NCBI GenBank assembly: GCA_025934645.1
Contig: JAICWY010000002.1
Span: 1-64,000 of the forward strand
Direction of reading: 5' to 3'
Source of the DNA: Vulcanimicrobiia bacterium
Lineage (GTDB): Bacteria; Vulcanimicrobiota; Vulcanimicrobiia; Vulcanimicrobiales; Vulcanimicrobiaceae
DNA length: 64,000 bases
The notes under the pieces were generated by a model. That model worked only from the letters and a program-made list of their open reading frames with translations. It was not told the DNA's origin and ran no database searches. A program made the translations under genes and the position numbers. Below, in pieces: positions 1-64,000 of the stretch. Each line of letters begins with the position of its first letter. Positions within the stretch are counted from its first letter, which is position 1.

Positions 1-2
1 AG

Positions 3-140
3 CCGGCAGTGGATTGGGCCGCGACGAAAACGCTGAACGAAGATTTCAATCCGGATGTGGACGGCTGCGAGTCATTCGCCATGAACGACAAGAGCGTCTG
101 CGAATGGCAGGCGGGACAGTTCCGCTACGTGGCGCGCTAA
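3..140 (+). CDS. C-terminal fragment of a CDS truncated by the window start, product unknown (PAVDWAATKTLNEDFNPDVDGCESFAMNDKSVCEWQAGQFRYVAR*)
   Basis: Open frame from base 3 to TAA at 138-140; convergent with the next CDS. Confidence 0.6.
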   Translation, partial: PAVDWAATKTLNEDFNPDVDGCESFAMNDKSVCEWQAGQFRYVAR

Positions 141-847
141 GTTCCCGTAACCGTTGTTTTATACATGCGCGGACAGAGCAGCGTGTCTTCCGGTTTGTCG
201 GCGACGTAGTCGATCACGTCTTCGCTGACGTTGAAATGCGTCATCGACGGCCAACGCGTAAACGTGACATCCGTGGGCAGCCGCACGTAATGATAGCCGC
301 CCTGTGAGTCTTGCAACTGCATCGCCATTACAGCGGGCATCACTTGCGCGAGAGCCTGGTTCGGAAAGATCGACGCGTAATATCCGTCGGAATCGCTTTG
401 CACGCGAATGTCGGCGCCGACCGGATTACCAACCGGACCGTTGCACTTCGTACTGTGGCCGAATACCATGAGCGTCGGATGAACGTACGCGAATGAGAAG
501 GGCGATTCGCCCATGACGAGCATCGGGACCACCGGTTTGGACGTGCCCGGATCGAGCGAAACGTCCAGGCTGCGATCGCGCCCGCTCAGCACGGTGAAAT
601 AGTCGACGTCTCCGCACTGCGAACCGTTCGCTTTCGCACTGAGCGCCATTCGATAGGTTCCAAAGGGGAGATCGAACTCGAACCGCGGCGTCTTGCCCAT
701 GCCGGGCTCGATTTGGAACGTCTGGTCGAGCTGCGTGCGATCCAGACGGTCGGTGACGGTGACGCGTAGCGGCACCGTACGCGCAACCGACGCTTTTGCG
801 ACGGCACTGCACAGGGACACGTGCAGGGCGATGTGCGAGAGGTCCAT
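137..847 (-). CDS. hypothetical protein
   Basis: Long minus ORF; start assigned to MDLSHIALHV, upstream part looks like read-through of intergenic sequence. Confidence 0.6.
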   Translation of the reverse strand: MDLSHIALHVSLCSAVAKASVARTVPLRVTVTDRLDRTQLDQTFQIEPGMGKTPRFEFDLPFGTYRMALSAKANGSQCGDVDYFTVLSGRDRSLDVSLDPGTSKPVVPMLVMGESPFSFAYVHPTLMVFGHSTKCNGPVGNPVGADIRVQSDSDGYYASIFPNQALAQVMPAVMAMQLQDSQGGYHYVRLPTDVTFTRWPSMTHFNVSEDVIDYVADKPEDTLLCPRMYKTTVTGT

Positions 848-915
848 ATCTTCGCAACGGTATTCTTGCGCCGGAAGTGACGCGCCCGCTTGATTTCTCG
901 CGATCCGGCCCAAAA

Positions 916-943
916 AAGCCCCGGCCTTTTACGACCGGGGCTT
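916..943. terminator. bidirectional intrinsic terminator
   Basis: AAGCCCCGG-ccttttacga-CCGGGGCTT with flanking A/T tracts. Confidence 0.75.
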
Positions 944-951
944 CTTTACTT

Positions 952-1039
952 CGGAGAGGGAGAGATTCGAACTCTCGAGACGCTCATCACGTCTGCCCGC
1001 TTTCGAGGCGGGTGCCTTCAACCACTCGACCACCTCTCC
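952..1039 (-). tRNA. tRNA-Ser(CGA)
   Basis: Acceptor GGAGAGG/CCTCTCC, anticodon loop CTCGAAA, long variable arm, TTCGAAT T-loop. Confidence 0.93.
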
Positions 1040-1099
1040 GTGGTTGCAGCGCCGACAAACCCCCGCTGATTCGCGGATTCGGCGCAAATCCTTTTCGCT

Positions 1100-1543
1100 T
1101 CAGCGGCGTTTACGGAAAAATGCCTGAAGCTGCTCCGCGGTCTCCGTTTCTAGCACGCCGGGCGTGACTTCCATCCGGTGGTTGAGGGACGGGTGCTGAA
1201 CCAAATCGAGCACACTTCCGGCCGCTCCGCCTTTAGGGTCGCGGCATCCATAAACGAGCCGCTTTACGCGCGCAGCGACCATCGCACCGGCACACATGAC
1301 GCAAGGTTCTTTAGTGACATACACGGTTGCATCCGAGAGCCGCCACGCGTGCAGCGTCTGCGCCGCTTCTTGCAGCAGCAGCATCTCAGCGTGTGCTGTC
1401 GCGTCCGGCCGCGATTCTTTCTCGTTCTTCGCTTCCAGGACGAGATCGCCACTCACCAGCACGGCACCGATCGGAACATCGCCGGCTTCTTCCGCCCGCG
1501 CCGCCATCTCCATGGCCTTCCGGATATACTCTTCGTCAGTCAT
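1100..1543 (-). CDS. tadA: tRNA-specific adenosine deaminase
   Basis: HAEM and PCVMCAGAM zinc deaminase motifs, 147 aa. Confidence 0.93.
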   Translation of the reverse strand: MTDEEYIRKAMEMAARAEEAGDVPIGAVLVSGDLVLEAKNEKESRPDATAHAEMLLLQEAAQTLHAWRLSDATVYVTKEPCVMCAGAMVAARVKRLVYGCRDPKGGAAGSVLDLVQHPSLNHRMEVTPGVLETETAEQLQAFFRKRR

Positions 1544-1611
1544 TCAAACGGTATCACATAAAAGCGCGATGGACCGGCATGAATCGCCGGTCCATTCGCA
1601 CGATACTTCAC

Positions 1612-1684
1612 GCGCTCGAAAGGATTCGAACCTTCGACCCCTACCTTCGGAGGGTAGTGCTCTATCCAGCTGAGCTACGAGCGC
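1612..1684 (-). tRNA. tRNA-Arg(CCG)
   Basis: GCGCTCG/CGAGCGC acceptor, anticodon loop CTCCGAA. Confidence 0.92.
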
Positions 1685-1690
1685 ATGCGC

Positions 1691-1924
1691 TTAGCGCTGG
1701 TTTTCTTGCGAGCCTGCGCTGGGGATGTGCTTGAAAAGGTCGAGTTTGTGGTCGACCAATCCTTTGTAGAACTTACGCACGCAATCGGGATGCCCGAAGA
1801 AATAGGTTCGCGCGTAAGCTAAGTCATCGCCGGAGCTGTCCGGAACGTAGTGCGAAATCTCAATCTCTTCCATCTGATTGCGGTCAACCGGATGGGGACA
1901 GAAATCGCACGGGATTGTTGACAT
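1691..1924 (-). CDS. small putative zinc-binding protein
   Basis: 77 aa ORF with CDFC and later HPDC; no family recognised. Confidence 0.55.
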   Translation of the reverse strand: MSTIPCDFCPHPVDRNQMEEIEISHYVPDSSGDDLAYARTYFFGHPDCVRKFYKGLVDHKLDLFKHIPSAGSQENQR

Positions 1925-1989
1925 GGTTTGCTGCTTACCCCGGCTTCGTCAGTTCCGGCCGCGCGGAACGGCCGGAACTGCGGAAAATC

Positions 1990-2061
1990 TGACTCGGGTA
2001 GGATTTGAACCTACGACCTAGGGCTTATGAGTCCCCCGCTCTACCACTGAGCTACCGAGCC
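1990..2061 (-). tRNA. tRNA-Met(CAT), elongator type (tRNA-Ile2 with lysidine not excluded)
   Basis: GGCTCGG/CCGAGTC acceptor with G1-C72 so not initiator; loop CTCATAA. Confidence 0.85.
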
Positions 2062-2165
2062 ACGTGTACGGACGTACGCGTTCGACGCTCTACTCTACCA
2101 AACCCCGCACCCACGTTTCAAGCCTCGATGTCGGAAAAGAACCCCCGCTCGACTGCTACAAAAAG

Positions 2166-2195
2166 AAAAGAGCCCGCCGGTTCGCGGGCTCTTTC
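2166..2195. terminator. intrinsic terminator
   Basis: AGAGCCCGC-cggttc-GCGGGCTCT hairpin followed by T-rich sequence. Confidence 0.65.
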
Positions 2196-2200
2196 GTCAA

Positions 2201-2277
2201 TGGCGCGGTCGGAGGGACTCGAACCCCCAACCTACAAGTTCGTAGCCTGTTGCTCTATCCAATTGAGCTACGACCGC
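2201..2277 (-). tRNA. tRNA-Arg(ACG), CCA encoded
   Basis: GCGGTCG/CGACCGC acceptor, loop CTACGAA, genomically encoded CCA. Confidence 0.93.
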
Positions 2278-2508
2278 ACACAGCCGCGACAACTACGTCG
2301 CTTTTTTATTTTCCCCTCCACGCCTTTTCTCGCACCGCGAGTAACACGCGACGCAACACCACACGCTTCTTTATTCCTGATCACCGCGAACGCGGCACTT
2401 TCGGACACGTGGGGGCCCCGCAACAAGCGGGGGGCGGGGAGCGGCGAAGCCCGGACCGCCTTTCAACCTCCGGGGATCTTTTTCAACGCAATGCGTTGAA
2501 AAAAGACC

Positions 2509-2596
2509 CGGAGAGGGAGGGATTCGAACCCTCGGACGGTTTTTGACCGTCGGTCATTTAGCAAACGACTGGTTTCAGCCACTCACCCACCTCTCC
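2509..2596 (-). tRNA. tRNA-Ser(GCT)
   Basis: GGAGAGG/CCTCTCC acceptor, loop TTGCTAA, long variable arm. Confidence 0.92.
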
Positions 2597-2648
2597 GTGG
2601 CAAGGCCGCCGACCACTATACCACATGCGGTCGGCGCGCACCTAGCGG

Positions 2649-3191
2649 TTACGCGGGTGCGTGCGGCGCCGTCGGTGGCGGCTCGTCCACGACTTCCGGA
2701 ACGATTGGCGTTTCTTTACGAACCGGCGCGCGCCAGAGCAGCGCGTCGATGCCGGCGACCCGCCCTGCCGGGACGGCAAGCATCATAAACGAGAGCATGA
2801 ACGCGGCCGCATCGAGCGTACCGATCGTCGTCCACGACGCGAACTCACCGTTCAGCGCCATATAGTTCAGCGCGAGAAAACATCCGACCAGGCCGCCGAA
2901 GCGCGTGAAGACGCCTAACAGCAAACTGCAGCCGACGAGCACTTCACCCAACCGCACGAGTTCCGCAAAAAGTACGATATTCGGAATCACGACGCTGCCG
3001 AGAAAGCCGTGATAAAAGCCGGTTTGCGTCGTGGCGGCGCGCTGCACGGCTTGCCCCATGAACCCGTCGGGCGGCATGAACGCGGCGGAGTTCAAAAACT
3101 TCGGAATTCCGTGCGAAAGCCAAAAACAGCCGGCATACACGCGCAGTATCGTGAACCAGCCGGCGTACGTCCAGTGCGACGGCATTCTCAT
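2649..3191 (-). CDS. DoxX-family membrane protein
   Basis: 180 aa, four TM-like segments, ILRVYAGCFWLSHGIPKF N-terminus; ATGA overlap with upstream gene. Confidence 0.75.
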   Translation of the reverse strand: MRMPSHWTYAGWFTILRVYAGCFWLSHGIPKFLNSAAFMPPDGFMGQAVQRAATTQTGFYHGFLGSVVIPNIVLFAELVRLGEVLVGCSLLLGVFTRFGGLVGCFLALNYMALNGEFASWTTIGTLDAAAFMLSFMMLAVPAGRVAGIDALLWRAPVRKETPIVPEVVDEPPPTAPHAPA

Positions 3192-4330
3192 GCGATAGCT
3201 TCCCCCCTCTGTGATTGTATCGCGACCGCCCGGATCGCGGCCGCAATCTCGAACGCGGCGCGCGGTTTGCTGAGCGGCTGCATTGCCGCACGCATTGCAT
3301 CCAACTTCCCCGGCGTGGCGAACAGCGCTTGTATCGTGCGGGTGAGATCGCGTTCGTTCTTCGCGCGCACCGCGGCGCGCCGCTGAACGAGATAGCGCGT
3401 ATTGCGTTCTTCCTGCCCGGGCAACGGTTTGAAAAGCACCATCGGAATCTGCGCGGCCAGAGCTTCTGACGAAGTAAGGCCGCCCGGCTTTGTGACGATG
3501 AGATCGCACGCGTGCATGTACTCGTGAACGTTGTTCACGAATCGCTCGACACGCACCGGATAGTGGACCTTGTGCGCGTATTCCAGCACGCGTTGCTCGG
3601 AACGTTTGCTGCGGCCGACGATTGCGACGGCGCAGAGCGGTTCTTCCACCTTATCGAGCGCGCGCATCATCGTCTCGAGCGGTCCGATGCCCAGGCCCCC
3701 GCCCATGATGAGCGCCAAGCGCCGGTCGCGCGGGAGCCCAAGGTGCTCGCGCAGCGCGTCGGGATCGGCATTGACTTCACCGAACGCCGCTTTGACGGGT
3801 ATGCCGGAAACGACGATGCGGTCGCGTGACACGCCGCGGGCGACGAGCGCATCGCGCATCTCATCCGTTGCCACGGCGTAGCCTTCGATGTTGTCGTGAA
3901 TCCAGAAGGCGTGCACGACGAAATCCGTGACGATGCCGAAGACCGGCGGCGAATCCGCGAACTGCTTTTTATACTCCGCCATCACGCCGCACGGAAACGC
4001 GTGCGTGCAGATGACGATGTCGGGCCGTACGTCTTGGATGAGCCGGCGCAAATTACCGGCCGTGAACTGATGGATCCACGCGCGGAACGGCCCCACTTCG
4101 GTTGCGCGTTCGGCGCGGTTGTACAAGAAGCGGTACATCTGCGGAATCGTTTTCACCATTCGCAGGTATCCGTCCGAGACGACGCGCGAGACGACCGATG
4201 CGGCGTATTTGTACGAATCGACGACGGTCGCTTCGAACTGCGGATCGCCGTCTGCCAATGCGGCGCGAAGCGCGTTCGCTGCCGAGGTGTGGCCTACGCC
4301 GACATTAGCGGAAAGAAACAGCGCTCGGAT
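3188..4330 (-). CDS. MGDG synthase / processive diacylglycerol glucosyltransferase-like (GT28-type)
   Basis: ALFLSANVGVGHTSAANAL N-terminus and VTKPGGLTSSEALA donor-site motif; start likely non-ATG upstream of the track's TTG at 4258. Confidence 0.8.
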   Translation of the reverse strand: MRALFLSANVGVGHTSAANALRAALADGDPQFEATVVDSYKYAASVVSRVVSDGYLRMVKTIPQMYRFLYNRAERATEVGPFRAWIHQFTAGNLRRLIQDVRPDIVICTHAFPCGVMAEYKKQFADSPPVFGIVTDFVVHAFWIHDNIEGYAVATDEMRDALVARGVSRDRIVVSGIPVKAAFGEVNADPDALREHLGLPRDRRLALIMGGGLGIGPLETMMRALDKVEEPLCAVAIVGRSKRSEQRVLEYAHKVHYPVRVERFVNNVHEYMHACDLIVTKPGGLTSSEALAAQIPMVLFKPLPGQEERNTRYLVQRRAAVRAKNERDLTRTIQALFATPGKLDAMRAAMQPLSKPRAAFEIAAAIRAVAIQSQRGEAIA

Positions 4331-4611
4331 TACTCGCCGCCCCCTTCTCCTTCGCCCGACTCCTCGGCGAGGACGAAAAAGTCGTCCAGAATCTCTTGCG
4401 CCAGGTCGTCGTCGTCGAGCAGATTGCCCTTGGCATCGGTGACCACGAATTCGTCTTCCTGCTCGCAGTAGAGCACCGCGTAGGCGTTATTTTCCTCGTC
4501 TTCGACCAGACCCACGACTTCGAATTCGAGCTGCTTTTCGTCCGTGGTCTGAATGACGAGCACGTCGCGCAATTCGAGCGGTTGAGATTGGCCTTCGCCG
4601 TTGGTCGACAT
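4330..4611 (-). CDS. DUF1292-type acidic protein
   Basis: VVGLVEDEENNAYAVLYCEQEDEFVVTD; sits beside mltG/ruvX as in Firmicutes. Confidence 0.75.
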   Translation of the reverse strand: MSTNGEGQSQPLELRDVLVIQTTDEKQLEFEVVGLVEDEENNAYAVLYCEQEDEFVVTDAKGNLLDDDDLAQEILDDFFVLAEESGEGEGGGE

Positions 4612-4620
4612 TGAGCTCTC

Positions 4621-5607
4621 CTACTTCAGATATTTCGCGATGTTTGCGGTCTGCTCCGCGAGCGTCTTTGCGAACGCGTGGTGCCCGTTGCCTTTGTAGA
4701 CGTAATACAGATACGGCGAGGGCTTGGGATTGAGCGCGGCGACGATGGAGGGCTCGCCCGGATTGGCGATAGGCGTCGGCGGAAGCCCTTGGTGCAGATA
4801 GGTGTTGTACGGCGAATCGGTCTTCAAGTCCCCGTACGTGATGACGTCGTGATGCTGCGGGAGCACGTATTCGATCGACGCATCGACTTCCAGCGGCATG
4901 CCGATGCGCAGCCGGTTGTAATATACGCCGGCCATGAGCGCGCGCTCGTCGTCGGCTTTGGCTTCGCGTTCGATGAGCGAGGCGAGAACGATCGCCTGCG
5001 GCACCGTCAGTCCGTGTGCCTTTGCCTTTTGCGCCGCGCCGGGCGGAAGCTCTCTCTGAAACTGCGCCGTCATCATTTGCGCGACGCTTTGCGGCGTCGC
5101 ATCGAGCGGAACCAAATAGGTGCTGGGAAAGAGATAGCCCTCCAAGTTCTTCGTTCGCACGCCGCCCACGACGATGCTCTGGTGCATAAATGTCTGCTCG
5201 TAAGCCTGCGCGCTGCCCAAGCCGTTCTCTTGCAAGCGCTGCGCGATTTGCTTTGCCGTGAAGCCTTCGGGAATGGTGACCCATTTCGCGATTTGCGCGC
5301 CGCCGCTTACCAGCTGAGCCAATACGTTCGCCGCCGATACGTGCGGTTGAAAACGAAACGCGCCCGCGCGCGCCGCCGTATCGGCATGGCGCAACTTCGC
5401 GTAGACGCGAAACGCCGTGATATTGCCGATCACGCCGTTCTTTGCGAGCTGGTCGGCGATATCGTGAAACGTGGATCCGCGTGGGACGATGACGTGCGTA
5501 ATTTCGGCCGGATGCGAGCGGTCGGCGAAAATCGCATAACCGAACCAGCCGGCGAGCACGGCGGCGATGAGAATGAGGACGGCAACGGCGCTAGCGGCGG
5601 CGCGCAA
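4621..5607 (-). CDS. mltG: endolytic transglycosylase MltG
   Basis: VIPRGSTFHDIADQL LysM-like region, ASLIEREAK and YNTYLHQGLPPTPIANPG motifs; TTG start. Confidence 0.92.
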   Translation of the reverse strand: MRAAASAVAVLILIAAVLAGWFGYAIFADRSHPAEITHVIVPRGSTFHDIADQLAKNGVIGNITAFRVYAKLRHADTAARAGAFRFQPHVSAANVLAQLVSGGAQIAKWVTIPEGFTAKQIAQRLQENGLGSAQAYEQTFMHQSIVVGGVRTKNLEGYLFPSTYLVPLDATPQSVAQMMTAQFQRELPPGAAQKAKAHGLTVPQAIVLASLIEREAKADDERALMAGVYYNRLRIGMPLEVDASIEYVLPQHHDVITYGDLKTDSPYNTYLHQGLPPTPIANPGEPSIVAALNPKPSPYLYYVYKGNGHHAFAKTLAEQTANIAKYLK

Positions 5608-6001
5608 GGTACGTCTCCAAGATTAACGCGGCAGCCATTTTATCCACGACGGTTTTGCGTTTTGCGCGGCTCACATCGGCTGCGATAAGCGTCTTCGTGG
5701 CCTGCGCGGTGGTCATGCGTTCGTCGACGCGGTGGATGGCGCCGCCGTACACGCGCTGCAGCTGCTCCACAAACCGATCGATCTTCTCGGCCGCCAAGCC
5801 GCGTTGGCCGCTTAGGGTGACGGGATCGCCCACGACGATCTCTCCGGCGGCATACTCGCTCGCTATCTGAGCGATCCGCTGCAAGTCGTCTTTGATGTTC
5901 GTTCGTTCGATGACGGTGACGGGAAGCGCGAATGTGCCGCCGGGGTCGGCGACCGCGACGCCGATGCGCTTGGTGCCGACGTCGAGTGCGAGCAATGGCA
6001 T
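5591..6001 (-). CDS. ruvX: Holliday junction resolvase RuvX/YqgF
   Basis: LALDVGTKRIGVAVAD, VVGDPVTLSGQRG, VDERMTTAQA. Confidence 0.92.
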   Translation of the reverse strand: MPLLALDVGTKRIGVAVADPGGTFALPVTVIERTNIKDDLQRIAQIASEYAAGEIVVGDPVTLSGQRGLAAEKIDRFVEQLQRVYGGAIHRVDERMTTAQATKTLIAADVSRAKRKTVVDKMAAALILETYLARRR

Positions 6002-6750
6002 TAGGCGCCCCTTACGAATTCCAGCGCGTGGAGTCCCGCTTTCGGCCGCCGGCCGAGGTGATGGTTGACCAGGGCCTCGATCGCTTGCGTAACGCGGCGC
6101 GTAGCGCGCATGGTTACGGGCACACTCCCGCCGCGTTGCGCTGTAAGCGCACGCAAGTTCTCCATATCTTGCGCGTCCAGCACTAAAACTTCGCGCCACG
6201 TGACGCGGCACGCGGCGCAGCCGAAGCCGGCTTGTTCTTGATCGAGCCAGATGTCTTGCTCGAGCGCCTTTCCGCAGCGCGCGCATGCGTCGACGGGCGG
6301 CGCAAGCCCGAGCATCTCCAGCAGCCGCCACGAGAATCGCGGAATGAGCGCCAGCGGCTCACCGCTGCGGCCGAGCGCGCCGAGCGCGGACGAGAGCAAC
6401 GCATACACGTCGGGCAGCGGCAGGTCCGGTTCGCAAAACGCATCCACCATTTCCACGGCGAGATTCGCCGCGGCGTACCGTTCGGGCTCGACGAGATTCT
6501 GCCAATGCGCTTCTTGGATCTCCGCCGAAACAACGACGTCCAAGTTACGTCCGCGATGCATGCCGAGCAGCGCTTCGTTCGCAAACTCCAAGCGGCCGGC
6601 GAGATGGCTTTTTGTGCGCCGCACGCCCTTGGCGATCGCGTCGATCTTGCCGCGCTCGGTGGTGAAGAGCGTCAGAATGCGGTCCGCTTCGCCGTAGGTG
6701 CGCCCGCGTAAGACGATCGCCGCAGTCTTATACGCCCGGGCGGACGTCAT
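6001..6750 (-). CDS. recO: DNA repair protein RecO
   Basis: AIVLRGRTYGEADRILTLFT N-terminus, C4 zinc cluster CARC..CAAC. Confidence 0.93.
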   Translation of the reverse strand: MTSARAYKTAAIVLRGRTYGEADRILTLFTTERGKIDAIAKGVRRTKSHLAGRLEFANEALLGMHRGRNLDVVVSAEIQEAHWQNLVEPERYAAANLAVEMVDAFCEPDLPLPDVYALLSSALGALGRSGEPLALIPRFSWRLLEMLGLAPPVDACARCGKALEQDIWLDQEQAGFGCAACRVTWREVLVLDAQDMENLRALTAQRGGSVPVTMRATRRVTQAIEALVNHHLGRRPKAGLHALEFVRGA

Positions 6751-7142
6751 GTCAGATTCTGCGGGCCGAACGCTCGCGGCAACAGTTCGTCAAGCGTCGT
6801 ACGCTGCGCGCCGCCGGCCTCGGTATAGAACACCGTCAACTCCGGATTGAATTCGTTGAGGAACTGCCGGCACGCGCCGCACGGAACCGTCGCCGTTTCC
6901 GGCGGACCCGCGATCGCGATTGCGTCGAACTCGCGGTAGCCCGCGGTAACGGCGCTCACGACCGCGGCGCGTTCGGCGCACAAGCCGACGCCGTAGCTGG
7001 CGTTCTCGACGTTGACGCCTTCGAACACCGTACCGTCCTTCGCACGCAGCGCCGCGCCGACGTGAAACTTGGAATACGGTGCGTACGCGCGTTTGCGCGC
7101 AGCCTGCGCGCGCTGCATCAGAGCCTCGTCGCTAAACGGCAT
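6747..7142 (-). CDS. cdd: cytidine deaminase
   Basis: CAERAAV and PCGACRQ motifs. Confidence 0.93.
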   Translation of the reverse strand: MPFSDEALMQRAQAARKRAYAPYSKFHVGAALRAKDGTVFEGVNVENASYGVGLCAERAAVVSAVTAGYREFDAIAIAGPPETATVPCGACRQFLNEFNPELTVFYTEAGGAQRTTLDELLPRAFGPQNLT

Positions 7143-8466
7143 CTTCTTCCGGCGGCGCCGCCTCCTGCGCTTCACCCGCGCGGCCGTTGGTGAAGATGCG
7201 CACCGCCATGATGCGACGCCCGCGCATGCGCTCGACGCGGATGCGTGTGTGATCGTCGGCCGTGACCTCTTCGCCCTCGCTCGGAAGGCGCCCGAACAAT
7301 CCGACGGTGTAGCCGCCGATCGTTTCGAACTCTTCATGCGGAAGATGCGTGCCGAGTTTCGCGTTCACGTCTTCGATGTTCACGCCCGAATCCACGATCG
7401 CTTCGTTCGGAGCGACGATACGCAGCGGCTCTTCTTCGCCCTCATCGTGCTCGTCGCGGATCTCACCGACGATCTCTTCCAGCAAATCTTCCATCGTGAC
7501 AAGGCCCGCCGTACCGCCGTATTCGTCGACGACGATCGCCATGGAAAACTTGTCGCGCTGCATCTCGCGCAGCAGTTCGGCGATCTTCTTGTTCTCCGGC
7601 ACGTGCGTCACCGGGCGCATCAGCGTGCGCAGCGGCGTTGTGGCAAGCGATCCGTTCGCCAGCGCGATCAGCAGCTCTCGGTCGTGCACGACGCCTATGA
7701 TGTCGTCTTTCGATTCCTGATAGATCGGCAGTTTGGAGTAGCCTTCGGCTATCACCAAATCCAGCGCGCGGCGCGGCGAGTCGTCCACGGAAACCGCGAC
7801 GACGTTCGGACGCGGCGTCATGACCTCGCGCACGATCGTGTCGCCGAACTCGATGATCGAATGGATCATCTCGCGCTCTTGCTCTTCGAGGACGTTCTGC
7901 TCGGCGCCGACGTTGACGATCGTGCGGATATCTTCTTCGGTGACGAACAAATTATGCGCGTGCTTGATGCCGAGCGGATGGAGAATCGCGTTGGTCAGAA
8001 ACTGGAAGAGATAGACCAGCGGCGTGAGCAGCCACGCTACGCGTCCCATGGTCGGTGCAAGGCGCAGCGCCCAGCGTTCCGAGTCCGAGACCGCGACCGT
8101 CTTGGGAATGATCTCGCCGAAGAGCAGCAGCACGAACGCCATGACGACCGTCGAGATGATGGCGCCGTTCGGCAGCCCGGCTTCGATAAAGACATAGGTG
8201 GCCAGCGAGTCCGCGATCAGCAGCACGATCGTGTTGCCGATGAGAATCGAGGTCAGAAATCGGTTCCGGTCTTCGGTGAGTTTGACGACCGCGCCGGCGC
8301 GTTTGATGCCGCGCTCGGCCATGGAGCGAGCGCGAAGCCGTGAGACGCCGACCAGCGCCGCCTCGGACGCCGCGAAAAACGCGGCAAGCAGCACGAGGAT
8401 CACCAGTGCGGCAATTTCGTACGACGGAATCGGGTGAGGGACCGGTTGGCTACTTAGGGGTTCCAA
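7132..8466 (-). CDS. CNNM/CBS/CorC-HlyC transporter-associated membrane protein
   Basis: DUF21-like TM domain, two CBS-like segments, VVDEYGGTAGLVTMEDLLEEIVGEI. Confidence 0.88.
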   Translation of the reverse strand: MEPLSSQPVPHPIPSYEIAALVILVLLAAFFAASEAALVGVSRLRARSMAERGIKRAGAVVKLTEDRNRFLTSILIGNTIVLLIADSLATYVFIEAGLPNGAIISTVVMAFVLLLFGEIIPKTVAVSDSERWALRLAPTMGRVAWLLTPLVYLFQFLTNAILHPLGIKHAHNLFVTEEDIRTIVNVGAEQNVLEEQEREMIHSIIEFGDTIVREVMTPRPNVVAVSVDDSPRRALDLVIAEGYSKLPIYQESKDDIIGVVHDRELLIALANGSLATTPLRTLMRPVTHVPENKKIAELLREMQRDKFSMAIVVDEYGGTAGLVTMEDLLEEIVGEIRDEHDEGEEEPLRIVAPNEAIVDSGVNIEDVNAKLGTHLPHEEFETIGGYTVGLFGRLPSEGEEVTADDHTRIRVERMRGRRIMAVRIFTNGRAGEAQEAAPPEEDAV

Positions 8467-8477
8467 TGCAGGCCCGA

Positions 8478-9227
8478 TTATAGCACAAGGTGGGAACGCA
8501 CCAAGAGGTAGACCGCGAACGCCGTCAGGCCGCCCAGCACGGCGCCCCAGCCGACTTCGAACACGCTGTGGATGCCGGACTCAACGCGGCTCTGTGCGAC
8601 CAGAAAGGCGATGAAGTAGGCCAGCACCGCGACGAGCGGCCGCTGGAAGATGAGCGCGATGCCCGTTGCGGCCGCGAAGGCCAGCGCGGCATGGCCGGAG
8701 ACAGCCCCGCCCTGAAGCGGTGAACCGCGGCCGGTCCAGGCTTTTGCGAAGAGCGTGGCGATCGCCGTGAGCGCCAGCATGACCAGCACGACATTGGCCG
8801 GCACCTGAGCGAGCGCATCGTACACATACTTCCCGCTCTGCTGGATGCCGCGGTAGAACGCCAGGTACCCCACCACAACCGCACCGATGGAGGCGACGAG
8901 CACGGCGCCCGCCGCAGCGTCCTTCGCCGTCTTTGCCAGTGGATGGTGGGCGACGGTGAGCAGATCGACGACCGATTCGATTGCGGTATTGAGCAGTTCG
9001 AGTGCGAGCACGAGCGCGATCGTCAGCACGATCGCGATGACGTAGATGCGCTCCAAGCGCAGCACCAGCGTTGCCAGCAGCACGAGCGCGGAGATCGCCA
9101 AGTGCACGCGCATGTTCGGCTGCGTGCGAACCGCATACATAATGCCGGAGAACGCGTAATGGAACGAACTCCAAAACTTCGTCTCCGCGATGCGGATGTA
9201 GTGCGGCGGTTCTTTAGGCTGATGCAT
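8478..9227 (-). CDS. dgkA: diacylglycerol/undecaprenol kinase fused to PAP2-like phosphatase domain
   Basis: N-terminal ELLNTAIESVVDL kinase signature; C-terminal SGHAALAFAAATG...RVESGIHSVFEVGWGAVLG PAP2-like. Confidence 0.85.
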   Translation of the reverse strand: MHQPKEPPHYIRIAETKFWSSFHYAFSGIMYAVRTQPNMRVHLAISALVLLATLVLRLERIYVIAIVLTIALVLALELLNTAIESVVDLLTVAHHPLAKTAKDAAAGAVLVASIGAVVVGYLAFYRGIQQSGKYVYDALAQVPANVVLVMLALTAIATLFAKAWTGRGSPLQGGAVSGHAALAFAAATGIALIFQRPLVAVLAYFIAFLVAQSRVESGIHSVFEVGWGAVLGGLTAFAVYLLVRSHLVL

Positions 9228-9681
9228 GATCGTCGTACGGCCACGGCATGCCGATCGCAGCCGCAAGGCGGCGTTCTTCGGCTTCCATCCGGGTGCGCTC
9301 GTCCGGTTCTTCGTGGTCGTGCCCCAGCACGTGCAGCACGCCGTGAATCAGCAGGCGGTAGATCTCGTTTTGCAGCGGCGCGTCATACTCCGCCGCTTGC
9401 CTGCGCGCGGTGTCCACGCTGATGACGATATCGCCCAGCAACCGTTCCGCATGCGGATGCGCCTCTTCGCCCGGCTCGTAGAGCGGGAAACTCAGCACGT
9501 CGGTCGGCTTGTCCTTGCCGCGGTGCTCGCGGTTGAGCGCGTGAATTTCGGTGTCGTCGACGAGCGAGATCGAGATCGCCGAATCCCCCTCTTCCACTTC
9601 ACGCAGCAAGGTGCGCGCAACGGTTTTCAAGCGCCGCGTGTCCACGCCGCTCTTCTTGACTTCGCTGCGAAAATAGATCAC
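9214..9681 (-). CDS. ybeY: endoribonuclease YbeY
   Basis: HGVLHVLGHDHEE metal site; GTG start in GTGA overlap with phoH. Confidence 0.94.
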   Translation of the reverse strand: MIYFRSEVKKSGVDTRRLKTVARTLLREVEEGDSAISISLVDDTEIHALNREHRGKDKPTDVLSFPLYEPGEEAHPHAERLLGDIVISVDTARRQAAEYDAPLQNEIYRLLIHGVLHVLGHDHEEPDERTRMEAEERRLAAAIGMPWPYDDHASA

Positions 9682-10604
9682 GGCGCGCTCGCTTCGGCCG
9701 CGTACGCGCGGATGATGCGCGAGACGAGTGGATGGCGCACGACATCCGTTTCGTTCAATTCCACGATGGCGATGTCGGGAATGCCGCCGAAGCGGCGCGG
9801 CACTTCGAGCAGCCCGCTCGACGCGCCGCCCGGCAAATCGATCTGCGTAACATCGCCGTTGACGATCATCTTGGATCCGGCGCCTAGGCGCGTCAAAAAC
9901 ATCTTGAGCTGATCTCGCGTCGCATTCTGCGCTTCGTCCAAAATGATGAATGCTTCGGAAAGCGTCCGTCCGCGCATGTACGCGAGCGGGGCGACTTCGA
10001 TGATGCCGCGCTCCAAATAGCGCGCTACGACCGTGTCGTCGAGCAGTTCCGCAAGCGAATCGTACAGCGGACGCATGTACGGATCGACTTTCTCTTTCAA
10101 ATCGCCGGGAAGGAACCCGAGTCGTTCGCCGGCCTCGACAGCGGGCCGGCACAGAATGAGGCGTGAGACTTCGCGCGCGCGCAGCGCCCGCACCGCCATA
10201 ACGACGGCGAGAAACGTTTTTCCGGTACCTGCGGGACCGATGCCGAACGTGAGCGTGTTCTGCTGGATCGCGTCGACGAACGCCCGCTGGCCGGCGGTTT
10301 TCGGACGGATCTCCCGGCCGCGCTGCGAGCGGTAGAGCGTCTCGGGCAGCGCAGTTTGTTTGCCGCCGCGCCGCACGTCGGACGCGGCGAGTGCAACGTC
10401 GTCGGGCGTTACCTGCGCACCGCGAACCGCCGCGTCAAGAACGCGCCGCACTACGTCGTAGGCTTGTTCGACCGCGCTGCCTTCACCGTGCACGACGAGC
10501 CGGTTGCCGTCGACGCGCAGGGAAACCGAAAGAGCGTCTTCGAGAGCCGAGAGATTTTGATCGAATTTTCCGAACAGGCGGAAGTGATCGTTCAGCTCGC
10601 TCAG
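9678..10604 (-). CDS. phoH: PhoH-like ATPase
   Basis: GPAGTGKTFLAV Walker A, ILDEAQNAT Walker B; N-terminus extended 37 codons to a CTG. Confidence 0.9.
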   Translation of the reverse strand: MSELNDHFRLFGKFDQNLSALEDALSVSLRVDGNRLVVHGEGSAVEQAYDVVRRVLDAAVRGAQVTPDDVALAASDVRRGGKQTALPETLYRSQRGREIRPKTAGQRAFVDAIQQNTLTFGIGPAGTGKTFLAVVMAVRALRAREVSRLILCRPAVEAGERLGFLPGDLKEKVDPYMRPLYDSLAELLDDTVVARYLERGIIEVAPLAYMRGRTLSEAFIILDEAQNATRDQLKMFLTRLGAGSKMIVNGDVTQIDLPGGASSGLLEVPRRFGGIPDIAIVELNETDVVRHPLVSRIIRAYAAEASAP

Positions 10605-10912
10605 ATCGACGGTTCGTTCGGTTGTTGATTCCAGAGTCCAGGCTCCCTCAAGGCTGCCGGCGGGTTGAGCACTTCGGCGGCTATCACCGCTCGAAGCAAA
10701 CTGTTCCCATCTTCGAACATTCCTTGCAAAAGCCCGGTCGCCCGGACCGGTGCAGCCCCGTGCGGCGCCCTCGCCGCGACTGCCGCCGGCGGCGTCGGCG
10801 CGGGGGCAGCGCTTACTTTTGGCGCTGCCTTCGGCTGCGGCTGCGGCGCCGGTTGTGCCGGCTCGGGCGCCGCGTTCTTGAGCGCTTCGAGCGCCGCGAA
10901 GATCGCGTCCAC
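10601..10912 (-). CDS. Ala/Pro-rich hypothetical protein between floA and phoH
   Basis: 103 aa ORF filling the gap between floA and phoH. Confidence 0.6.
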   Translation of the reverse strand: MDAIFAALEALKNAAPEPAQPAPQPQPKAAPKVSAAPAPTPPAAVAARAPHGAAPVRATGLLQGMFEDGNSLLRAVIAAEVLNPPAALREPGLWNQQPNEPSI

Positions 10913-10913
10913 G

Positions 10914-11927
10914 CTAGGAGGGTTTCGACGGCGGCGGCAGCGTTGTCGAACCGTTTTCAGTGGAGGCGTTCACGCTGGTGGAGATCGATCCGCGCATGTC
11001 GGAGTCGGATTGGATGTTCTTCATGCGGTAATAATCCATCACGCCCAGGTTGCCCGACCGAAAGGCCTCCGCGATCGCTTGCGGCACGTTCGCTTCCGCT
11101 TCTACCACTTTGGCCCGCATGCGCTGAGTCTCGGCCTTCATCTCTTGTTCGGCCGCTTGCGCCGCGTATTGACGTTCGGAAGCTTTGGCTTGCGCGATAC
11201 GGCGGTCCGCTTCGGCCTGCGACATCTGCAATTCCGCACCGATGTTCTTACCGACGTCCACGTCGGCGATGTCGATCGAAACGATCTCGAATGCCGTTCC
11301 CGCATCCAGACCTTTCGCGAGCACGGTTTTGCTGATGCGGTCCGGATACTCCAGCACTTCTTTGTGGTCCACGGCCGCGCCGACGGCGGACACGACGCCT
11401 TCGCCGACGCGCGCGACGATCGTCGGTTCGCCGGCGCCGCCGACGTAGCGGTCCAGATTACTGCGCACCGTGATTCGCGCTTTTACGTTGAGCTGAATGC
11501 CGTTTTGCGCGACGCCTTGGAAGATCGGCGTCTCGATCACTTTCGGATTGACCGAGGTTTGCAGCGCTTCGAGGACGTTGCGTCCGGCAAGGTCGATCGC
11601 TGCGGCGCGCTGCCATTCCAGCGGAATCTGCGCGCGCTGGGCTGCGATCATCGCCAGAACCACGTTCTCGACATTGCCGCCGGCAAGATAATGCGATTGC
11701 ATTTGTTCGACCGACAGATCCAAGCCGGCTTTGCGCGAGCGCACCAGATTATTGACGATGACGCCGGGCGGAATGCCGATGATGCGCATACGGATGAGTG
11801 CGCTGATCGAAAGAGGAACGCCGGCCGCGACTGTGCGCAGCCACAACCCTACCGGAAAATAATACAGCAGGGTAAAGAACAGAATGATTGCGACGAAAAA
11901 CAGAATCGTCGCGCCGACTGCGACCAC
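10914..11927 (-). CDS. floA: flotillin-like protein FloA
   Basis: [62 protein letters not shown]. Confidence 0.95.
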
Positions 11928-11930
11928 GTC

Positions 11931-12599
11931 TTACTCCTTGTAGCTCGGAAGCGAGATGGGTTCCACGAAGATGCGCGCTCCCTCGACGCGCGTTACGCGG
12001 ACCGGAGTCCCCGCGGGAATAAACTCGCCGGCCGTCAGCACGTCGACACGCTCGCCGTCGACGATCGCAACGCCCGCCGGGCGCAGATACGAATGCGCTA
12101 CGCCGGTCTTGCCCCGCAGCGCGCTACGGTCGGTGCTTGTGACATAGTCAGCGCCTTGCACGCCGGCAAACGTGAGCTTCGCGATCCAAGCGTTTTCAGG
12201 AATCGCACGCGTGGCCAAATAGAATAGGATGACAGTCAGGATGATCGCCGTCGCAACGGTTTGCACCGCGATGAAGAACATCGGGACGCCGAGCGGGCCG
12301 AAAGCCAGCAGCGTCGCGGCCAGCAACGCTATGGCGCCAAGCACGCCGGGTGCGCCGTGCCCGGGGACGACGTGCAGCTCCCACAGGATGCCGAGCAGCC
12401 CCAGAAACGCCAGGACGACAACAAACGCGCCGGCGCCGCCGGCGACGTGCGCACCGAAAAAGAGTGCGAGCGCGGCAAGCGCGATGATTCCGGCAACGCC
12501 GTGGAGGGTCTGCATCTCGAGCAGCAAGCCAAGTAAGCCGATTGTTAAAAGCAATCCGCTTACGTACACGTTCGTGGCGACCAAATGCACGAAGTCCAT
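11931..12599 (-). CDS. NfeD-family membrane protein
   Basis: Four TM-like segments and C-terminal OB-like domain; adjacent to floA. Confidence 0.85.
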   Translation of the reverse strand: MDFVHLVATNVYVSGLLLTIGLLGLLLEMQTLHGVAGIIALAALALFFGAHVAGGAGAFVVVLAFLGLLGILWELHVVPGHGAPGVLGAIALLAATLLAFGPLGVPMFFIAVQTVATAIILTVILFYLATRAIPENAWIAKLTFAGVQGADYVTSTDRSALRGKTGVAHSYLRPAGVAIVDGERVDVLTAGEFIPAGTPVRVTRVEGARIFVEPISLPSYKE

Positions 12600-12612
12600 G
12601 ACTCGAGCTACC

Positions 12613-12633
12613 GTAACTTTCTGTGAAAGTTAC
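12613..12633. other. perfect inverted repeat just upstream of nfeD start
   Basis: GTAACTTTC-tgt-GAAAGTTAC. Confidence 0.7.
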
Positions 12634-12643
12634 TTGTTTAACA

Positions 12644-12744
12644 GGCGCTTCGGCCGAGCCTGCGCGCCCCCAATCTGCGATGGGGCCCCCGGGGAGACGG
12701 AAGCGGAATAGAAAAGGCTCCGTTACGACGGAGCCTTTTCATTG
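12644..12744 (+). repeat. structured intergenic element, copy 1, ending in a terminator hairpin
   Basis: GGCGCTTCGGCCGAGCCTGCGCGCCCCCAATCTGCGATGGGGCCCCCGGGGAGACGGAAGCGGAATAGAAAAGGCTCCGTTACGACGGAGCCTTTT; near-identical to 30287-30385. Confidence 0.85.
12712..12739. terminator. bidirectional intrinsic terminator
   Basis: AAAAGGCTCCG-ttacga-CGGAGCCTTTT. Confidence 0.85.
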
Positions 12745-12761
12745 TTTGACTGATTTAAGCG

Positions 12762-13205
12762 CTACGTAAGCTCTTCGGTTACTATTTGGCGGACCAGATT
12801 GCCGTCGGCGAGGCCTTTGAGCTGGGCCATGGCGGCCTTCATGACGGAGCCCTGATTGCGGCTGCCCTGGGGCAGTTCCGTCACAATACCTTTGACGATC
12901 TCCCGGACTTCTTCGGGCGACTTTTGCGCGGGCAAATACGCCATGAGGATGTCGCGCTCGCGCGCCTCTTTGTCGGCCAGCTCTTGGCGGCCGGCCTTGG
13001 AGAATTCGGCATACGAATCGTTGCGCTGCTTGACTTGCTTGCGGACGACGTCCAGCTCGTCGGACTCGCTGAGCTCTGCGCCGGCCTCGGTCCGCTTGTA
13101 GGTAAAACCGGAAAGGGCCGACCGCAGCGTGTCGACCCGAAGTTGATCCCGTGCCTTCATCGCGACCTTGAGGTCGTCGGCGATGCGGTCTTTGAGCGCG
13201 GCCAT
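12762..13205 (-). CDS. yqeY: GatB/YqeY-domain protein
   Basis: 147 aa; RVDTLRSALSGF, AYLPAQKSPEEVREIV, MKAAMAQLKGLADGNLV. Confidence 0.9.
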   Translation of the reverse strand: MAALKDRIADDLKVAMKARDQLRVDTLRSALSGFTYKRTEAGAELSESDELDVVRKQVKQRNDSYAEFSKAGRQELADKEARERDILMAYLPAQKSPEEVREIVKGIVTELPQGSRNQGSVMKAAMAQLKGLADGNLVRQIVTEELT

Positions 13206-13375
13206 TAGGCGCGGCGCTTGCGAGCGGCTGCCGATTTTTTCTTGCGGCGGACGCTGGGTTTTTCGTAGTGCTCGTGCTTGCGCGCTTCCGCCAGCACACC
13301 CGCTTTTTGGGTGGCTTTCTTGAAACGGCGCAGCGCGCTCTCGATCGATTCGCCCGGAGCTACGCGTACTTCCAT
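13205..13375 (-). CDS. rpsU: 30S ribosomal protein S21
   Basis: [56 protein letters not shown]; short, read directly from sequence. Confidence 0.93.
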
Positions 13376-13483
13376 TCTTTACAACCCTCCCTTCGTGCGG
13401 GTGCGCGGGGCGCACCAAAGATTCCGGAGCCCGCATGGACTCCGACGCAGACGATAGCACACTCCGGCTGGGGGTGCAACTTC

Positions 13484-16400
13484 TCAGGGCGCAACCGAGA
13501 CCCGCGTGCCATCCCCGACGGCGTAAATAGGCGGCCCGTACATCGCGTACGCGGTGGGCGGCGCGGCCGTGTACGTCCCCGGTGTCGTGACGCGCAGCGA
13601 ATATTGTAGGTGTAAAGGCCACCGTGCGTTCAGCGTGGTCGCGAAGAATACGGCGCGGTCGTCGAAGAGTTGCAAGCCGCTCCACGAGGTCTGGGCTGCG
13701 TCGCCTTGCGGCGGCGCGTATTCGACGCCGGCCGGGAAGGGATCTTCGATCGCGACGTATTGCAGATCGTCTTTCGCCGTAACGGTCAGGTCGACACGAA
13801 TCTCGTCGCCGACGCGCCACGGACCCCGATGCAAAAGCGTATACCTGCGTTCGACTCGCAGCGGCGGATGTTTCGGAAACAAACGCGAGAGCAGCGACCG
13901 GTTCGGATCGGCGGCCGCGTGCGCTCCGGGCGGCGCATAGCGCACGAAGTCCGTGCTCCAATACAGCGCGCCGCGGCCGGTGCGCTCGAAGGTTACGATG
14001 CTCCCATCGTGCAGCGTGTCCGCGGGCACGCGCACTTCCGCCTGCGCGGCATCGAGAATCGGCGTAGTAATGCGCACGCTTCGCACGAGTTTACCGTCGA
14101 CGTACACGCCTACCGTTTCGTCGGGCGTGAGTTCACTGGGACCGCCGCTATCCGCTTCGGCGATCGCGTAAATGGCGGCAGCCGTATCTTTCGTCGTGTA
14201 CCACCAGTCGCCGCGCCGTTCCGATCGCAGAAATGCCGTTACCCGGCCGGCAATTGGCACGCCGGGCTGCAGTGCCGCATTTAAGCGCAGCGCGTATGCC
14301 GTCGTTTCGATCGGATCGTCTTGCCACGCGTAGTGCCAGGTTTCGCCGCTCCAGTACGTGTACGCCCCATTCGTGACGGCGCGCGCGTTCAGGCGCGCAA
14401 GAATGTCGCGCGCGTGCGCATCGTCGCCCAAATCGTGATACGCCAGTCCGAGCACTGCAAGCGCATACGAATTCAACGATGCGGCGCGGGCACGCGTTTC
14501 CTCGAGCAACCGGCGATCTACACGCGACGGCGCCGCGTTCGCCAGCGAAAACAGCATGAAGGCGCGCGTGTTCCATTCCGATCCGGGTTGCGCGCCGCCC
14601 CATAGCCGCAGCGTGTCGCCGTACTGCGCGCCAAGCTGCGCCACCAAGCTGTCGACGCCGCGACCGTACATTTGCGCCGGGACCGCGTATCCCGCGGCGC
14701 GGAATTGCGAGAGCCCGTACAGCGCGTAGGCGGTCATGAACGGATGCGCGGGATCGTTTTCCCACCAGCCCCACGAGCCGTCGAGATGCTGCAGCTCACG
14801 CAGCCGCGCGATCGCATGCGCGATAACGTGCGCGGGCTTAATGTCGCCCGGCAATTCGTATCCCATCCGTGTTACAACGCGTTCGACGAACACTGCCGGC
14901 AGAGCCGCCGACATCGTCTGCTCCGTGCAATAATAGGGATAGACGTCGAGCAGGCGCAGATTCTGCACGAGTTGCGCCGTCAGACTCGGAGTCAGGGTTG
15001 CGGTCAGGTCGCCCGCGTCGTATCCTGCCGGAAGCGGCAGCGTGACGCTTGCGCGCGATCTCGCATCGCCCGCGTCGCGCACATGTTCCGCGGCGCCGGA
15101 GGCTTCGACCGGCAACGGCAAACGCACGCCGTCGGTCCGGGTGCCGTCGCTGCCCGTCAGGGTGAGCGAACGCAGGCCGAGTGCCGTCCCGGCATCGTAC
15201 GTCCACTGCGTAGACGCGGTGTCGTCGGCATCCAAATGCAACGCCGCATCCAGCGGATCGTCCACTTCGGGCGTGAAGCGTAAGCGCACGTCGCGCGCAC
15301 CGTTCTGACCGTGTGCGATTGCGGTAATCGTCGTGGTATCGCCTTTGCGCAAAAAGCGCGGCGTTTCTAGGCGCACCAGAAAGTCTTTCGTGACGAGCGA
15401 TTCGGCCTTGGCCGTGCCGATGCGCGTGTCGGCCGTTACGCCGAGCCCCGTCGTGCGCCATGTCGTCAGATTGTCCGGCCAGACAAAATGCACGAGGGCA
15501 CGCCCGGCGGCGTCTGTCATAACGGCCGGCGTCCAGTACGCCGTGTCTGCGAAGTGCGTGCGCAACGGGATCGCAGGCGCGCCCGGCACGCTGTACACGT
15601 CAGCGCTGGTTCCGGATTGCACCAGATTGCCGGTCGCGCGAGAGCTTACCCGCGCGATCGTTTTGAGCGCCCGTCCCTGCGGAACGCCTTCTTCCGAAGC
15701 AGCCGGCGGAGGAACGTAGTTGGGCCGGTACCACGAGGCTTGCGTCTGCAACCACGTCATGTCGCCGTAGAATCGTTGCAGCGGATCTTCGGAGCTTTCG
15801 CTCTGCACGGCGTAGATCGCATCGTCGACGACCCCGAGCGCTAGTTCGGTCCTCACCGGTTTTCCGTTTATGTCCGTCGCACGGACTGCGAACGTCGCGC
15901 GATCGCCGGGCGCATACCGCGTACGGTCCGGCTTAATCGCGATACGCAGCCCTTGCGGTTGCGGATCGCGCGTAATGATCGTCTGCGCTTGCGCGATGCC
16001 GCTTTCGCTTGGCAACGAGACGCTTACGGTAAAGCGCGACGCTTGCGGCGGCGCGTCAACCGCTAGCGATGCCGCATAACCGGTCACGTGCATGACGTGC
16101 AGTGAGGTCACGCGATCGGCTATTACCGCCACCAGCACGTCGCGCCCCGGCCCCGGCAACCGCACCAAGACGCGCGCACGTTCGCCGCGCTTCAACTGCG
16201 GATGCTCCGCGATCAGGATTGGCTGATCGCTCGCGGGCATCCACGAATCGTCCCCACCGACGATCCACATATATGCCGAGGCGCTCGAGGTATTGCCGTT
16301 TGCATCGCGCGTGGTCGCGACGATACTGTACGAGCCGGGCTGCTGCGGGCGCCACGCGATCTCGCCGGCGCCGTCGCGCCCCGTTACGACGTCCGTTTCA

Positions 16401-17899
16401 TAAGCGCGCGGCTCTTCGTACCGGCCGTTCCGCGCATTCCATACTTCGCGCGTTACAGTCACGTGAGCGCGCGCCGAAGCCACGTGCTTGCCGCGCAGAT
16501 CTTTCGCTGCCACATCGAAGAGAACGGTATCGCCCGGATTTGCAAACCAGCTGCGCGGCGTAAGCGTGAGCACGACGGCAGCCGGATCCACAAGGACGGC
16601 GGCTGAGGTTTCAACGGTACGCCCCGACGCGTCACGCGCTTCGATCCGCACGGGCAGCGAGTATGCGAAATCGGCGTGGTTTGTTGGAATGCGCAGGCGA
16701 GCGGTGCCGTCGCTCCCCGTCGTCGCATCGCCCGAAATCTGCGGGAGCTGCGTATTGCCCCGGCGGAAGCGGAAATCGTAAAACGCATACGGATCGTAAC
16801 CCCACGGTTGCGCCACCCCGTACGCCGAATAGCGCACGTGCATGCCGGCAGCCGGACGCCCGAAGAAATACAACGCCTTCACCGTGACGAACGCATCTTT
16901 GCCGCCGATCACGGCGCCGGGTGCGCCGGTAGCATCCACCAGATACTCGGGTTTCTTGTACGCTTCGACCGTAAAACTCGCGCTGGAATCCCCGTCGATC
17001 GCCACGCTGTAGTATCCGAGTTGCGCGCTTTCCGGCAGTTGCACCGTGCCGTTCAACGTGCCCAAGCGCGAGAGCGGCAAGCGGCGATCGTAGATCGTGC
17101 TTTGATCCGGCGCCGTCACGACAACGCGGTGCATCCCTTGCGGAATGCCGTACGAGTCTTCGAAACCGCTGCGCAGGATGCCGCGAAAATACACCGGCTG
17201 TCCCGGGCGGTAGACCGGACGATCGGTCTGCAGATACTGCACGCGATGCGGTTGCGTATCGTCCGTCGAGTACGGTGTTTCGATATCTGCCGAGCCGTCC
17301 GCCGTTCTCGCGACGATTGCCGTTTCGCGCGGCGGATAGCCTTGGAATTGCGCAAGGCCCTGGGGATCGCATCCGTACGTGCTGCGCTTTTCCGGGCTCC
17401 ACAGCGCGATCGTGGTGGGGCCGGTATGCCGCTGAAACGAGCGCAGATCGATAGCCCATACGCCGGACGCGCCGGCGTTGAACGCGCTCAAAACTCCCAG
17501 CGTTGAAACGTTTCCTAACAACCGCGAGGTAGCGTCGCCCGACGAGACGTCTATTGCGTACAAGCCGATTGGAAACGGACCGATGGCAACTTGCCGGTAC
17601 CACCAAAACCCGCCCGCGATCGGTTTTCGCGTGCCTTCCCAAACGAGCGATCCGGCCGGCGCGTTTTTTGCGGCCGGCCGGCCGCGCACGATCGCGACGG
17701 CGTCGTCGACGGAAATGCGGTACACGCGGAAACGCAAAGGTTTATCCCAATCCCCCGCGTGCACGAGCATCGTGAACTTGGTGCCCGGCGTGACGAGCAC
17801 GCCGCTTTGCGAAATCCAGAGGACGTCGCGTTCTTGCGCCGGAGCGGCGCCGATGAACGCGGTAGCGAGCAGAAAGGCAGCGGCAAAAAAGCGTTTCAT
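13484..17899 (-). CDS. alpha-2-macroglobulin-like secreted protein with thioester motif
   Basis: 1471 aa, signal peptide, MG-domain pattern (TDRPVYRPGQPVYFRG), YYCTEQ thioester motif. Confidence 0.9.
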   Translation of the reverse strand: MKRFFAAAFLLATAFIGAAPAQERDVLWISQSGVLVTPGTKFTMLVHAGDWDKPLRFRVYRISVDDAVAIVRGRPAAKNAPAGSLVWEGTRKPIAGGFWWYRQVAIGPFPIGLYAIDVSSGDATSRLLGNVSTLGVLSAFNAGASGVWAIDLRSFQRHTGPTTIALWSPEKRSTYGCDPQGLAQFQGYPPRETAIVARTADGSADIETPYSTDDTQPHRVQYLQTDRPVYRPGQPVYFRGILRSGFEDSYGIPQGMHRVVVTAPDQSTIYDRRLPLSRLGTLNGTVQLPESAQLGYYSVAIDGDSSASFTVEAYKKPEYLVDATGAPGAVIGGKDAFVTVKALYFFGRPAAGMHVRYSAYGVAQPWGYDPYAFYDFRFRRGNTQLPQISGDATTGSDGTARLRIPTNHADFAYSLPVRIEARDASGRTVETSAAVLVDPAAVVLTLTPRSWFANPGDTVLFDVAAKDLRGKHVASARAHVTVTREVWNARNGRYEEPRAYETDVVTGRDGAGEIAWRPQQPGSYSIVATTRDANGNTSSASAYMWIVGGDDSWMPASDQPILIAEHPQLKRGERARVLVRLPGPGRDVLVAVIADRVTSLHVMHVTGYAASLAVDAPPQASRFTVSVSLPSESGIAQAQTIITRDPQPQGLRIAIKPDRTRYAPGDRATFAVRATDINGKPVRTELALGVVDDAIYAVQSESSEDPLQRFYGDMTWLQTQASWYRPNYVPPPAASEEGVPQGRALKTIARVSSRATGNLVQSGTSADVYSVPGAPAIPLRTHFADTAYWTPAVMTDAAGRALVHFVWPDNLTTWRTTGLGVTADTRIGTAKAESLVTKDFLVRLETPRFLRKGDTTTITAIAHGQNGARDVRLRFTPEVDDPLDAALHLDADDTASTQWTYDAGTALGLRSLTLTGSDGTRTDGVRLPLPVEASGAAEHVRDAGDARSRASVTLPLPAGYDAGDLTATLTPSLTAQLVQNLRLLDVYPYYCTEQTMSAALPAVFVERVVTRMGYELPGDIKPAHVIAHAIARLRELQHLDGSWGWWENDPAHPFMTAYALYGLSQFRAAGYAVPAQMYGRGVDSLVAQLGAQYGDTLRLWGGAQPGSEWNTRAFMLFSLANAAPSRVDRRLLEETRARAASLNSYALAVLGLAYHDLGDDAHARDILARLNARAVTNGAYTYWSGETWHYAWQDDPIETTAYALRLNAALQPGVPIAGRVTAFLRSERRGDWWYTTKDTAAAIYAIAEADSGGPSELTPDETVGVYVDGKLVRSVRITTPILDAAQAEVRVPADTLHDGSIVTFERTGRGALYWSTDFVRYAPPGAHAAADPNRSLLSRLFPKHPPLRVERRYTLLHRGPWRVGDEIRVDLTVTAKDDLQYVAIEDPFPAGVEYAPPQGDAAQTSWSGLQLFDDRAVFFATTLNARWPLHLQYSLRVTTPGTYTAAPPTAYAMYGPPIYAVGDGTRVSVAP

Positions 17900-17947
17900 C
17901 TTGCCGGTCCTAACGCGCTGCGCGCGAGCGTTGTTACTGTGCCGGCG

Positions 17948-18298
17948 TTATCCGGGCGGCCAATGCATCTGCCTTCCGGCGAGCACGTGCACGTGCAGAT
18001 GGTCCACGGTCTGCCCACCTTCCGGGCCGGTATTGATGACGGCGCGGCTGCCGTTCGCGCTTAATTCGCGGCTGAGCTGTCCCGCCACACTAAAAACTTT
18101 TGTAATGAGCTCCGGTTTTTCGAAACCGACGAAATCCGCGAAGGTCGGAATGTGACGCACGGGCATGACCAGCACGTGCTGCGGCGCTTGCGGGTTGACA
18201 TCGGTGATGGCGACGACGTCTTCGTCGCGGTGCACGAAGTTTGCCGGAATATCGCCCGCGATAATCTTACAAAAAATGCAGGTTGAATCGCTCGTCAT
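17948..18298 (-). CDS. HIT-family hydrolase
   Basis: CIFCKIIAGDIPA N-terminus and DHLHVHVLAG HIT motif. Confidence 0.93.
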   Translation of the reverse strand: MTSDSTCIFCKIIAGDIPANFVHRDEDVVAITDVNPQAPQHVLVMPVRHIPTFADFVGFEKPELITKVFSVAGQLSRELSANGSRAVINTGPEGGQTVDHLHVHVLAGRQMHWPPG

Positions 18299-19818
18299 TT
18301 GCTCCTCACGTAGAACGTCCAGCTCTTCGAAGCCCAATTCCCGGCCTCATCCGACACGCTTACGCGCACGCGCATCGCGCCGTCGGGATAGTCGATGCCC
18401 GGCGTGTAGTGGATGAAACGGGCGGTGCGCGTCGCGCTGGAAGTCACATCGTGTCCGTTCACTTCGATTCTCTCGGTGGAGGTATTCACGGGAGCGGTGC
18501 CGCTCCGGAACGTTGCGTAAATGCTCGGACGCGCATTGTTGACGCTCGCGCCGTTGTCGGGGGCGAAGTCGACCACCGACGGCGCATCGGTCGCAACCGT
18601 CACGGTGCCTCGGGACTCCGTAACGGGCGCGTCGGTGCCGCCGGCGCTCAAGTGCGCGAACACCGGGGCATTTGCAAAATTCACTCCGCGCGGCACCGCG
18701 TACATTCCCGTGTAGACGCCCGGACTCGTCTCCGAGAGCGTTTGATTCGTAACATAGGGGCCGACATCGAAAGCCGCAAGTCCGCCCGGTGTGCCATGCA
18801 CCGTGACATAAAGTTTCTCGCCTTCGCGCAGCGGCCGGGACGGCTCCAGATCGACCGCTGAGATGCTGACGGGTCCCGCAGGCGCGGGGGTTCCCTGCGA
18901 CTTGCGAGTCGCGATGATTTGGCGCGGCTCCGAACTATCGATGTTATACCGCACCATGACGTCGTCGCCGATTTGAATGCGATCGAGCGTAGCCGCTTCG
19001 CCGTTGAGCGTGATCGTCGTTTCGCGCGCGGGCGCGATGACGTGCCCGTCGCCGAGCACGATCTGTCCGGGCGCGACAGCGGCAACTTGGCCCGTACGGG
19101 ATCCGTAGGCATCGACGACGCGCTTTACGGCGCCGCCTTTTGTAAGGTTCACTTGCGCGTAATCGCCCGCGTGCAGATCCGAGAGATCGCCGCGGTTGTA
19201 CGTCCCCGCGTTAACGTCTTGCACCGACACGGTAACCGATGGATCGATGCTCAGCGTTCGTACGGATGGGCCGTAGGTCAGCGTCATCGTCGGCGGATCG
19301 GAATCGAGATCGACCGCCGTAATCGTGCCCATGAGCTGCACGCCGCCGTCAACCATGGCCACGCCGTTGCCGGTGCGGCCGAGCAGCGTCGAGACGATGT
19401 CCACGCTGTTGGTCTGCCGGTTGAACGCCGCTTGCGCGCCGAGTGCTTCGGTAAAGAAGCGCAGCGGTGCGAAAAGCGTGTTCTTGATCTCCACCGGCGC
19501 CGCATCGAGCTGCACGGGTTGCGCGTCAACTTCCGCAGCCGTGCTGCCGATCGTTAGCGTGATCGTCTTGGCACCGGCGTACGTGCGCACCGCGCGGCCC
19601 TCTTTTTCGAAGCTCAGGCCGAGCGCCGTGAGAATCGGACGGACCGGAACCAGGAGATGATATTTGTAGAACACGGGCGGCGGATTTACGTCGAGCTTCG
19701 TGCCGTTGAGGACGATCGCGATCGGCAGCACCTTGTGCCCGGGCGGTCTCGGTTTTGTTTTTGGGTGCGCTGCGCCGATTAGGACCACGCAGAGCAGTGC
19801 GGCTATGACGCGCTTCAT
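18295..19818 (-). CDS. exported copper-amine-oxidase N-terminal (stalk) domain protein
   Basis: Signal peptide; LDVNPPPVFYKYHLLVPVRPILTALGLSFEKEG...TLFAPLRFFTEALGAQ. Confidence 0.8.
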   Translation of the reverse strand: MKRVIAALLCVVLIGAAHPKTKPRPPGHKVLPIAIVLNGTKLDVNPPPVFYKYHLLVPVRPILTALGLSFEKEGRAVRTYAGAKTITLTIGSTAAEVDAQPVQLDAAPVEIKNTLFAPLRFFTEALGAQAAFNRQTNSVDIVSTLLGRTGNGVAMVDGGVQLMGTITAVDLDSDPPTMTLTYGPSVRTLSIDPSVTVSVQDVNAGTYNRGDLSDLHAGDYAQVNLTKGGAVKRVVDAYGSRTGQVAAVAPGQIVLGDGHVIAPARETTITLNGEAATLDRIQIGDDVMVRYNIDSSEPRQIIATRKSQGTPAPAGPVSISAVDLEPSRPLREGEKLYVTVHGTPGGLAAFDVGPYVTNQTLSETSPGVYTGMYAVPRGVNFANAPVFAHLSAGGTDAPVTESRGTVTVATDAPSVVDFAPDNGASVNNARPSIYATFRSGTAPVNTSTERIEVNGHDVTSSATRTARFIHYTPGIDYPDGAMRVRVSVSDEAGNWASKSWTFYVRSK

Positions 19819-20827
19819 CGCTTCGTCCGTTCCGCCGCCATTTCACGATAGACCTGCGCCGTGCGCTCCGCGCAGCGATCCCACGTGAAAGCGCTTGCGA
19901 GCGTGCGCCCCGCATCTATGCGTGCGGCGCGCCTCGCCGGATCCATGGCAAGCGCAGCGATGTGCGCGCGCGCTTGCTCTGCGCCGCGCGGCGGAAAGGT
20001 GAGTGCGGCGCTGCGGAGCACGCCGGGCACCGCATCTTCGCACGCGATGACCGGACACCCGGCCGCCATCGCCTCGAGCATAGGCAACCCGAAGCCCTCA
20101 CACAGTGCGGGATGCACGAGCGCGATCGCGGATGCGTAATATCCCGCCAGTTCCGTCGTCGAAACCTCGCCCAGCATGCGAATACGCCCGTTCGCGCGCG
20201 CATATCTCTCGCCGGCATCGCTGCTCCCGGTCACGTACAGATCGAGTTCCAGATCTTCCGGCAGCGCCGCCCAAGCGGCGAAGAGCGTCGCGAGGTCTTT
20301 GTGGGGACGGTGGTTTCCGGCATACATGATGTACGGACGCGGCGCGGCAAACGGCACCGCAGGCCGGAAAAACGCATCGTCGGCTCCCAGCGGAATGACA
20401 CGCACCTTCGCGGGATCGATGCCCAAAAAGCGTTGCAAGTCCGCAACCGTGCGTTCGTCGTCGGTAATCACGCGCGCGGCTCGCGCGCATGCGAACCGCA
20501 CGACCGTGCGGTAATACGGTCCAACTTTCGATTTGAAGTACCCGGGAAAGCGCAAATGGATGAGATCGTGCACCGTGACGGCGTAGGGGCGCGGCGGCAG
20601 CACCGGCGTGTAGAGCGATAAAAAGTGCGCGGCATCGGCATGCGCGCGGCGCATCGCCAGCGGCAGGCGCACTTGTTCGTCCCAACCGAAGTTGCCGCCG
20701 CGATCGAAGATTTCGAATTGCAGATCGGGCGCGACGCGCGGCAACCGCGCCGCGAGTTCTTGCGCGTACGCCTTCATTCCAACCGACATTTGCCGCGTCA
20801 GACGCGCGTCCAGTGCGACGCGGGTCT

Positions 20828-20831
<4 letters not shown>
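19815..20831 (-). CDS. glycosyltransferase family 4
   Basis: YAGNHRPHKDLATL and EGFGLPMLEAMAAGCPVIA motifs; ATGA overlap with next gene. Confidence 0.9.
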
Positions 20832-23285
<2,454 letters not shown>

Positions 23286-24166
23286 TCATGCCGCTCGGGC
23301 GCGAACGTAGCGATCGAGCCCCGCGTAGTCGGCCCGCACTTCGATCGCCGCCTGCGGGAGCGCGAGCCTCGTTAATTCCGCGAGCGCGTGCACGGTAGGG
23401 GGCGCGGCCTCCATGAGCAGCAGCCCTCCCCCGCGCAGCATCGCGGGCACGGCGGCGAGGAGTTTACGATAAAGTGACAATCCGTCCGGGCCGCCGTCGA
23501 GCGCGAGCAGCGGTTCGAAGCCGACCGGATCGGGACGCTGCGGGACGTCGCCGGTGGGAATGTACGGAAGATTCGCCACGATGACGTCGTAGACGCGGCG
23601 GCCGTTCTCTTTCACCACGTCCGCATGCGCAAAGCTGCAGCGCGCGTTCACGTTCAAGCGGCGCGAGTTATATTCGGCGACTTTGAGCGCGGCCGCGCTC
23701 ATATCCGTGCCGTCGACGACGGCGCCGCTCACTTCTGCGGCAATGGTGCACGCGATCGCGCCGCTTCCCACGCCCGCTTCAAAAACGGTGAAAAGTTGTT
23801 TCACCGGCGCGTGCGGATCGATTTTCCCCTGTAAGAACGCGATCGCTTCCTCCACGAGATGCTCGGTCTCGGGACGCGGAATCAGCACGTGTTCGTTCAC
23901 CGCGAATTCGCGGTTGTAAAAACCCGCAAACCCGGTAATGTAGGGGATCGGCATGCCGGATGCGCGTTTCTCGCACAGCGCAGCGTAGCGCGCCGCCTGC
24001 CCTGCGCTCAAAAAAGAGTCGCCGTGCGTAACGAGCCAGTCGCGCTCGCGCCCGAGGGCGAACGCCAGCAGCACCTGTGCGTCCGTGCGGGGCGAGGGGC
24101 TTCCCTTGGCCAGCTGCACCGTGCCGAGCGCGAGCGTCTCCGTAACGGTTTGCGGCTTGGCCGGCA

Positions 24167-24167
<1 letters not shown>
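23286..24167 (-). CDS. prmC: release factor glutamine methyltransferase
   Basis: VFEAGVGSGAIA and NLPYIP (NPPY-like); adjacent to prfA. Confidence 0.93.
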
Positions 24168-25255
<1,088 letters not shown>

Positions 25256-25263
25256 GAGAAAAC

Positions 25264-25290
25264 AAAAAGCGAGCCCGGAGGGCCCGCTTT
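25264..25290 (-). terminator. intrinsic terminator downstream of rpmE
   Basis: AAAGCGGGCCCTCCGGGCTCGCTTTTT on the minus strand. Confidence 0.75.
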
Positions 25291-25306
25291 CCTTAAACCG
25301 GCGTAG

Positions 25307-25573
25307 TTAAGCTTCGGCCTTGGCCGCGTCGCGTTTGGCTTTGCGGGCAGCCGCTTCTTGCTGCTTCTTCTTGGCGATCTCTTCGCGCTGACGGAACTTG
25401 TCGACGCGGCCCGCGGTGTCAACGAACTTCTGTTGTCCGGTGAACAGCGGATGGCACGCCGAGCAGATCTCGACGGCAATCTCCGGGATCGTCGAACCGG
25501 TCGTAAACGTATTGCCGCAAGCGCAGTGAACCTTCGCCTCGGGGTACCACTTGGGATGAATCTTCTCTTTCAC
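25307..25573 (-). CDS. rpmE: 50S ribosomal protein L31, Cys-containing type
   Basis: [28 protein letters not shown]...[24 protein letters not shown]. Confidence 0.95.
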
Positions 25574-25609
25574 AGCCAGACCATTATACCAGGCGTGGCA
25601 AGGGGGTGC

Positions 25610-27652
25610 TTACGGGACGTTTTGACCGGATACCACTGCGTTGATGAGGTGGCCCGCGAACGGGACGCCGAGGCCGGTGACCAGGTCGTACCCCTTTCCG
25701 GCATCGTATCCGGGCATGTACGAACCCGAGGGCGTCGGCAGCACGGAGAGGTCGCCGTTACTGCCTGCCAGCACGTCGTAAAACGTGCTCGCGTACGGCG
25801 CGGGCTTGCCGTAGACGGCGTAGAGCAGCGCGTTCGGGTTGCCCATGCGCCACGGATGCGCCCCTGTCGCGACATCACAGGTGCTGCTTGCCTTGCAGGC
25901 CTGCAGAACGACGGCCCACATGGCAGCCATTTCCGGCGCGGCTGCACTGGTGCCGCCGGACGGTCCTACTCCGGATTGGCTGGGATACGCGGCATTCATA
26001 ATGAGCGCCGGTCCGGTCAACGGATCGGCGAGCATTGCAACGTCGGGCTCGGCTCGTTTGCCGCCGAGAGACGCGTTCGGAGCCGTCAAGCCGTTCTGGA
26101 ATGCCGGCGCTGCGAAGAACTGCGAGATCGCGCCGCCGCTTCCCGGTGAATTGTCGCCGTATCCGTCACCCCCGAGCGTCGTGTTGTTCGCCCAAGCGGT
26201 GATCTGCGCGCCGGACGGCAAATTGCCGGCGCTATCCATCGGATAGTTCACGCCGCCGACCGAAACTACGGAGGGATCCGATGCCGGATACGAGGCGCAG
26301 AACTGCGACGTCGGCCCGCCCGTGTTTTGATCGATGCACTGATGCGCGCCGTTATCGCCCGATGAAACGAACACGGCAATCCCCTCGCTCGCGAGCGCGG
26401 CGAACTCCGCCGGTCCAATGCCATTTCCGGTCGCACCGAAATAGCCGATCGATTCAGCAGAAGGCTCGTCCAAACCGTAACTGAGCGAGAGCGCGTCCGC
26501 TGTGTTGTCGGCGATAGCTTGTTGGATCTCGTCATCGGCGATCGGCAACCCGATGACGCCGGTGCACGGCAGTCCGGCCGTCGCGCAATCCTTCGTGTTG
26601 TATGCCAAATAAAAGAAGACGTTGGAGCCGGGGGCCAATTGCGCCGCCTGCTCGGTGTCGAGCTGCGCTTCACCATCCTCCGGATTACAAGTCGTCGACG
26701 TGAGGCCGTCTCCGAGCGGCTGGCTTCCCTGCGGCGGAACGCACGGCGCCGTTACCGGCGGGGGCGGCGCAAGTCCGGTTGCGTCATCGTACGCGCCCGT
26801 GCCCGTGCTGTTGTTCGCCGGGCTAGGCGACTGCGCAACCGCCGGCACGACGGCAACTTTTGCGACGGAAACGTTGCTGAATCTGCCGATAGCAGGCACA
26901 TCCGCGGACGAAACTGGGCCGGTGCCGATGATGCCGATGCTAATGCCCGCGCCGGTATATCCCGCGGCCGAGGCGCCCGTGAAATCGAATGCACGCCGCA
27001 GTTGTGCGCCCGACATTCCCAAGATATTTCCGTTGCCCGGACGGATGAGATAGTTGCGCTTCAGATCCAGATGCACTAAGCCCAGCACGCCCGAAACCGG
27101 AACAGGTTGCGAAAAATGCGGCTGCTGCGCGGGCCCAATGAACGTGCGTCCGTACGCGCGGTACGTTCCGAACTTCGTTCCGAACGCCGCTTCCATATCG
27201 CTCCGGCTTCCGGTAACGATCATGGTCAGATGCTGCGGCCACGACCCGACGGCAAGATGATATTTTTGGAAGTAGCCGGCAGCGGCGTTGTACGCATCCT
27301 GCGACGCGCCGAACCGCGATCCGATCTCCTGCGGCGTGAGGAAATGCCTGTAAAGGGCTGAGGCGGGATCGCTCGCCATCTTCGCATATTGCAGCAGGCC
27401 GGGAAGATTCTGCGCTTGCAGTTGCACGTCGACCGACATCGAGCCGGCATTTGCGGCGGCAACGTATTGCGCGTGGCTCATGACACCGGCGCCCCACGTG
27501 AAGTTCGAGAGCTGCGCCGGCCCGGTATAGGGCTGAATCGTAGACTGCGGCGTGGGCGGCGCGACATGCTGCGAGCCGCCGCCGCAACCGCTGAAAATCA
27601 ACATGGCCGATGCGGCGAATGCCGCCGCCGGAAAGCGAACGCGCGCGGACAT
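25610..27652 (-). CDS. S53 (sedolisin-type) serine-carboxyl peptidase, putative lipoprotein
   Basis: GEAQLDTE, SSGDNG, GGTSAAAP catalytic motifs; pro-domain; SGCGGG after signal peptide. Confidence 0.9.
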   Translation of the reverse strand: MSARVRFPAAAFAASAMLIFSGCGGGSQHVAPPTPQSTIQPYTGPAQLSNFTWGAGVMSHAQYVAAANAGSMSVDVQLQAQNLPGLLQYAKMASDPASALYRHFLTPQEIGSRFGASQDAYNAAAGYFQKYHLAVGSWPQHLTMIVTGSRSDMEAAFGTKFGTYRAYGRTFIGPAQQPHFSQPVPVSGVLGLVHLDLKRNYLIRPGNGNILGMSGAQLRRAFDFTGASAAGYTGAGISIGIIGTGPVSSADVPAIGRFSNVSVAKVAVVPAVAQSPSPANNSTGTGAYDDATGLAPPPPVTAPCVPPQGSQPLGDGLTSTTCNPEDGEAQLDTEQAAQLAPGSNVFFYLAYNTKDCATAGLPCTGVIGLPIADDEIQQAIADNTADALSLSYGLDEPSAESIGYFGATGNGIGPAEFAALASEGIAVFVSSGDNGAHQCIDQNTGGPTSQFCASYPASDPSVVSVGGVNYPMDSAGNLPSGAQITAWANNTTLGGDGYGDNSPGSGGAISQFFAAPAFQNGLTAPNASLGGKRAEPDVAMLADPLTGPALIMNAAYPSQSGVGPSGGTSAAAPEMAAMWAVVLQACKASSTCDVATGAHPWRMGNPNALLYAVYGKPAPYASTFYDVLAGSNGDLSVLPTPSGSYMPGYDAGKGYDLVTGLGVPFAGHLINAVVSGQNVP

Positions 27653-29007
27653 TAGCGCACCTCCTTGCGGGCGAGCGACACGAGGTAAGACGCGAACTTC
27701 ATCTCGCGTTGATGGCGCAGCCGCTCGACGCGCAAAGTGAAGGCCGCCGTCGCAGCCGCGACATTCGAGGGTTCGAACGCCGCGGGTATTGCGGATTGCG
27801 TCCTGCGCTCCGAGCTTTGAGCGGTCGCGCTTTGGAGGGTCAGCGTTTGCGTAACGGTCGTCGTCGAAAGCGCCGTGCCAGGGAAGTGCAGATGAAAGCC
27901 CGTCGCCGTTGCGAAGTCGTCCTGATAGTCGTAGTAATCTTGTTGCACGTCGGACAAGGTGACGCACACCGGTCCATACTGCGGATTCGTGTAGGTCGTC
28001 TGCGTTTGGTTATCGGTGTATCCCAGAATCGTGTCCGTACGCACCGTCGTTTGCGTCAAGGTGTTGCCTGACGTTCCGTACGATGCCGGAACGGCGCAAC
28101 TTTGCGGATACGCGATACCCGTTGCAACCTTCGTAGATTGCGAATACAACGTGGGCGTAGTTCCGTACCACATGGCGGACGTATACACACGCGGGGTGAT
28201 GGTGGGCGCGGGCGCCGGCGAGGGCTGCCCCGAAGCGGCCGGTGCAGGCGTCGGCGGCTGCACGAAATTCATCGTGATCGTGATTTGATTTGCGGATGGC
28301 GCCGAGAACACGAATCCGCTGACTTGGCCGTCGAGATACGCGCCGTTCGTCGTATATGTGCCGCTCCCGTCCGCCTTTTCACCGATGCTCGCGCTTACGC
28401 CCGTATTTTTGTTGCTGAGCGCCTCTGTGTACGTGCCGTCGTTCGCGTAGGTGCGAGTACTGGTGGTTCCGTCTGCATCTTTTTCGGTGAACGCGACGCC
28501 CGCGGAGTTGGTCCACGTTGCGGCGCTTGTTTCCGGAAGCTGGTCCAAAATCTCCGGAGCGGCGTATTTTGCCGCGAGCGTATCACCCGAATCGTCTGCC
28601 GTTGAGTATCCGTACTCGACCAGATTTGCGCCGCTCATGCCCAGCCACGCATCGGTCGTCGCGGTATGCGTTACGAGCGCAGCGGCATCGGTTTCAATAG
28701 TGTGAAAATCGCCCGCGCTCGCGGGCCCGTACGGATTGGCTGCGGCCGTGACGGTTACGTCTTGCGTGATGTTCACCAGCGTATTCACCGATGGATACGG
28801 CGAGGGCGAGGGATAGACGTACGATGCTGCAGTCGTCTGCGCGCCGCTAAATTTGTACGTGTGGCCCAGCGCGTAAGGCGTGGGTGAAGGCGTCGGCGCC
28901 GCAGGGGCTTGCGGAACGGCTCCGCCGCCGCCTCCGCCTCCGCCGCCACATGCAACGAGGGCCGCCGATATGACGGCGAGCCCGGCGGCAAAAAACCCGG
29001 TTCTCAA
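27652..29007 (-). CDS. hypothetical lipoprotein with poly-Gly N-terminus
   Basis: LVACGGGGGGGGG lipobox and Pro/Thr-rich stalk; stop/start overlap with S53 gene; start uncertain (TTG 29007 or 29082). Confidence 0.65.
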   Translation of the reverse strand: MRTGFFAAGLAVISAALVACGGGGGGGGGAVPQAPAAPTPSPTPYALGHTYKFSGAQTTAASYVYPSPSPYPSVNTLVNITQDVTVTAAANPYGPASAGDFHTIETDAAALVTHTATTDAWLGMSGANLVEYGYSTADDSGDTLAAKYAAPEILDQLPETSAATWTNSAGVAFTEKDADGTTSTRTYANDGTYTEALSNKNTGVSASIGEKADGSGTYTTNGAYLDGQVSGFVFSAPSANQITITMNFVQPPTPAPAASGQPSPAPAPTITPRVYTSAMWYGTTPTLYSQSTKVATGIAYPQSCAVPASYGTSGNTLTQTTVRTDTILGYTDNQTQTTYTNPQYGPVCVTLSDVQQDYYDYQDDFATATGFHLHFPGTALSTTTVTQTLTLQSATAQSSERRTQSAIPAAFEPSNVAAATAAFTLRVERLRHQREMKFASYLVSLARKEVR

Positions 29008-29122
29008 AGCACACCCTCCGGAACTACGACAAAAGAAGCTTTGCCCCGGGTTCGTAGGCGGAGAGGAAAACTCTTTCGACAAAACTCGGAACCCTCACGC
29101 TCCGGAGGTACGTTGACTCGAT

Positions 29123-29662
29123 ATGAAGAGGACCATCCCCGCTCTCGCGCTTGCACTGCTGGGCGTCACCGTGGCCATCGCGTTCGGCGCACCGCGGCGT
29201 GACGGCGCAATAATCCGCAACACGGGCTCGACGAACTTTTCCGGTTACACGATCAAAATCTGGTCGGACGGCGCGACGCAAACGCTGCATTCGAATCGCG
29301 CCGGGCAACCGCTGGATCAACCCGTCAACGGGCGCGTGCCAAAAGCCGTCGCCGATCAGCTCTTCCGCGATCTGCGCAGTGCAAAAGGCCAACCGACCGG
29401 CGCTCAAGCATGTATGAAGAGCGCCTCGTTCGGCACGACCACGGTCGTCGAGTATCACGGCTGGTCGACGCCGGACCTGGAGTGCGGGGGAAACGGTTTT
29501 GTAATCGCGCTAGGATCCGACGTGCATAAGGTCGCCGCGCTGCTGCACGTGCAAGGAATCCAGCCGCACCGTATTCCTATGCTTCCGAACGAACCTCGCC
29601 GCCCCGAGCCTACGGGCGGGCAGGCGAGCGCCTCGCCGGAACCGGCGCCCTCCGCGTCGTAG
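29123..29662 (+). CDS. hypothetical secreted protein
   Basis: 179 aa with signal peptide; Pro/Ser-rich C-terminus. Confidence 0.65.
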   Translation: MKRTIPALALALLGVTVAIAFGAPRRDGAIIRNTGSTNFSGYTIKIWSDGATQTLHSNRAGQPLDQPVNGRVPKAVADQLFRDLRSAKGQPTGAQACMKSASFGTTTVVEYHGWSTPDLECGGNGFVIALGSDVHKVAALLHVQGIQPHRIPMLPNEPRRPEPTGGQASASPEPAPSAS

Positions 29663-29693
29663 CATAACAAGCCCAAAGGAGAATCCCATCACC

Positions 29694-30284
29694 GTGAAGC
29701 GCCTCTTCTTTTTTATTGCCGCCGCCGCGCTGACGTTTGGCACGTTCCAAACGCCGAGTGCATTCGCGCAATCGCGCGCCGCGGCAACGCCGCCGCCTCC
29801 GCCGCCCGCGCCGAACGCGACTGCCGCGCCCACACTGCCGCCCGGGCTAAAGCTGCCCGCCGGCACGGTGACGCCCGGCCCGAAAGGCACTGCGACGCCT
29901 GCGCCGCCAAAAGACGAAGACGTCAACCGCGTCGGCATCTCCGGCGTTTGGGAAATCGCGATTCAACAGCCCAACAAGGTCGAATACACGCACTTCAAAA
30001 TCGATCAAAAAGGCAACGTCCTGACCGGACAATATCTGGACGGCAGCGGAAAGAAGTATCCGCTTGCGGGTTCGGTTGACGGCAAGAACGTTCGCGTCGT
30101 GGTTTCGCTTCCGAATGGAACGGCGCTGATCTTCAACGGCACGCAAGACAGCGGCATGGATATGGTCGGCACGCTCGACACGTCGAAAGACATCATCGGC
30201 TTTACGGCATCGTACCGTCCGAAATACAAGTGGATCGACAACCTCACGCCGGGCTCAGCCGGCATGGGCAACGGCGTGCCTTAG
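29694..30284 (+). CDS. hypothetical secreted protein with poly-Pro linker
   Basis: GTG start, signal peptide ...PSAFAQS, Pro-rich linker, C-terminal beta-rich domain. Confidence 0.65.
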   Translation: MKRLFFFIAAAALTFGTFQTPSAFAQSRAAATPPPPPPAPNATAAPTLPPGLKLPAGTVTPGPKGTATPAPPKDEDVNRVGISGVWEIAIQQPNKVEYTHFKIDQKGNVLTGQYLDGSGKKYPLAGSVDGKNVRVVVSLPNGTALIFNGTQDSGMDMVGTLDTSKDIIGFTASYRPKYKWIDNLTPGSAGMGNGVP

Positions 30285-30286
30285 AA

Positions 30287-30385
30287 GGGCGCTTCGGCCG
30301 AGCCTCCGCGCCCCCCATCTTCGATGGGGCTCCCGGGGAGACGGAAAAGGAATAGAAAAAGCCCCGTTACGACGGGGCTTTTTCG
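30287..30385 (+). repeat. structured intergenic element, copy 2, ending in a terminator hairpin
   Basis: GGCGCTTCGGCCGAGCCTCCGCGCCCCCCATCTTCGATGGGGCTCCCGGGGAGACGGAAAAGGAATAGAAAAAGCCCCGTTACGACGGGGCTTTTT. Confidence 0.85.
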
Positions 30386-30399
30386 TTTGAAGAAACAGC

Positions 30400-30900
30400 T
30401 TAAACTTTGGCGCGTTCGGCTAGGCGTTTTTCGACGTAGGGTTGTAGGCCGCCGGCTTCGATTAACGATTGCATGAACGGCGGAAAGGCTGCGGATTTAT
30501 ACGACGTGCCTTTGGTGAGATTGCGGATCGTGCCGCTCGGCGGGTCGATCTCGATCTCGTCGCCGGATTCGATGCCGTCCACCGCTTCTGGCGCCTCGAA
30601 GATCGGCAGGCCGATGTTCAGCGCGTTGCGATAAAAGATCCGCGCGAAGCTCTTCGCGATCACCGCCGAGGTGCCCGAACCCTTGATCGCGATCGGCGCG
30701 ACTTCGCGGCTCGATCCGCAGCCGAAGTTCGTGTCCGCGACGATGATGTCGCCGGTTTTCATGCGCGACGTGTACTCCGCGTCCAGTCCTTCGAGCGCGT
30801 GTTTACCGAGTTCGGCAGCGTCGATGATGTTACAGTACTTGCCCGGGATGATGACGTCGGTGTCGACGTTCTTGCCGTATTTGTGAGCGTTGCCGCGCAT
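30400..30900 (-). CDS. leuD: 3-isopropylmalate dehydratase small subunit
   Basis: GNAHKYGKNVDTDVIIPGKY, DTNFGCGSSREVAPIAIKGSG. Confidence 0.92.
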   Translation of the reverse strand: MRGNAHKYGKNVDTDVIIPGKYCNIIDAAELGKHALEGLDAEYTSRMKTGDIIVADTNFGCGSSREVAPIAIKGSGTSAVIAKSFARIFYRNALNIGLPIFEAPEAVDGIESGDEIEIDPPSGTIRNLTKGTSYKSAAFPPFMQSLIEAGGLQPYVEKRLAERAKV

Positions 30901-32184
30901 TTATACTCCTACCGCTGCCAGCGTGCGAGGATCGGTAATGACGCCGGTGAGCGCCGAAGCGGCGCACGTCGCGGGCGATCCGAGATAGACTTCCGCTTTC
31001 GGAGAACCCATGCGGCCGACGTAATTGCGGTTGGTGGTCGAGATACAGCGCTCGCCGTCGCCCAGCGTGCCCATATGACCGCCGAAGCACGCGCCGCAGC
31101 CGGGCGTGTTGACGACGCAGCCGGCCGACGCGAGTATCGTGAGAATGCCTTCCTGCGCCGCTTGCATCCAGACTTTCTGCGAACCCGGATTGACGATGAC
31201 GCGCAGATTCGGCGAAATGCGTTTGCCGTCGAGAATCTTCGCGACGATGCGAAGATCTTCGATGTAGCCGTTGGTGCACGAGCCGATGAAAACTTGGTCC
31301 ACCGGAATGGTCTCGTTGGTCACTTCGGAGATCGGATGCACGTTGTCCGGGGTGTGCGGACACGCGACCTGCGGTTCGAGCGATGCGACATCGATCTCGA
31401 CAATCCGCTCGTACATCGCATCGGCATCCGCGCGCTCGACCAGAAAGTCGCGGTTCGTACGTTCTTTCACGTACGCGATGGTCTTTTCGTCCGCGTGGAA
31501 GATGCCGTTCTTCGCGCCGGCTTCGATTGCCATGTTCGCCATCGTAATGCGGCCCGTAATCGAGAGGTCGTCCACCGTCGTGCCGTGATACTCGATCGCG
31601 CGGTACGTCGCACCGTCGATCCCCAGCGTGCCGACGGTTTTGAGCATGATGTCCTTTGCGAACACCATTTCGCCCGGCGTGCCGTTATAAACGATCTTTA
31701 TCGAAGGCGGAACGCGGAGCCACACTTCCCCCAGAACGAATGCCGCAGCAATATCCGTCGATCCCATTCCGGTTGCGAACGCGCCGAACGCGCCATAGGT
31801 GCACGTGTGGGAATCGCCGCCGACGATGAGCTCGCCCGGCGCCACCAGGCCTTCTTCCGGAAGCACGACGTGCTCGATGCCGCCGCGTCCCACATCGAAG
31901 AAGTGCTTGATGTTTTGCTCGCCGGCGAAGTCTTTCATCAGTTTGGCGAGTTTTGCCGACTGCGCGTCCTTGGCGGGCACGAAATGGTCTTCGACCAGCG
32001 CGATTTTTTCGTTGTCGAACACGCGGTCCGCGCCTTTGATGTTGCGCATCACGCCGATGGCGACGGCGGCGGAGAGCTCGTTCGCGAGCACCAAGTCGAC
32101 CTTCGCGTTGATGATCTGCCCCGGTTCGACGCGGTCCAGACCCGCATGACGCGCAAGAATCTTCTCGGTCAGGGTCATGCCCAT
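30901..32184 (-). CDS. leuC: 3-isopropylmalate dehydratase large subunit
   Basis: VGGDSHTCTYGAFGAFATGMGSTD, IGSCTNGYIEDLR, GCGACFGGHMG. Confidence 0.94.
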   Translation of the reverse strand: MGMTLTEKILARHAGLDRVEPGQIINAKVDLVLANELSAAVAIGVMRNIKGADRVFDNEKIALVEDHFVPAKDAQSAKLAKLMKDFAGEQNIKHFFDVGRGGIEHVVLPEEGLVAPGELIVGGDSHTCTYGAFGAFATGMGSTDIAAAFVLGEVWLRVPPSIKIVYNGTPGEMVFAKDIMLKTVGTLGIDGATYRAIEYHGTTVDDLSITGRITMANMAIEAGAKNGIFHADEKTIAYVKERTNRDFLVERADADAMYERIVEIDVASLEPQVACPHTPDNVHPISEVTNETIPVDQVFIGSCTNGYIEDLRIVAKILDGKRISPNLRVIVNPGSQKVWMQAAQEGILTILASAGCVVNTPGCGACFGGHMGTLGDGERCISTTNRNYVGRMGSPKAEVYLGSPATCAASALTGVITDPRTLAAVGV

Positions 32185-32250
32185 AGACGTGTGGATCTCC
32201 TCTGTGAAAACCTAAGGGACGGACGGTTTCGAGTCGAAGAACGCGCGACC

Positions 32251-33498
32251 ATGCAAGATCGCCAGTTCGGCTTTTCCACTCGTGCCATCCACGCAGGCAC
32301 ACCGCCCGACCCAGTCACCGGTGCGCGCGTCGCTCCCATCTATCAAACGGCAGCTTTCGTCTTCGGTTCGACCGAGCAGGCGGCCGAGCTCTTTCAATTG
32401 CGCAGCTACGGCCACATCTACAGCCGCATCAGCAATCCCACCGTGTCGGCGTTCGAGGAGCGCATGGCCAGTCTGGAGGGCGGACTCGGCGCGATTGCAT
32501 TTTCGAGCGGGCTTGCGGCGCAGCTCGGCGTCGTGCTGACGCTCGCGCAAAACGGCGACCACATCGTCAGCTCGCAGAACGTTTACGGCGGAACCGTGAC
32601 GCAGTTCAGCATCACGCTCAAGCGCATGGGCATTGAAACGACATTCGTGCCGGTGGACGACTACGACGCGATCCGCGCGGCAATTCAGCCGAACACGAAG
32701 ATGCTGTTCGCGGAGACGATCGGCAACCCGTCGGGTGCACTTGGCGACATCGGCCGGCTTGCGCAGATCGCGCACGACGCCGGCATTCCGCTCGTGGTGG
32801 ACAACACGTTCGCATCGCCCGCGCTCTACCGGCCGATGGAACACGGTGCCGACATCGTCGTACATTCGGCGACGAAATTCATCTCCGGACATGGCGCGGT
32901 GATCGGCGGCGTCCTGGTGGAGTCGGGATGTTTTCCGTGGGAGAACGGCAAGTTTCCGCTGCTCTCGCAGCCGAGTCCCGGCTATCACAACAAAGTCTTC
33001 ACGGAAACCTTCGGCGAGTACGCGTTCCTGATGCGCGGACGCGCCGAAGTGCTGCGCGACGTCGGTTCTCAGATGTCGCCCATGGATGCGTGGCTGCTGC
33101 TAATCGGATTGGAAACGCTCCCGATCCGCATGAAAGCGCACGTGGAGAACGGCCGCAGGATCGCGGCCTATCTGCAATCGCGACCGGAAGTCGAATGGGT
33201 GAACGCGCCGGCGATGGGTTCGATCTTCACGTTCGGCATTCGCGGCGGACGCGAAGCCGGGCGCCGTTTCATCGACGCGCTCGAACTCTGGAGCCATTTG
33301 GCCAATGTAGGCGACGCGAAAAGCTTGGTGATTCACCCGGCCTCCACCACGCATTCGCAGCTTAGTGATGAAGAGATGCGCAAGGCCGGCGTCGCGCCGG
33401 AAATGGTCCGTCTTTCGGTAGGATTGGAAGACGCGGACGATCTCATATGGGATCTGGAGAACGCCCTGCGCGCGGCCGTCGAACCGGTGAACGCATGA
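32251..33498 (+). CDS. O-acetylhomoserine sulfhydrylase-like PLP enzyme (Cys/Met metabolism family)
   Basis: STRAIHAGTPPDPVTGARVAPIYQTAAF, SATKFISGHG PLP lysine region. Confidence 0.92.
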   Translation: MQDRQFGFSTRAIHAGTPPDPVTGARVAPIYQTAAFVFGSTEQAAELFQLRSYGHIYSRISNPTVSAFEERMASLEGGLGAIAFSSGLAAQLGVVLTLAQNGDHIVSSQNVYGGTVTQFSITLKRMGIETTFVPVDDYDAIRAAIQPNTKMLFAETIGNPSGALGDIGRLAQIAHDAGIPLVVDNTFASPALYRPMEHGADIVVHSATKFISGHGAVIGGVLVESGCFPWENGKFPLLSQPSPGYHNKVFTETFGEYAFLMRGRAEVLRDVGSQMSPMDAWLLLIGLETLPIRMKAHVENGRRIAAYLQSRPEVEWVNAPAMGSIFTFGIRGGREAGRRFIDALELWSHLANVGDAKSLVIHPASTTHSQLSDEEMRKAGVAPEMVRLSVGLEDADDLIWDLENALRAAVEPVNA

Positions 33499-33977
33499 TT
33501 CTGGACACCGTTTCCGCGCGCCGCGATCTGCTCGAGGGCAGTACAACCGTCGCGATGATCGGCGCGTCGTCGAACCCGCTGCGCCCTAGCTACACCGTGT
33601 TCAGTTATTTGCGCACGCAAAGCCGGTATGAAGTCACGCCGATCAATCCGACCATTACGGAGATCGACGGCGTTCCGGCATTTCCGTCGCTTACCGCGTA
33701 CGCGCAAGCGCACGGCGCGCCGGACATCGTCGATGTTTTCCGCAAGCCGAGCGAAGTGGTGCCGATCGTGCAAGAAGCGATCGCCGCCGGCGCAAAAGCG
33801 ATCTGGTTCCAATACGGCGTCATCAACGAAGACGCGATCCGCCTGGCGGATGAAGCGGGCCTCCTGGTCGTCGTCGATCGCTGCATCAAAGTGGAATACG
33901 CGCGCCTGAGCGGCGGCCTCTCTACGAGCGGACTCAACAGCGGTCTGATCTCCAGCCGCCGCCGCAGCCTTTCGTGA
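33495..33977 (+). CDS. CoA-binding-domain protein (YccU-like)
   Basis: VAMIGASSNPLRPSYTVFSYL, VDVFRKPSEVVPIVQEAI; ATGA overlap. Confidence 0.88.
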   Translation: MILDTVSARRDLLEGSTTVAMIGASSNPLRPSYTVFSYLRTQSRYEVTPINPTITEIDGVPAFPSLTAYAQAHGAPDIVDVFRKPSEVVPIVQEAIAAGAKAIWFQYGVINEDAIRLADEAGLLVVVDRCIKVEYARLSGGLSTSGLNSGLISSRRRSLS

Positions 33978-35065
33978 GCGCGTACGGCGCAGAAGCGCAA
34001 GCGCTGGACGCAGCGATTCTGGGCGCTATCGAACAGCGCCGCGTGACGGACTTCAACGCGCTCGCGTTGCGCATTTTCTCGCATCAGCTGCGCTACAACA
34101 AGCCGTATGCGCAGTACTGCGCTTCGCTCGGCGTAACGCCGGACCGCCTGCCGGAGAACTGGGAGGCGATCCCGCCCGTGCCGGCCGGCGCGTATAAAGA
34201 AGCGGCGTTGTGCACCTTCGATCCGGCGCAAGCGGCGCTCGCATTCGAGACCAGCGGCACGACGCGAGGCGTCGGCGGCAAACATTACATGGAGACCGCG
34301 GCGCTCTACGACGCGGCGCTCCTTGCCGGCTTTCACGATGCCATGCTCTCCGGCGCCGCGCAGCCGCTGCGCTATCTGCTGCTCGTGCCTAATCCGGCGG
34401 AGCGTCCGCAATCCTCGCTCGGCTATATGATGCGGAAAGTCGCCGAGACTTTCGGCGACGGACGCGAAGGCTGGTTCATCGGCGGCGATACGCTCGACGT
34501 CGATGGATTTCTCGCCGCCGCCCGCGCCGCGCAAAAAGCACACGCGCCGGCGTGCGTTGCGGGTACGGCGTTTGCATTCGTGGAGCTGCTCGACGCGCTA
34601 CAGGCGCGCGGCGTTTCGTCACTTGGGCTCCCGCCCGGCTCGCGCATTATGGAAACGGGCGGCTTCAAGGGCCGCACGCGTGTCGTTCAACGCGCGGAGT
34701 TGTACGCCGCTCTTGCGGACATTTTCGCCCTCGGACAAGATCGCATCGTCGCCGAGTACGGCATGACGGAACTCACAAGCCAGTACTACGATGCAACGTT
34801 CGAAGGCGCGCGCATCAAACGTTCTCCGCCATGGCTGCGCCCTCGCGTCGTCGGACCCGATAACACGACGCTGCCCAAAGGCGTCGTGGGCGCACTCGTT
34901 CACGTCGATCTTGCCAATCGTTCCTCTTGTATCGCGATTCAAACCGAAGACTTGGGCGTGGCAACCGAAGATGGCGGCATCGTTTTGATCGGGCGCGAGC
35001 AAGGCGCCGAACTGCGGGGCTGTTCGCTCGACGCGGAGACCCTGCGAACCCTGGCGGTTCGTTGA
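33974..35065 (+). CDS. LuxE-like acyl-protein synthetase (adenylate-forming)
   Basis: AFETSGTTRGVGGKHYMET, AEYGMTELTSQYYD, C-terminal GAELRGCSLDAETLR; GTGA overlap. Confidence 0.88.
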   Translation: MSAYGAEAQALDAAILGAIEQRRVTDFNALALRIFSHQLRYNKPYAQYCASLGVTPDRLPENWEAIPPVPAGAYKEAALCTFDPAQAALAFETSGTTRGVGGKHYMETAALYDAALLAGFHDAMLSGAAQPLRYLLLVPNPAERPQSSLGYMMRKVAETFGDGREGWFIGGDTLDVDGFLAAARAAQKAHAPACVAGTAFAFVELLDALQARGVSSLGLPPGSRIMETGGFKGRTRVVQRAELYAALADIFALGQDRIVAEYGMTELTSQYYDATFEGARIKRSPPWLRPRVVGPDNTTLPKGVVGALVHVDLANRSSCIAIQTEDLGVATEDGGIVLIGREQGAELRGCSLDAETLRTLAVR

Positions 35066-36288
35066 CGGCGCTCGCCAACGTTCCAGCGCGCAAAATCGTG
35101 CGGGCGGTCGCGGGCGCCGCGGAGCGTTGGAGCGACGGTGACTTTCCGCCGCGCGTGCGCATACTGGATCGCATTGCGCAGCGTACGGAATACTCGCTGC
35201 CCGCCGTAGAGTACGCGTTGGACCGGCTCTTCTTCTCGATGACCGAGCGCGAACTGCTCGCGGCGATCGTAAACGAACTGGGCAGCCTGGATGCGCTCGA
35301 TGGATTCGTTGCGCGCGAAGGCCGTCCGGACGCGTGGGCCTCCCCCGCGGGTAGCGCATGCATCATCTCGAGCCGCACCACGATCGGCGTCGCCCTTACG
35401 CCGGCGATCTTCGCGCTTTGCGCGAAATGCGACGTGCTGGTCAAAGACCGCGAAGATTTACTGGCGCGGGCCTTCTTCGAAACACTCGCCGAAGAGCGCG
35501 AAGAGTTCGGCGTTGCGGCGCGTGCCGCCGCGTGGAACTCCGCCGATGCCGCCGCGCCGGACCTTCGCACGTTCGACGTCGTCGCGGCCTATGGCGGCGA
35601 GGATGCGCTTGCGTCGATCCGCTCGTCGCTGCACGCGCAGGCTCGATTCATCGGCTACGGTCCGCGGGCGAGTGCCGGTTATATCACGCGCGAGTCGCTT
35701 GCCTCGCCCAAAAGCATCGCTGCAATCGCAGAAGGCGCGGCGCGCGATCTCGTTCTGTACGAGAGCGAAGGTTGTCTCTCGCTGCACGTGCTCTTCGTCG
35801 AGAACGGCGGCACGCAAACGCCGCTGCAATTCGCGCAGATCTTCGCGCGAGCCGTCGAGGCTGCGAGCGTAGAGTTTCCTCCGGGAAGCGCGGAGCCCGC
35901 GCTCCGCGCGCAACTATCGCATCTGCGCAATGTGGGCGCCTTTCGCGCGGCCGGCGGGCGCGGCGCCGTGTTTGCAAACGACGCAGCCGAGTATCTGCTC
36001 GAATACGACCCGCCGCGCGATGAGGCGCCGCACTTTTTGCCGCGAACGCTGGGCATCATTCCGGTCGACGGACCGCAGGACGCGCTAACTTACGTGCGCG
36101 CGCACCGCTTACCGCTCGAAGGCTTCGCGATTTCGGGCGATCGTCCCGACGCCGTTCAAGCCGCTCTTGAAGCAGGGGCAGTACGCCTCGCCCGCTTTGG
36201 CGAACTGCAGAACCCAACGCTCGCCGGCGGCCATGGAGGCCGTCCGCGCATCGCGGAGTTCGTCCGCTGGATCGATAAAGCACTTTGA
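35062..36288 (+). CDS. LuxC-like acyl-CoA/acyl-protein reductase
   Basis: VAAYGGEDALASIRSS, VLYESEGCLSLHVLFVE candidate active-site Cys; directly after luxE-like gene; TTG start in TTGA overlap. Confidence 0.85.
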   Translation: MTALANVPARKIVRAVAGAAERWSDGDFPPRVRILDRIAQRTEYSLPAVEYALDRLFFSMTERELLAAIVNELGSLDALDGFVAREGRPDAWASPAGSACIISSRTTIGVALTPAIFALCAKCDVLVKDREDLLARAFFETLAEEREEFGVAARAAAWNSADAAAPDLRTFDVVAAYGGEDALASIRSSLHAQARFIGYGPRASAGYITRESLASPKSIAAIAEGAARDLVLYESEGCLSLHVLFVENGGTQTPLQFAQIFARAVEAASVEFPPGSAEPALRAQLSHLRNVGAFRAAGGRGAVFANDAAEYLLEYDPPRDEAPHFLPRTLGIIPVDGPQDALTYVRAHRLPLEGFAISGDRPDAVQAALEAGAVRLARFGELQNPTLAGGHGGRPRIAEFVRWIDKAL

Positions 36289-37583
36289 ACGACGACGCCC
36301 TCGAAGAGATAGTCACCGCGGTTCCGGGGCCGCGCACGCGCGATTTGGCGCCGCATTTGCGCGCGTACGAGTCGCGCAACGTCACGTTCGTCGACGAACG
36401 TTTTCCCGTTTTCTGGGAATCTGCGTCAGGCGCGACCGTTACGGACGTGGACGGCAACCGGTACATCGATCTCACATCGGCATTCGGCGTCGCCAACACG
36501 GGACACAGCAATCCGTATGTCGCCGCGGCAATTCACGATCAGGCCGTGCGGTTGATGCACGCAATGGGCGACGTGCATCCCACCGAAGTAAAAGTCAAAC
36601 TGCTCGAAAAGCTGGCGCAGATCGCTCCGGGATCGCTGTCGAAAACATTTCTCGCCTCCACCGGCGCAGAAGCGGTCGAGGCCGCGCTCAAAACGGCGAT
36701 GCTTGCGACGGGCAAATCGGCCTTCGCTTCCTATCGCGGCGCGTATCACGGCCTCTCGCTCGGAACGCTCGAGATCTCCGGTATCGAAAAATTCCGCACA
36801 CCGTTCGCAGCGGTTCTTCCGAAGAAAGCGCTGGCGTTGGACTACCCCGCCGCGGATGCGCGCCGGCCCGATGAAGGCCTCGCGGCGGCGCTCGAAGAGG
36901 CTCGCGCGGCGTTGCGCTCGCGCAGCGACCTTGCAGCGCTCGTCGTCGAGCCGGTGCAAGGCCGCGGCGGATCGATCGTACCGCCGAACGGCTATCTCTC
37001 CGGCCTGCGCGCGATCTGCGACGAACTCGGCATCTTGCTCGTCGTCGATGAGATCTACACCGGATTCGGGCGGACGGGCACGATGTTCGCATGCGAACAC
37101 GACGGCGTGGTTCCGGACATCATGTGCGTGGGCAAAGCGCTCGCGAACGGCTTTCCGATCTCCGCAACGATTGCAAAGCCGGAGATCATGGATGCCTGGC
37201 CCATATCGCCCGGCGAAGCGCTGCACACGTCGACCTATCTTGGCAATCCTATGGCTTGCGCGGCGGCGCTCGCGAACATCGGCGAGATCGAGCGCATGGA
37301 TCTTCCGGCACGCGCGCGGCAACTGGGATCGGCGCTCGGCTCGCGCCTGGGCGCGCTGCACGCAGACGGCCGCGTGAAGGCCGCGCGCGGACGCGGTCTG
37401 ATTTGGGGAATCGAACTCGAAAGCGGCGAGCGCGCCGAACACGTCGTGAAAGAGGCGCTGCGGCGCGGCGTCATCGCGCTGCAGGCCGGCCCGCTTGGGA
37501 ACGTTCTTTCGATTACGCCGCCGCTCGTTATCTCCGAGCGGCAGCTCTTCCGCGCTATCGACATCCTAACGGAGTGCTTGTGA
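36285..37583 (+). CDS. class III aminotransferase (GabT-like)
   Basis: VVDEIYTGFGRTGTMFACEHDGVVPDIMCVGKALANGFPISA; TTG start in TTGA overlap. Confidence 0.93.
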   Translation: MNDDALEEIVTAVPGPRTRDLAPHLRAYESRNVTFVDERFPVFWESASGATVTDVDGNRYIDLTSAFGVANTGHSNPYVAAAIHDQAVRLMHAMGDVHPTEVKVKLLEKLAQIAPGSLSKTFLASTGAEAVEAALKTAMLATGKSAFASYRGAYHGLSLGTLEISGIEKFRTPFAAVLPKKALALDYPAADARRPDEGLAAALEEARAALRSRSDLAALVVEPVQGRGGSIVPPNGYLSGLRAICDELGILLVVDEIYTGFGRTGTMFACEHDGVVPDIMCVGKALANGFPISATIAKPEIMDAWPISPGEALHTSTYLGNPMACAAALANIGEIERMDLPARARQLGSALGSRLGALHADGRVKAARGRGLIWGIELESGERAEHVVKEALRRGVIALQAGPLGNVLSITPPLVISERQLFRAIDILTECL

Positions 37584-38605
37584 AATATAAAGTCGGAATT
37601 ACCGGCGCCGGTTTCGGCGCGCGCGTGCACGTGCCGGCGTTCTCCGCGCATCCCAACTTCGAGGTGGTCGCGATCGCCTCGCCGCACCGCGCCGAGAGTA
37701 TCGCGCGCGAACGCAGCATTCCGCACGCGTTTGCGACGTGCGAAGAGATGCTCGCGGGCTGCGAGCTCGACGTCGTGTCGATAGCTGCGCCGCCGTTCAC
37801 GCACCACAACGACGTGCTCGCTGCGCTCGCTGCCGGCAAGCACGTCATCTGCGAGAAGCCGTTCGCCTTGTCCGTCGCACAGGCCGAAGAAATGGTTGCG
37901 GCTGCAAAGCGCGCGGGCACCGCGACTGCCGTGATGCACGAATTCCGCTGGGTGCCGCAGCGCATGGCGCTAAAAGAGCTGATCGACAACGGTCATCTGC
38001 AGCCGATGCGCGAGATCGAGATCTCGCAGCTTGCCGGATTCTTGCGCGAAGACGCAACGCGCAAACGCGGCTGGTGGTTCGAACGCGAAAAGGGCGGCGG
38101 CATCGCCGGCGCGCTCCTCTCGCACATCATCGACTCCGCGAACTGGTTCGCGGGCCGGCCGCCGCAACGCGTGAGCGGGTTGCTGCGCACCGCAAATCGG
38201 GTGCGGCACGACGCCGAGGGCGAATTCACGAGCAACGTGGATGACGGCGCTTTCGCGCTTCTTGACTACGGCGAGGGCCTCGTCGCGCGTCTTGCGGTGG
38301 ACGGAACATCGCGCGTGGAGCAATCGACGTACGCGGTGCACGCGGAGAACCGCACGGCCGTCGCAAGCGGCACGGACGTGCATGACATGCGTCTGTTTAG
38401 CGTGGACCCGGAAGAAACCAACGAACTGGATTGCAAGCCCTCACCCTACCGGCAAATGGCGTCGGTGGACAAGCATGTTCCGCTCGTCATGCAATTGCTC
38501 GACGAGTTCGTAAAACTCATCGAGACCGGCATCAGCACGGTCCCGACTTTCCAAGAAGCGCTAGAAACGCAACGCGTCCTAAAGGCGATCGGCTTCGGCG
38601 GCTGA
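37580..38605 (+). CDS. Gfo/Idh/MocA-family oxidoreductase
   Basis: KVGITGAGFGARVHVPAFSAHPNFEVVAIAS and AGKHVICEKPFALSVAQAEEM; GTG start in GTGA overlap. Confidence 0.93.
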   Translation: MKYKVGITGAGFGARVHVPAFSAHPNFEVVAIASPHRAESIARERSIPHAFATCEEMLAGCELDVVSIAAPPFTHHNDVLAALAAGKHVICEKPFALSVAQAEEMVAAAKRAGTATAVMHEFRWVPQRMALKELIDNGHLQPMREIEISQLAGFLREDATRKRGWWFEREKGGGIAGALLSHIIDSANWFAGRPPQRVSGLLRTANRVRHDAEGEFTSNVDDGAFALLDYGEGLVARLAVDGTSRVEQSTYAVHAENRTAVASGTDVHDMRLFSVDPEETNELDCKPSPYRQMASVDKHVPLVMQLLDEFVKLIETGISTVPTFQEALETQRVLKAIGFGG

Positions 38606-38621
38606 CGCCGCGCGCCGCCGG

Positions 38622-40277
38622 TTATGGCGACGGGTCGCCGACCGCGGCGGCCATCGCCTTATAAACGTTTAAACGTCCGCAACCCTGCCGTACGTTACTA
38701 ATATTCGTAGCGTTGTTACAGAGAAGCGTCTCGACATTGCTTGGCGCCACGCCGACGCTGAGCAGCAGTGCCGCGGCGCCCGCAACATGCGGAGTCGCCT
38801 GTGACGTACCGGCAATGAGGATGCGGCAGTCGTTTTGGCCGGTGGCAACGTTGGGATCGGGACGGCAAAACGAACTCGAGTCTGCCGCTTGAGATGTGTA
38901 CAGATTTTCGATCCAATGATAGGTGTCACCGTCGTTCGCATCGGAAGCGGTTCCGCCCGGGGCAACAAGCCCCCACGTCGCCGGATGGGATGCATCGTAG
39001 TTTGAATACGATGCAACGGTTTCCGTAACGGTCGACGTTGAATCGTCGAGACCTGAAGCGCCTACTGCGATCACGCCCGGATCGGCGCCCGGATAATCAA
39101 GCATCGAGGAGCTTTCGTTTCCGGAAGCCGCAACGACTACGACACCCGCTCGAACTGCAGCGGCGACTGCTGTTTCTTCCGCCGAGTCCGCCGAGGGTGA
39201 GCCCAGACTCATGCTAATGACTTTAGCGCCTTGCGCTACCGCATGTTGTATCGCCAGTCCAACATCGGACCCTTGCGCATCGCAGCCTTTTGTCCCGCAA
39301 TTGGTATTTGGAAAGACCCGGAAAATCATGAGCGGCGCATTGTACGCAACGCCGGCAAACCCAAAGCCGTTACCGCCGATTGCGGCCGCGATGCCGGCAA
39401 CATTGGTGCCGTGACCATCAGTATCGGTTACCGCCGAAGTGCCGACGGTCGTGACGCCGCCGACATCGCTTTCCGCGTAGATGATGTGAGAGGTGAGCTC
39501 GGGATGCGTCGTATCCGCGCCCGTATCGATAATTGCAATCGGGAACGAATTCGAGCCACCCAAGGCGCCGGGATATGTCTGCGCGGTGGAATTCGCGTTC
39601 CCGTAACCCCAAGCATTTGCTGCGCAGATCGCGTGCATATCCCATTGACCGCCGTAGTTCGGCCGTTGGTACAGCGGTGGCGATGCCGGTACGGAAATGC
39701 CGAGGAACAGGGGGTCATTCGTAAACGCCGCCGTCGTTGACAAAAGGTGACGAACGGCCGTGCGCGAGGCTTGCTCCACTACCGGATTGGCTCGGAGCAC
39801 CGCAAGCGCAGCATCTTCAGTGCCCGGTTCAACGTGAAGGATCTGGACGAGTTTGCCGGCCGCCGGAAAGTCCAGCTGCCGTTGTTCCGTACCACGTGCT
39901 GCCGAAACGGAACGGGCTATGGCGTCTTGCTCGGACGTGAATGAGGCGCGTTTGTAGACGACCTCAATTTGTCCGCTCACGTATCCACTGCTCGCCATTT
40001 GAGGTAAGCGCTTGCGGAGAACCCGGTTGTCGGGCGCTCCGGAAGAAATCGCCTGACGCATGAAGGCTTGAGGCGCGCCGGCCGATGTGCAGTTTAGCGA
40101 TGACGCATACGCCATCGGCGAAGGAAGCGGTGTCGGACTCGGAGATACCGGAGGCAGCGTCGGGGCAAGCGTCGGTGCAGGCGTTGAAGGGACGGGTCCG
40201 CCGCCTCCTCCGCCGCACGCGGTCAGAGCAAAAGCGAACGCACCGACCGTTACAAAGGCGAAGCCGCGACGTGCCAA
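38622..40277 (-). CDS. S8 subtilisin-family peptidase, lipoprotein
   Basis: IIDTGAD, DGHGTNVAGIAA, IAGTSQATPHVAGAA; LTACGGGGGG lipobox. Confidence 0.93.
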   Translation of the reverse strand: MARRGFAFVTVGAFAFALTACGGGGGGPVPSTPAPTLAPTLPPVSPSPTPLPSPMAYASSLNCTSAGAPQAFMRQAISSGAPDNRVLRKRLPQMASSGYVSGQIEVVYKRASFTSEQDAIARSVSAARGTEQRQLDFPAAGKLVQILHVEPGTEDAALAVLRANPVVEQASRTAVRHLLSTTAAFTNDPLFLGISVPASPPLYQRPNYGGQWDMHAICAANAWGYGNANSTAQTYPGALGGSNSFPIAIIDTGADTTHPELTSHIIYAESDVGGVTTVGTSAVTDTDGHGTNVAGIAAAIGGNGFGFAGVAYNAPLMIFRVFPNTNCGTKGCDAQGSDVGLAIQHAVAQGAKVISMSLGSPSADSAEETAVAAAVRAGVVVVAASGNESSSMLDYPGADPGVIAVGASGLDDSTSTVTETVASYSNYDASHPATWGLVAPGGTASDANDGDTYHWIENLYTSQAADSSSFCRPDPNVATGQNDCRILIAGTSQATPHVAGAAALLLSVGVAPSNVETLLCNNATNISNVRQGCGRLNVYKAMAAAVGDPSP

Positions 40278-40341
40278 CGAGGTGTCCTCCGAAAAAAGTG
40301 ACCGCTATTGTTATCGGCCGCTTTCCGGCATTCCCGCGCAG

Positions 40342-42114
40342 CTACGGGCTAAGGTCGCCCACGGCGGAGGCCATCGCCCTGTACACGTTCAGACGCCCAC
40401 AACCCGACTTTATGCCGGCGATCGGCGTCGCCGTGGAGCAAAGCAAGTTTTTTATCGCGCTTGCGTGCGCGCCCACGCTGAGCAGCAGCGACGCCGCGCC
40501 TGCGGCATGCGGAGCGGCTTGCGAGGTGCCGGCGATGAGCACGCGGCAATCGACGCGGCCGCCGTCGTTCCCGTCGGCGGTACAAAAGCCCGACGAATTC
40601 GACGACTGCGACGTGTAGATATTTTCAATCCAGTGCAGCAAGTCGCTATCGCTGCTTCCGGCCGGGTCTCCGCCCGGCGCCACGATGCCCCACGACATCG
40701 GATTGGAGCCATCGTAGTTGGAGTACGATGCGACCGTTTCTTTGACGACGCCGCTGGAATCGTCAAGCGCGGAAGCGCCGACCGCCAGAACACCCGGATA
40801 CGCAGCGGGATAATCGAGCCTCGATGCTTGTTCGTTGCCCGCTGACGCAACTACGACGATGCCGGCCTTTATCGCACTAGCGACGGCGTTTTCTTCCGCC
40901 GTATCGACGCCCGAAGATCCGAGGCTAAGGTTGATCACTTTCGCGCCGTGCGAGATCGCATGCTGAATGGCTATGGCAATGTCGGTGCCGAAGGCGTTGC
41001 ACCCGCCGCTCGCGCATGGCGGATCCGGAAAGACTTTGAAGATCATGAGCGGCGCCGCGTATGCAACGCCGGCAAAGCCGAACCGGTTATTTCCCGCGGC
41101 TGCCGCGATGCCGGCGACGTCGGTTCCGTGCCCATCGCCATCGTCCGCGCTTCCGACGTTCGTTACTCCGCTCAGGTCGCTCTCGGCATAGACGATGCGG
41201 CCCTGCAGATCGGGATGCGTGCTATCCGCGCCGGTATCGATAATCGCGATCGGCGCCGTGCCTCCGAGCGCGCCGGCGTGCGTCATGCCGGTCGAATTCG
41301 CTTTCCCGTAGGCCCAGGCGTTCGCGGCGCAGATCACATGCATATCCCATTGACCCGCGCTATCGGGAGCCTCGTAGAGCGGCGGTCCGTTTTCGGGCGC
41401 AAAGCCGTCGAAATACGGATCGTTTGGAAATGCGCTTGCCGCATTCGTCGAAAGCTTGTAGCGAATCGCCGCACGCGAAACGTCGCGTACGAGAATATCC
41501 GATCGTAAACGCGCGATCGCGCGATCTTCTTCGCCCGGCGCGACGTGGACTATTTCCGTTACGCGGTCGAGGTTCGCGAAATCGATCTCGCCGGCGGCCG
41601 CCGCGTCCGCATCCGATAACTCGCGCATCGCCGCAGCGCGATGCGCGAGGAACATTCCGCGTTCGTACGAGACTTCGATGGTTCCCGAAGCATACGGCTC
41701 GCGCGCCGCTTCCACGCCGCGCGCACGCACGAACCCCTCGCTGCGCCGTACCGAGAAGGTTCTGCGCGCGATGCTCTGCGGCGCGCCGGGCGTCGTGCAA
41801 TACGTGGATGCGGCGCTGGAAGTAGGAAGCGCGGTTGGCGCTACGGTCGGAGCGGGCGTGGGTGACGGCGTGGGTGCAAGCGTGGGAAACTGCGTCGGAG
41901 CGGCCGTCGGGCTAGAAGTAGGCGCGGAGGTCGGCGCTCCGCTCGGCAGCAGCGTGGGCGAAGTCGTCGGCACGCCGCCCGGCGGCGCAGGCGGAACAGA
42001 CGGCACCGGCGCGGCCGGCACGGACGTCGTGCCGCCGCCTCCCCCGCACGCCGTAAACGCCGCGAGCGCGAGAACCGCTACAAATGCGATGCCGCGGTTG
42101 CGCACCCGCACCAC
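40342..42114 (-). CDS. S8 subtilisin-family peptidase, lipoprotein with long Pro/Thr stalk
   Basis: IIDTGAD, DGHGTDVAGIAA, IAGTSQAAPHAAGAA; FTACGGGGG. Confidence 0.93.
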   Translation of the reverse strand: MVRVRNRGIAFVAVLALAAFTACGGGGGTTSVPAAPVPSVPPAPPGGVPTTSPTLLPSGAPTSAPTSSPTAAPTQFPTLAPTPSPTPAPTVAPTALPTSSAASTYCTTPGAPQSIARRTFSVRRSEGFVRARGVEAAREPYASGTIEVSYERGMFLAHRAAAMRELSDADAAAAGEIDFANLDRVTEIVHVAPGEEDRAIARLRSDILVRDVSRAAIRYKLSTNAASAFPNDPYFDGFAPENGPPLYEAPDSAGQWDMHVICAANAWAYGKANSTGMTHAGALGGTAPIAIIDTGADSTHPDLQGRIVYAESDLSGVTNVGSADDGDGHGTDVAGIAAAAGNNRFGFAGVAYAAPLMIFKVFPDPPCASGGCNAFGTDIAIAIQHAISHGAKVINLSLGSSGVDTAEENAVASAIKAGIVVVASAGNEQASRLDYPAAYPGVLAVGASALDDSSGVVKETVASYSNYDGSNPMSWGIVAPGGDPAGSSDSDLLHWIENIYTSQSSNSSGFCTADGNDGGRVDCRVLIAGTSQAAPHAAGAASLLLSVGAHASAIKNLLCSTATPIAGIKSGCGRLNVYRAMASAVGDLSP

Positions 42115-42117
42115 CCG

Positions 42118-43704
42118 TTAATGCGACTTCGCGTAAGCCACCGCCGCCGCGGCGTCCACGCGACCGCAGCCTTGTTTCGAATCGCTGATATCCGTCGCGC
42201 TATTGCATAGGGCCGCCGCCACTTGTACCGGCGAGTATCCAGGACGTGCCGCAAGAATCAGCGAGACGACACCGGCAACGTGCGGCGTAGCTTGCGACGT
42301 GCCGGCGATCAAGATGCGGCAGTCTGCCGTAGCAGAGGACGACCCGTTGTCCGGCGTGCAGGTTCCTGGCTGAACCGCCGTGCTGGAATAAATATTTTCG
42401 ATCCAGTGCAGGTCGTCGTTGTCGCGCGAGCCGCTCGGATCGCCGCCCGGCGCGACCATGTAGCGTCCGCCGCTCGTTCCGGAAACGAAGTTCGAATACG
42501 TCGCGACCGCTTCTTTTGCAGGCGATACGGCATCGTCGAGCGTGGATGCGCCGACGGCAATGACGCCGGGATCGGCCGCGGGACAATCCAGCGCACTCTT
42601 CGACTCGTTGCCGGCCGCAGCGACGACCACGACACCCTTCGCGATTGCGTTCTCGATCGCTTGATACTCCGGATCGCTCGACGAACATGGACCCGTGGAG
42701 CCCAGGCTCAAGTTGATCACTTTCGCACCGTGCGCGACGGCATCGTTAATCGCGGATGCTTCATCGAACGTGTTCGACTCGCATTGCGCGCTGGTCGAGC
42801 CCTCGCAGCCGGCTGACGGATCCGTGGGGAAAATGCGATAGGCAAGCATTGGCGCGGAGAAGCCGGGACTTGCGAAACCGAGACCGTTGCCGGTATTCGC
42901 ATCCGCGATCCCCGCAACATCGGTGCCGTGCCCGTCGGTATCCGTGACGAACGGGCCACTGCTCTGCGAGGCGCTCGACGGATACGTCACGTAGCACTGC
43001 GTGCGCACGATCTTCCCACCACTGAGCTCGGGATGGTTTACGTCTACACCCGTATCGACGATCGCGATAGGCGCGCCCGTCACCGGAGCGCTCGAGGTCA
43101 CGTCGTTCCAAGCGGTGGACACGTGCATGACGTGCATATCCCATTGGCCCGGCTCGCTAGCCGACTCGTAATACGGCGCGCCCGGACCAAAGCCGATGTA
43201 GTATGGATCGTTCGAGCTGACGGTTTGCAGGTGCCGGTAGGAGATGCGCGAGACCGATTCAACGCCCTGCGCGGATCGCAGCTGCACCATCGCCGCATCG
43301 GTGCGCGATGGATCGACCGAGAGCACGCGCGTGCGTAGACCGAGCGCGTCAAACGTCAGGTCGGCCCGGCGCGAGGCGCCGAGCGTGCCGGCCGCGCGTT
43401 CCAGATCGCTCGTGCGCGCCGAAACTCGATACGTAACGGCGATAGCCCCCGGCACGAAACCCGGCAAGCCGCTCGCGCGCGGGGTCATGCGGCTGAACGT
43501 TGCCGTTCCGGCCGGCGCCGAAGCAAAGCTTTGCGCCGAACTTGCGCTCGACGGACACGAAAGCGATTGCGTCGATGGCGGAGAGCCGCCCGGGAACGGC
43601 GTCGGCGAGACTGTAGCGACGGGCGGCGTACCGCCTCCGCCTCCGCCGCCGCAAGCGGTAAGCGTGAACACGACAGCCAGGGCAGCCCAGAAGAGTCGAA
43701 TCAT
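42118..43704 (-). CDS. S8 subtilisin-family peptidase, lipoprotein
   Basis: IVDTGVD, DGHGTDVAGIADA, IAGTSQATPHVAGVV; LTACGGGGGGG. Confidence 0.93.
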   Translation of the reverse strand: MIRLFWAALAVVFTLTACGGGGGGGTPPVATVSPTPFPGGSPPSTQSLSCPSSASSAQSFASAPAGTATFSRMTPRASGLPGFVPGAIAVTYRVSARTSDLERAAGTLGASRRADLTFDALGLRTRVLSVDPSRTDAAMVQLRSAQGVESVSRISYRHLQTVSSNDPYYIGFGPGAPYYESASEPGQWDMHVMHVSTAWNDVTSSAPVTGAPIAIVDTGVDVNHPELSGGKIVRTQCYVTYPSSASQSSGPFVTDTDGHGTDVAGIADANTGNGLGFASPGFSAPMLAYRIFPTDPSAGCEGSTSAQCESNTFDEASAINDAVAHGAKVINLSLGSTGPCSSSDPEYQAIENAIAKGVVVVAAAGNESKSALDCPAADPGVIAVGASTLDDAVSPAKEAVATYSNFVSGTSGGRYMVAPGGDPSGSRDNDDLHWIENIYSSTAVQPGTCTPDNGSSSATADCRILIAGTSQATPHVAGVVSLILAARPGYSPVQVAAALCNSATDISDSKQGCGRVDAAAAVAYAKSH

Positions 43705-43783
43705 AGAAGCACGGTCCTTGTACCCGACTTTAAGCATCAGGTATGAAGAATACGTGATTTGCCGGGGGAGAGGTTCCCGGCGG

Positions 43784-45031
43784 CTATCGGCTCAGTTGCT
43801 TCCAGAGTAGCGTGAGTGCGGCTACCGTCGCGCGTGCTTGAATGGAATCACGATCCCCGGGCGGCATGGTGCGCTGCAGCGTTTTCTCTACGCCGTTCCC
43901 GCACACGGCGAACCACACCAGGCCGACGGGTTTCTCGGGCGTTCCGCCGGATGGTCCGGCAACGCCGGTCGTCGATATCCCGTAATCCGTTCCCAGGCGC
44001 TCGCGCACGCCGCGCGCCATTTCCAGCGCAGTCTCTTCGCTGACCGCGCCGAAACGCTGCAGCGTCTGCTCGCGCACGCCCAGCGTACGCGTCTTCACCG
44101 AATTATCGTACGCGACGACGCCTCCCAGAAAACTCTGCGAGGAGCCGGGCACGGATGTTAATGCGGCGGCTACGCGTCCGCCGGTGCACGATTCCGCGAC
44201 GGCGACGGTGTGATGCATGCGTTGCAGAAGCACGTGCACCGCGCCCGGCAGCGTGAGATCGTCTACACCGTAAATATGGCCTCCCAGCCGCTTTACGATC
44301 TCGTGTTCGACCGGCGCGATGAGCCGCTGCGCTTCTTCTTGGGATTGCGCTTTTGCCATGATCTTTACGTCGCACCGGAAATCGTGAGCCAACACCCCGA
44401 TCTTCGGATTCTCCATGGCGCGAAAAAGATCGTCGATGCGGTGATCGATCTCGGATTCCGCAATGCCGGCGGTATGCAGGATGCGCGTGTAGATCGCTGC
44501 ACCGAGCACGAAGCGTTGACGCAGCCACGGAATCACGCTATCCGCGAGCATCGGTTTCATTTCGCGCGGCACACCGGGCATCGACGCGATGAATTTGCCG
44601 TCGCGGCCCACGGCAATGTAGCCCGGCGCGCTTCCGTGCGGATTCGGCAGGACGAATGCGCCGCGCGGCATTAACGCTTGCTTCACGTTGTTCTCGCGCA
44701 TCTCGAAACCCAGACTCGCGAAACGCTCTTTCATTGCGGCGAGTGAGGGTTCGTGCATTTCGAGTTGCACGCCCAGCGCGTCGCACGCCGCCTCTTTCGT
44801 AAGATCGTCGACCGTCGGACCGAGACCGCCGGAGGTGATGACGCCGTCGGCGCGCTGCAGCGCCGCGCGCATCGCGGCCGCGATGCGTTCGCGGTTGTCT
44901 CCTGCAGCGTGAGTCGCGTACACGTCCAGTCCCGCTGCGGCAAGCGATGAGGCGATGTGCGGCGTGTTCGTATCGACGAGTTGCCCGAGCAGCAGCTCCG
45001 TGCCTATCGCCACGATCTCGACGCTAGGCAT
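43784..45031 (-). CDS. cinA: CinA-family protein (competence/damage-inducible, nicotinamide-nucleotide amidase)
   Basis: EIVAIGTELLLGQLVDTNT, AVAESCTGGRVAAALTSVPGSS. Confidence 0.95.
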   Translation of the reverse strand: MPSVEIVAIGTELLLGQLVDTNTPHIASSLAAAGLDVYATHAAGDNRERIAAAMRAALQRADGVITSGGLGPTVDDLTKEAACDALGVQLEMHEPSLAAMKERFASLGFEMRENNVKQALMPRGAFVLPNPHGSAPGYIAVGRDGKFIASMPGVPREMKPMLADSVIPWLRQRFVLGAAIYTRILHTAGIAESEIDHRIDDLFRAMENPKIGVLAHDFRCDVKIMAKAQSQEEAQRLIAPVEHEIVKRLGGHIYGVDDLTLPGAVHVLLQRMHHTVAVAESCTGGRVAAALTSVPGSSQSFLGGVVAYDNSVKTRTLGVREQTLQRFGAVSEETALEMARGVRERLGTDYGISTTGVAGPSGGTPEKPVGLVWFAVCGNGVEKTLQRTMPPGDRDSIQARATVAALTLLWKQLSR

Positions 45032-45032
45032 C

Positions 45033-45884
45033 TTAGAAATCCACGGGGCGTAAGTAAAATTCGTTGATTGCCGTGTTCGTCAGCATGGCGGTGGTCGGAA
45101 GATGCCGCTTCCAATGTGTGCCGTCCAGGCGCCGGCGCACCAAGCGCACGTCGTGCTCCGTGAAGCCGCGTTCGGCGAGCTGCTCGTTGGAATAGCCTTC
45201 CAGCATGTGCGAGAGAATCGCATCGGCCCTCGCGTAGGTGATGCCGAGATCCGATTCGTCGGTCTGATCCGCTTCCAGATCTGCGCTGGGTGCTTTCTCG
45301 ATGAGTTCGCGCGGAACGCCGAGATACCGCGCGAGCTCCCATACCTGCGATTTGTAGAGATCGCCGATGGGATTGATCGGCGGCGTGTCGTCGGCGTGCC
45401 ACGTAAAATAGCCGAGCAGCCGTTCCGTCTTATTGCCCGTTCCGACCGGCAGCGCGGCGTATTTTGCAGATTGATCGAAAAGCACGACCATCCGCACGCG
45501 CGCCATGACGTTGCCGCGGCGCCGCGCGTCGGCTTCCGGTTCCAATTGCAGATATCCGTCGACAGCGCCCGTAATCTCCACCGTGTGTTGGTGGATGCCC
45601 AGCGCATCCGTTACGAGTTGCGCGTCGGCCAAGCTTGCAGGGCTGGAATGCTTGTACGGCATCCGGATGGCGTGCACGTTTTCCGGACCGAGGGCACGCG
45701 CGCATAAAAACGCCGTGACCGCGGAATCGACGCCGCCGGAGAGTCCGATCACCGCTTTTGCGACCGAACGGCGCGCGCGCATTTCGTCTTGCAGAAAAGC
45801 GACGAGCCAATCGGCCGTTACTGCGGGATTGATCGTGGGCGGCTGCGTGAAGGGACCGGTGCCGGCCTCAATGACCGGAAGCAT
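45033..45884 (-). CDS. nadE: NAD synthetase (synthetase domain only)
   Basis: VIGLSGGVDSAVTAFL, GTGNKTERLLGYFTWHAD. Confidence 0.93.
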   Translation of the reverse strand: MLPVIEAGTGPFTQPPTINPAVTADWLVAFLQDEMRARRSVAKAVIGLSGGVDSAVTAFLCARALGPENVHAIRMPYKHSSPASLADAQLVTDALGIHQHTVEITGAVDGYLQLEPEADARRRGNVMARVRMVVLFDQSAKYAALPVGTGNKTERLLGYFTWHADDTPPINPIGDLYKSQVWELARYLGVPRELIEKAPSADLEADQTDESDLGITYARADAILSHMLEGYSNEQLAERGFTEHDVRLVRRRLDGTHWKRHLPTTAMLTNTAINEFYLRPVDF

Positions 45885-46800
45885 GAAGTCCTCGCGGCAG
45901 CGGTAATTCTTCGTCGAGCAGCAGATCCGGAAGAACGGCGCCCAAATCGCCCAGGAGCGGCAGCGTCGCGCGCGCCAAGTCGATTTCGCGCATGTCCAGC
46001 GTCGCGCGCACGATGTGCGCCCCGAGCGCCGGCGCTTGCACAATGGTGCGGCCGCGCGGACCGACGACCCGCGAACTGCCGGTCATGCCTTTTCCGCCTT
46101 CGAATCCCGCCAGGCCCGCATACAACAAATACACGCCGTGCTCGGCGGCTGTGGCGTGGAGAATCTCGCGCCAGCGCGCGATGCTGCCGAGTTCGTCGTC
46201 TTCTTCGATGCCGCGCCCAGGAGCAGCGCTCGGGACGATCAGCACGCGCGCGCCTTTCACCGCGGCGATCGTCGGCATGATCGCATGCCACACGTCTTCG
46301 CAGATGAGCAGCGCCATGGTTCCGAAGCGCGTCTCGAAGGTTTGCAGACGGCGTCCGCGCGAGAGGAAGCGCTCTTCGTCGAAAACGCCGTACGTGGGCA
46401 AGAACATCTTGCGGTGCACGTGGCGCACGCAGTGCTTCCCGTGCTCGACTTCAACGTACACCGCGCTGTTGTAATACGTGCCGCCCGCGTTCTCGAAAAA
46501 GCCGCACGCGATGTCGACGGTTGCGCCACCGGCCGCTTCGTGCCACGTGCGCGCGAGATCCGCCGCAAAACGCCGCGCGTCAAGCGCGAGCTCGTACACG
46601 GCACCCTCGAGAAAATAGCCCGTCAGCGCGGCTTCCGGAAGAATGACGAGATCGGGGGCGGGCTGGGCTGCCGTGAGCTGCGCGAAAACCTCGCCCAGCT
46701 CGCGTAGATTCTCTTCGTACCGTCCCTTGCGCGGTTTGCTTTGGACGATCGCGACGCGCAGGGGCGCTGCGCGATGATCCAGATTAACCGGCGGTTCCAC
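45868..46800 (-). CDS. nitrilase/carbon-nitrogen hydrolase, probable separate glutaminase subunit for NadE
   Basis: LPEAALTGY (Glu), HRKMFLPTYGVFDE (Lys), LICEDVWH (Cys); 17-bp overlap with nadE. Confidence 0.88.
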   Translation of the reverse strand: MEPPVNLDHRAAPLRVAIVQSKPRKGRYEENLRELGEVFAQLTAAQPAPDLVILPEAALTGYFLEGAVYELALDARRFAADLARTWHEAAGGATVDIACGFFENAGGTYYNSAVYVEVEHGKHCVRHVHRKMFLPTYGVFDEERFLSRGRRLQTFETRFGTMALLICEDVWHAIMPTIAAVKGARVLIVPSAAPGRGIEEDDELGSIARWREILHATAAEHGVYLLYAGLAGFEGGKGMTGSSRVVGPRGRTIVQAPALGAHIVRATLDMREIDLARATLPLLGDLGAVLPDLLLDEELPLPRGLHASGH

Positions 46801-48220
46801 CTAACGCGACTTCGGGCTCGATCGTACCCGGACCCGCCACGTGGAGCTTGGCAGCGCATTCCTCGGCGGGATACGTCCAAATCTCCGCCATGGTCGGGTG
46901 CAAATGCGGAATCAGCATAAACTCTTGCACCGTCGCGCCGTATCGCATCGCGACGATCATCTCGTGAATCAGATCCGAGCCGTGCGAACCCAGAATCGCC
47001 GCGCCGAGAATCTTGCCGCTCCGCGCGTCGGCCATGATCTTCACGAAGCCCTTGGTTTTGTTCAGGCACTCCGCTTTGCCGTGCTCGGCGAAATCGTAGG
47101 TGCCCTTCACGTAGGCGACGCCTTTGGCTTGCAGTTCGCGCTCGGTTTCGCCGGCGATTGCGACCTGCGGATCGCTGAAGACGGTGTGCGCTTTCTGCAG
47201 TGAGTAATCGGCTTTCTCATGCGTGCCGAGAATCGCGTTGCGCGCCGCGATCTCGCCTTCGTAGATCGCGACATGCACGAGCATGTGTTTGCCCGCGACG
47301 TCGCCGATCGCAAAAAAGCCGTCTTGGCACGTGCGCATCGTTTCGTCCGTTTCGATGCCCGTGATGTGGTGGCAATCGACGCCGGCCTTTTCGAGATCCA
47401 GCCCGTCGATGTTCGGCACGCGGCCCAAACAGTAGAGCAGCTCGTCGGTTTCGAGTTCGCCTTCGACGCCGTTGCGCACGATGTGCACGATCTTCTTCCC
47501 GCCGCGTTTGCTCACGCGCACGATCTGCGTCTCGGTGTGCACGTCGATGCCTTCTTCGCGGTAATAATCGGTGAGCGCGTTGCCGATATCGTGGTCTTCG
47601 CCGGAGAGCAGGTGACGGCTGCGCAGCACGATGCTCGTCTTCACACCCATGCGCGAGAAGAACTGACCCAGCTCGCAACCGATGTATCCGCCGCCGAGCA
47701 CGATGAGAGACTTCGGCAGCTCTTGGATTTCGAGCGCCGCGTCGCTGTCGATGTAGCCGGCGTCGTCCAGGCCGTGCACCGCGTGCGAGGGTGCGACGAC
47801 GCTGCCGGTCGCGATGATGAACTTGGGACTCTCGAGGATCGTGTCGTCGCCGACTTGCAATTCCCGCGGCGAGAGAAAGCGCGCCTTGCCCATGTAGAGC
47901 GGGAACTTTTCGATGCCCTCGATGCGGTAGTCGGCAAAGCCGCGAATCAGGCGCGCTTTACGGCGCATGATGTGCCCGAAATCGATTGAGATCTCACCGG
48001 CGTGCACGCCGAGTTCCGCCGCCTCGCGCATATCCTGAACAGCGTCGCTGACCGCGATGAGCGCTTTACTGGGCATGCAGCCCCGCAGAATGCAAAGGCC
48101 GCCGAGCGGCCCCTGGTCCACCAGCGCCACATCGGCGCCTAAATCGTGGGCGGTTCGCGCGGCGGCGTACCCGCCGGAGCCTGCGCCCAGGATGACAAGG
48201 TCGTGCTTTTTCCGGATCAT
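46784..48220 (-). CDS. dihydrolipoamide dehydrogenase-like pyridine nucleotide-disulfide oxidoreductase
   Basis: LVILGAGSGGYAAA, GGLCILRGCMPSKALI redox CxxxxxC-type, C-terminal HLHPTMAEIW. Confidence 0.9.
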   Translation of the reverse strand: MIRKKHDLVILGAGSGGYAAARTAHDLGADVALVDQGPLGGLCILRGCMPSKALIAVSDAVQDMREAAELGVHAGEISIDFGHIMRRKARLIRGFADYRIEGIEKFPLYMGKARFLSPRELQVGDDTILESPKFIIATGSVVAPSHAVHGLDDAGYIDSDAALEIQELPKSLIVLGGGYIGCELGQFFSRMGVKTSIVLRSRHLLSGEDHDIGNALTDYYREEGIDVHTETQIVRVSKRGGKKIVHIVRNGVEGELETDELLYCLGRVPNIDGLDLEKAGVDCHHITGIETDETMRTCQDGFFAIGDVAGKHMLVHVAIYEGEIAARNAILGTHEKADYSLQKAHTVFSDPQVAIAGETERELQAKGVAYVKGTYDFAEHGKAECLNKTKGFVKIMADARSGKILGAAILGSHGSDLIHEMIVAMRYGATVQEFMLIPHLHPTMAEIWTYPAEECAAKLHVAGPGTIEPEVALGGTAG

Positions 48221-49203
48221 TGCCCTATAGACACGGGGCGGGCGCTCAAACGATGCACCGACTCGATGAACCGCACGGTGCCGTCGGAGTGCATGACGAT
48301 CGAGTGCGTGCGCGCGTTGTTGCCGAAGAACCGCACGCCGCGCGTCAAGTCGCCGTCCGTGATGCCCGTCGCGCAAAAGACGACGTCTTTGCCTTTGACG
48401 AGATCGTCGATCGTGAGCAGGCGATCCGCGGAACCGAAACCCATTGCTTTGGCGCGTTCCACTTCTTCATCGTTGCGGAACTCGAGTTTTCCCATGAAGT
48501 TGCCGCCCAGGCATTTGAGCGCGGCCGCAGCGAGCACGCCCTCGGGCGCGCCGCCGGTGCCCATCGCTACGTGGATGCCGGTACCTTGCACCGCCGTCGC
48601 GATGCATGCGTCCACGTCGCCGTCGGAGATCAATTTGATGCGCGCGCCGGCTTCGCGGCATTCTTTGACGATCTGCGCGTGACGCGGGCGATCCAGTATG
48701 ACGACGGTCACCTCGTTGATCGGCTTTTCGAGGGCGTTCGCCACGGCTTCCAGATTGTCGCGCACGGGCGCGTCGATGTGGACGTAAGGCGCGGCCTTCG
48801 GGCCGACGGCGAGTTTCTTCATATAGGTGTCCGGCGCGTTGAGCAATCCGCCGCGCTCGGAGATCGCCATGACGGCGATGGAGTTGGGCAGGCCGTTGGC
48901 GACCAGATTCGTGCCTTCGACGGGATCGACGGCGATGTCGACCTCGAAGCCTCCGCGGCCGAGCTCCTCACCGATGAACAGCATCGGCGCCTCGTCGCGC
49001 TCACCTTCCCCGATGACGATGCGCCCGGAGATCTCCATTGCATTGAGCGCGTCGCGCATGCGTTCGACGGCGGCTCCATCGGCGGTGTCGCGCTCGCCGC
49101 GGCCCATCCAACGCGAGGCTGCGAGCGCCGCGTTTTCGGTCACCTTTACGAAATCCAACGTATTGACCGGACTGGTTGCCGTGCGTGCAATCATCGTCGT
49201 CAT
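48217..49203 (-). CDS. glpX: class II fructose-1,6-bisphosphatase
   Basis: GEGERDEAPMLFIGEELG, AVDPVEGTNL, GTGGAPEGVLAAAALKCLGG. Confidence 0.95.
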   Translation of the reverse strand: MTTMIARTATSPVNTLDFVKVTENAALAASRWMGRGERDTADGAAVERMRDALNAMEISGRIVIGEGERDEAPMLFIGEELGRGGFEVDIAVDPVEGTNLVANGLPNSIAVMAISERGGLLNAPDTYMKKLAVGPKAAPYVHIDAPVRDNLEAVANALEKPINEVTVVILDRPRHAQIVKECREAGARIKLISDGDVDACIATAVQGTGIHVAMGTGGAPEGVLAAAALKCLGGNFMGKLEFRNDEEVERAKAMGFGSADRLLTIDDLVKGKDVVFCATGITDGDLTRGVRFFGNNARTHSIVMHSDGTVRFIESVHRLSARPVSIGQ

Positions 49204-49254
49204 GGCCCTCTGGCTACAAGGAAGGCGGAACGATTCCTTTAACTCGTTCTCCCC

Positions 49255-50784
49255 GTGTCCGCCCATTTCGAAGAGACCCGCTCGACCGCGCGCGTTCAAC
49301 TCGCGGCATCGTTCGATACACTCGTTGCCGCCGGCTGGGGCCCGCTCGCCGCGGTGCTTGCCGCAGGCGCGACGCTCGGATTTTTCGCGTGGTACGGCTT
49401 GCTCGTACCCACCCACGACGCTTCACTCATCGCGGCGGGACTGCCGCTCTTCGTCTTTGCCGCCGCGCTGCTGGTCGTATGGGCGTGGGCGGCATACTCG
49501 CGCTATTTCGCCGCGCGCGCAGGCGTGCGTCTTCAGCGCTCGATGCAGTACGACGCCATATCGTGGATGCCGTTTGTGCTGCTGTGGCTCTCGTTCGTGC
49601 TTCCGATTTGGTTCACGCACGGCGGCGTGCGGCTCTTCATCTACTGCTGCGCGTTGTTTATCGTAAGCAAGCTCGCAGTCGCGGTGCGCTTCAACGAAAC
49701 CGTGCGCGACGTCATGGTCGATTTCGTCGTCACGCGCTTCGCAATCATCGTCATCGCGGAACTTGCGGCGGTCATTATCGGTCAGCGGGCCGGCACGCAC
49801 GTGCAAGAATCCAGCCACGTCCTGCTTGCGGTATGGGGCCGCTGGGATGCGGTGCACTATTTGGACATCGCGACCATCGGTTACCACGGAACCGACATGG
49901 CGTTCTTTCCCCTCTACCCGCTGCTGATCGCCGGGCTGGGTTTACTGATCGGCAATCACCTGATCGCGGGCCTGGTCGTCTCAAACGTGGCGCTCTTCTT
50001 CGGCCTGCTGTATCTGTACAAGCTCGTCGAACACGAATTCGACCGCACCGTCGCGCGCCGCGCAATCTTCTATATCTCGATCTTTCCGACGGCGATCTTC
50101 TTCTCGGCCGTCTACACGGAATCGCTGTTCTTCTTTTTGACGGTCGCCTCGTTTTACTACATGCGCGAGCGCCGCTGGTGGATGGCGGGCATCGTCGGCT
50201 TCTTCGCCGCCATGACGCGCGTCGAAGGCGTATTGCTGATCGTGCCGTTTGCTATCGAATGGTTCGTCGCGTACCGCGAGAATCTCACCACCGGCATCCG
50301 CAGCCTGCTGCCGATCGTCGTCATTCCCGTAGGCCTGGCGCTCTACATGGGCTACCTGTGGGTGCTCAACGGCGATCCGCTCTACTTCTCGCACGTGCAG
50401 ATCCATTGGAACCGCCATTTCGCGGCGCCGTGGACCGCAGTCATCAACGCGTTCCACAAGATCTCGACCGCGACGTCGCCGCAGACGCAGGCCAATCAAA
50501 CGCTCGAGCTCGTCTTCACGGCGCTGATGATTGGCGTGCTTATCGGCGGTTGGCGCCGGCTCAAACCCTCGTACATCGCGTATTTGGCGCTCTCGATTCT
50601 CGTGCCGATGTCGACCTCGAGCCTGATGAGCATGCCGCGCTTCGCGCTCGTGCTCTTCCCGATGTTCGCGATTCTGGCGCTGTGGGGCAAGAGACCGTCG
50701 GTCAACAACGCAATCGTCGCATTCTCGCTTCCGCTCCTGGGACTGTTCACCGTTCTCTTCGCAGATTGGTACTGGGTTGCATAA
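49255..50784 (+). CDS. PIG-V/mannosyltransferase-like integral membrane glycosyltransferase
   Basis: Multiple TM; WGRWDAVHYLDIATIGYHGTDMAFFPLYPLL, SIFPTAIFFSAVYTESLFFF; first ORF codon is GTG. Confidence 0.8.
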   Translation: MSAHFEETRSTARVQLAASFDTLVAAGWGPLAAVLAAGATLGFFAWYGLLVPTHDASLIAAGLPLFVFAAALLVVWAWAAYSRYFAARAGVRLQRSMQYDAISWMPFVLLWLSFVLPIWFTHGGVRLFIYCCALFIVSKLAVAVRFNETVRDVMVDFVVTRFAIIVIAELAAVIIGQRAGTHVQESSHVLLAVWGRWDAVHYLDIATIGYHGTDMAFFPLYPLLIAGLGLLIGNHLIAGLVVSNVALFFGLLYLYKLVEHEFDRTVARRAIFYISIFPTAIFFSAVYTESLFFFLTVASFYYMRERRWWMAGIVGFFAAMTRVEGVLLIVPFAIEWFVAYRENLTTGIRSLLPIVVIPVGLALYMGYLWVLNGDPLYFSHVQIHWNRHFAAPWTAVINAFHKISTATSPQTQANQTLELVFTALMIGVLIGGWRRLKPSYIAYLALSILVPMSTSSLMSMPRFALVLFPMFAILALWGKRPSVNNAIVAFSLPLLGLFTVLFADWYWVA

Positions 50785-51175
50785 CGTCACGCAACGCCGG
50801 GGCATCCGGCAGTTCGTCAAATTCGGCATCGTCGGCGCGACGGGACTGGTCGTCAACTTCGTCATCACGCACGGCATACAAAAAGGCTCGCCGAATTTTC
50901 CCTGGGCCGGCGACTTCGCTATCGGCTTCATGGCCGGCGGCGTCTCGAACTGGTATCTCAACCGCGTGTGGACGTTCCGTTCCAGCGCGAACGCCGCGGT
51001 CGAGAGCCTTCAGTTTTTGACCGTCTCCGCAATCTCGCTCGGGGTGGGCGAGATTTTCTACTGGTGGCGGCCGTTCGGCAATCACTTCTCGTTCACGTGG
51101 GCTGCCGCGACGGGCGCCGGCATCTTCGTCAACTTCTTTTTGAACAAGTATTGGACGTTCAAAAACGCAGCCTGA
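50777..51175 (+). CDS. GtrA-family membrane protein
   Basis: RQFVKFGIVGATGLVVNF, SNWYLNRVWTFR, NKYWTFKN. Confidence 0.9.
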   Translation: MHNVTQRRGIRQFVKFGIVGATGLVVNFVITHGIQKGSPNFPWAGDFAIGFMAGGVSNWYLNRVWTFRSSANAAVESLQFLTVSAISLGVGEIFYWWRPFGNHFSFTWAAATGAGIFVNFFLNKYWTFKNAA

Positions 51176-52749
51176 GCTGGCGCGTAGGGCTGCTGCTCGT
51201 TCTGCTGCTAGCGCTTGCGCTCCGGCTCAAAGGCATTCACGATCCGATCCTGGATCATCCCGGTTGGCGCCAAGGCGACACGGCGTCCATTGCCAAGAAC
51301 TTTGCGACGCTGCAGTACAACGTGCTGTACCCTCAGACGAATTATAATGGACCGCCGCCGAATTACGTCGAGCTAGAACTCCAAATCGTTCCGATCGTCG
51401 CAGCGACGTTTTATAAAGTCGTGGGCGTTCATGAAGTCATCGGACGCCTTACCACGCTGGCGTTCAGTCTGGGCACGGTTGCCGTGTTGGCATTCTTCGC
51501 GCGCTGGCTGTTCGTAAGCGAAATCGCCGGATTGCTCGCAGCACTCGCCTTTGCGATCGTGCCGGGCAGCGTGTACTACGGCCGCACGTTTACGCCCGAC
51601 ACGACCATGGTGTTTTTTATGACCGCCGCGCTCTATGCGATCTCGCGCATGCTGGTCGAGGAAGAACGCTGGACGGCGCCCAGCATCGCTCGTTCCACGG
51701 CGCTGCTCGCGTTGGCGTTCTTGGCAAAGCCCGTCTCACTTGCCGCGCTCGTACCGATCGGCGCACTCATCGCCGAACGCGCGCTCACCTGGCGCACCAT
51801 GCGCTGGAGCGCGATCGCGATTCTCCTCATCGTTCCGTTGGGATTGCTCTACGGATACGATCGCGTGGTCGCATCGCACGCGGAATGGCACTGGGCCTCG
51901 GGCATCACGCAGCTGCACGTCATTCCATCGCTGAAAGCGTCGCTTACGAACGGCGCGGCGCTCGGGCTGAAACTGACGCAATTCCGGCTTATGCTGGGCG
52001 TGCTCTCACGCATGATGATTGGGCCGGCGATTACCGCGCTCGCCATTCTCGGCTTTCTGCTGCTGCCGCGTACGACGCGCACGCGGACGCTGCTGTGGGG
52101 CTGGCTGATCGGCGGCCTCGCATACACGTACGTGGTCGTCACCGTCGAGCGCGTAGACTACTACATGTATCTGCTGCTGCCGCTCGCCGCCCTCACCGCT
52201 GCGGGCTTTTTGGTCCGGCTCTACGAGGCGATCGCGCAAAGCGCGGTCGATCGCGCCTGGAAGTACGCCGCAGCGGTATGCGCTGTTGCCGCGCTCGGCG
52301 CGATAGTGTACCAGAACCGCCAGATCGTGAAGCCTTACTACGCGTACAACAAACAGGTGTACCGCAACGCGCTGGCATTGAACGCGACGCTCGATAAAAA
52401 CGCGCTCATCGTGATGGGGCACTACGATCCGTCGGTGCTGTATTACATCGGCCGGTACGGTTGGGAAGAGGATCCGTATCTCTGGACGCCGTTCGACGAG
52501 CAGAGCGCCATCCGCAAGGGAGCCCGTTATTTCATCGCGATCGAAAAGAACCGCTTCAACCGCAACGTCGAGTTATGTGCGTGGATGCAGCGCTTCCCGG
52601 TGATAAATCCTAACGCGCAGTGGCCGGTTTACCTTACCGATCCCGCCCGCGTCAAACCGGGCGCCGAAGCGCAATGGCGCAGTTTCCGCAACGCCGAGAA
52701 AGCCGGCGACGCGCGCGCTTGGCTCGACGGCCGCGGCATCTGTCGCTAG
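51172..52749 (+). CDS. GT39/ArnT-like membrane glycosyltransferase
   Basis: HPGWRQGDTASIAKNF, YGRTFTPDTTMVFF, multiple TM; start CTG 51172 (CTGA overlap) or TTG 51151. Confidence 0.83.
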   Translation: MSWRVGLLLVLLLALALRLKGIHDPILDHPGWRQGDTASIAKNFATLQYNVLYPQTNYNGPPPNYVELELQIVPIVAATFYKVVGVHEVIGRLTTLAFSLGTVAVLAFFARWLFVSEIAGLLAALAFAIVPGSVYYGRTFTPDTTMVFFMTAALYAISRMLVEEERWTAPSIARSTALLALAFLAKPVSLAALVPIGALIAERALTWRTMRWSAIAILLIVPLGLLYGYDRVVASHAEWHWASGITQLHVIPSLKASLTNGAALGLKLTQFRLMLGVLSRMMIGPAITALAILGFLLLPRTTRTRTLLWGWLIGGLAYTYVVVTVERVDYYMYLLLPLAALTAAGFLVRLYEAIAQSAVDRAWKYAAAVCAVAALGAIVYQNRQIVKPYYAYNKQVYRNALALNATLDKNALIVMGHYDPSVLYYIGRYGWEEDPYLWTPFDEQSAIRKGARYFIAIEKNRFNRNVELCAWMQRFPVINPNAQWPVYLTDPARVKPGAEAQWRSFRNAEKAGDARAWLDGRGICR

Positions 52750-52758
52750 CGCACTGTC

Positions 52759-53415
52759 CTAAGGCAGCGGGAGTAACGAACCGGCCGGAGCCAGCGTGTC
52801 GCCTTTTTCGGCGGCAGGCACGCCGGATTCCACGAGTTGGCGGTACGCGATGAGACGGTTCGTGTTTTTGACCACGTCGAGCTGGAGTTCGTACGACGTG
52901 CGGATGGCTTTCGTCAAGTCTTGGGTGTCGTACGTATAGCTGAAGCGTTTGAGATTCTTGAGAATATCTTTGGTGGAATCGTTGAGCGTTGCGTACGCCG
53001 TTTGCAGCTGCAGCCCCGCGCCTTCGTACGTCGGATAGTTTGCGATAACGATTTCGCGCTTGAGCCGCGCGTCGTCGATCTGCGAGCGCAGCGCCAACAG
53101 ACGCACGCTCTGCGGATCGTATCTCTGCGCGTCATCGATCGTCGTCATCGCATCGTCGAAATCGCCGCGCCGGTAGTCGGCCTCGGCGATGAGCGCCGAG
53201 ACTTTCGCGAAGCCCGCCCGGGCACGGGCGTCTCGGGGATTGACCCGCAGAGCGAGGCGGTAGGCAGTCTCGGCCTCATGCAGCGAGCCCCGGTCCAACG
53301 CCACGTCGCCCTGATTCACGCGCGTGTTGACGATCCAGTGCTCGACCGTACGGGAACAGCCGGTTAAGCCCAAAAGAGCGGCGAGCAGGCAGGCGAGGGG
53401 ACTGAGCGGTTTCAC
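52759..53415 (-). CDS. TPR-containing lipoprotein
   Basis: LLGLTGCSR lipobox; ALDRGSLHEAETAYRLALRVNPRDARARAGFAKV TPR-like; GTG start. Confidence 0.72.
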   Translation of the reverse strand: MKPLSPLACLLAALLGLTGCSRTVEHWIVNTRVNQGDVALDRGSLHEAETAYRLALRVNPRDARARAGFAKVSALIAEADYRRGDFDDAMTTIDDAQRYDPQSVRLLALRSQIDDARLKREIVIANYPTYEGAGLQLQTAYATLNDSTKDILKNLKRFSYTYDTQDLTKAIRTSYELQLDVVKNTNRLIAYRQLVESGVPAAEKGDTLAPAGSLLPLP

Positions 53416-53426
53416 GGCACGAACTC

Positions 53427-54279
53427 CTATTTTCCGTGGTTCACTAAATGCGCGACTGCCGCGATGATCCATGCCGCCGGCCAAAGCAATGCCTGGGAAA
53501 CCAGCCAGCCCAGTATCGCGGTCAGCGACAAGTAGAACACCATGGCCTTCACTTCTTCGTGCGGGCGCTCGCCTTTCACCGCTTCGTCGACGATTATCGA
53601 CGATGTCGGATCGACGAAGAACGTGAACGCGATAGTGCCGACGCCGTTGATGATACCCGAGATGCCGATAGCCGTGCGGGCTACGTTCACGTCGATCACA
53701 CTCGCGTAATATGCGGCCACGACGCCGATCGCGTAGATGCCCGTTACCACGACGTTGAAAATCAACAGACGGCGCGGGATGTTCTCCGTTGAAAACGCGA
53801 AGATCTCGCGATAGTGCGGAACGCGCAAATGCGAGAGCACGTTCCAGGCGACGGAGGGATGAAAAAGCCGCGCTAGCGAGTGCGGCAAGGATTTCGTCCG
53901 CTCGAACGAGCGCACGCCGCGCACGTAGAGATATACGAACATCGGAAGCATGAGGCTTCCTACGATCGTTCCGGCCGTTCCGGCAAGGATGATCAGACGC
54001 AACTGCCACTCAAACGTATGCTGGACGTGTGCGATCGCATCGTGAGTGCCGGGCATCGCGGCGAGTGCTTTTACAGCATTGCCCGCTTTATCGGACAACG
54101 GCCCGAGCATCAGCGTGTAAACCAGCGTCGCGAGCCGGCTCGCGGTTACGAACAGGTTGAACAACGAGATCGAAGTCGCAATCCGTCCGGTACGGACTCC
54201 GGCTAAACGTGCGGCATATGCCCCGATTTGAATCGCTTGAACGATGACGTTAATAGCCAGGGCAACAAAAAGCTGCCAT
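53427..54279 (-). CDS. Amj-like (DUF2837) putative lipid II flippase; 5' end unresolved
   Basis: IGAYAARLAGVRTGRIATSISLFNLFVTASRLATLVYTLMLGPL, multiple TM; conserved part extends upstream of the track start at 54164. Confidence 0.68.
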
Positions 54280-54312
54280 GTCCAGAACGGGACAACTGGG
54301 ACTGTGCCGGTA

Positions 54313-55569
54313 TTATGCAGCGTTGCGGTTCCAGTTCACGGCCGCTTCGTCCACGGGGCCGAGAACGCAGAGGCCGAGTTGATCGTCGGTCAGCAGATCC
54401 TGCGCCAGCGTCTGCACGTCTTCCGCGGTAACCGCATCGACCTGCTGCTCGATCTCTTCGGTCGTCAACTGGCGGCCCAGTGAAAACTCGCTGCGGCCAA
54501 GCCGGATCATGCGGCTCGACGTACTCTCCAGCGAGAGCGTCAGGCTGCCTTTGATGTGTTCCTTGGCCAGACGCAGTTCCGCGTCGCCCACGCGCGTGTC
54601 GCGCAAAACCGCGAACTGCTCCCCGATCACCGAAACGCACTCGCGCACGTTTTCCGGCGACGTTCCGGCATACACCGCGAATAAACCGGCGCCGCGATAC
54701 GCCGCTTGAAAGGAGTACACCGTGTAGACCAGACCACGCTTTTCGCGGATCTCTTGAAACAGCCGGCTCGACATGCCGCCGCCCAAGATCGTGTCCAACA
54801 CCGTGAGCACGTAACGCCGGTCGTCCCGCACGGACAGGCCGCGCGTACCGAGCACCACGTACGCCTGCTCGCTGTCTTTGTGGCGGAAGAGCGTTCCCGG
54901 CGTCGCCGGCGGCGAGCCGGGCTGCGGTAATTCACAGGAGCCCTCGAATGACGCGAACGCTTTTTCGAAGAGCGCGACGACATTGTCGTGATCCACGTTG
55001 CCGGCCGCCGCAACGACGACCGAATTCGGCGCGTAATGGCGTTTCATGTGCGCGCGCAGATCTTCGGGGACGATCTTGGAGACGGTGTCGGCAAAGCCGA
55101 TCGTGGGCGCCCCCAGGTCGCTGCCGTCCCACATCGTTTGAATGAAGAGATCGTGGATTAACTCGTCGGGCGAGTCGTCGTACATCTTGATCTCTTCGAG
55201 CACGACTTTCTGTTCTTTCGCAAGCTCTTCGGGATCGAAGCGCGAGTTCAAAAACATGTCGCTGAGCACGTCGACCGCCACGGGCAGATGCTGATCCATC
55301 ACCTTGGCGTAGTAGCACGTGCTTTCTTTATCGGTGAAGGCGTTCAGATTGCCGCCGATACCGTCCATCTCTTCGGCGATCTGCCGCGCGGTGCGCCGCT
55401 GCGTGCCTTTGAAGAGCATATGTTCGACCAGATGCGAGATGCCGCGGCGCTCGGCGGCTTCGGCGGCGGAGCCGACGTCTGCCCAGATGCCGATGGATGC
55501 CGAGCGAAACGCCGGCATAGATTCGGTGACGACGCGCACGCCGTTCGAGAGAGTGCTCTTGCGATACAT
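54313..55569 (-). CDS. M16-family zinc peptidase (processing-peptidase-like)
   Basis: HLVEHMLFKGT inverted zinc motif, GMSSRLFQEIREKRGLVY. Confidence 0.95.
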   Translation of the reverse strand: MYRKSTLSNGVRVVTESMPAFRSASIGIWADVGSAAEAAERRGISHLVEHMLFKGTQRRTARQIAEEMDGIGGNLNAFTDKESTCYYAKVMDQHLPVAVDVLSDMFLNSRFDPEELAKEQKVVLEEIKMYDDSPDELIHDLFIQTMWDGSDLGAPTIGFADTVSKIVPEDLRAHMKRHYAPNSVVVAAAGNVDHDNVVALFEKAFASFEGSCELPQPGSPPATPGTLFRHKDSEQAYVVLGTRGLSVRDDRRYVLTVLDTILGGGMSSRLFQEIREKRGLVYTVYSFQAAYRGAGLFAVYAGTSPENVRECVSVIGEQFAVLRDTRVGDAELRLAKEHIKGSLTLSLESTSSRMIRLGRSEFSLGRQLTTEEIEQQVDAVTAEDVQTLAQDLLTDDQLGLCVLGPVDEAAVNWNRNAA

Positions 55570-55577
55570 GCCCGGCT

Positions 55578-56096
55578 TCACTTTAGAGCGGAGCGCGCCC
55601 ACTCCTGGTCCCAGTAGACGCCATCCCCTTGCCGCAAGCGCCGTTGCAGCGAGGCCGCGCTCTCACCCCGGATCACGCTGACCGAGAAAACGGTGCGCGA
55701 GGTGGGTTTCGCGATGTCGCCGGCGACGACGACGTCTTTGCCGACACGCAGCGGCACGCTGGCCCAGATGTCGACTTCATCGATCGGGGCAGCTGCGAAC
55801 GAGCGCTGTGCGAGCGTGAGGACCTCGCCCGTGAAACCGGCGCGCGTGAGTGACGCGTGGAAGTGCACGCCCGAAACGCGCAAACCCGCGACGTCGTGGC
55901 CGTTGAAACCGTCGGCGTACACGTTGAGCACTTGCGCGGGCCACTGTGTAGAAAAGAGCGCGCGTCCGATCGAGACCGCCATCGCCTTGCGGTTTCCGCC
56001 GGCGCGCGCTGCCGCATCGAGGCGATCGACGCCGGGCGAGGCAGTGGGGAAAAGCGCCTGCGCCAGCAGGACCAGCGCGCTAATAACTTTGAGCAA
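55578..56096 (-). CDS. hypothetical secreted protein
   Basis: 172 aa with signal peptide, 17-bp overlap with proS end. Confidence 0.6.
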   Translation of the reverse strand: MLKVISALVLLAQALFPTASPGVDRLDAAARAGGNRKAMAVSIGRALFSTQWPAQVLNVYADGFNGHDVAGLRVSGVHFHASLTRAGFTGEVLTLAQRSFAAAPIDEVDIWASVPLRVGKDVVVAGDIAKPTSRTVFSVSVIRGESAASLQRRLRQGDGVYWDQEWARSALK

Positions 56097-57543
56097 AGTA
56101 CGCGTTTACCGTGGCCGGTTCGCCGCAAGCCACGCACTTGGCGCCCGGAGTCTGCAGCGCGCGCGTATTGCGCGTGGTAGCGCTCGTCGCAGTTTTCACT
56201 TCCGCTTCGCACTCCGGGCGGCCGCACCACGCAATATCGATCATGCCGGCCCGCTCGCGGCATTTAGTGAAGAACTCATCGCGATCGCTGACGACGAACG
56301 TGTGCGATTCCAGGAACGCCTTGGCTTGCGCATACATGGAATCGTGCACCGCATCGAGCAGCTCGCGCAGTTTCGCGGGCAATTCGCCGAACGGGACGCT
56401 CGTTTTCGCGCCGTCTTCACCTTTGCTCTTATCGCGCCGCACGACGGTTACGCTGCCGCTCTCCAGATCGCGCGGGCCGATCTCGATGCGCAGCGGTACG
56501 CCGCGCATCTCCCACTCGCTGTATTTCCAGCCCGGCGTGTAATCGCGATCGTCCACGCGCACGCGGTAACCCGCGCCGCGCAGGCCTTTCGCAAGTTCGT
56601 GCGCTTTCTCGACTGTACTCGTATCGCCGCCGCGCACGATCGGCACGAACACCGCTTCGATCGGCGCCAGTTTCGGCGGAATGCGCAGACCGCGATCGTC
56701 GCCGTGCGTCATAATTACCGCGCCGAGCATGCGCCACGACATGCCCCACGAGGTCGTGTAGACATGCTGAATCTGCTGGTTTGCATCGGCGAACGTGATG
56801 TCGTAGGCTTTGCTGAAGTTTTGGCCGAGGTCGTGCGAGGTCGCCGATTGCAACGCTTTTCCGTCGGGCATCAGCGCTTCGATCGAGAACGTCTCGACGG
56901 CTCCGGGAAAACGCTCGCTCGCGCTCTTCGCCCCCGCATAGACGGGAATGGCGGCGACGTTTTCAGCGAAGTCTTGGTAGACGTCCAGCATGCGTTCTGT
57001 TTCTTCGCGCGCTTCGGCAGCGGTTGCGTGCGCCGTATGGCCTTCTTGCCATAGAAACTCCATGGTGCGCAAAAATGGACGCGTCGCTTTCTCCCAACGC
57101 AGCACGTTCGCCCATTGGTTGATCAAGATCGGCAGATCGCGGTGCGACTGAATCCACTTGGCATACATGACGCCGATAATGACTTCCGACGTCGGGCGAA
57201 TCGCCAGGCGCTCTTCGAGCTTTTCCTGGCCGCCCTCGGTCACCCACGCCACTTCCGGCGCAAAGCCTTCGACGTGCTCCGCTTCCTTTGTAAGTAAGCT
57301 CTCGGGGATCAGCAGCGGAAAGTACGCGTTCTCATGGCCGGTCGCTTTGAAACGCTCGTCCAGATGTTTCTGCAGGTTCTCCCACATGCCGAAACCGGCC
57401 GGCCGCAGCACGACGCACCCGCGAACCGGCGAGTACGATACCAGTTCTGCTTTCAAACAGACGGCGGTATACCAGGCGGAAAGATCGGCGGCTTTAGGAG
57501 GGATCTCCTTGACCAGCTGCTCCTGTTGAAGTGCGTCGGACAT
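56080..57543 (-). CDS. proS: prolyl-tRNA synthetase, archaeal/eukaryal-like type with C-terminal Cys-rich domain
   Basis: RPTSEVIIGVMYAKWIQSHRDLPILINQWANVLRWE, WRMLGAVIMTHGDDRGLRIPPKLAP. Confidence 0.95.
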   Translation of the reverse strand: MSDALQQEQLVKEIPPKAADLSAWYTAVCLKAELVSYSPVRGCVVLRPAGFGMWENLQKHLDERFKATGHENAYFPLLIPESLLTKEAEHVEGFAPEVAWVTEGGQEKLEERLAIRPTSEVIIGVMYAKWIQSHRDLPILINQWANVLRWEKATRPFLRTMEFLWQEGHTAHATAAEAREETERMLDVYQDFAENVAAIPVYAGAKSASERFPGAVETFSIEALMPDGKALQSATSHDLGQNFSKAYDITFADANQQIQHVYTTSWGMSWRMLGAVIMTHGDDRGLRIPPKLAPIEAVFVPIVRGGDTSTVEKAHELAKGLRGAGYRVRVDDRDYTPGWKYSEWEMRGVPLRIEIGPRDLESGSVTVVRRDKSKGEDGAKTSVPFGELPAKLRELLDAVHDSMYAQAKAFLESHTFVVSDRDEFFTKCRERAGMIDIAWCGRPECEAEVKTATSATTRNTRALQTPGAKCVACGEPATVNAYFAQSY

Positions 57544-57619
57544 GACCGGCCTCGATTCGGAAATTGCGCAGCGGGGGCCTGCAACGGTAGCGGGCGCGCG
57601 GCCGTCGAAATCGGACGCC

Positions 57620-58234
57620 ATGCCGAAATTGACGCGAATTTACACGCGCACGGGCGACGACGGAACGACCGGATTGGTCGGCGGCGCCCGCGTGCCGAAG
57701 AACAGCATGCGCATCGAAACGTACGGAACACTCGACGAGCTTTCGAGTTTTATCGGTCTGGCCCGCGCGCATCTCGCTCCGGCACTTCAAGCAGACTCGG
57801 GGCTGCAGCGCCTGGATGCGTGGCTTGCGTGGACGCAAGACGTCCTGTTTAATCTCGGTGCCGAGCTCGCCACGCCGGTCGACAAACGTTGGGACGGCAT
57901 GCCGCTGGCCTCGGAATCTGACGCGAAAGCGTTGGAACGGGCTATCGACGAAGCGCAGAAGGACCTCGAGCCGCTGGCAAATTTCATTCATCCCGGCGGC
58001 ACGCTGCCCGGATCCGTTTTGCATGTCGCGCGCACCGTGTGCCGTCGCGCGGAACGGCTGCTCGTCACGCTGCGGGAAGATACGCCGGAAATCTCCGGCA
58101 ATTGCGTGCGCTACGTCAACCGGTTATCGGACGCGCTGTTCGTATGGGCGCGTTGGACGAATCACCGGCTCAACTCGGGCGAACATCTCTGGAACGCGCA
58201 GACGCGTCCGCCGCAAGCAGCAGACGCTTCGTAA
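57620..58234 (+). CDS. PduO-type ATP:cob(I)alamin adenosyltransferase
   Basis: IYTRTGDDGTTGLVGGARVPKNSMRIETYGTLDELSSFIG, RTVCRRAER. Confidence 0.94.
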   Translation: MPKLTRIYTRTGDDGTTGLVGGARVPKNSMRIETYGTLDELSSFIGLARAHLAPALQADSGLQRLDAWLAWTQDVLFNLGAELATPVDKRWDGMPLASESDAKALERAIDEAQKDLEPLANFIHPGGTLPGSVLHVARTVCRRAERLLVTLREDTPEISGNCVRYVNRLSDALFVWARWTNHRLNSGEHLWNAQTRPPQAADAS

Positions 58235-58748
58235 CGCCGTAGCGCAGCAACGCGGCGACGGTGAGCGCGTCGTTGATCTGTCCCGAGGCCGCGGCCGCGA
58301 TCGCAACTTCTTCGGGAATGCGCACCAGCTCGATCGTCTCGCTGACATCTTGATCCGCCTCGACGTGCTCCACGCCGTGCGCCAAAAAAATCTGCACGGG
58401 ATCGCCCAGCAGCGAAGGTAACTCGTACAGTTGCCCGAGCTCGCTCCAATGTACGGCTTCCAACCCGAGTTCTTCGCGCAATTCGCGTTTCGCGCAGTCG
58501 AGCGGCGATTCACCCGGATCGGCGCCGCCTTTGACGAGTTCGACGATCTCCGCTTGCGCCGCGAAGCGTGGTTGACGGGCGAAGAGCAGATCGCCGCCGT
58601 CTGAAACGACGACTGCGGAACTGGGCGGCACGACGATCAGCGCATGCTCGCCTTCAGCGCCGCTCGGATGGCGTATTCGATGCGCCTCCACCGCGAGATG
58701 GGGATTGCGATAGACCTCACGGGAGTCCAGCCGCCGGTACTGCTTCAT
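58170..58748 (-). CDS. NUDIX hydrolase (ADP-ribose pyrophosphatase-like)
   Basis: GGADPGESPLDCAKRELREELG Nudix box. Confidence 0.92.
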   Translation of the reverse strand: MKQYRRLDSREVYRNPHLAVEAHRIRHPSGAEGEHALIVVPPSSAVVVSDGGDLLFARQPRFAAQAEIVELVKGGADPGESPLDCAKRELREELGLEAVHWSELGQLYELPSLLGDPVQIFLAHGVEHVEADQDVSETIELVRIPEEVAIAAAASGQINDALTVAALLRYGVTKRLLLAADASARSRDVRPS

Positions 58749-58799
58749 GGCCGCTTCTTCTTGTAGGTCGGCGCCCGTTCTTCTGCGAACCGCCCGGGA

Positions 58800-60305
58800 A
58801 TGTCGCTAGCCTCTCGCCTGTTTGCCACGACCAATATCGAGAAATTGCGGGCCCTCTCGCAGCAGAAAATTCTCCGGCGCGCGCTGACGGGGAAAGATCT
58901 CATCGCCATCGGCCTGGGAACGATGATCGGCGGCGGCATCTTCACCACGATCGGACCCGGCATTTTGATGGCCGGTCCGGCGATCATCATTTCGTATTTG
59001 CTCGCCGGCGCGGCCTCGCTCTTCGCGGCGCTCTCGTATGCCGAACTGGGTTCGATGGTCCCCATCGCGGGATCCGCGTACACCTATTCGTACGCAACGC
59101 TCGGCAAACTGGTCGCGTGGATCATCGGTTTCGCGCTCCTTTTCGAATACGGCATCAGCGCCGCGCCGGTCGCTCAGCAGTTCTCCGGCGCGATTCAAGC
59201 GGTGCTCAAAGATTTCGGCGTGACCGTGCCCGTGTGGGCGCAGACTTCGTCGCTGGCGATTCACGGTTCGTGGTGGATCCCGACGCACTGGGATTTCATG
59301 CACTCGCAGTACGACATCATCGGCGCGATCTTCGTGTTGCTGCTCTCGATGCTGCTCTCGATCGGCATCCGCGAAACCGCGACGACGAACAACATTTTCG
59401 TCGTGCTCAAGATCGGCGCGCTGCTCATCTTCATCGCGTTCGGCGTGACGCTGTTCCACCCGGCGTATCTGCATGATTTCGCGCCCAAAGGCTGGGGCTA
59501 CCTCAAGCCGTTCTCCGGCGGCGGCGGCTTCGGCATCATCCCCGGCGCGGCGCTCGTCTTCTTCAGCTACATCGGTTTCGACACGGCGACGACGACCGCG
59601 GAGGAAACCAAAAACCCGGCGCGCGATGTGCCCGTCGGCGTCATCGGCGCGCTCGCCATCGGCACGGTTCTCTACTGCGCGACCGCGATCGTGCTCGTCG
59701 GCGCGGTGCCGTGGCAGCACGTCGATCAGAACGCGGCGCTCCAAGCCGCTCTTGCGCCGCTGCACAACTGGTTCGCGAACATCGCGATTACGGTCGGCGT
59801 ACTCGCCGGGACGACGTCGGTAGCACTCGCATCGCTGCTCGGCCAGACGCGTATTTTCTACGTGATGGCGCGAGACAAGATGCTTCCGCCCTTCGTCGCA
59901 CAAGTGCATCCGCGTTTCAAGACACCCGTGCTGATGACAATGATCACCGGCGCGGCAGTCGCGGTGCTGACGCTCATCGTTCCGCTAAATCAGCTGTTGA
60001 ACTTGGTGAACATCGGCACGCTTCTGGCCTTTATGGTGGTCTGCGCAGGCGTGATCTATCTTCGCTATAAGCGTCCCGATATTCCGCGGTCGTTCAGATC
60101 GCCGTTCGTTCCGGTCTTTCCGATGCTCGGAATCTTGTTCTCCGCGTTTCTCGCGGTGTTCGGACTCTCGCCCGAAACGTGGATCTGGTTCATCGGCGCG
60201 CTGATCGTCGGGCTCATCATCTTCTTCTCGTACGGTTTCCACAAATCGAATCCCGACGAAGTGGTCCCGGTGCTCGAACCCGAGGGCCTGGAAGAATACG
60301 CGTAA
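58800..60305 (+). CDS. APC-family amino acid permease (CAT-like)
   Basis: GLGTMIGGGIFTTIGPG, FFSYIGFDTATTTAEETKNPARDVPVGV. Confidence 0.93.
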   Translation: MSLASRLFATTNIEKLRALSQQKILRRALTGKDLIAIGLGTMIGGGIFTTIGPGILMAGPAIIISYLLAGAASLFAALSYAELGSMVPIAGSAYTYSYATLGKLVAWIIGFALLFEYGISAAPVAQQFSGAIQAVLKDFGVTVPVWAQTSSLAIHGSWWIPTHWDFMHSQYDIIGAIFVLLLSMLLSIGIRETATTNNIFVVLKIGALLIFIAFGVTLFHPAYLHDFAPKGWGYLKPFSGGGGFGIIPGAALVFFSYIGFDTATTTAEETKNPARDVPVGVIGALAIGTVLYCATAIVLVGAVPWQHVDQNAALQAALAPLHNWFANIAITVGVLAGTTSVALASLLGQTRIFYVMARDKMLPPFVAQVHPRFKTPVLMTMITGAAVAVLTLIVPLNQLLNLVNIGTLLAFMVVCAGVIYLRYKRPDIPRSFRSPFVPVFPMLGILFSAFLAVFGLSPETWIWFIGALIVGLIIFFSYGFHKSNPDEVVPVLEPEGLEEYA

Positions 60306-60311
60306 TACCCG

Positions 60312-61799
60312 TCAGTCGTCGTCGTGGATAAACTTTAGCCAGCGCGATGTCGCGGGCGCTAAACGGTTCGTTGACGCCGCTCCGTAATTGCATTCCGTAT
60401 AGTTGGGTTTCGTAACCGGCACGAACGGCTGCGGATGCGTGTAGTCGAAGTAATCATCGAGCGACCCCACATACGGCGACGAGTCAGTCGTGCCGAGCGA
60501 TCCCAAACCGAACGTCGTCTCCGCGAATTTTAGAAGCGTGCCGAACTCGCCGGGCGCGTGCGAAACGTAGCCGCGCTTCGCGTACGGTGAGATGACGAGA
60601 ATCGGGACACGAAAGCCCGGACCGGCCTGATCGCGCACGACATACGGCGGCACGTGATCGTAAAAGCCGCCCCAGTCGTCCCAGAACACGACGATTGCCG
60701 TCGAATTCCAATCCGGACTGTTGCCGACGGCATCCACGATGCTCGCAACCCACCACGGTCCGCAGTAGCCGCCGGGCACGCCGGGATGATCCGATGTAAC
60801 GGGTCCCGGTATCACCCATGTAATAGACGCGAGATCGCCGTTCGACACGTCGCTCAAAAACTGCGTCTCCGGCGTCCGGAAATGATCGGTGCCCACGTTG
60901 CCGGCGTACGGGCACGACGCCTCCTCACCGGCGGGCCAGAGGGGAGAGAACCGGATCGTTTGATTGACGTCGAGCGCGTTAATATTCTGACAGATGGAGT
61001 ACGAGTACATCCGCCAGCTCACGTTTTTCGCTTGAGCCAGATCGGCGAGCGAGCGGTATCCGAAACATGGAAACGGCCCGTTCGCCGACGAGCTTTCGGT
61101 GCCGGTGAGCGGATCGAGGCGGAGCGTCTTCGTGCCGGCGGGCGAGTCGCAACCCCACGGAATCAGAAACTGCGTAAGGGGATTGGGCGTATAGCCGAAA
61201 TCCGGTTCGTCTACGACGTTGTTGGACTGGCCGGAAAAGATGTATTGGTGCGCGGTGTACGATTCGCTGTTGTGACTTGCGAAGAACCGGTCGCCGGCGG
61301 CATAAGCTTTTGCGATATCCCAGTACGGCTTGGTTTCCGATCGGTCTGCATACGAGTACACCAACCCCGGGTCGAACGTGCCGGTGTTTTGGCTGATGTC
61401 GAATCCGTTCATGCGGCACGGTGAGGGCTGTCCCACGGTAAACGGCGGCGGGGATGGCGCGTCGCACGCATCTACATAGTTTTGGTGGAAGTTGTTGGGA
61501 TCCTGACGGCTGCAATCGGTGACCACGACGTGGTAGGTGCACTCGAGTTCGATCTGGCCCAGGGGCACGCTGTTGCCGTTCGAATCCATACCGCTCGCAA
61601 CAGTGTCCGCACCCGGTAAACCGCTTGGCCCGCCGAAAATGTTGTCGAACGTGCGGTTTTCCTGCACGACGAAAATGATGTGTGAAATTTTTCCGCCGCC
61701 CAGTTCGAAGTTTGGCGGCCGTGGCGGAAGCACGCTGTGATGCGCGCAGGCGCTCGGAACGAACGCGCAGAGCAAAAGCGCGAACCGTAGAAATCGCAT
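60312..61799 (-). CDS. phospholipase C/acid phosphatase-type phosphoesterase, exported
   Basis: HIIFVVQENRTFDNIFG, HPGVPGGYCGPWWVASIVDAVGNSPDWNSTAIVVFWDDWGGFYDHVPP. Confidence 0.92.
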   Translation of the reverse strand: MRFLRFALLLCAFVPSACAHHSVLPPRPPNFELGGGKISHIIFVVQENRTFDNIFGGPSGLPGADTVASGMDSNGNSVPLGQIELECTYHVVVTDCSRQDPNNFHQNYVDACDAPSPPPFTVGQPSPCRMNGFDISQNTGTFDPGLVYSYADRSETKPYWDIAKAYAAGDRFFASHNSESYTAHQYIFSGQSNNVVDEPDFGYTPNPLTQFLIPWGCDSPAGTKTLRLDPLTGTESSSANGPFPCFGYRSLADLAQAKNVSWRMYSYSICQNINALDVNQTIRFSPLWPAGEEASCPYAGNVGTDHFRTPETQFLSDVSNGDLASITWVIPGPVTSDHPGVPGGYCGPWWVASIVDAVGNSPDWNSTAIVVFWDDWGGFYDHVPPYVVRDQAGPGFRVPILVISPYAKRGYVSHAPGEFGTLLKFAETTFGLGSLGTTDSSPYVGSLDDYFDYTHPQPFVPVTKPNYTECNYGAASTNRLAPATSRWLKFIHDDD

Positions 61800-61853
61800 C
61801 GTGCGCGAACCATTCGTGCAGGACGGTTGCATGCCCCGCGGGTATGCCTCTGC

Positions 61854-64000
61854 ATGAAACGTCTTGCTGCATTTCTAAGTGTCATCATTTTGGCGTACCC
61901 GCTTGCGGCGCGCTCAGCCGATCAACCATCAGCGCTGCGATGGCGTAACGTCGGGCCGTTCGTCGGCGGACGCGTAGTCGCGGTCGCGGGCGTTCCACAA
62001 AATTCCAACCTGTTTTACATGGGCGCCGTCGACGGCGGTGTGTGGAGAAGCACCGATTACGGCGTGCACTGGGAGAACCTGACCGACGGAAAGATTCCGG
62101 CGGGCGCAAACAGCATCGGCGCAATCGCCGTCGCTCCATCGGACCCCAACGTGATTTACGTTGGAACCGGCGAGGGCGATCCGCGCGGCACGATGATCAC
62201 CGGTGAAGGCATTTACAAGTCCACCGACGCCGGTAAAACGTGGCACTACGCGGGATTGCGCGACACGCACACGGTGACCTCGATTGCGATCGATCCGCGC
62301 GATGCTAACGTGGTCTACGTTTCCTCGCTGGGCCACGTCTTTAAAGACAACCCTGACCGCGGCATCTTCAAAACGAGCGACGGCGGCAAAACGTGGAGCA
62401 AAGTTTTGTACGTCGACGCGAAGACCGGCGGCAACGTCGTCGTCGTCGATCCGAAACATCCGGACACGCTCTACGCCTCCATGTGGCAGATGTACCGCAC
62501 GCCGTGGAAGCTCTCGAGCGGCGGACCGGGCAGCGCGCTTTATAAATCTACGGATGCGGGCGCGCATTGGAGCAAAATCTCGGGCAATCCCGGCTTCGCG
62601 GCCGGTCCCCTCGGCAAGATGGGCATAACTGTCTCGCCTGCGGATTCCAACATCGTGTACGCGATCGCGCAGGCGCACGAGGGCGGCGTCTTCCGCTCCG
62701 CCGACGGCGGCGCAACCTGGACGCGCGTGAACGACGAGATGAAACTGCGTCAGCGCGCTTTCTACTATATCGCCATCTTCGCGGATCCTCAGAACGCCGA
62801 CACCGTGTATGCCCCGAACGTCGACGGACTTTGGATTTCGCACGATGGAGGCAAGCATTGGCGGGTATCGCGTCCGCCGCACGGCGACAATCACATCGTT
62901 TGGGTGAATCCGCACGATTCCAACATCTTGCTGGAAGGCAACGACGGCGGCGCAACCGTTTCGACGGACGGCGGCAAAACGTGGAGCGGAGAGCACAATC
63001 AGCCCACCGGCCAGTTTTATCACATCGCGATCGACAACCGTTTTCCGTATCACATCTACGGCGCGCAGCAAGACGAAGGATCGACGTCCGGCCCGAGCGC
63101 GACGAGCTATGGATCGATTCCGTCGGAGCTGTGGCTGCCGGTCGCCTATGGCGAGAGCACGTTCATCGCCCCCGAACCGGGAAACCCCGACGTCACGTAC
63201 GGCAGCGGCTATTTCAGCATCTTCCTGCGCTACGACATGCGCACCGGCCAGTACAGCAGCGTGAGCCCGTGGCCGAATTATCTTGAAGGCGCCAGCAGCA
63301 AAGAACTCAAGTACCGCTTTGCCTGGACGCACCCGATTCTGTTCTCACCCTCGAATCCGCACGAATTACTGGCGGGCGCGCAATACGTCATGAGCAGCAC
63401 GGACGGCGGCACCACCTGGCGCAAGCTAAGCCCGGATCTCACGCGCAACGATCCGTCGACCGAAGGGCCGACCGGCGGTCCGATCGAGCTCGATCAAACC
63501 AGCGCGGAAGTATATCCGTATGTCTCGGCGCTCGCGGCGTCGCCGCTCAACCCCAATCTGCTGTGGGCCGGTTCCTCCGACGGCTTAGTGCACGTCACGA
63601 CCGATCACGGCGCGCATTGGCGCAGCATCACGCCGCAAGGCTTGCCGCAGTACGCGGAGATCAGCTCGATCGAACCTTCGCGCACCGGGCAAGGCACCGC
63701 GTATCTGACGGCGCAGCGCTATATGTGGGATGATTTCCGTCCATACGTGTACCGCACGACGGATTACGGCGCGCATTGGACCGCGATCGATTCGGGCATT
63801 CCGGCGGACCAATACGTGTTCGTCGTCAAGCAAGATCCGCATCAGCCGAATCTGCTCTTCGCCGGAACGCGCACCACGGTGCACGTGAGCTACAACGGCG
63901 GCAATTCGTGGCATCCGCTCACGCTGAATCTGCCGGGCGTGCAGGTTCGCGACATCGCGATCGACTCGCGGCAGGGCCAAGTCGCGGTAGCGACGCACGG
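61854..64000 (+). CDS. exported BNR/Asp-box (VPS10/sortilin-like, glycosyl-hydrolase-like) beta-propeller protein, truncated by window end
   Basis: Read directly: MKRLAAFLSVIILAYPLAARSADQPSALRWRNVGPFVGGRVVAVAG..., about 11 S/T-x-D-x-G-x-x-W boxes; not in ORF track because no stop in window. Confidence 0.9.
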   Translation, partial: MKRLAAFLSVIILAYPLAARSADQPSALRWRNVGPFVGGRVVAVAGVPQNSNLFYMGAVDGGVWRSTDYGVHWENLTDGKIPAGANSIGAIAVAPSDPNVIYVGTGEGDPRGTMITGEGIYKSTDAGKTWHYAGLRDTHTVTSIAIDPRDANVVYVSSLGHVFKDNPDRGIFKTSDGGKTWSKVLYVDAKTGGNVVVVDPKHPDTLYASMWQMYRTPWKLSSGGPGSALYKSTDAGAHWSKISGNPGFAAGPLGKMGITVSPADSNIVYAIAQAHEGGVFRSADGGATWTRVNDEMKLRQRAFYYIAIFADPQNADTVYAPNVDGLWISHDGGKHWRVSRPPHGDNHIVWVNPHDSNILLEGNDGGATVSTDGGKTWSGEHNQPTGQFYHIAIDNRFPYHIYGAQQDEGSTSGPSATSYGSIPSELWLPVAYGESTFIAPEPGNPDVTYGSGYFSIFLRYDMRTGQYSSVSPWPNYLEGASSKELKYRFAWTHPILFSPSNPHELLAGAQYVMSSTDGGTTWRKLSPDLTRNDPSTEGPTGGPIELDQTSAEVYPYVSALAASPLNPNLLWAGSSDGLVHVTTDHGAHWRSITPQGLPQYAEISSIEPSRTGQGTAYLTAQRYMWDDFRPYVYRTTDYGAHWTAIDSGIPADQYVFVVKQDPHQPNLLFAGTRTTVHVSYNGGNSWHPLTLNLPGVQVRDIAIDSRQGQVAVATH

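Follow-up and report, generated by a model that had tools for sequence, protein, structure and literature searches.

The operon described here lies in a 64,000-nucleotide stretch of DNA (the window) from a member of Eremiobacteria (Eremiobacterota/WPS-2), a little-known class of soil and ice bacteria, and consists of six plus-strand genes, with checked open frames, that are chained by five 4-bp overlaps (ATGA at 33495, GTGA at 33974, TTGA at 35062, TTGA at 36285, and GTGA at 37580). The genes were assigned using Pfam profiles, and all six scored above the curated cut-off. The two leading genes encode an O-acetylhomoserine sulfhydrylase of the MetY type (32251..33498; PF01053, Cys_Met_Meta_PP, 407.8 bits; TIGR01326, 557.6 bits, over the cut-off) and a small CoA-binding (Rossmann) protein (33495..33977; PF13380, CoA_binding_2, 125.6 bits). 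They are followed by the core of the operon, namely, a LuxE-like acyl-adenylating, Cys-acylated enzyme of 363 aa (33974..35065; PF04443, 53.9 bits against a cut-off of 24.9), a LuxC-like acyl-thioester reductase of 408 aa with a TTG start (35062..36288; PF05893, 123.3 bits, cut-off 21), and a class III PLP aminotransferase of 432 aa, also with a TTG start (36285..37583; PF00202, Aminotran_3, 361.3 bits). The last gene encodes a Gfo/Idh/MocA dehydrogenase (37580..38605; PF01408, GFO_IDH_MocA, 96.1 bits, plus C-terminal domains). The open frames, overlaps, and Pfam scores bear out the six genes, their identities, and their tight coupling, including the overlap coordinates, as given in the initial annotation of this DNA, and its observation that luxA, luxB, and luxD are missing nearby holds among the annotated neighbor genes examined. 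A lysine route via homoaconitase was considered and rejected because the divergent upstream aconitase-family pair scores high as LeuC/LeuD types.

The core is conserved throughout the class. LuxE was found in 111 of the 117 class genomes (and in 69 of the 70 good ones) and LuxC in 109 of the 117, both being near-universal and mostly single-copy. Comparison of 60 loci from three families (45, 3, and 12 loci in the first, second, and third family, respectively), between which the flanking genes differ, revealed the aminotransferase gene adjoining LuxC on the same strand in every case, at a distance of at most 150 bp in 58 loci and of 240 and 369 bp in the remaining two; LuxE is located within 150 bp in 48 of the 60 loci. 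Given that this spacing is kept in 60 loci and that the assembly contains only 8 class III aminotransferase genes, the adjacency of LuxC and the aminotransferase is more than chance, and the gene-neighborhood check run on the previously proposed core thus shows conserved co-occurrence. In one genus, LuxE is located apart from LuxC, so functional coupling need not mean a single operon. In some loci, the interval separating LuxE from LuxC was checked for an additional gene that might hint at the substrate, and no convincing same-strand gene was found.

The flanking genes of the window operon have a narrower distribution. The sulfhydrylase and CoA-binding genes occur near the module in 28 and 37 of the 45 first-family loci, respectively, and in none of the loci of the other two families. 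Because they are confined to one family, we place both outside the core and reject them as members of the pathway; of the two roles initially offered for this pair, substrate supplier or unrelated passengers, the latter fits. The Gfo/Idh/MocA gene adjoins the aminotransferase in 40 of the 45 first-family loci and, in a diverged form, in 2 of the 3 second-family loci, and is absent from all 12 third-family loci. Its retention is therefore limited to one order, strong in the first family and weak in the second; the gene is an order-level accessory, and the extra redox step proposed for it earlier would not be a general feature of the module.

LuxE and LuxC retain the hallmarks of their families. 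The LuxE motifs noted initially are all present (SGTT at 94-97, MTE at 264-266, and a C-terminal Cys, C350); C350 is conserved in 67 of 69 relatives, and K232, E266, and R341 in all 69. Comparison with the solved luminous complex matched LuxE to 7xc6_E (E=2.6e-9), with the C-terminal Cys aligned to the GCS of the latter, and LuxC to 7xc6_A (E=2.8e-6), and the catalytic C238 of LuxC is found in 67 of 67 relatives. Alignments thus revealed intact catalytic residues in LuxE and LuxC and, as described below, in the aminotransferase, where the initial annotation had allowed for mutated ones. Both proteins score far below the lux-type equivalogs, with 40.2 bits for LuxE against NF052244 (long-chain-fatty-acid--protein ligase; cut-off 550) and 28.7 bits for LuxC against NF052251 (long-chain-fatty-acyl-CoA reductase; cut-off 750). 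In the LuxE tree, the class and plasmid proteins form one clade, separated by a long, fully supported branch from the LuxE of the other classes of the phylum. An AF2 model of LuxE, built with class sequences only (pLDDT 90.8), gave its highest TM-scores with PaaK, ClxA, and EhpF, although the PaaK-like fold is general among LuxE proteins, so that fold similarity is weak evidence on the substrate. The enzymes closest to the model activate aryl acids, which counts against the fatty substrate envisaged initially.

The aminotransferase (AF2 model pLDDT 93.3) is a subfamily of its own, apart from the GabT type. The PLP lysine, K284, is present in 59 of 60 sequences, and L157, R227, D96, and F67 are invariant in all 60. 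The residues that bind the substrate and 2-oxoglutarate in Escherichia coli GabT are replaced: Arg141 by Leu157 and Glu211 by Arg227 (both in 60/60), and Arg398 mostly by Ser/Thr/Ala at position 409. Among the 25 NCBIfam matches listed, the protein falls below every cut-off. The loss of the Arg141/Arg398 pair, along with the new Arg227 and Asp96, points to an altered pocket in which either the substrate or the amino donor is held otherwise than in the usual glutamate/2-oxoglutarate mode. ArgD, OAT, BioA, and two HemL genes are encoded elsewhere in the genome, and hence arginine, ornithine, biotin, and heme transaminase functions were rejected for the operon enzyme. Class III enzymes with a similar fold include racemases, and amination of a free aldehyde is accordingly no more than a predicted activity.

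From the gene content, catalytic residues, synteny, and near-universal occurrence observed here, we infer each reaction and the reaction order of a putative pathway. LuxE would convert a carboxylic acid and ATP into an acyl adenylate and then transfer the acyl group onto Cys350; LuxC would take it over onto Cys238 and form an aldehyde by NAD(P)H-dependent reduction of the thioester; and the aminotransferase would turn the aldehyde into a primary amine via PLP on Lys284, with Gfo/Idh/MocA possibly contributing an additional redox step in one order. We consider it probable, with some reserve, that LuxE, LuxC, and the aminotransferase constitute one class-wide module that converts a carboxylic acid, small rather than long-chain fatty, into a primary amine, and the adjacency of LuxC and the aminotransferase in three families with differing flanks supports a single module. 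For the acid, a small aromatic, heterocyclic, or cofactor-like compound is favored over a long-chain fatty one, given the TPP-riboswitch context of the nearest LuxE and LuxC outside the class and the proximity of the LuxE model to aryl-acid activators.

Those nearest relatives, found in a search that covered this phylum, plasmids, phages, and one genome-contig scan, are encoded in plasmid LuxE-LuxC-SDR operons of Pantoea, Azospirillum, Lactiplantibacillus, and other hosts (Proteobacteria and Firmicutes); none was found in phages. The plasmid operons would share the acid-to-aldehyde half of the pathway, with the SDR in place of the aminotransferase as another ending. A TPP riboswitch precedes 7 of the 8 plasmid loci checked, several contain nucleobase (NCS2) or NMT1/THI5-like transporters, which are compatible with a pyrimidine, and the plasmid LuxE are 31-43% identical to the class enzymes. 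These features could point to a thiamine-type pyrimidine as the substrate, with pyrimidine-5-carboxylate being converted via the aldehyde to aminomethylpyrimidine, an amine from which TenA releases HMP by hydrolysis. However, ThiC is present in 70 of 70 good class genomes, the one TPP riboswitch is located at thiC, and neither the operon of the window nor those of 10 related loci showed one nearby. Thus, the thiamine link of the relatives is not transferable as regulation, thiamine control of the class operon was rejected, and we regard the pyrimidine substrate as improbable.

Long-chain acyl groups are the established substrates of Lux enzymes. This, and the precedent of TamA/TamH, in which a class III aminotransferase takes part in the conversion of fatty acids to amines (PMC9594044), would be in line with a long-chain fatty or hydroxy-fatty acid as substrate and a fatty amine as product, the latter possibly destined for an aminolipid of the membrane. 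Such a substrate, which the initial annotation had envisaged, is unsupported by our results and seems unlikely: LuxE is far diverged from that of other classes and scores below the lux-type equivalog threshold, its nearest relatives lie in TPP-riboswitch operons with SDRs and transporters, its model is closest to aryl-acid activators, and the neighborhood examined contains neither a thioesterase nor an acyl carrier protein. In favor of a lipid product, PlsY, PlsC, and CdsA are present in the class, PS decarboxylase is recognizable in 3 and CDP-alcohol phosphatidyltransferase in 5 of 117 genomes, and the polar lipids of Vulcanimicrobium alpinus are all unidentified (PMC9758169), so that an unusual lipid is plausible. 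A speculative proposal, to which we assign a low probability, is that the module supplies the whole class with an amine building block, for instance the head or tail of membrane lipids other than phospholipids; the CDP-alcohol phosphatidyltransferases required for PG, PS, and PE appear to have been lost from these bacteria. Transaminases are reversible and the GabT-type relatives are catabolic, so the module could also run from amine through aldehyde and acyl thioester to acid; however, an adenylate-forming LuxE with an acyl-accepting Cys points to biosynthetic activation, and near-universal single-copy genes suit a housekeeping product more than optional catabolism, making this direction very improbable. 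Finally, unrelated genes can share operons, as the sulfhydrylase and CoA-binding genes do here, and the aminotransferase might serve a pathway separate from that of LuxE-LuxC despite the common transcript. The preservation of the LuxC-aminotransferase adjacency over three families with differing flanks, at 46% identity between first- and third-family aminotransferases, renders this quite doubtful and argues for the acid-to-amine module.

The known roles of lux-family enzymes lie in light production and surface glycans. The LuxC-LuxE fatty acid reductase of luminous bacteria (7xc6) comprises the same two families, with the C-terminal acyl Cys of LuxE and the catalytic Cys of LuxC shared, whereas the class module lacks luxAB/luxD, has a far diverged LuxE and a LuxC about 70 residues shorter (408 vs 477), and includes a transaminase as the third partner. 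In tambjamine YP1 biosynthesis, TamA/TamH (PMC9594044) likewise proceed through adenylation, thioester formation, reduction to an aldehyde, and class III transamination to a primary amine, the steps that the class module would follow, but they do so without LuxE or LuxC, with TamA combining adenylation and ACP and TamH fusing an AAR-type reductase to the transaminase; the amino donor is L-Glu, whereas the class aminotransferase lacks the GabT-type Glu-binding Arg. In Aeromonas flagellin glycosylation islands, luxE and luxC also occur without luciferase, in the company of glycosyltransferase genes and one for an acyl carrier protein, and no class III transaminase partner is described (PMC7874193). 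In EhpF/EhpG (PDB 3hgv), which serve D-alanylgriseoluteic acid biosynthesis, a small ANL adenylating enzyme is likewise encoded beside a member of the aldehyde dehydrogenase family, and the acid modified in that pathway is aromatic (a phenazine). They belong to a phenazine cluster, and EhpF is 14% identical to the class LuxE in the structural alignment. We know of no class III transaminase partner of this pair. Of the LuxE and LuxC found beyond the class, those of the plasmid operons are the closest; these operons differ by the SDR in place of the aminotransferase, the transporter genes, and TPP control.

No report of a LuxE-LuxC-aminotransferase operon, or of TPP with LuxC, was found in the literature searched. 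The near-universal occurrence of lux-family genes in a whole class, and their link to a transaminase whose pocket has been remodeled, point to a housekeeping amine. The TPP-controlled plasmid operons suggest small cofactor-related acids as the compounds reduced by this LuxE/LuxC clade; if so, the known role of lux-type reductases would be widened. The cultured V. alpinus WC8-2 carries all six genes, making expression or deletion attempts possible.

The initial annotation had described six plus-strand genes (window 32251-38605), encoding an OAH sulfhydrylase, a CoA-binding protein, LuxE-like and LuxC-like proteins, a class III aminotransferase and a Gfo/Idh/MocA protein, joined by five 4-bp overlaps; coordinates checked on the sequence agree exactly, and each protein scores above its own Pfam cut-off for the assigned family. 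The only PDB sequence match of LuxE and LuxC at E <0.01 was the luminescent LuxC-LuxE complex 7xc6, and in profile scoring both proteins missed the lux-type equivalog cut-offs widely. The catalytic residues on which the proposed acid-to-amine chemistry would depend are preserved among relatives (residue numbers of the window proteins). These comprise SGTT, TGGFK, YGMTE, Asp326, Arg341 and the Cys350-containing GCS motif in LuxE, the cysteine being missing solely from two fragmented frames; Cys238 in 67/67 LuxC relatives; and Asp255 and the PLP-binding Lys284 in 59/60 aminotransferases, with one gap.

The window derives from a member of Eremiobacterota (WPS-2). LuxE was detected in 111 of the 117 genomes of class Eremiobacteria (69/70 good ones) and LuxC in 109, a few of the latter being merely weak aldehyde-dehydrogenase matches; the named genomes with LuxC homologues are nearly all Candidatus Eremiobacterota. 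The sole good genome without LuxE, G010 (family f3, 96% complete), has one weak LuxC-family match. In a synteny sample of 60 LuxC loci from 59 genomes, the predicted association with the aminotransferase was found throughout, the two genes being adjacent on the same strand in 60/60 loci (58 at <=150 bp), with LuxE within 150 bp in 48. Related genomes are not independent, and the weight rests on three different genomic settings rather than on 60 loci: in the families f1, f2 and f3 the flanking genes differ, yet the LuxE-LuxC-aminotransferase order is identical, and f3 LuxC is so diverged that the window LuxC as query barely finds it. A Gfo gene follows the aminotransferase in 40/45 f1 loci and, as a diverged copy, in 2/3 f2 loci, and was not found at f3 loci. 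The sulfhydrylase/CoA-binding pair, annotated as part of the operon, is indeed co-located with the module in f1 but occurs in that family only. In genus g5 of f1, LuxE is split from LuxC; it adjoins the sulfhydrylase and CoA-binding genes or sits close to them, and its orientation is inverted at all six loci that were read (L146-L151). All six genes are present in the complete, single-contig genome of Vulcanimicrobium alpinus WC8-2 (3,508,363 bases). Broken LuxE and/or LuxC frames at L087 and L077, from two draft genomes (G047, G022), are probably assembly errors or decaying copies. At four f3 loci (L058, L059, L060, L068), an MFS-like gene, assigned by Pfam to MFS_3 at L060, lies 3' of the aminotransferase on the same strand and is a possible exporter of the module product. 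The census covered one phylum, plasmid and phage collections, and one genome-contig scan for close relatives; other phyla could hold such operons outside this scope. A literature search, with most subscription journals outside its reach, found no published account of the module.

Gene content, order, residues and occurrence are directly established. In the proposed pathway, an acid would be converted to an acyl adenylate, the acyl group would pass to LuxE Cys350 and then to LuxC Cys238, reduction on LuxC would yield an aldehyde, and transamination would give the amine. Equivalent acid-to-amine logic is proven in TamA/TamH (PMC9594044), where the proteins differ; for the present module, the chemistry is one that we infer.

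The aminotransferase model (pLDDT 93.3) has GABA transaminases as nearest folds, with class III racemases further down. In GabT, the residues compared here hold the carboxylates of GABA and glutamate. By alignment, E. coli GabT Arg141, Glu211, Gln79 and Ile50 correspond to Leu157, Arg227, Asp96 and Phe67 in 60/60 sequences, and Arg398 to Ser, Thr, Ala or Gln (Val once); the Glu and last Arg are retained in E. coli ArgD and PatA and in the host genome's ArgD and OAT. Because these carboxylate-binding residues are replaced, the enzymes probably form a subfamily of their own that binds the donor or substrate differently. Roles as ArgD, OAT, BioA or HemL can be set aside, since the host genome encodes ArgD (beside argJ), OAT, BioA (beside bioF) and two HemL elsewhere, as named by sequence context and our reading.

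In the LuxE tree, f1, f2, f3 and the plasmid LuxE form one clade, split by a long, fully supported branch from LuxE of the phylum's other classes. Independent plasmid searches with LuxE and LuxC returned nearly identical record sets (Pantoea, Azospirillum, Priestia, Niallia, two lactobacilli and a Pseudomonas). The eight loci fetched encode LuxE-LuxC followed by an SDR, with NMT1/THI5-like ABC transporters in Priestia and Azospirillum and an NCS2 permease in the lactobacilli. A thiamine link guessed from these transporters prompted an Rfam run, which called a TPP riboswitch ahead of the operon at 7/8 loci (L131-L137); at L130, with the same gene set, none was called. In these relatives, the probable reaction is therefore reduction of an acid related to thiamine, yielding an alcohol, apparently by an undescribed route of carboxylate reduction. 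In Eremiobacteria, ThiC is present in 70/70 good genomes and the TPP riboswitch sits at thiC, with none near the operon. All that we infer from the plasmid relatives is that small ring acids are the preferred substrates of the LuxE/LuxC clade. The LuxE model (pLDDT 90.8) is weakly consistent with this preference, because its top TM-scores are to PaaK, ClxA and EhpF, which have roles in aromatic acid activation. The gene ehpF adjoins ehpG, of the aldehyde dehydrogenase family (PMC11278526).

The CDP-alcohol phosphatidyltransferase family PF01066 (PgsA, PssA), whose divergent members may escape the search, was detected in 5/117 class genomes versus 14/14 controls, and PS decarboxylase in 3/117; CdsA (111), PlsY (110) and PlsC-type acyltransferases (111) are present. 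Judged from gene content, CDP-alcohol phosphatidyltransferases and PS decarboxylase appear to be missing from the class. The polar lipids of V. alpinus are all unidentified (PMC9758169). An unusual amine-bearing lipid would be a possible, if speculative, fit for a universal acid-to-amine module.

Around the operon, a LeuC/LeuD-type isopropylmalate dehydratase pair (window 30400-32184, minus strand) is divergent from it, three tandem subtilase (S8) genes lie downstream (38622-43737, minus strand), and a pro-kumamolisin-type S8 protease gene lies upstream (25610-27967). The window also carries a five-tRNA gene cluster (952-2596, minus strand).
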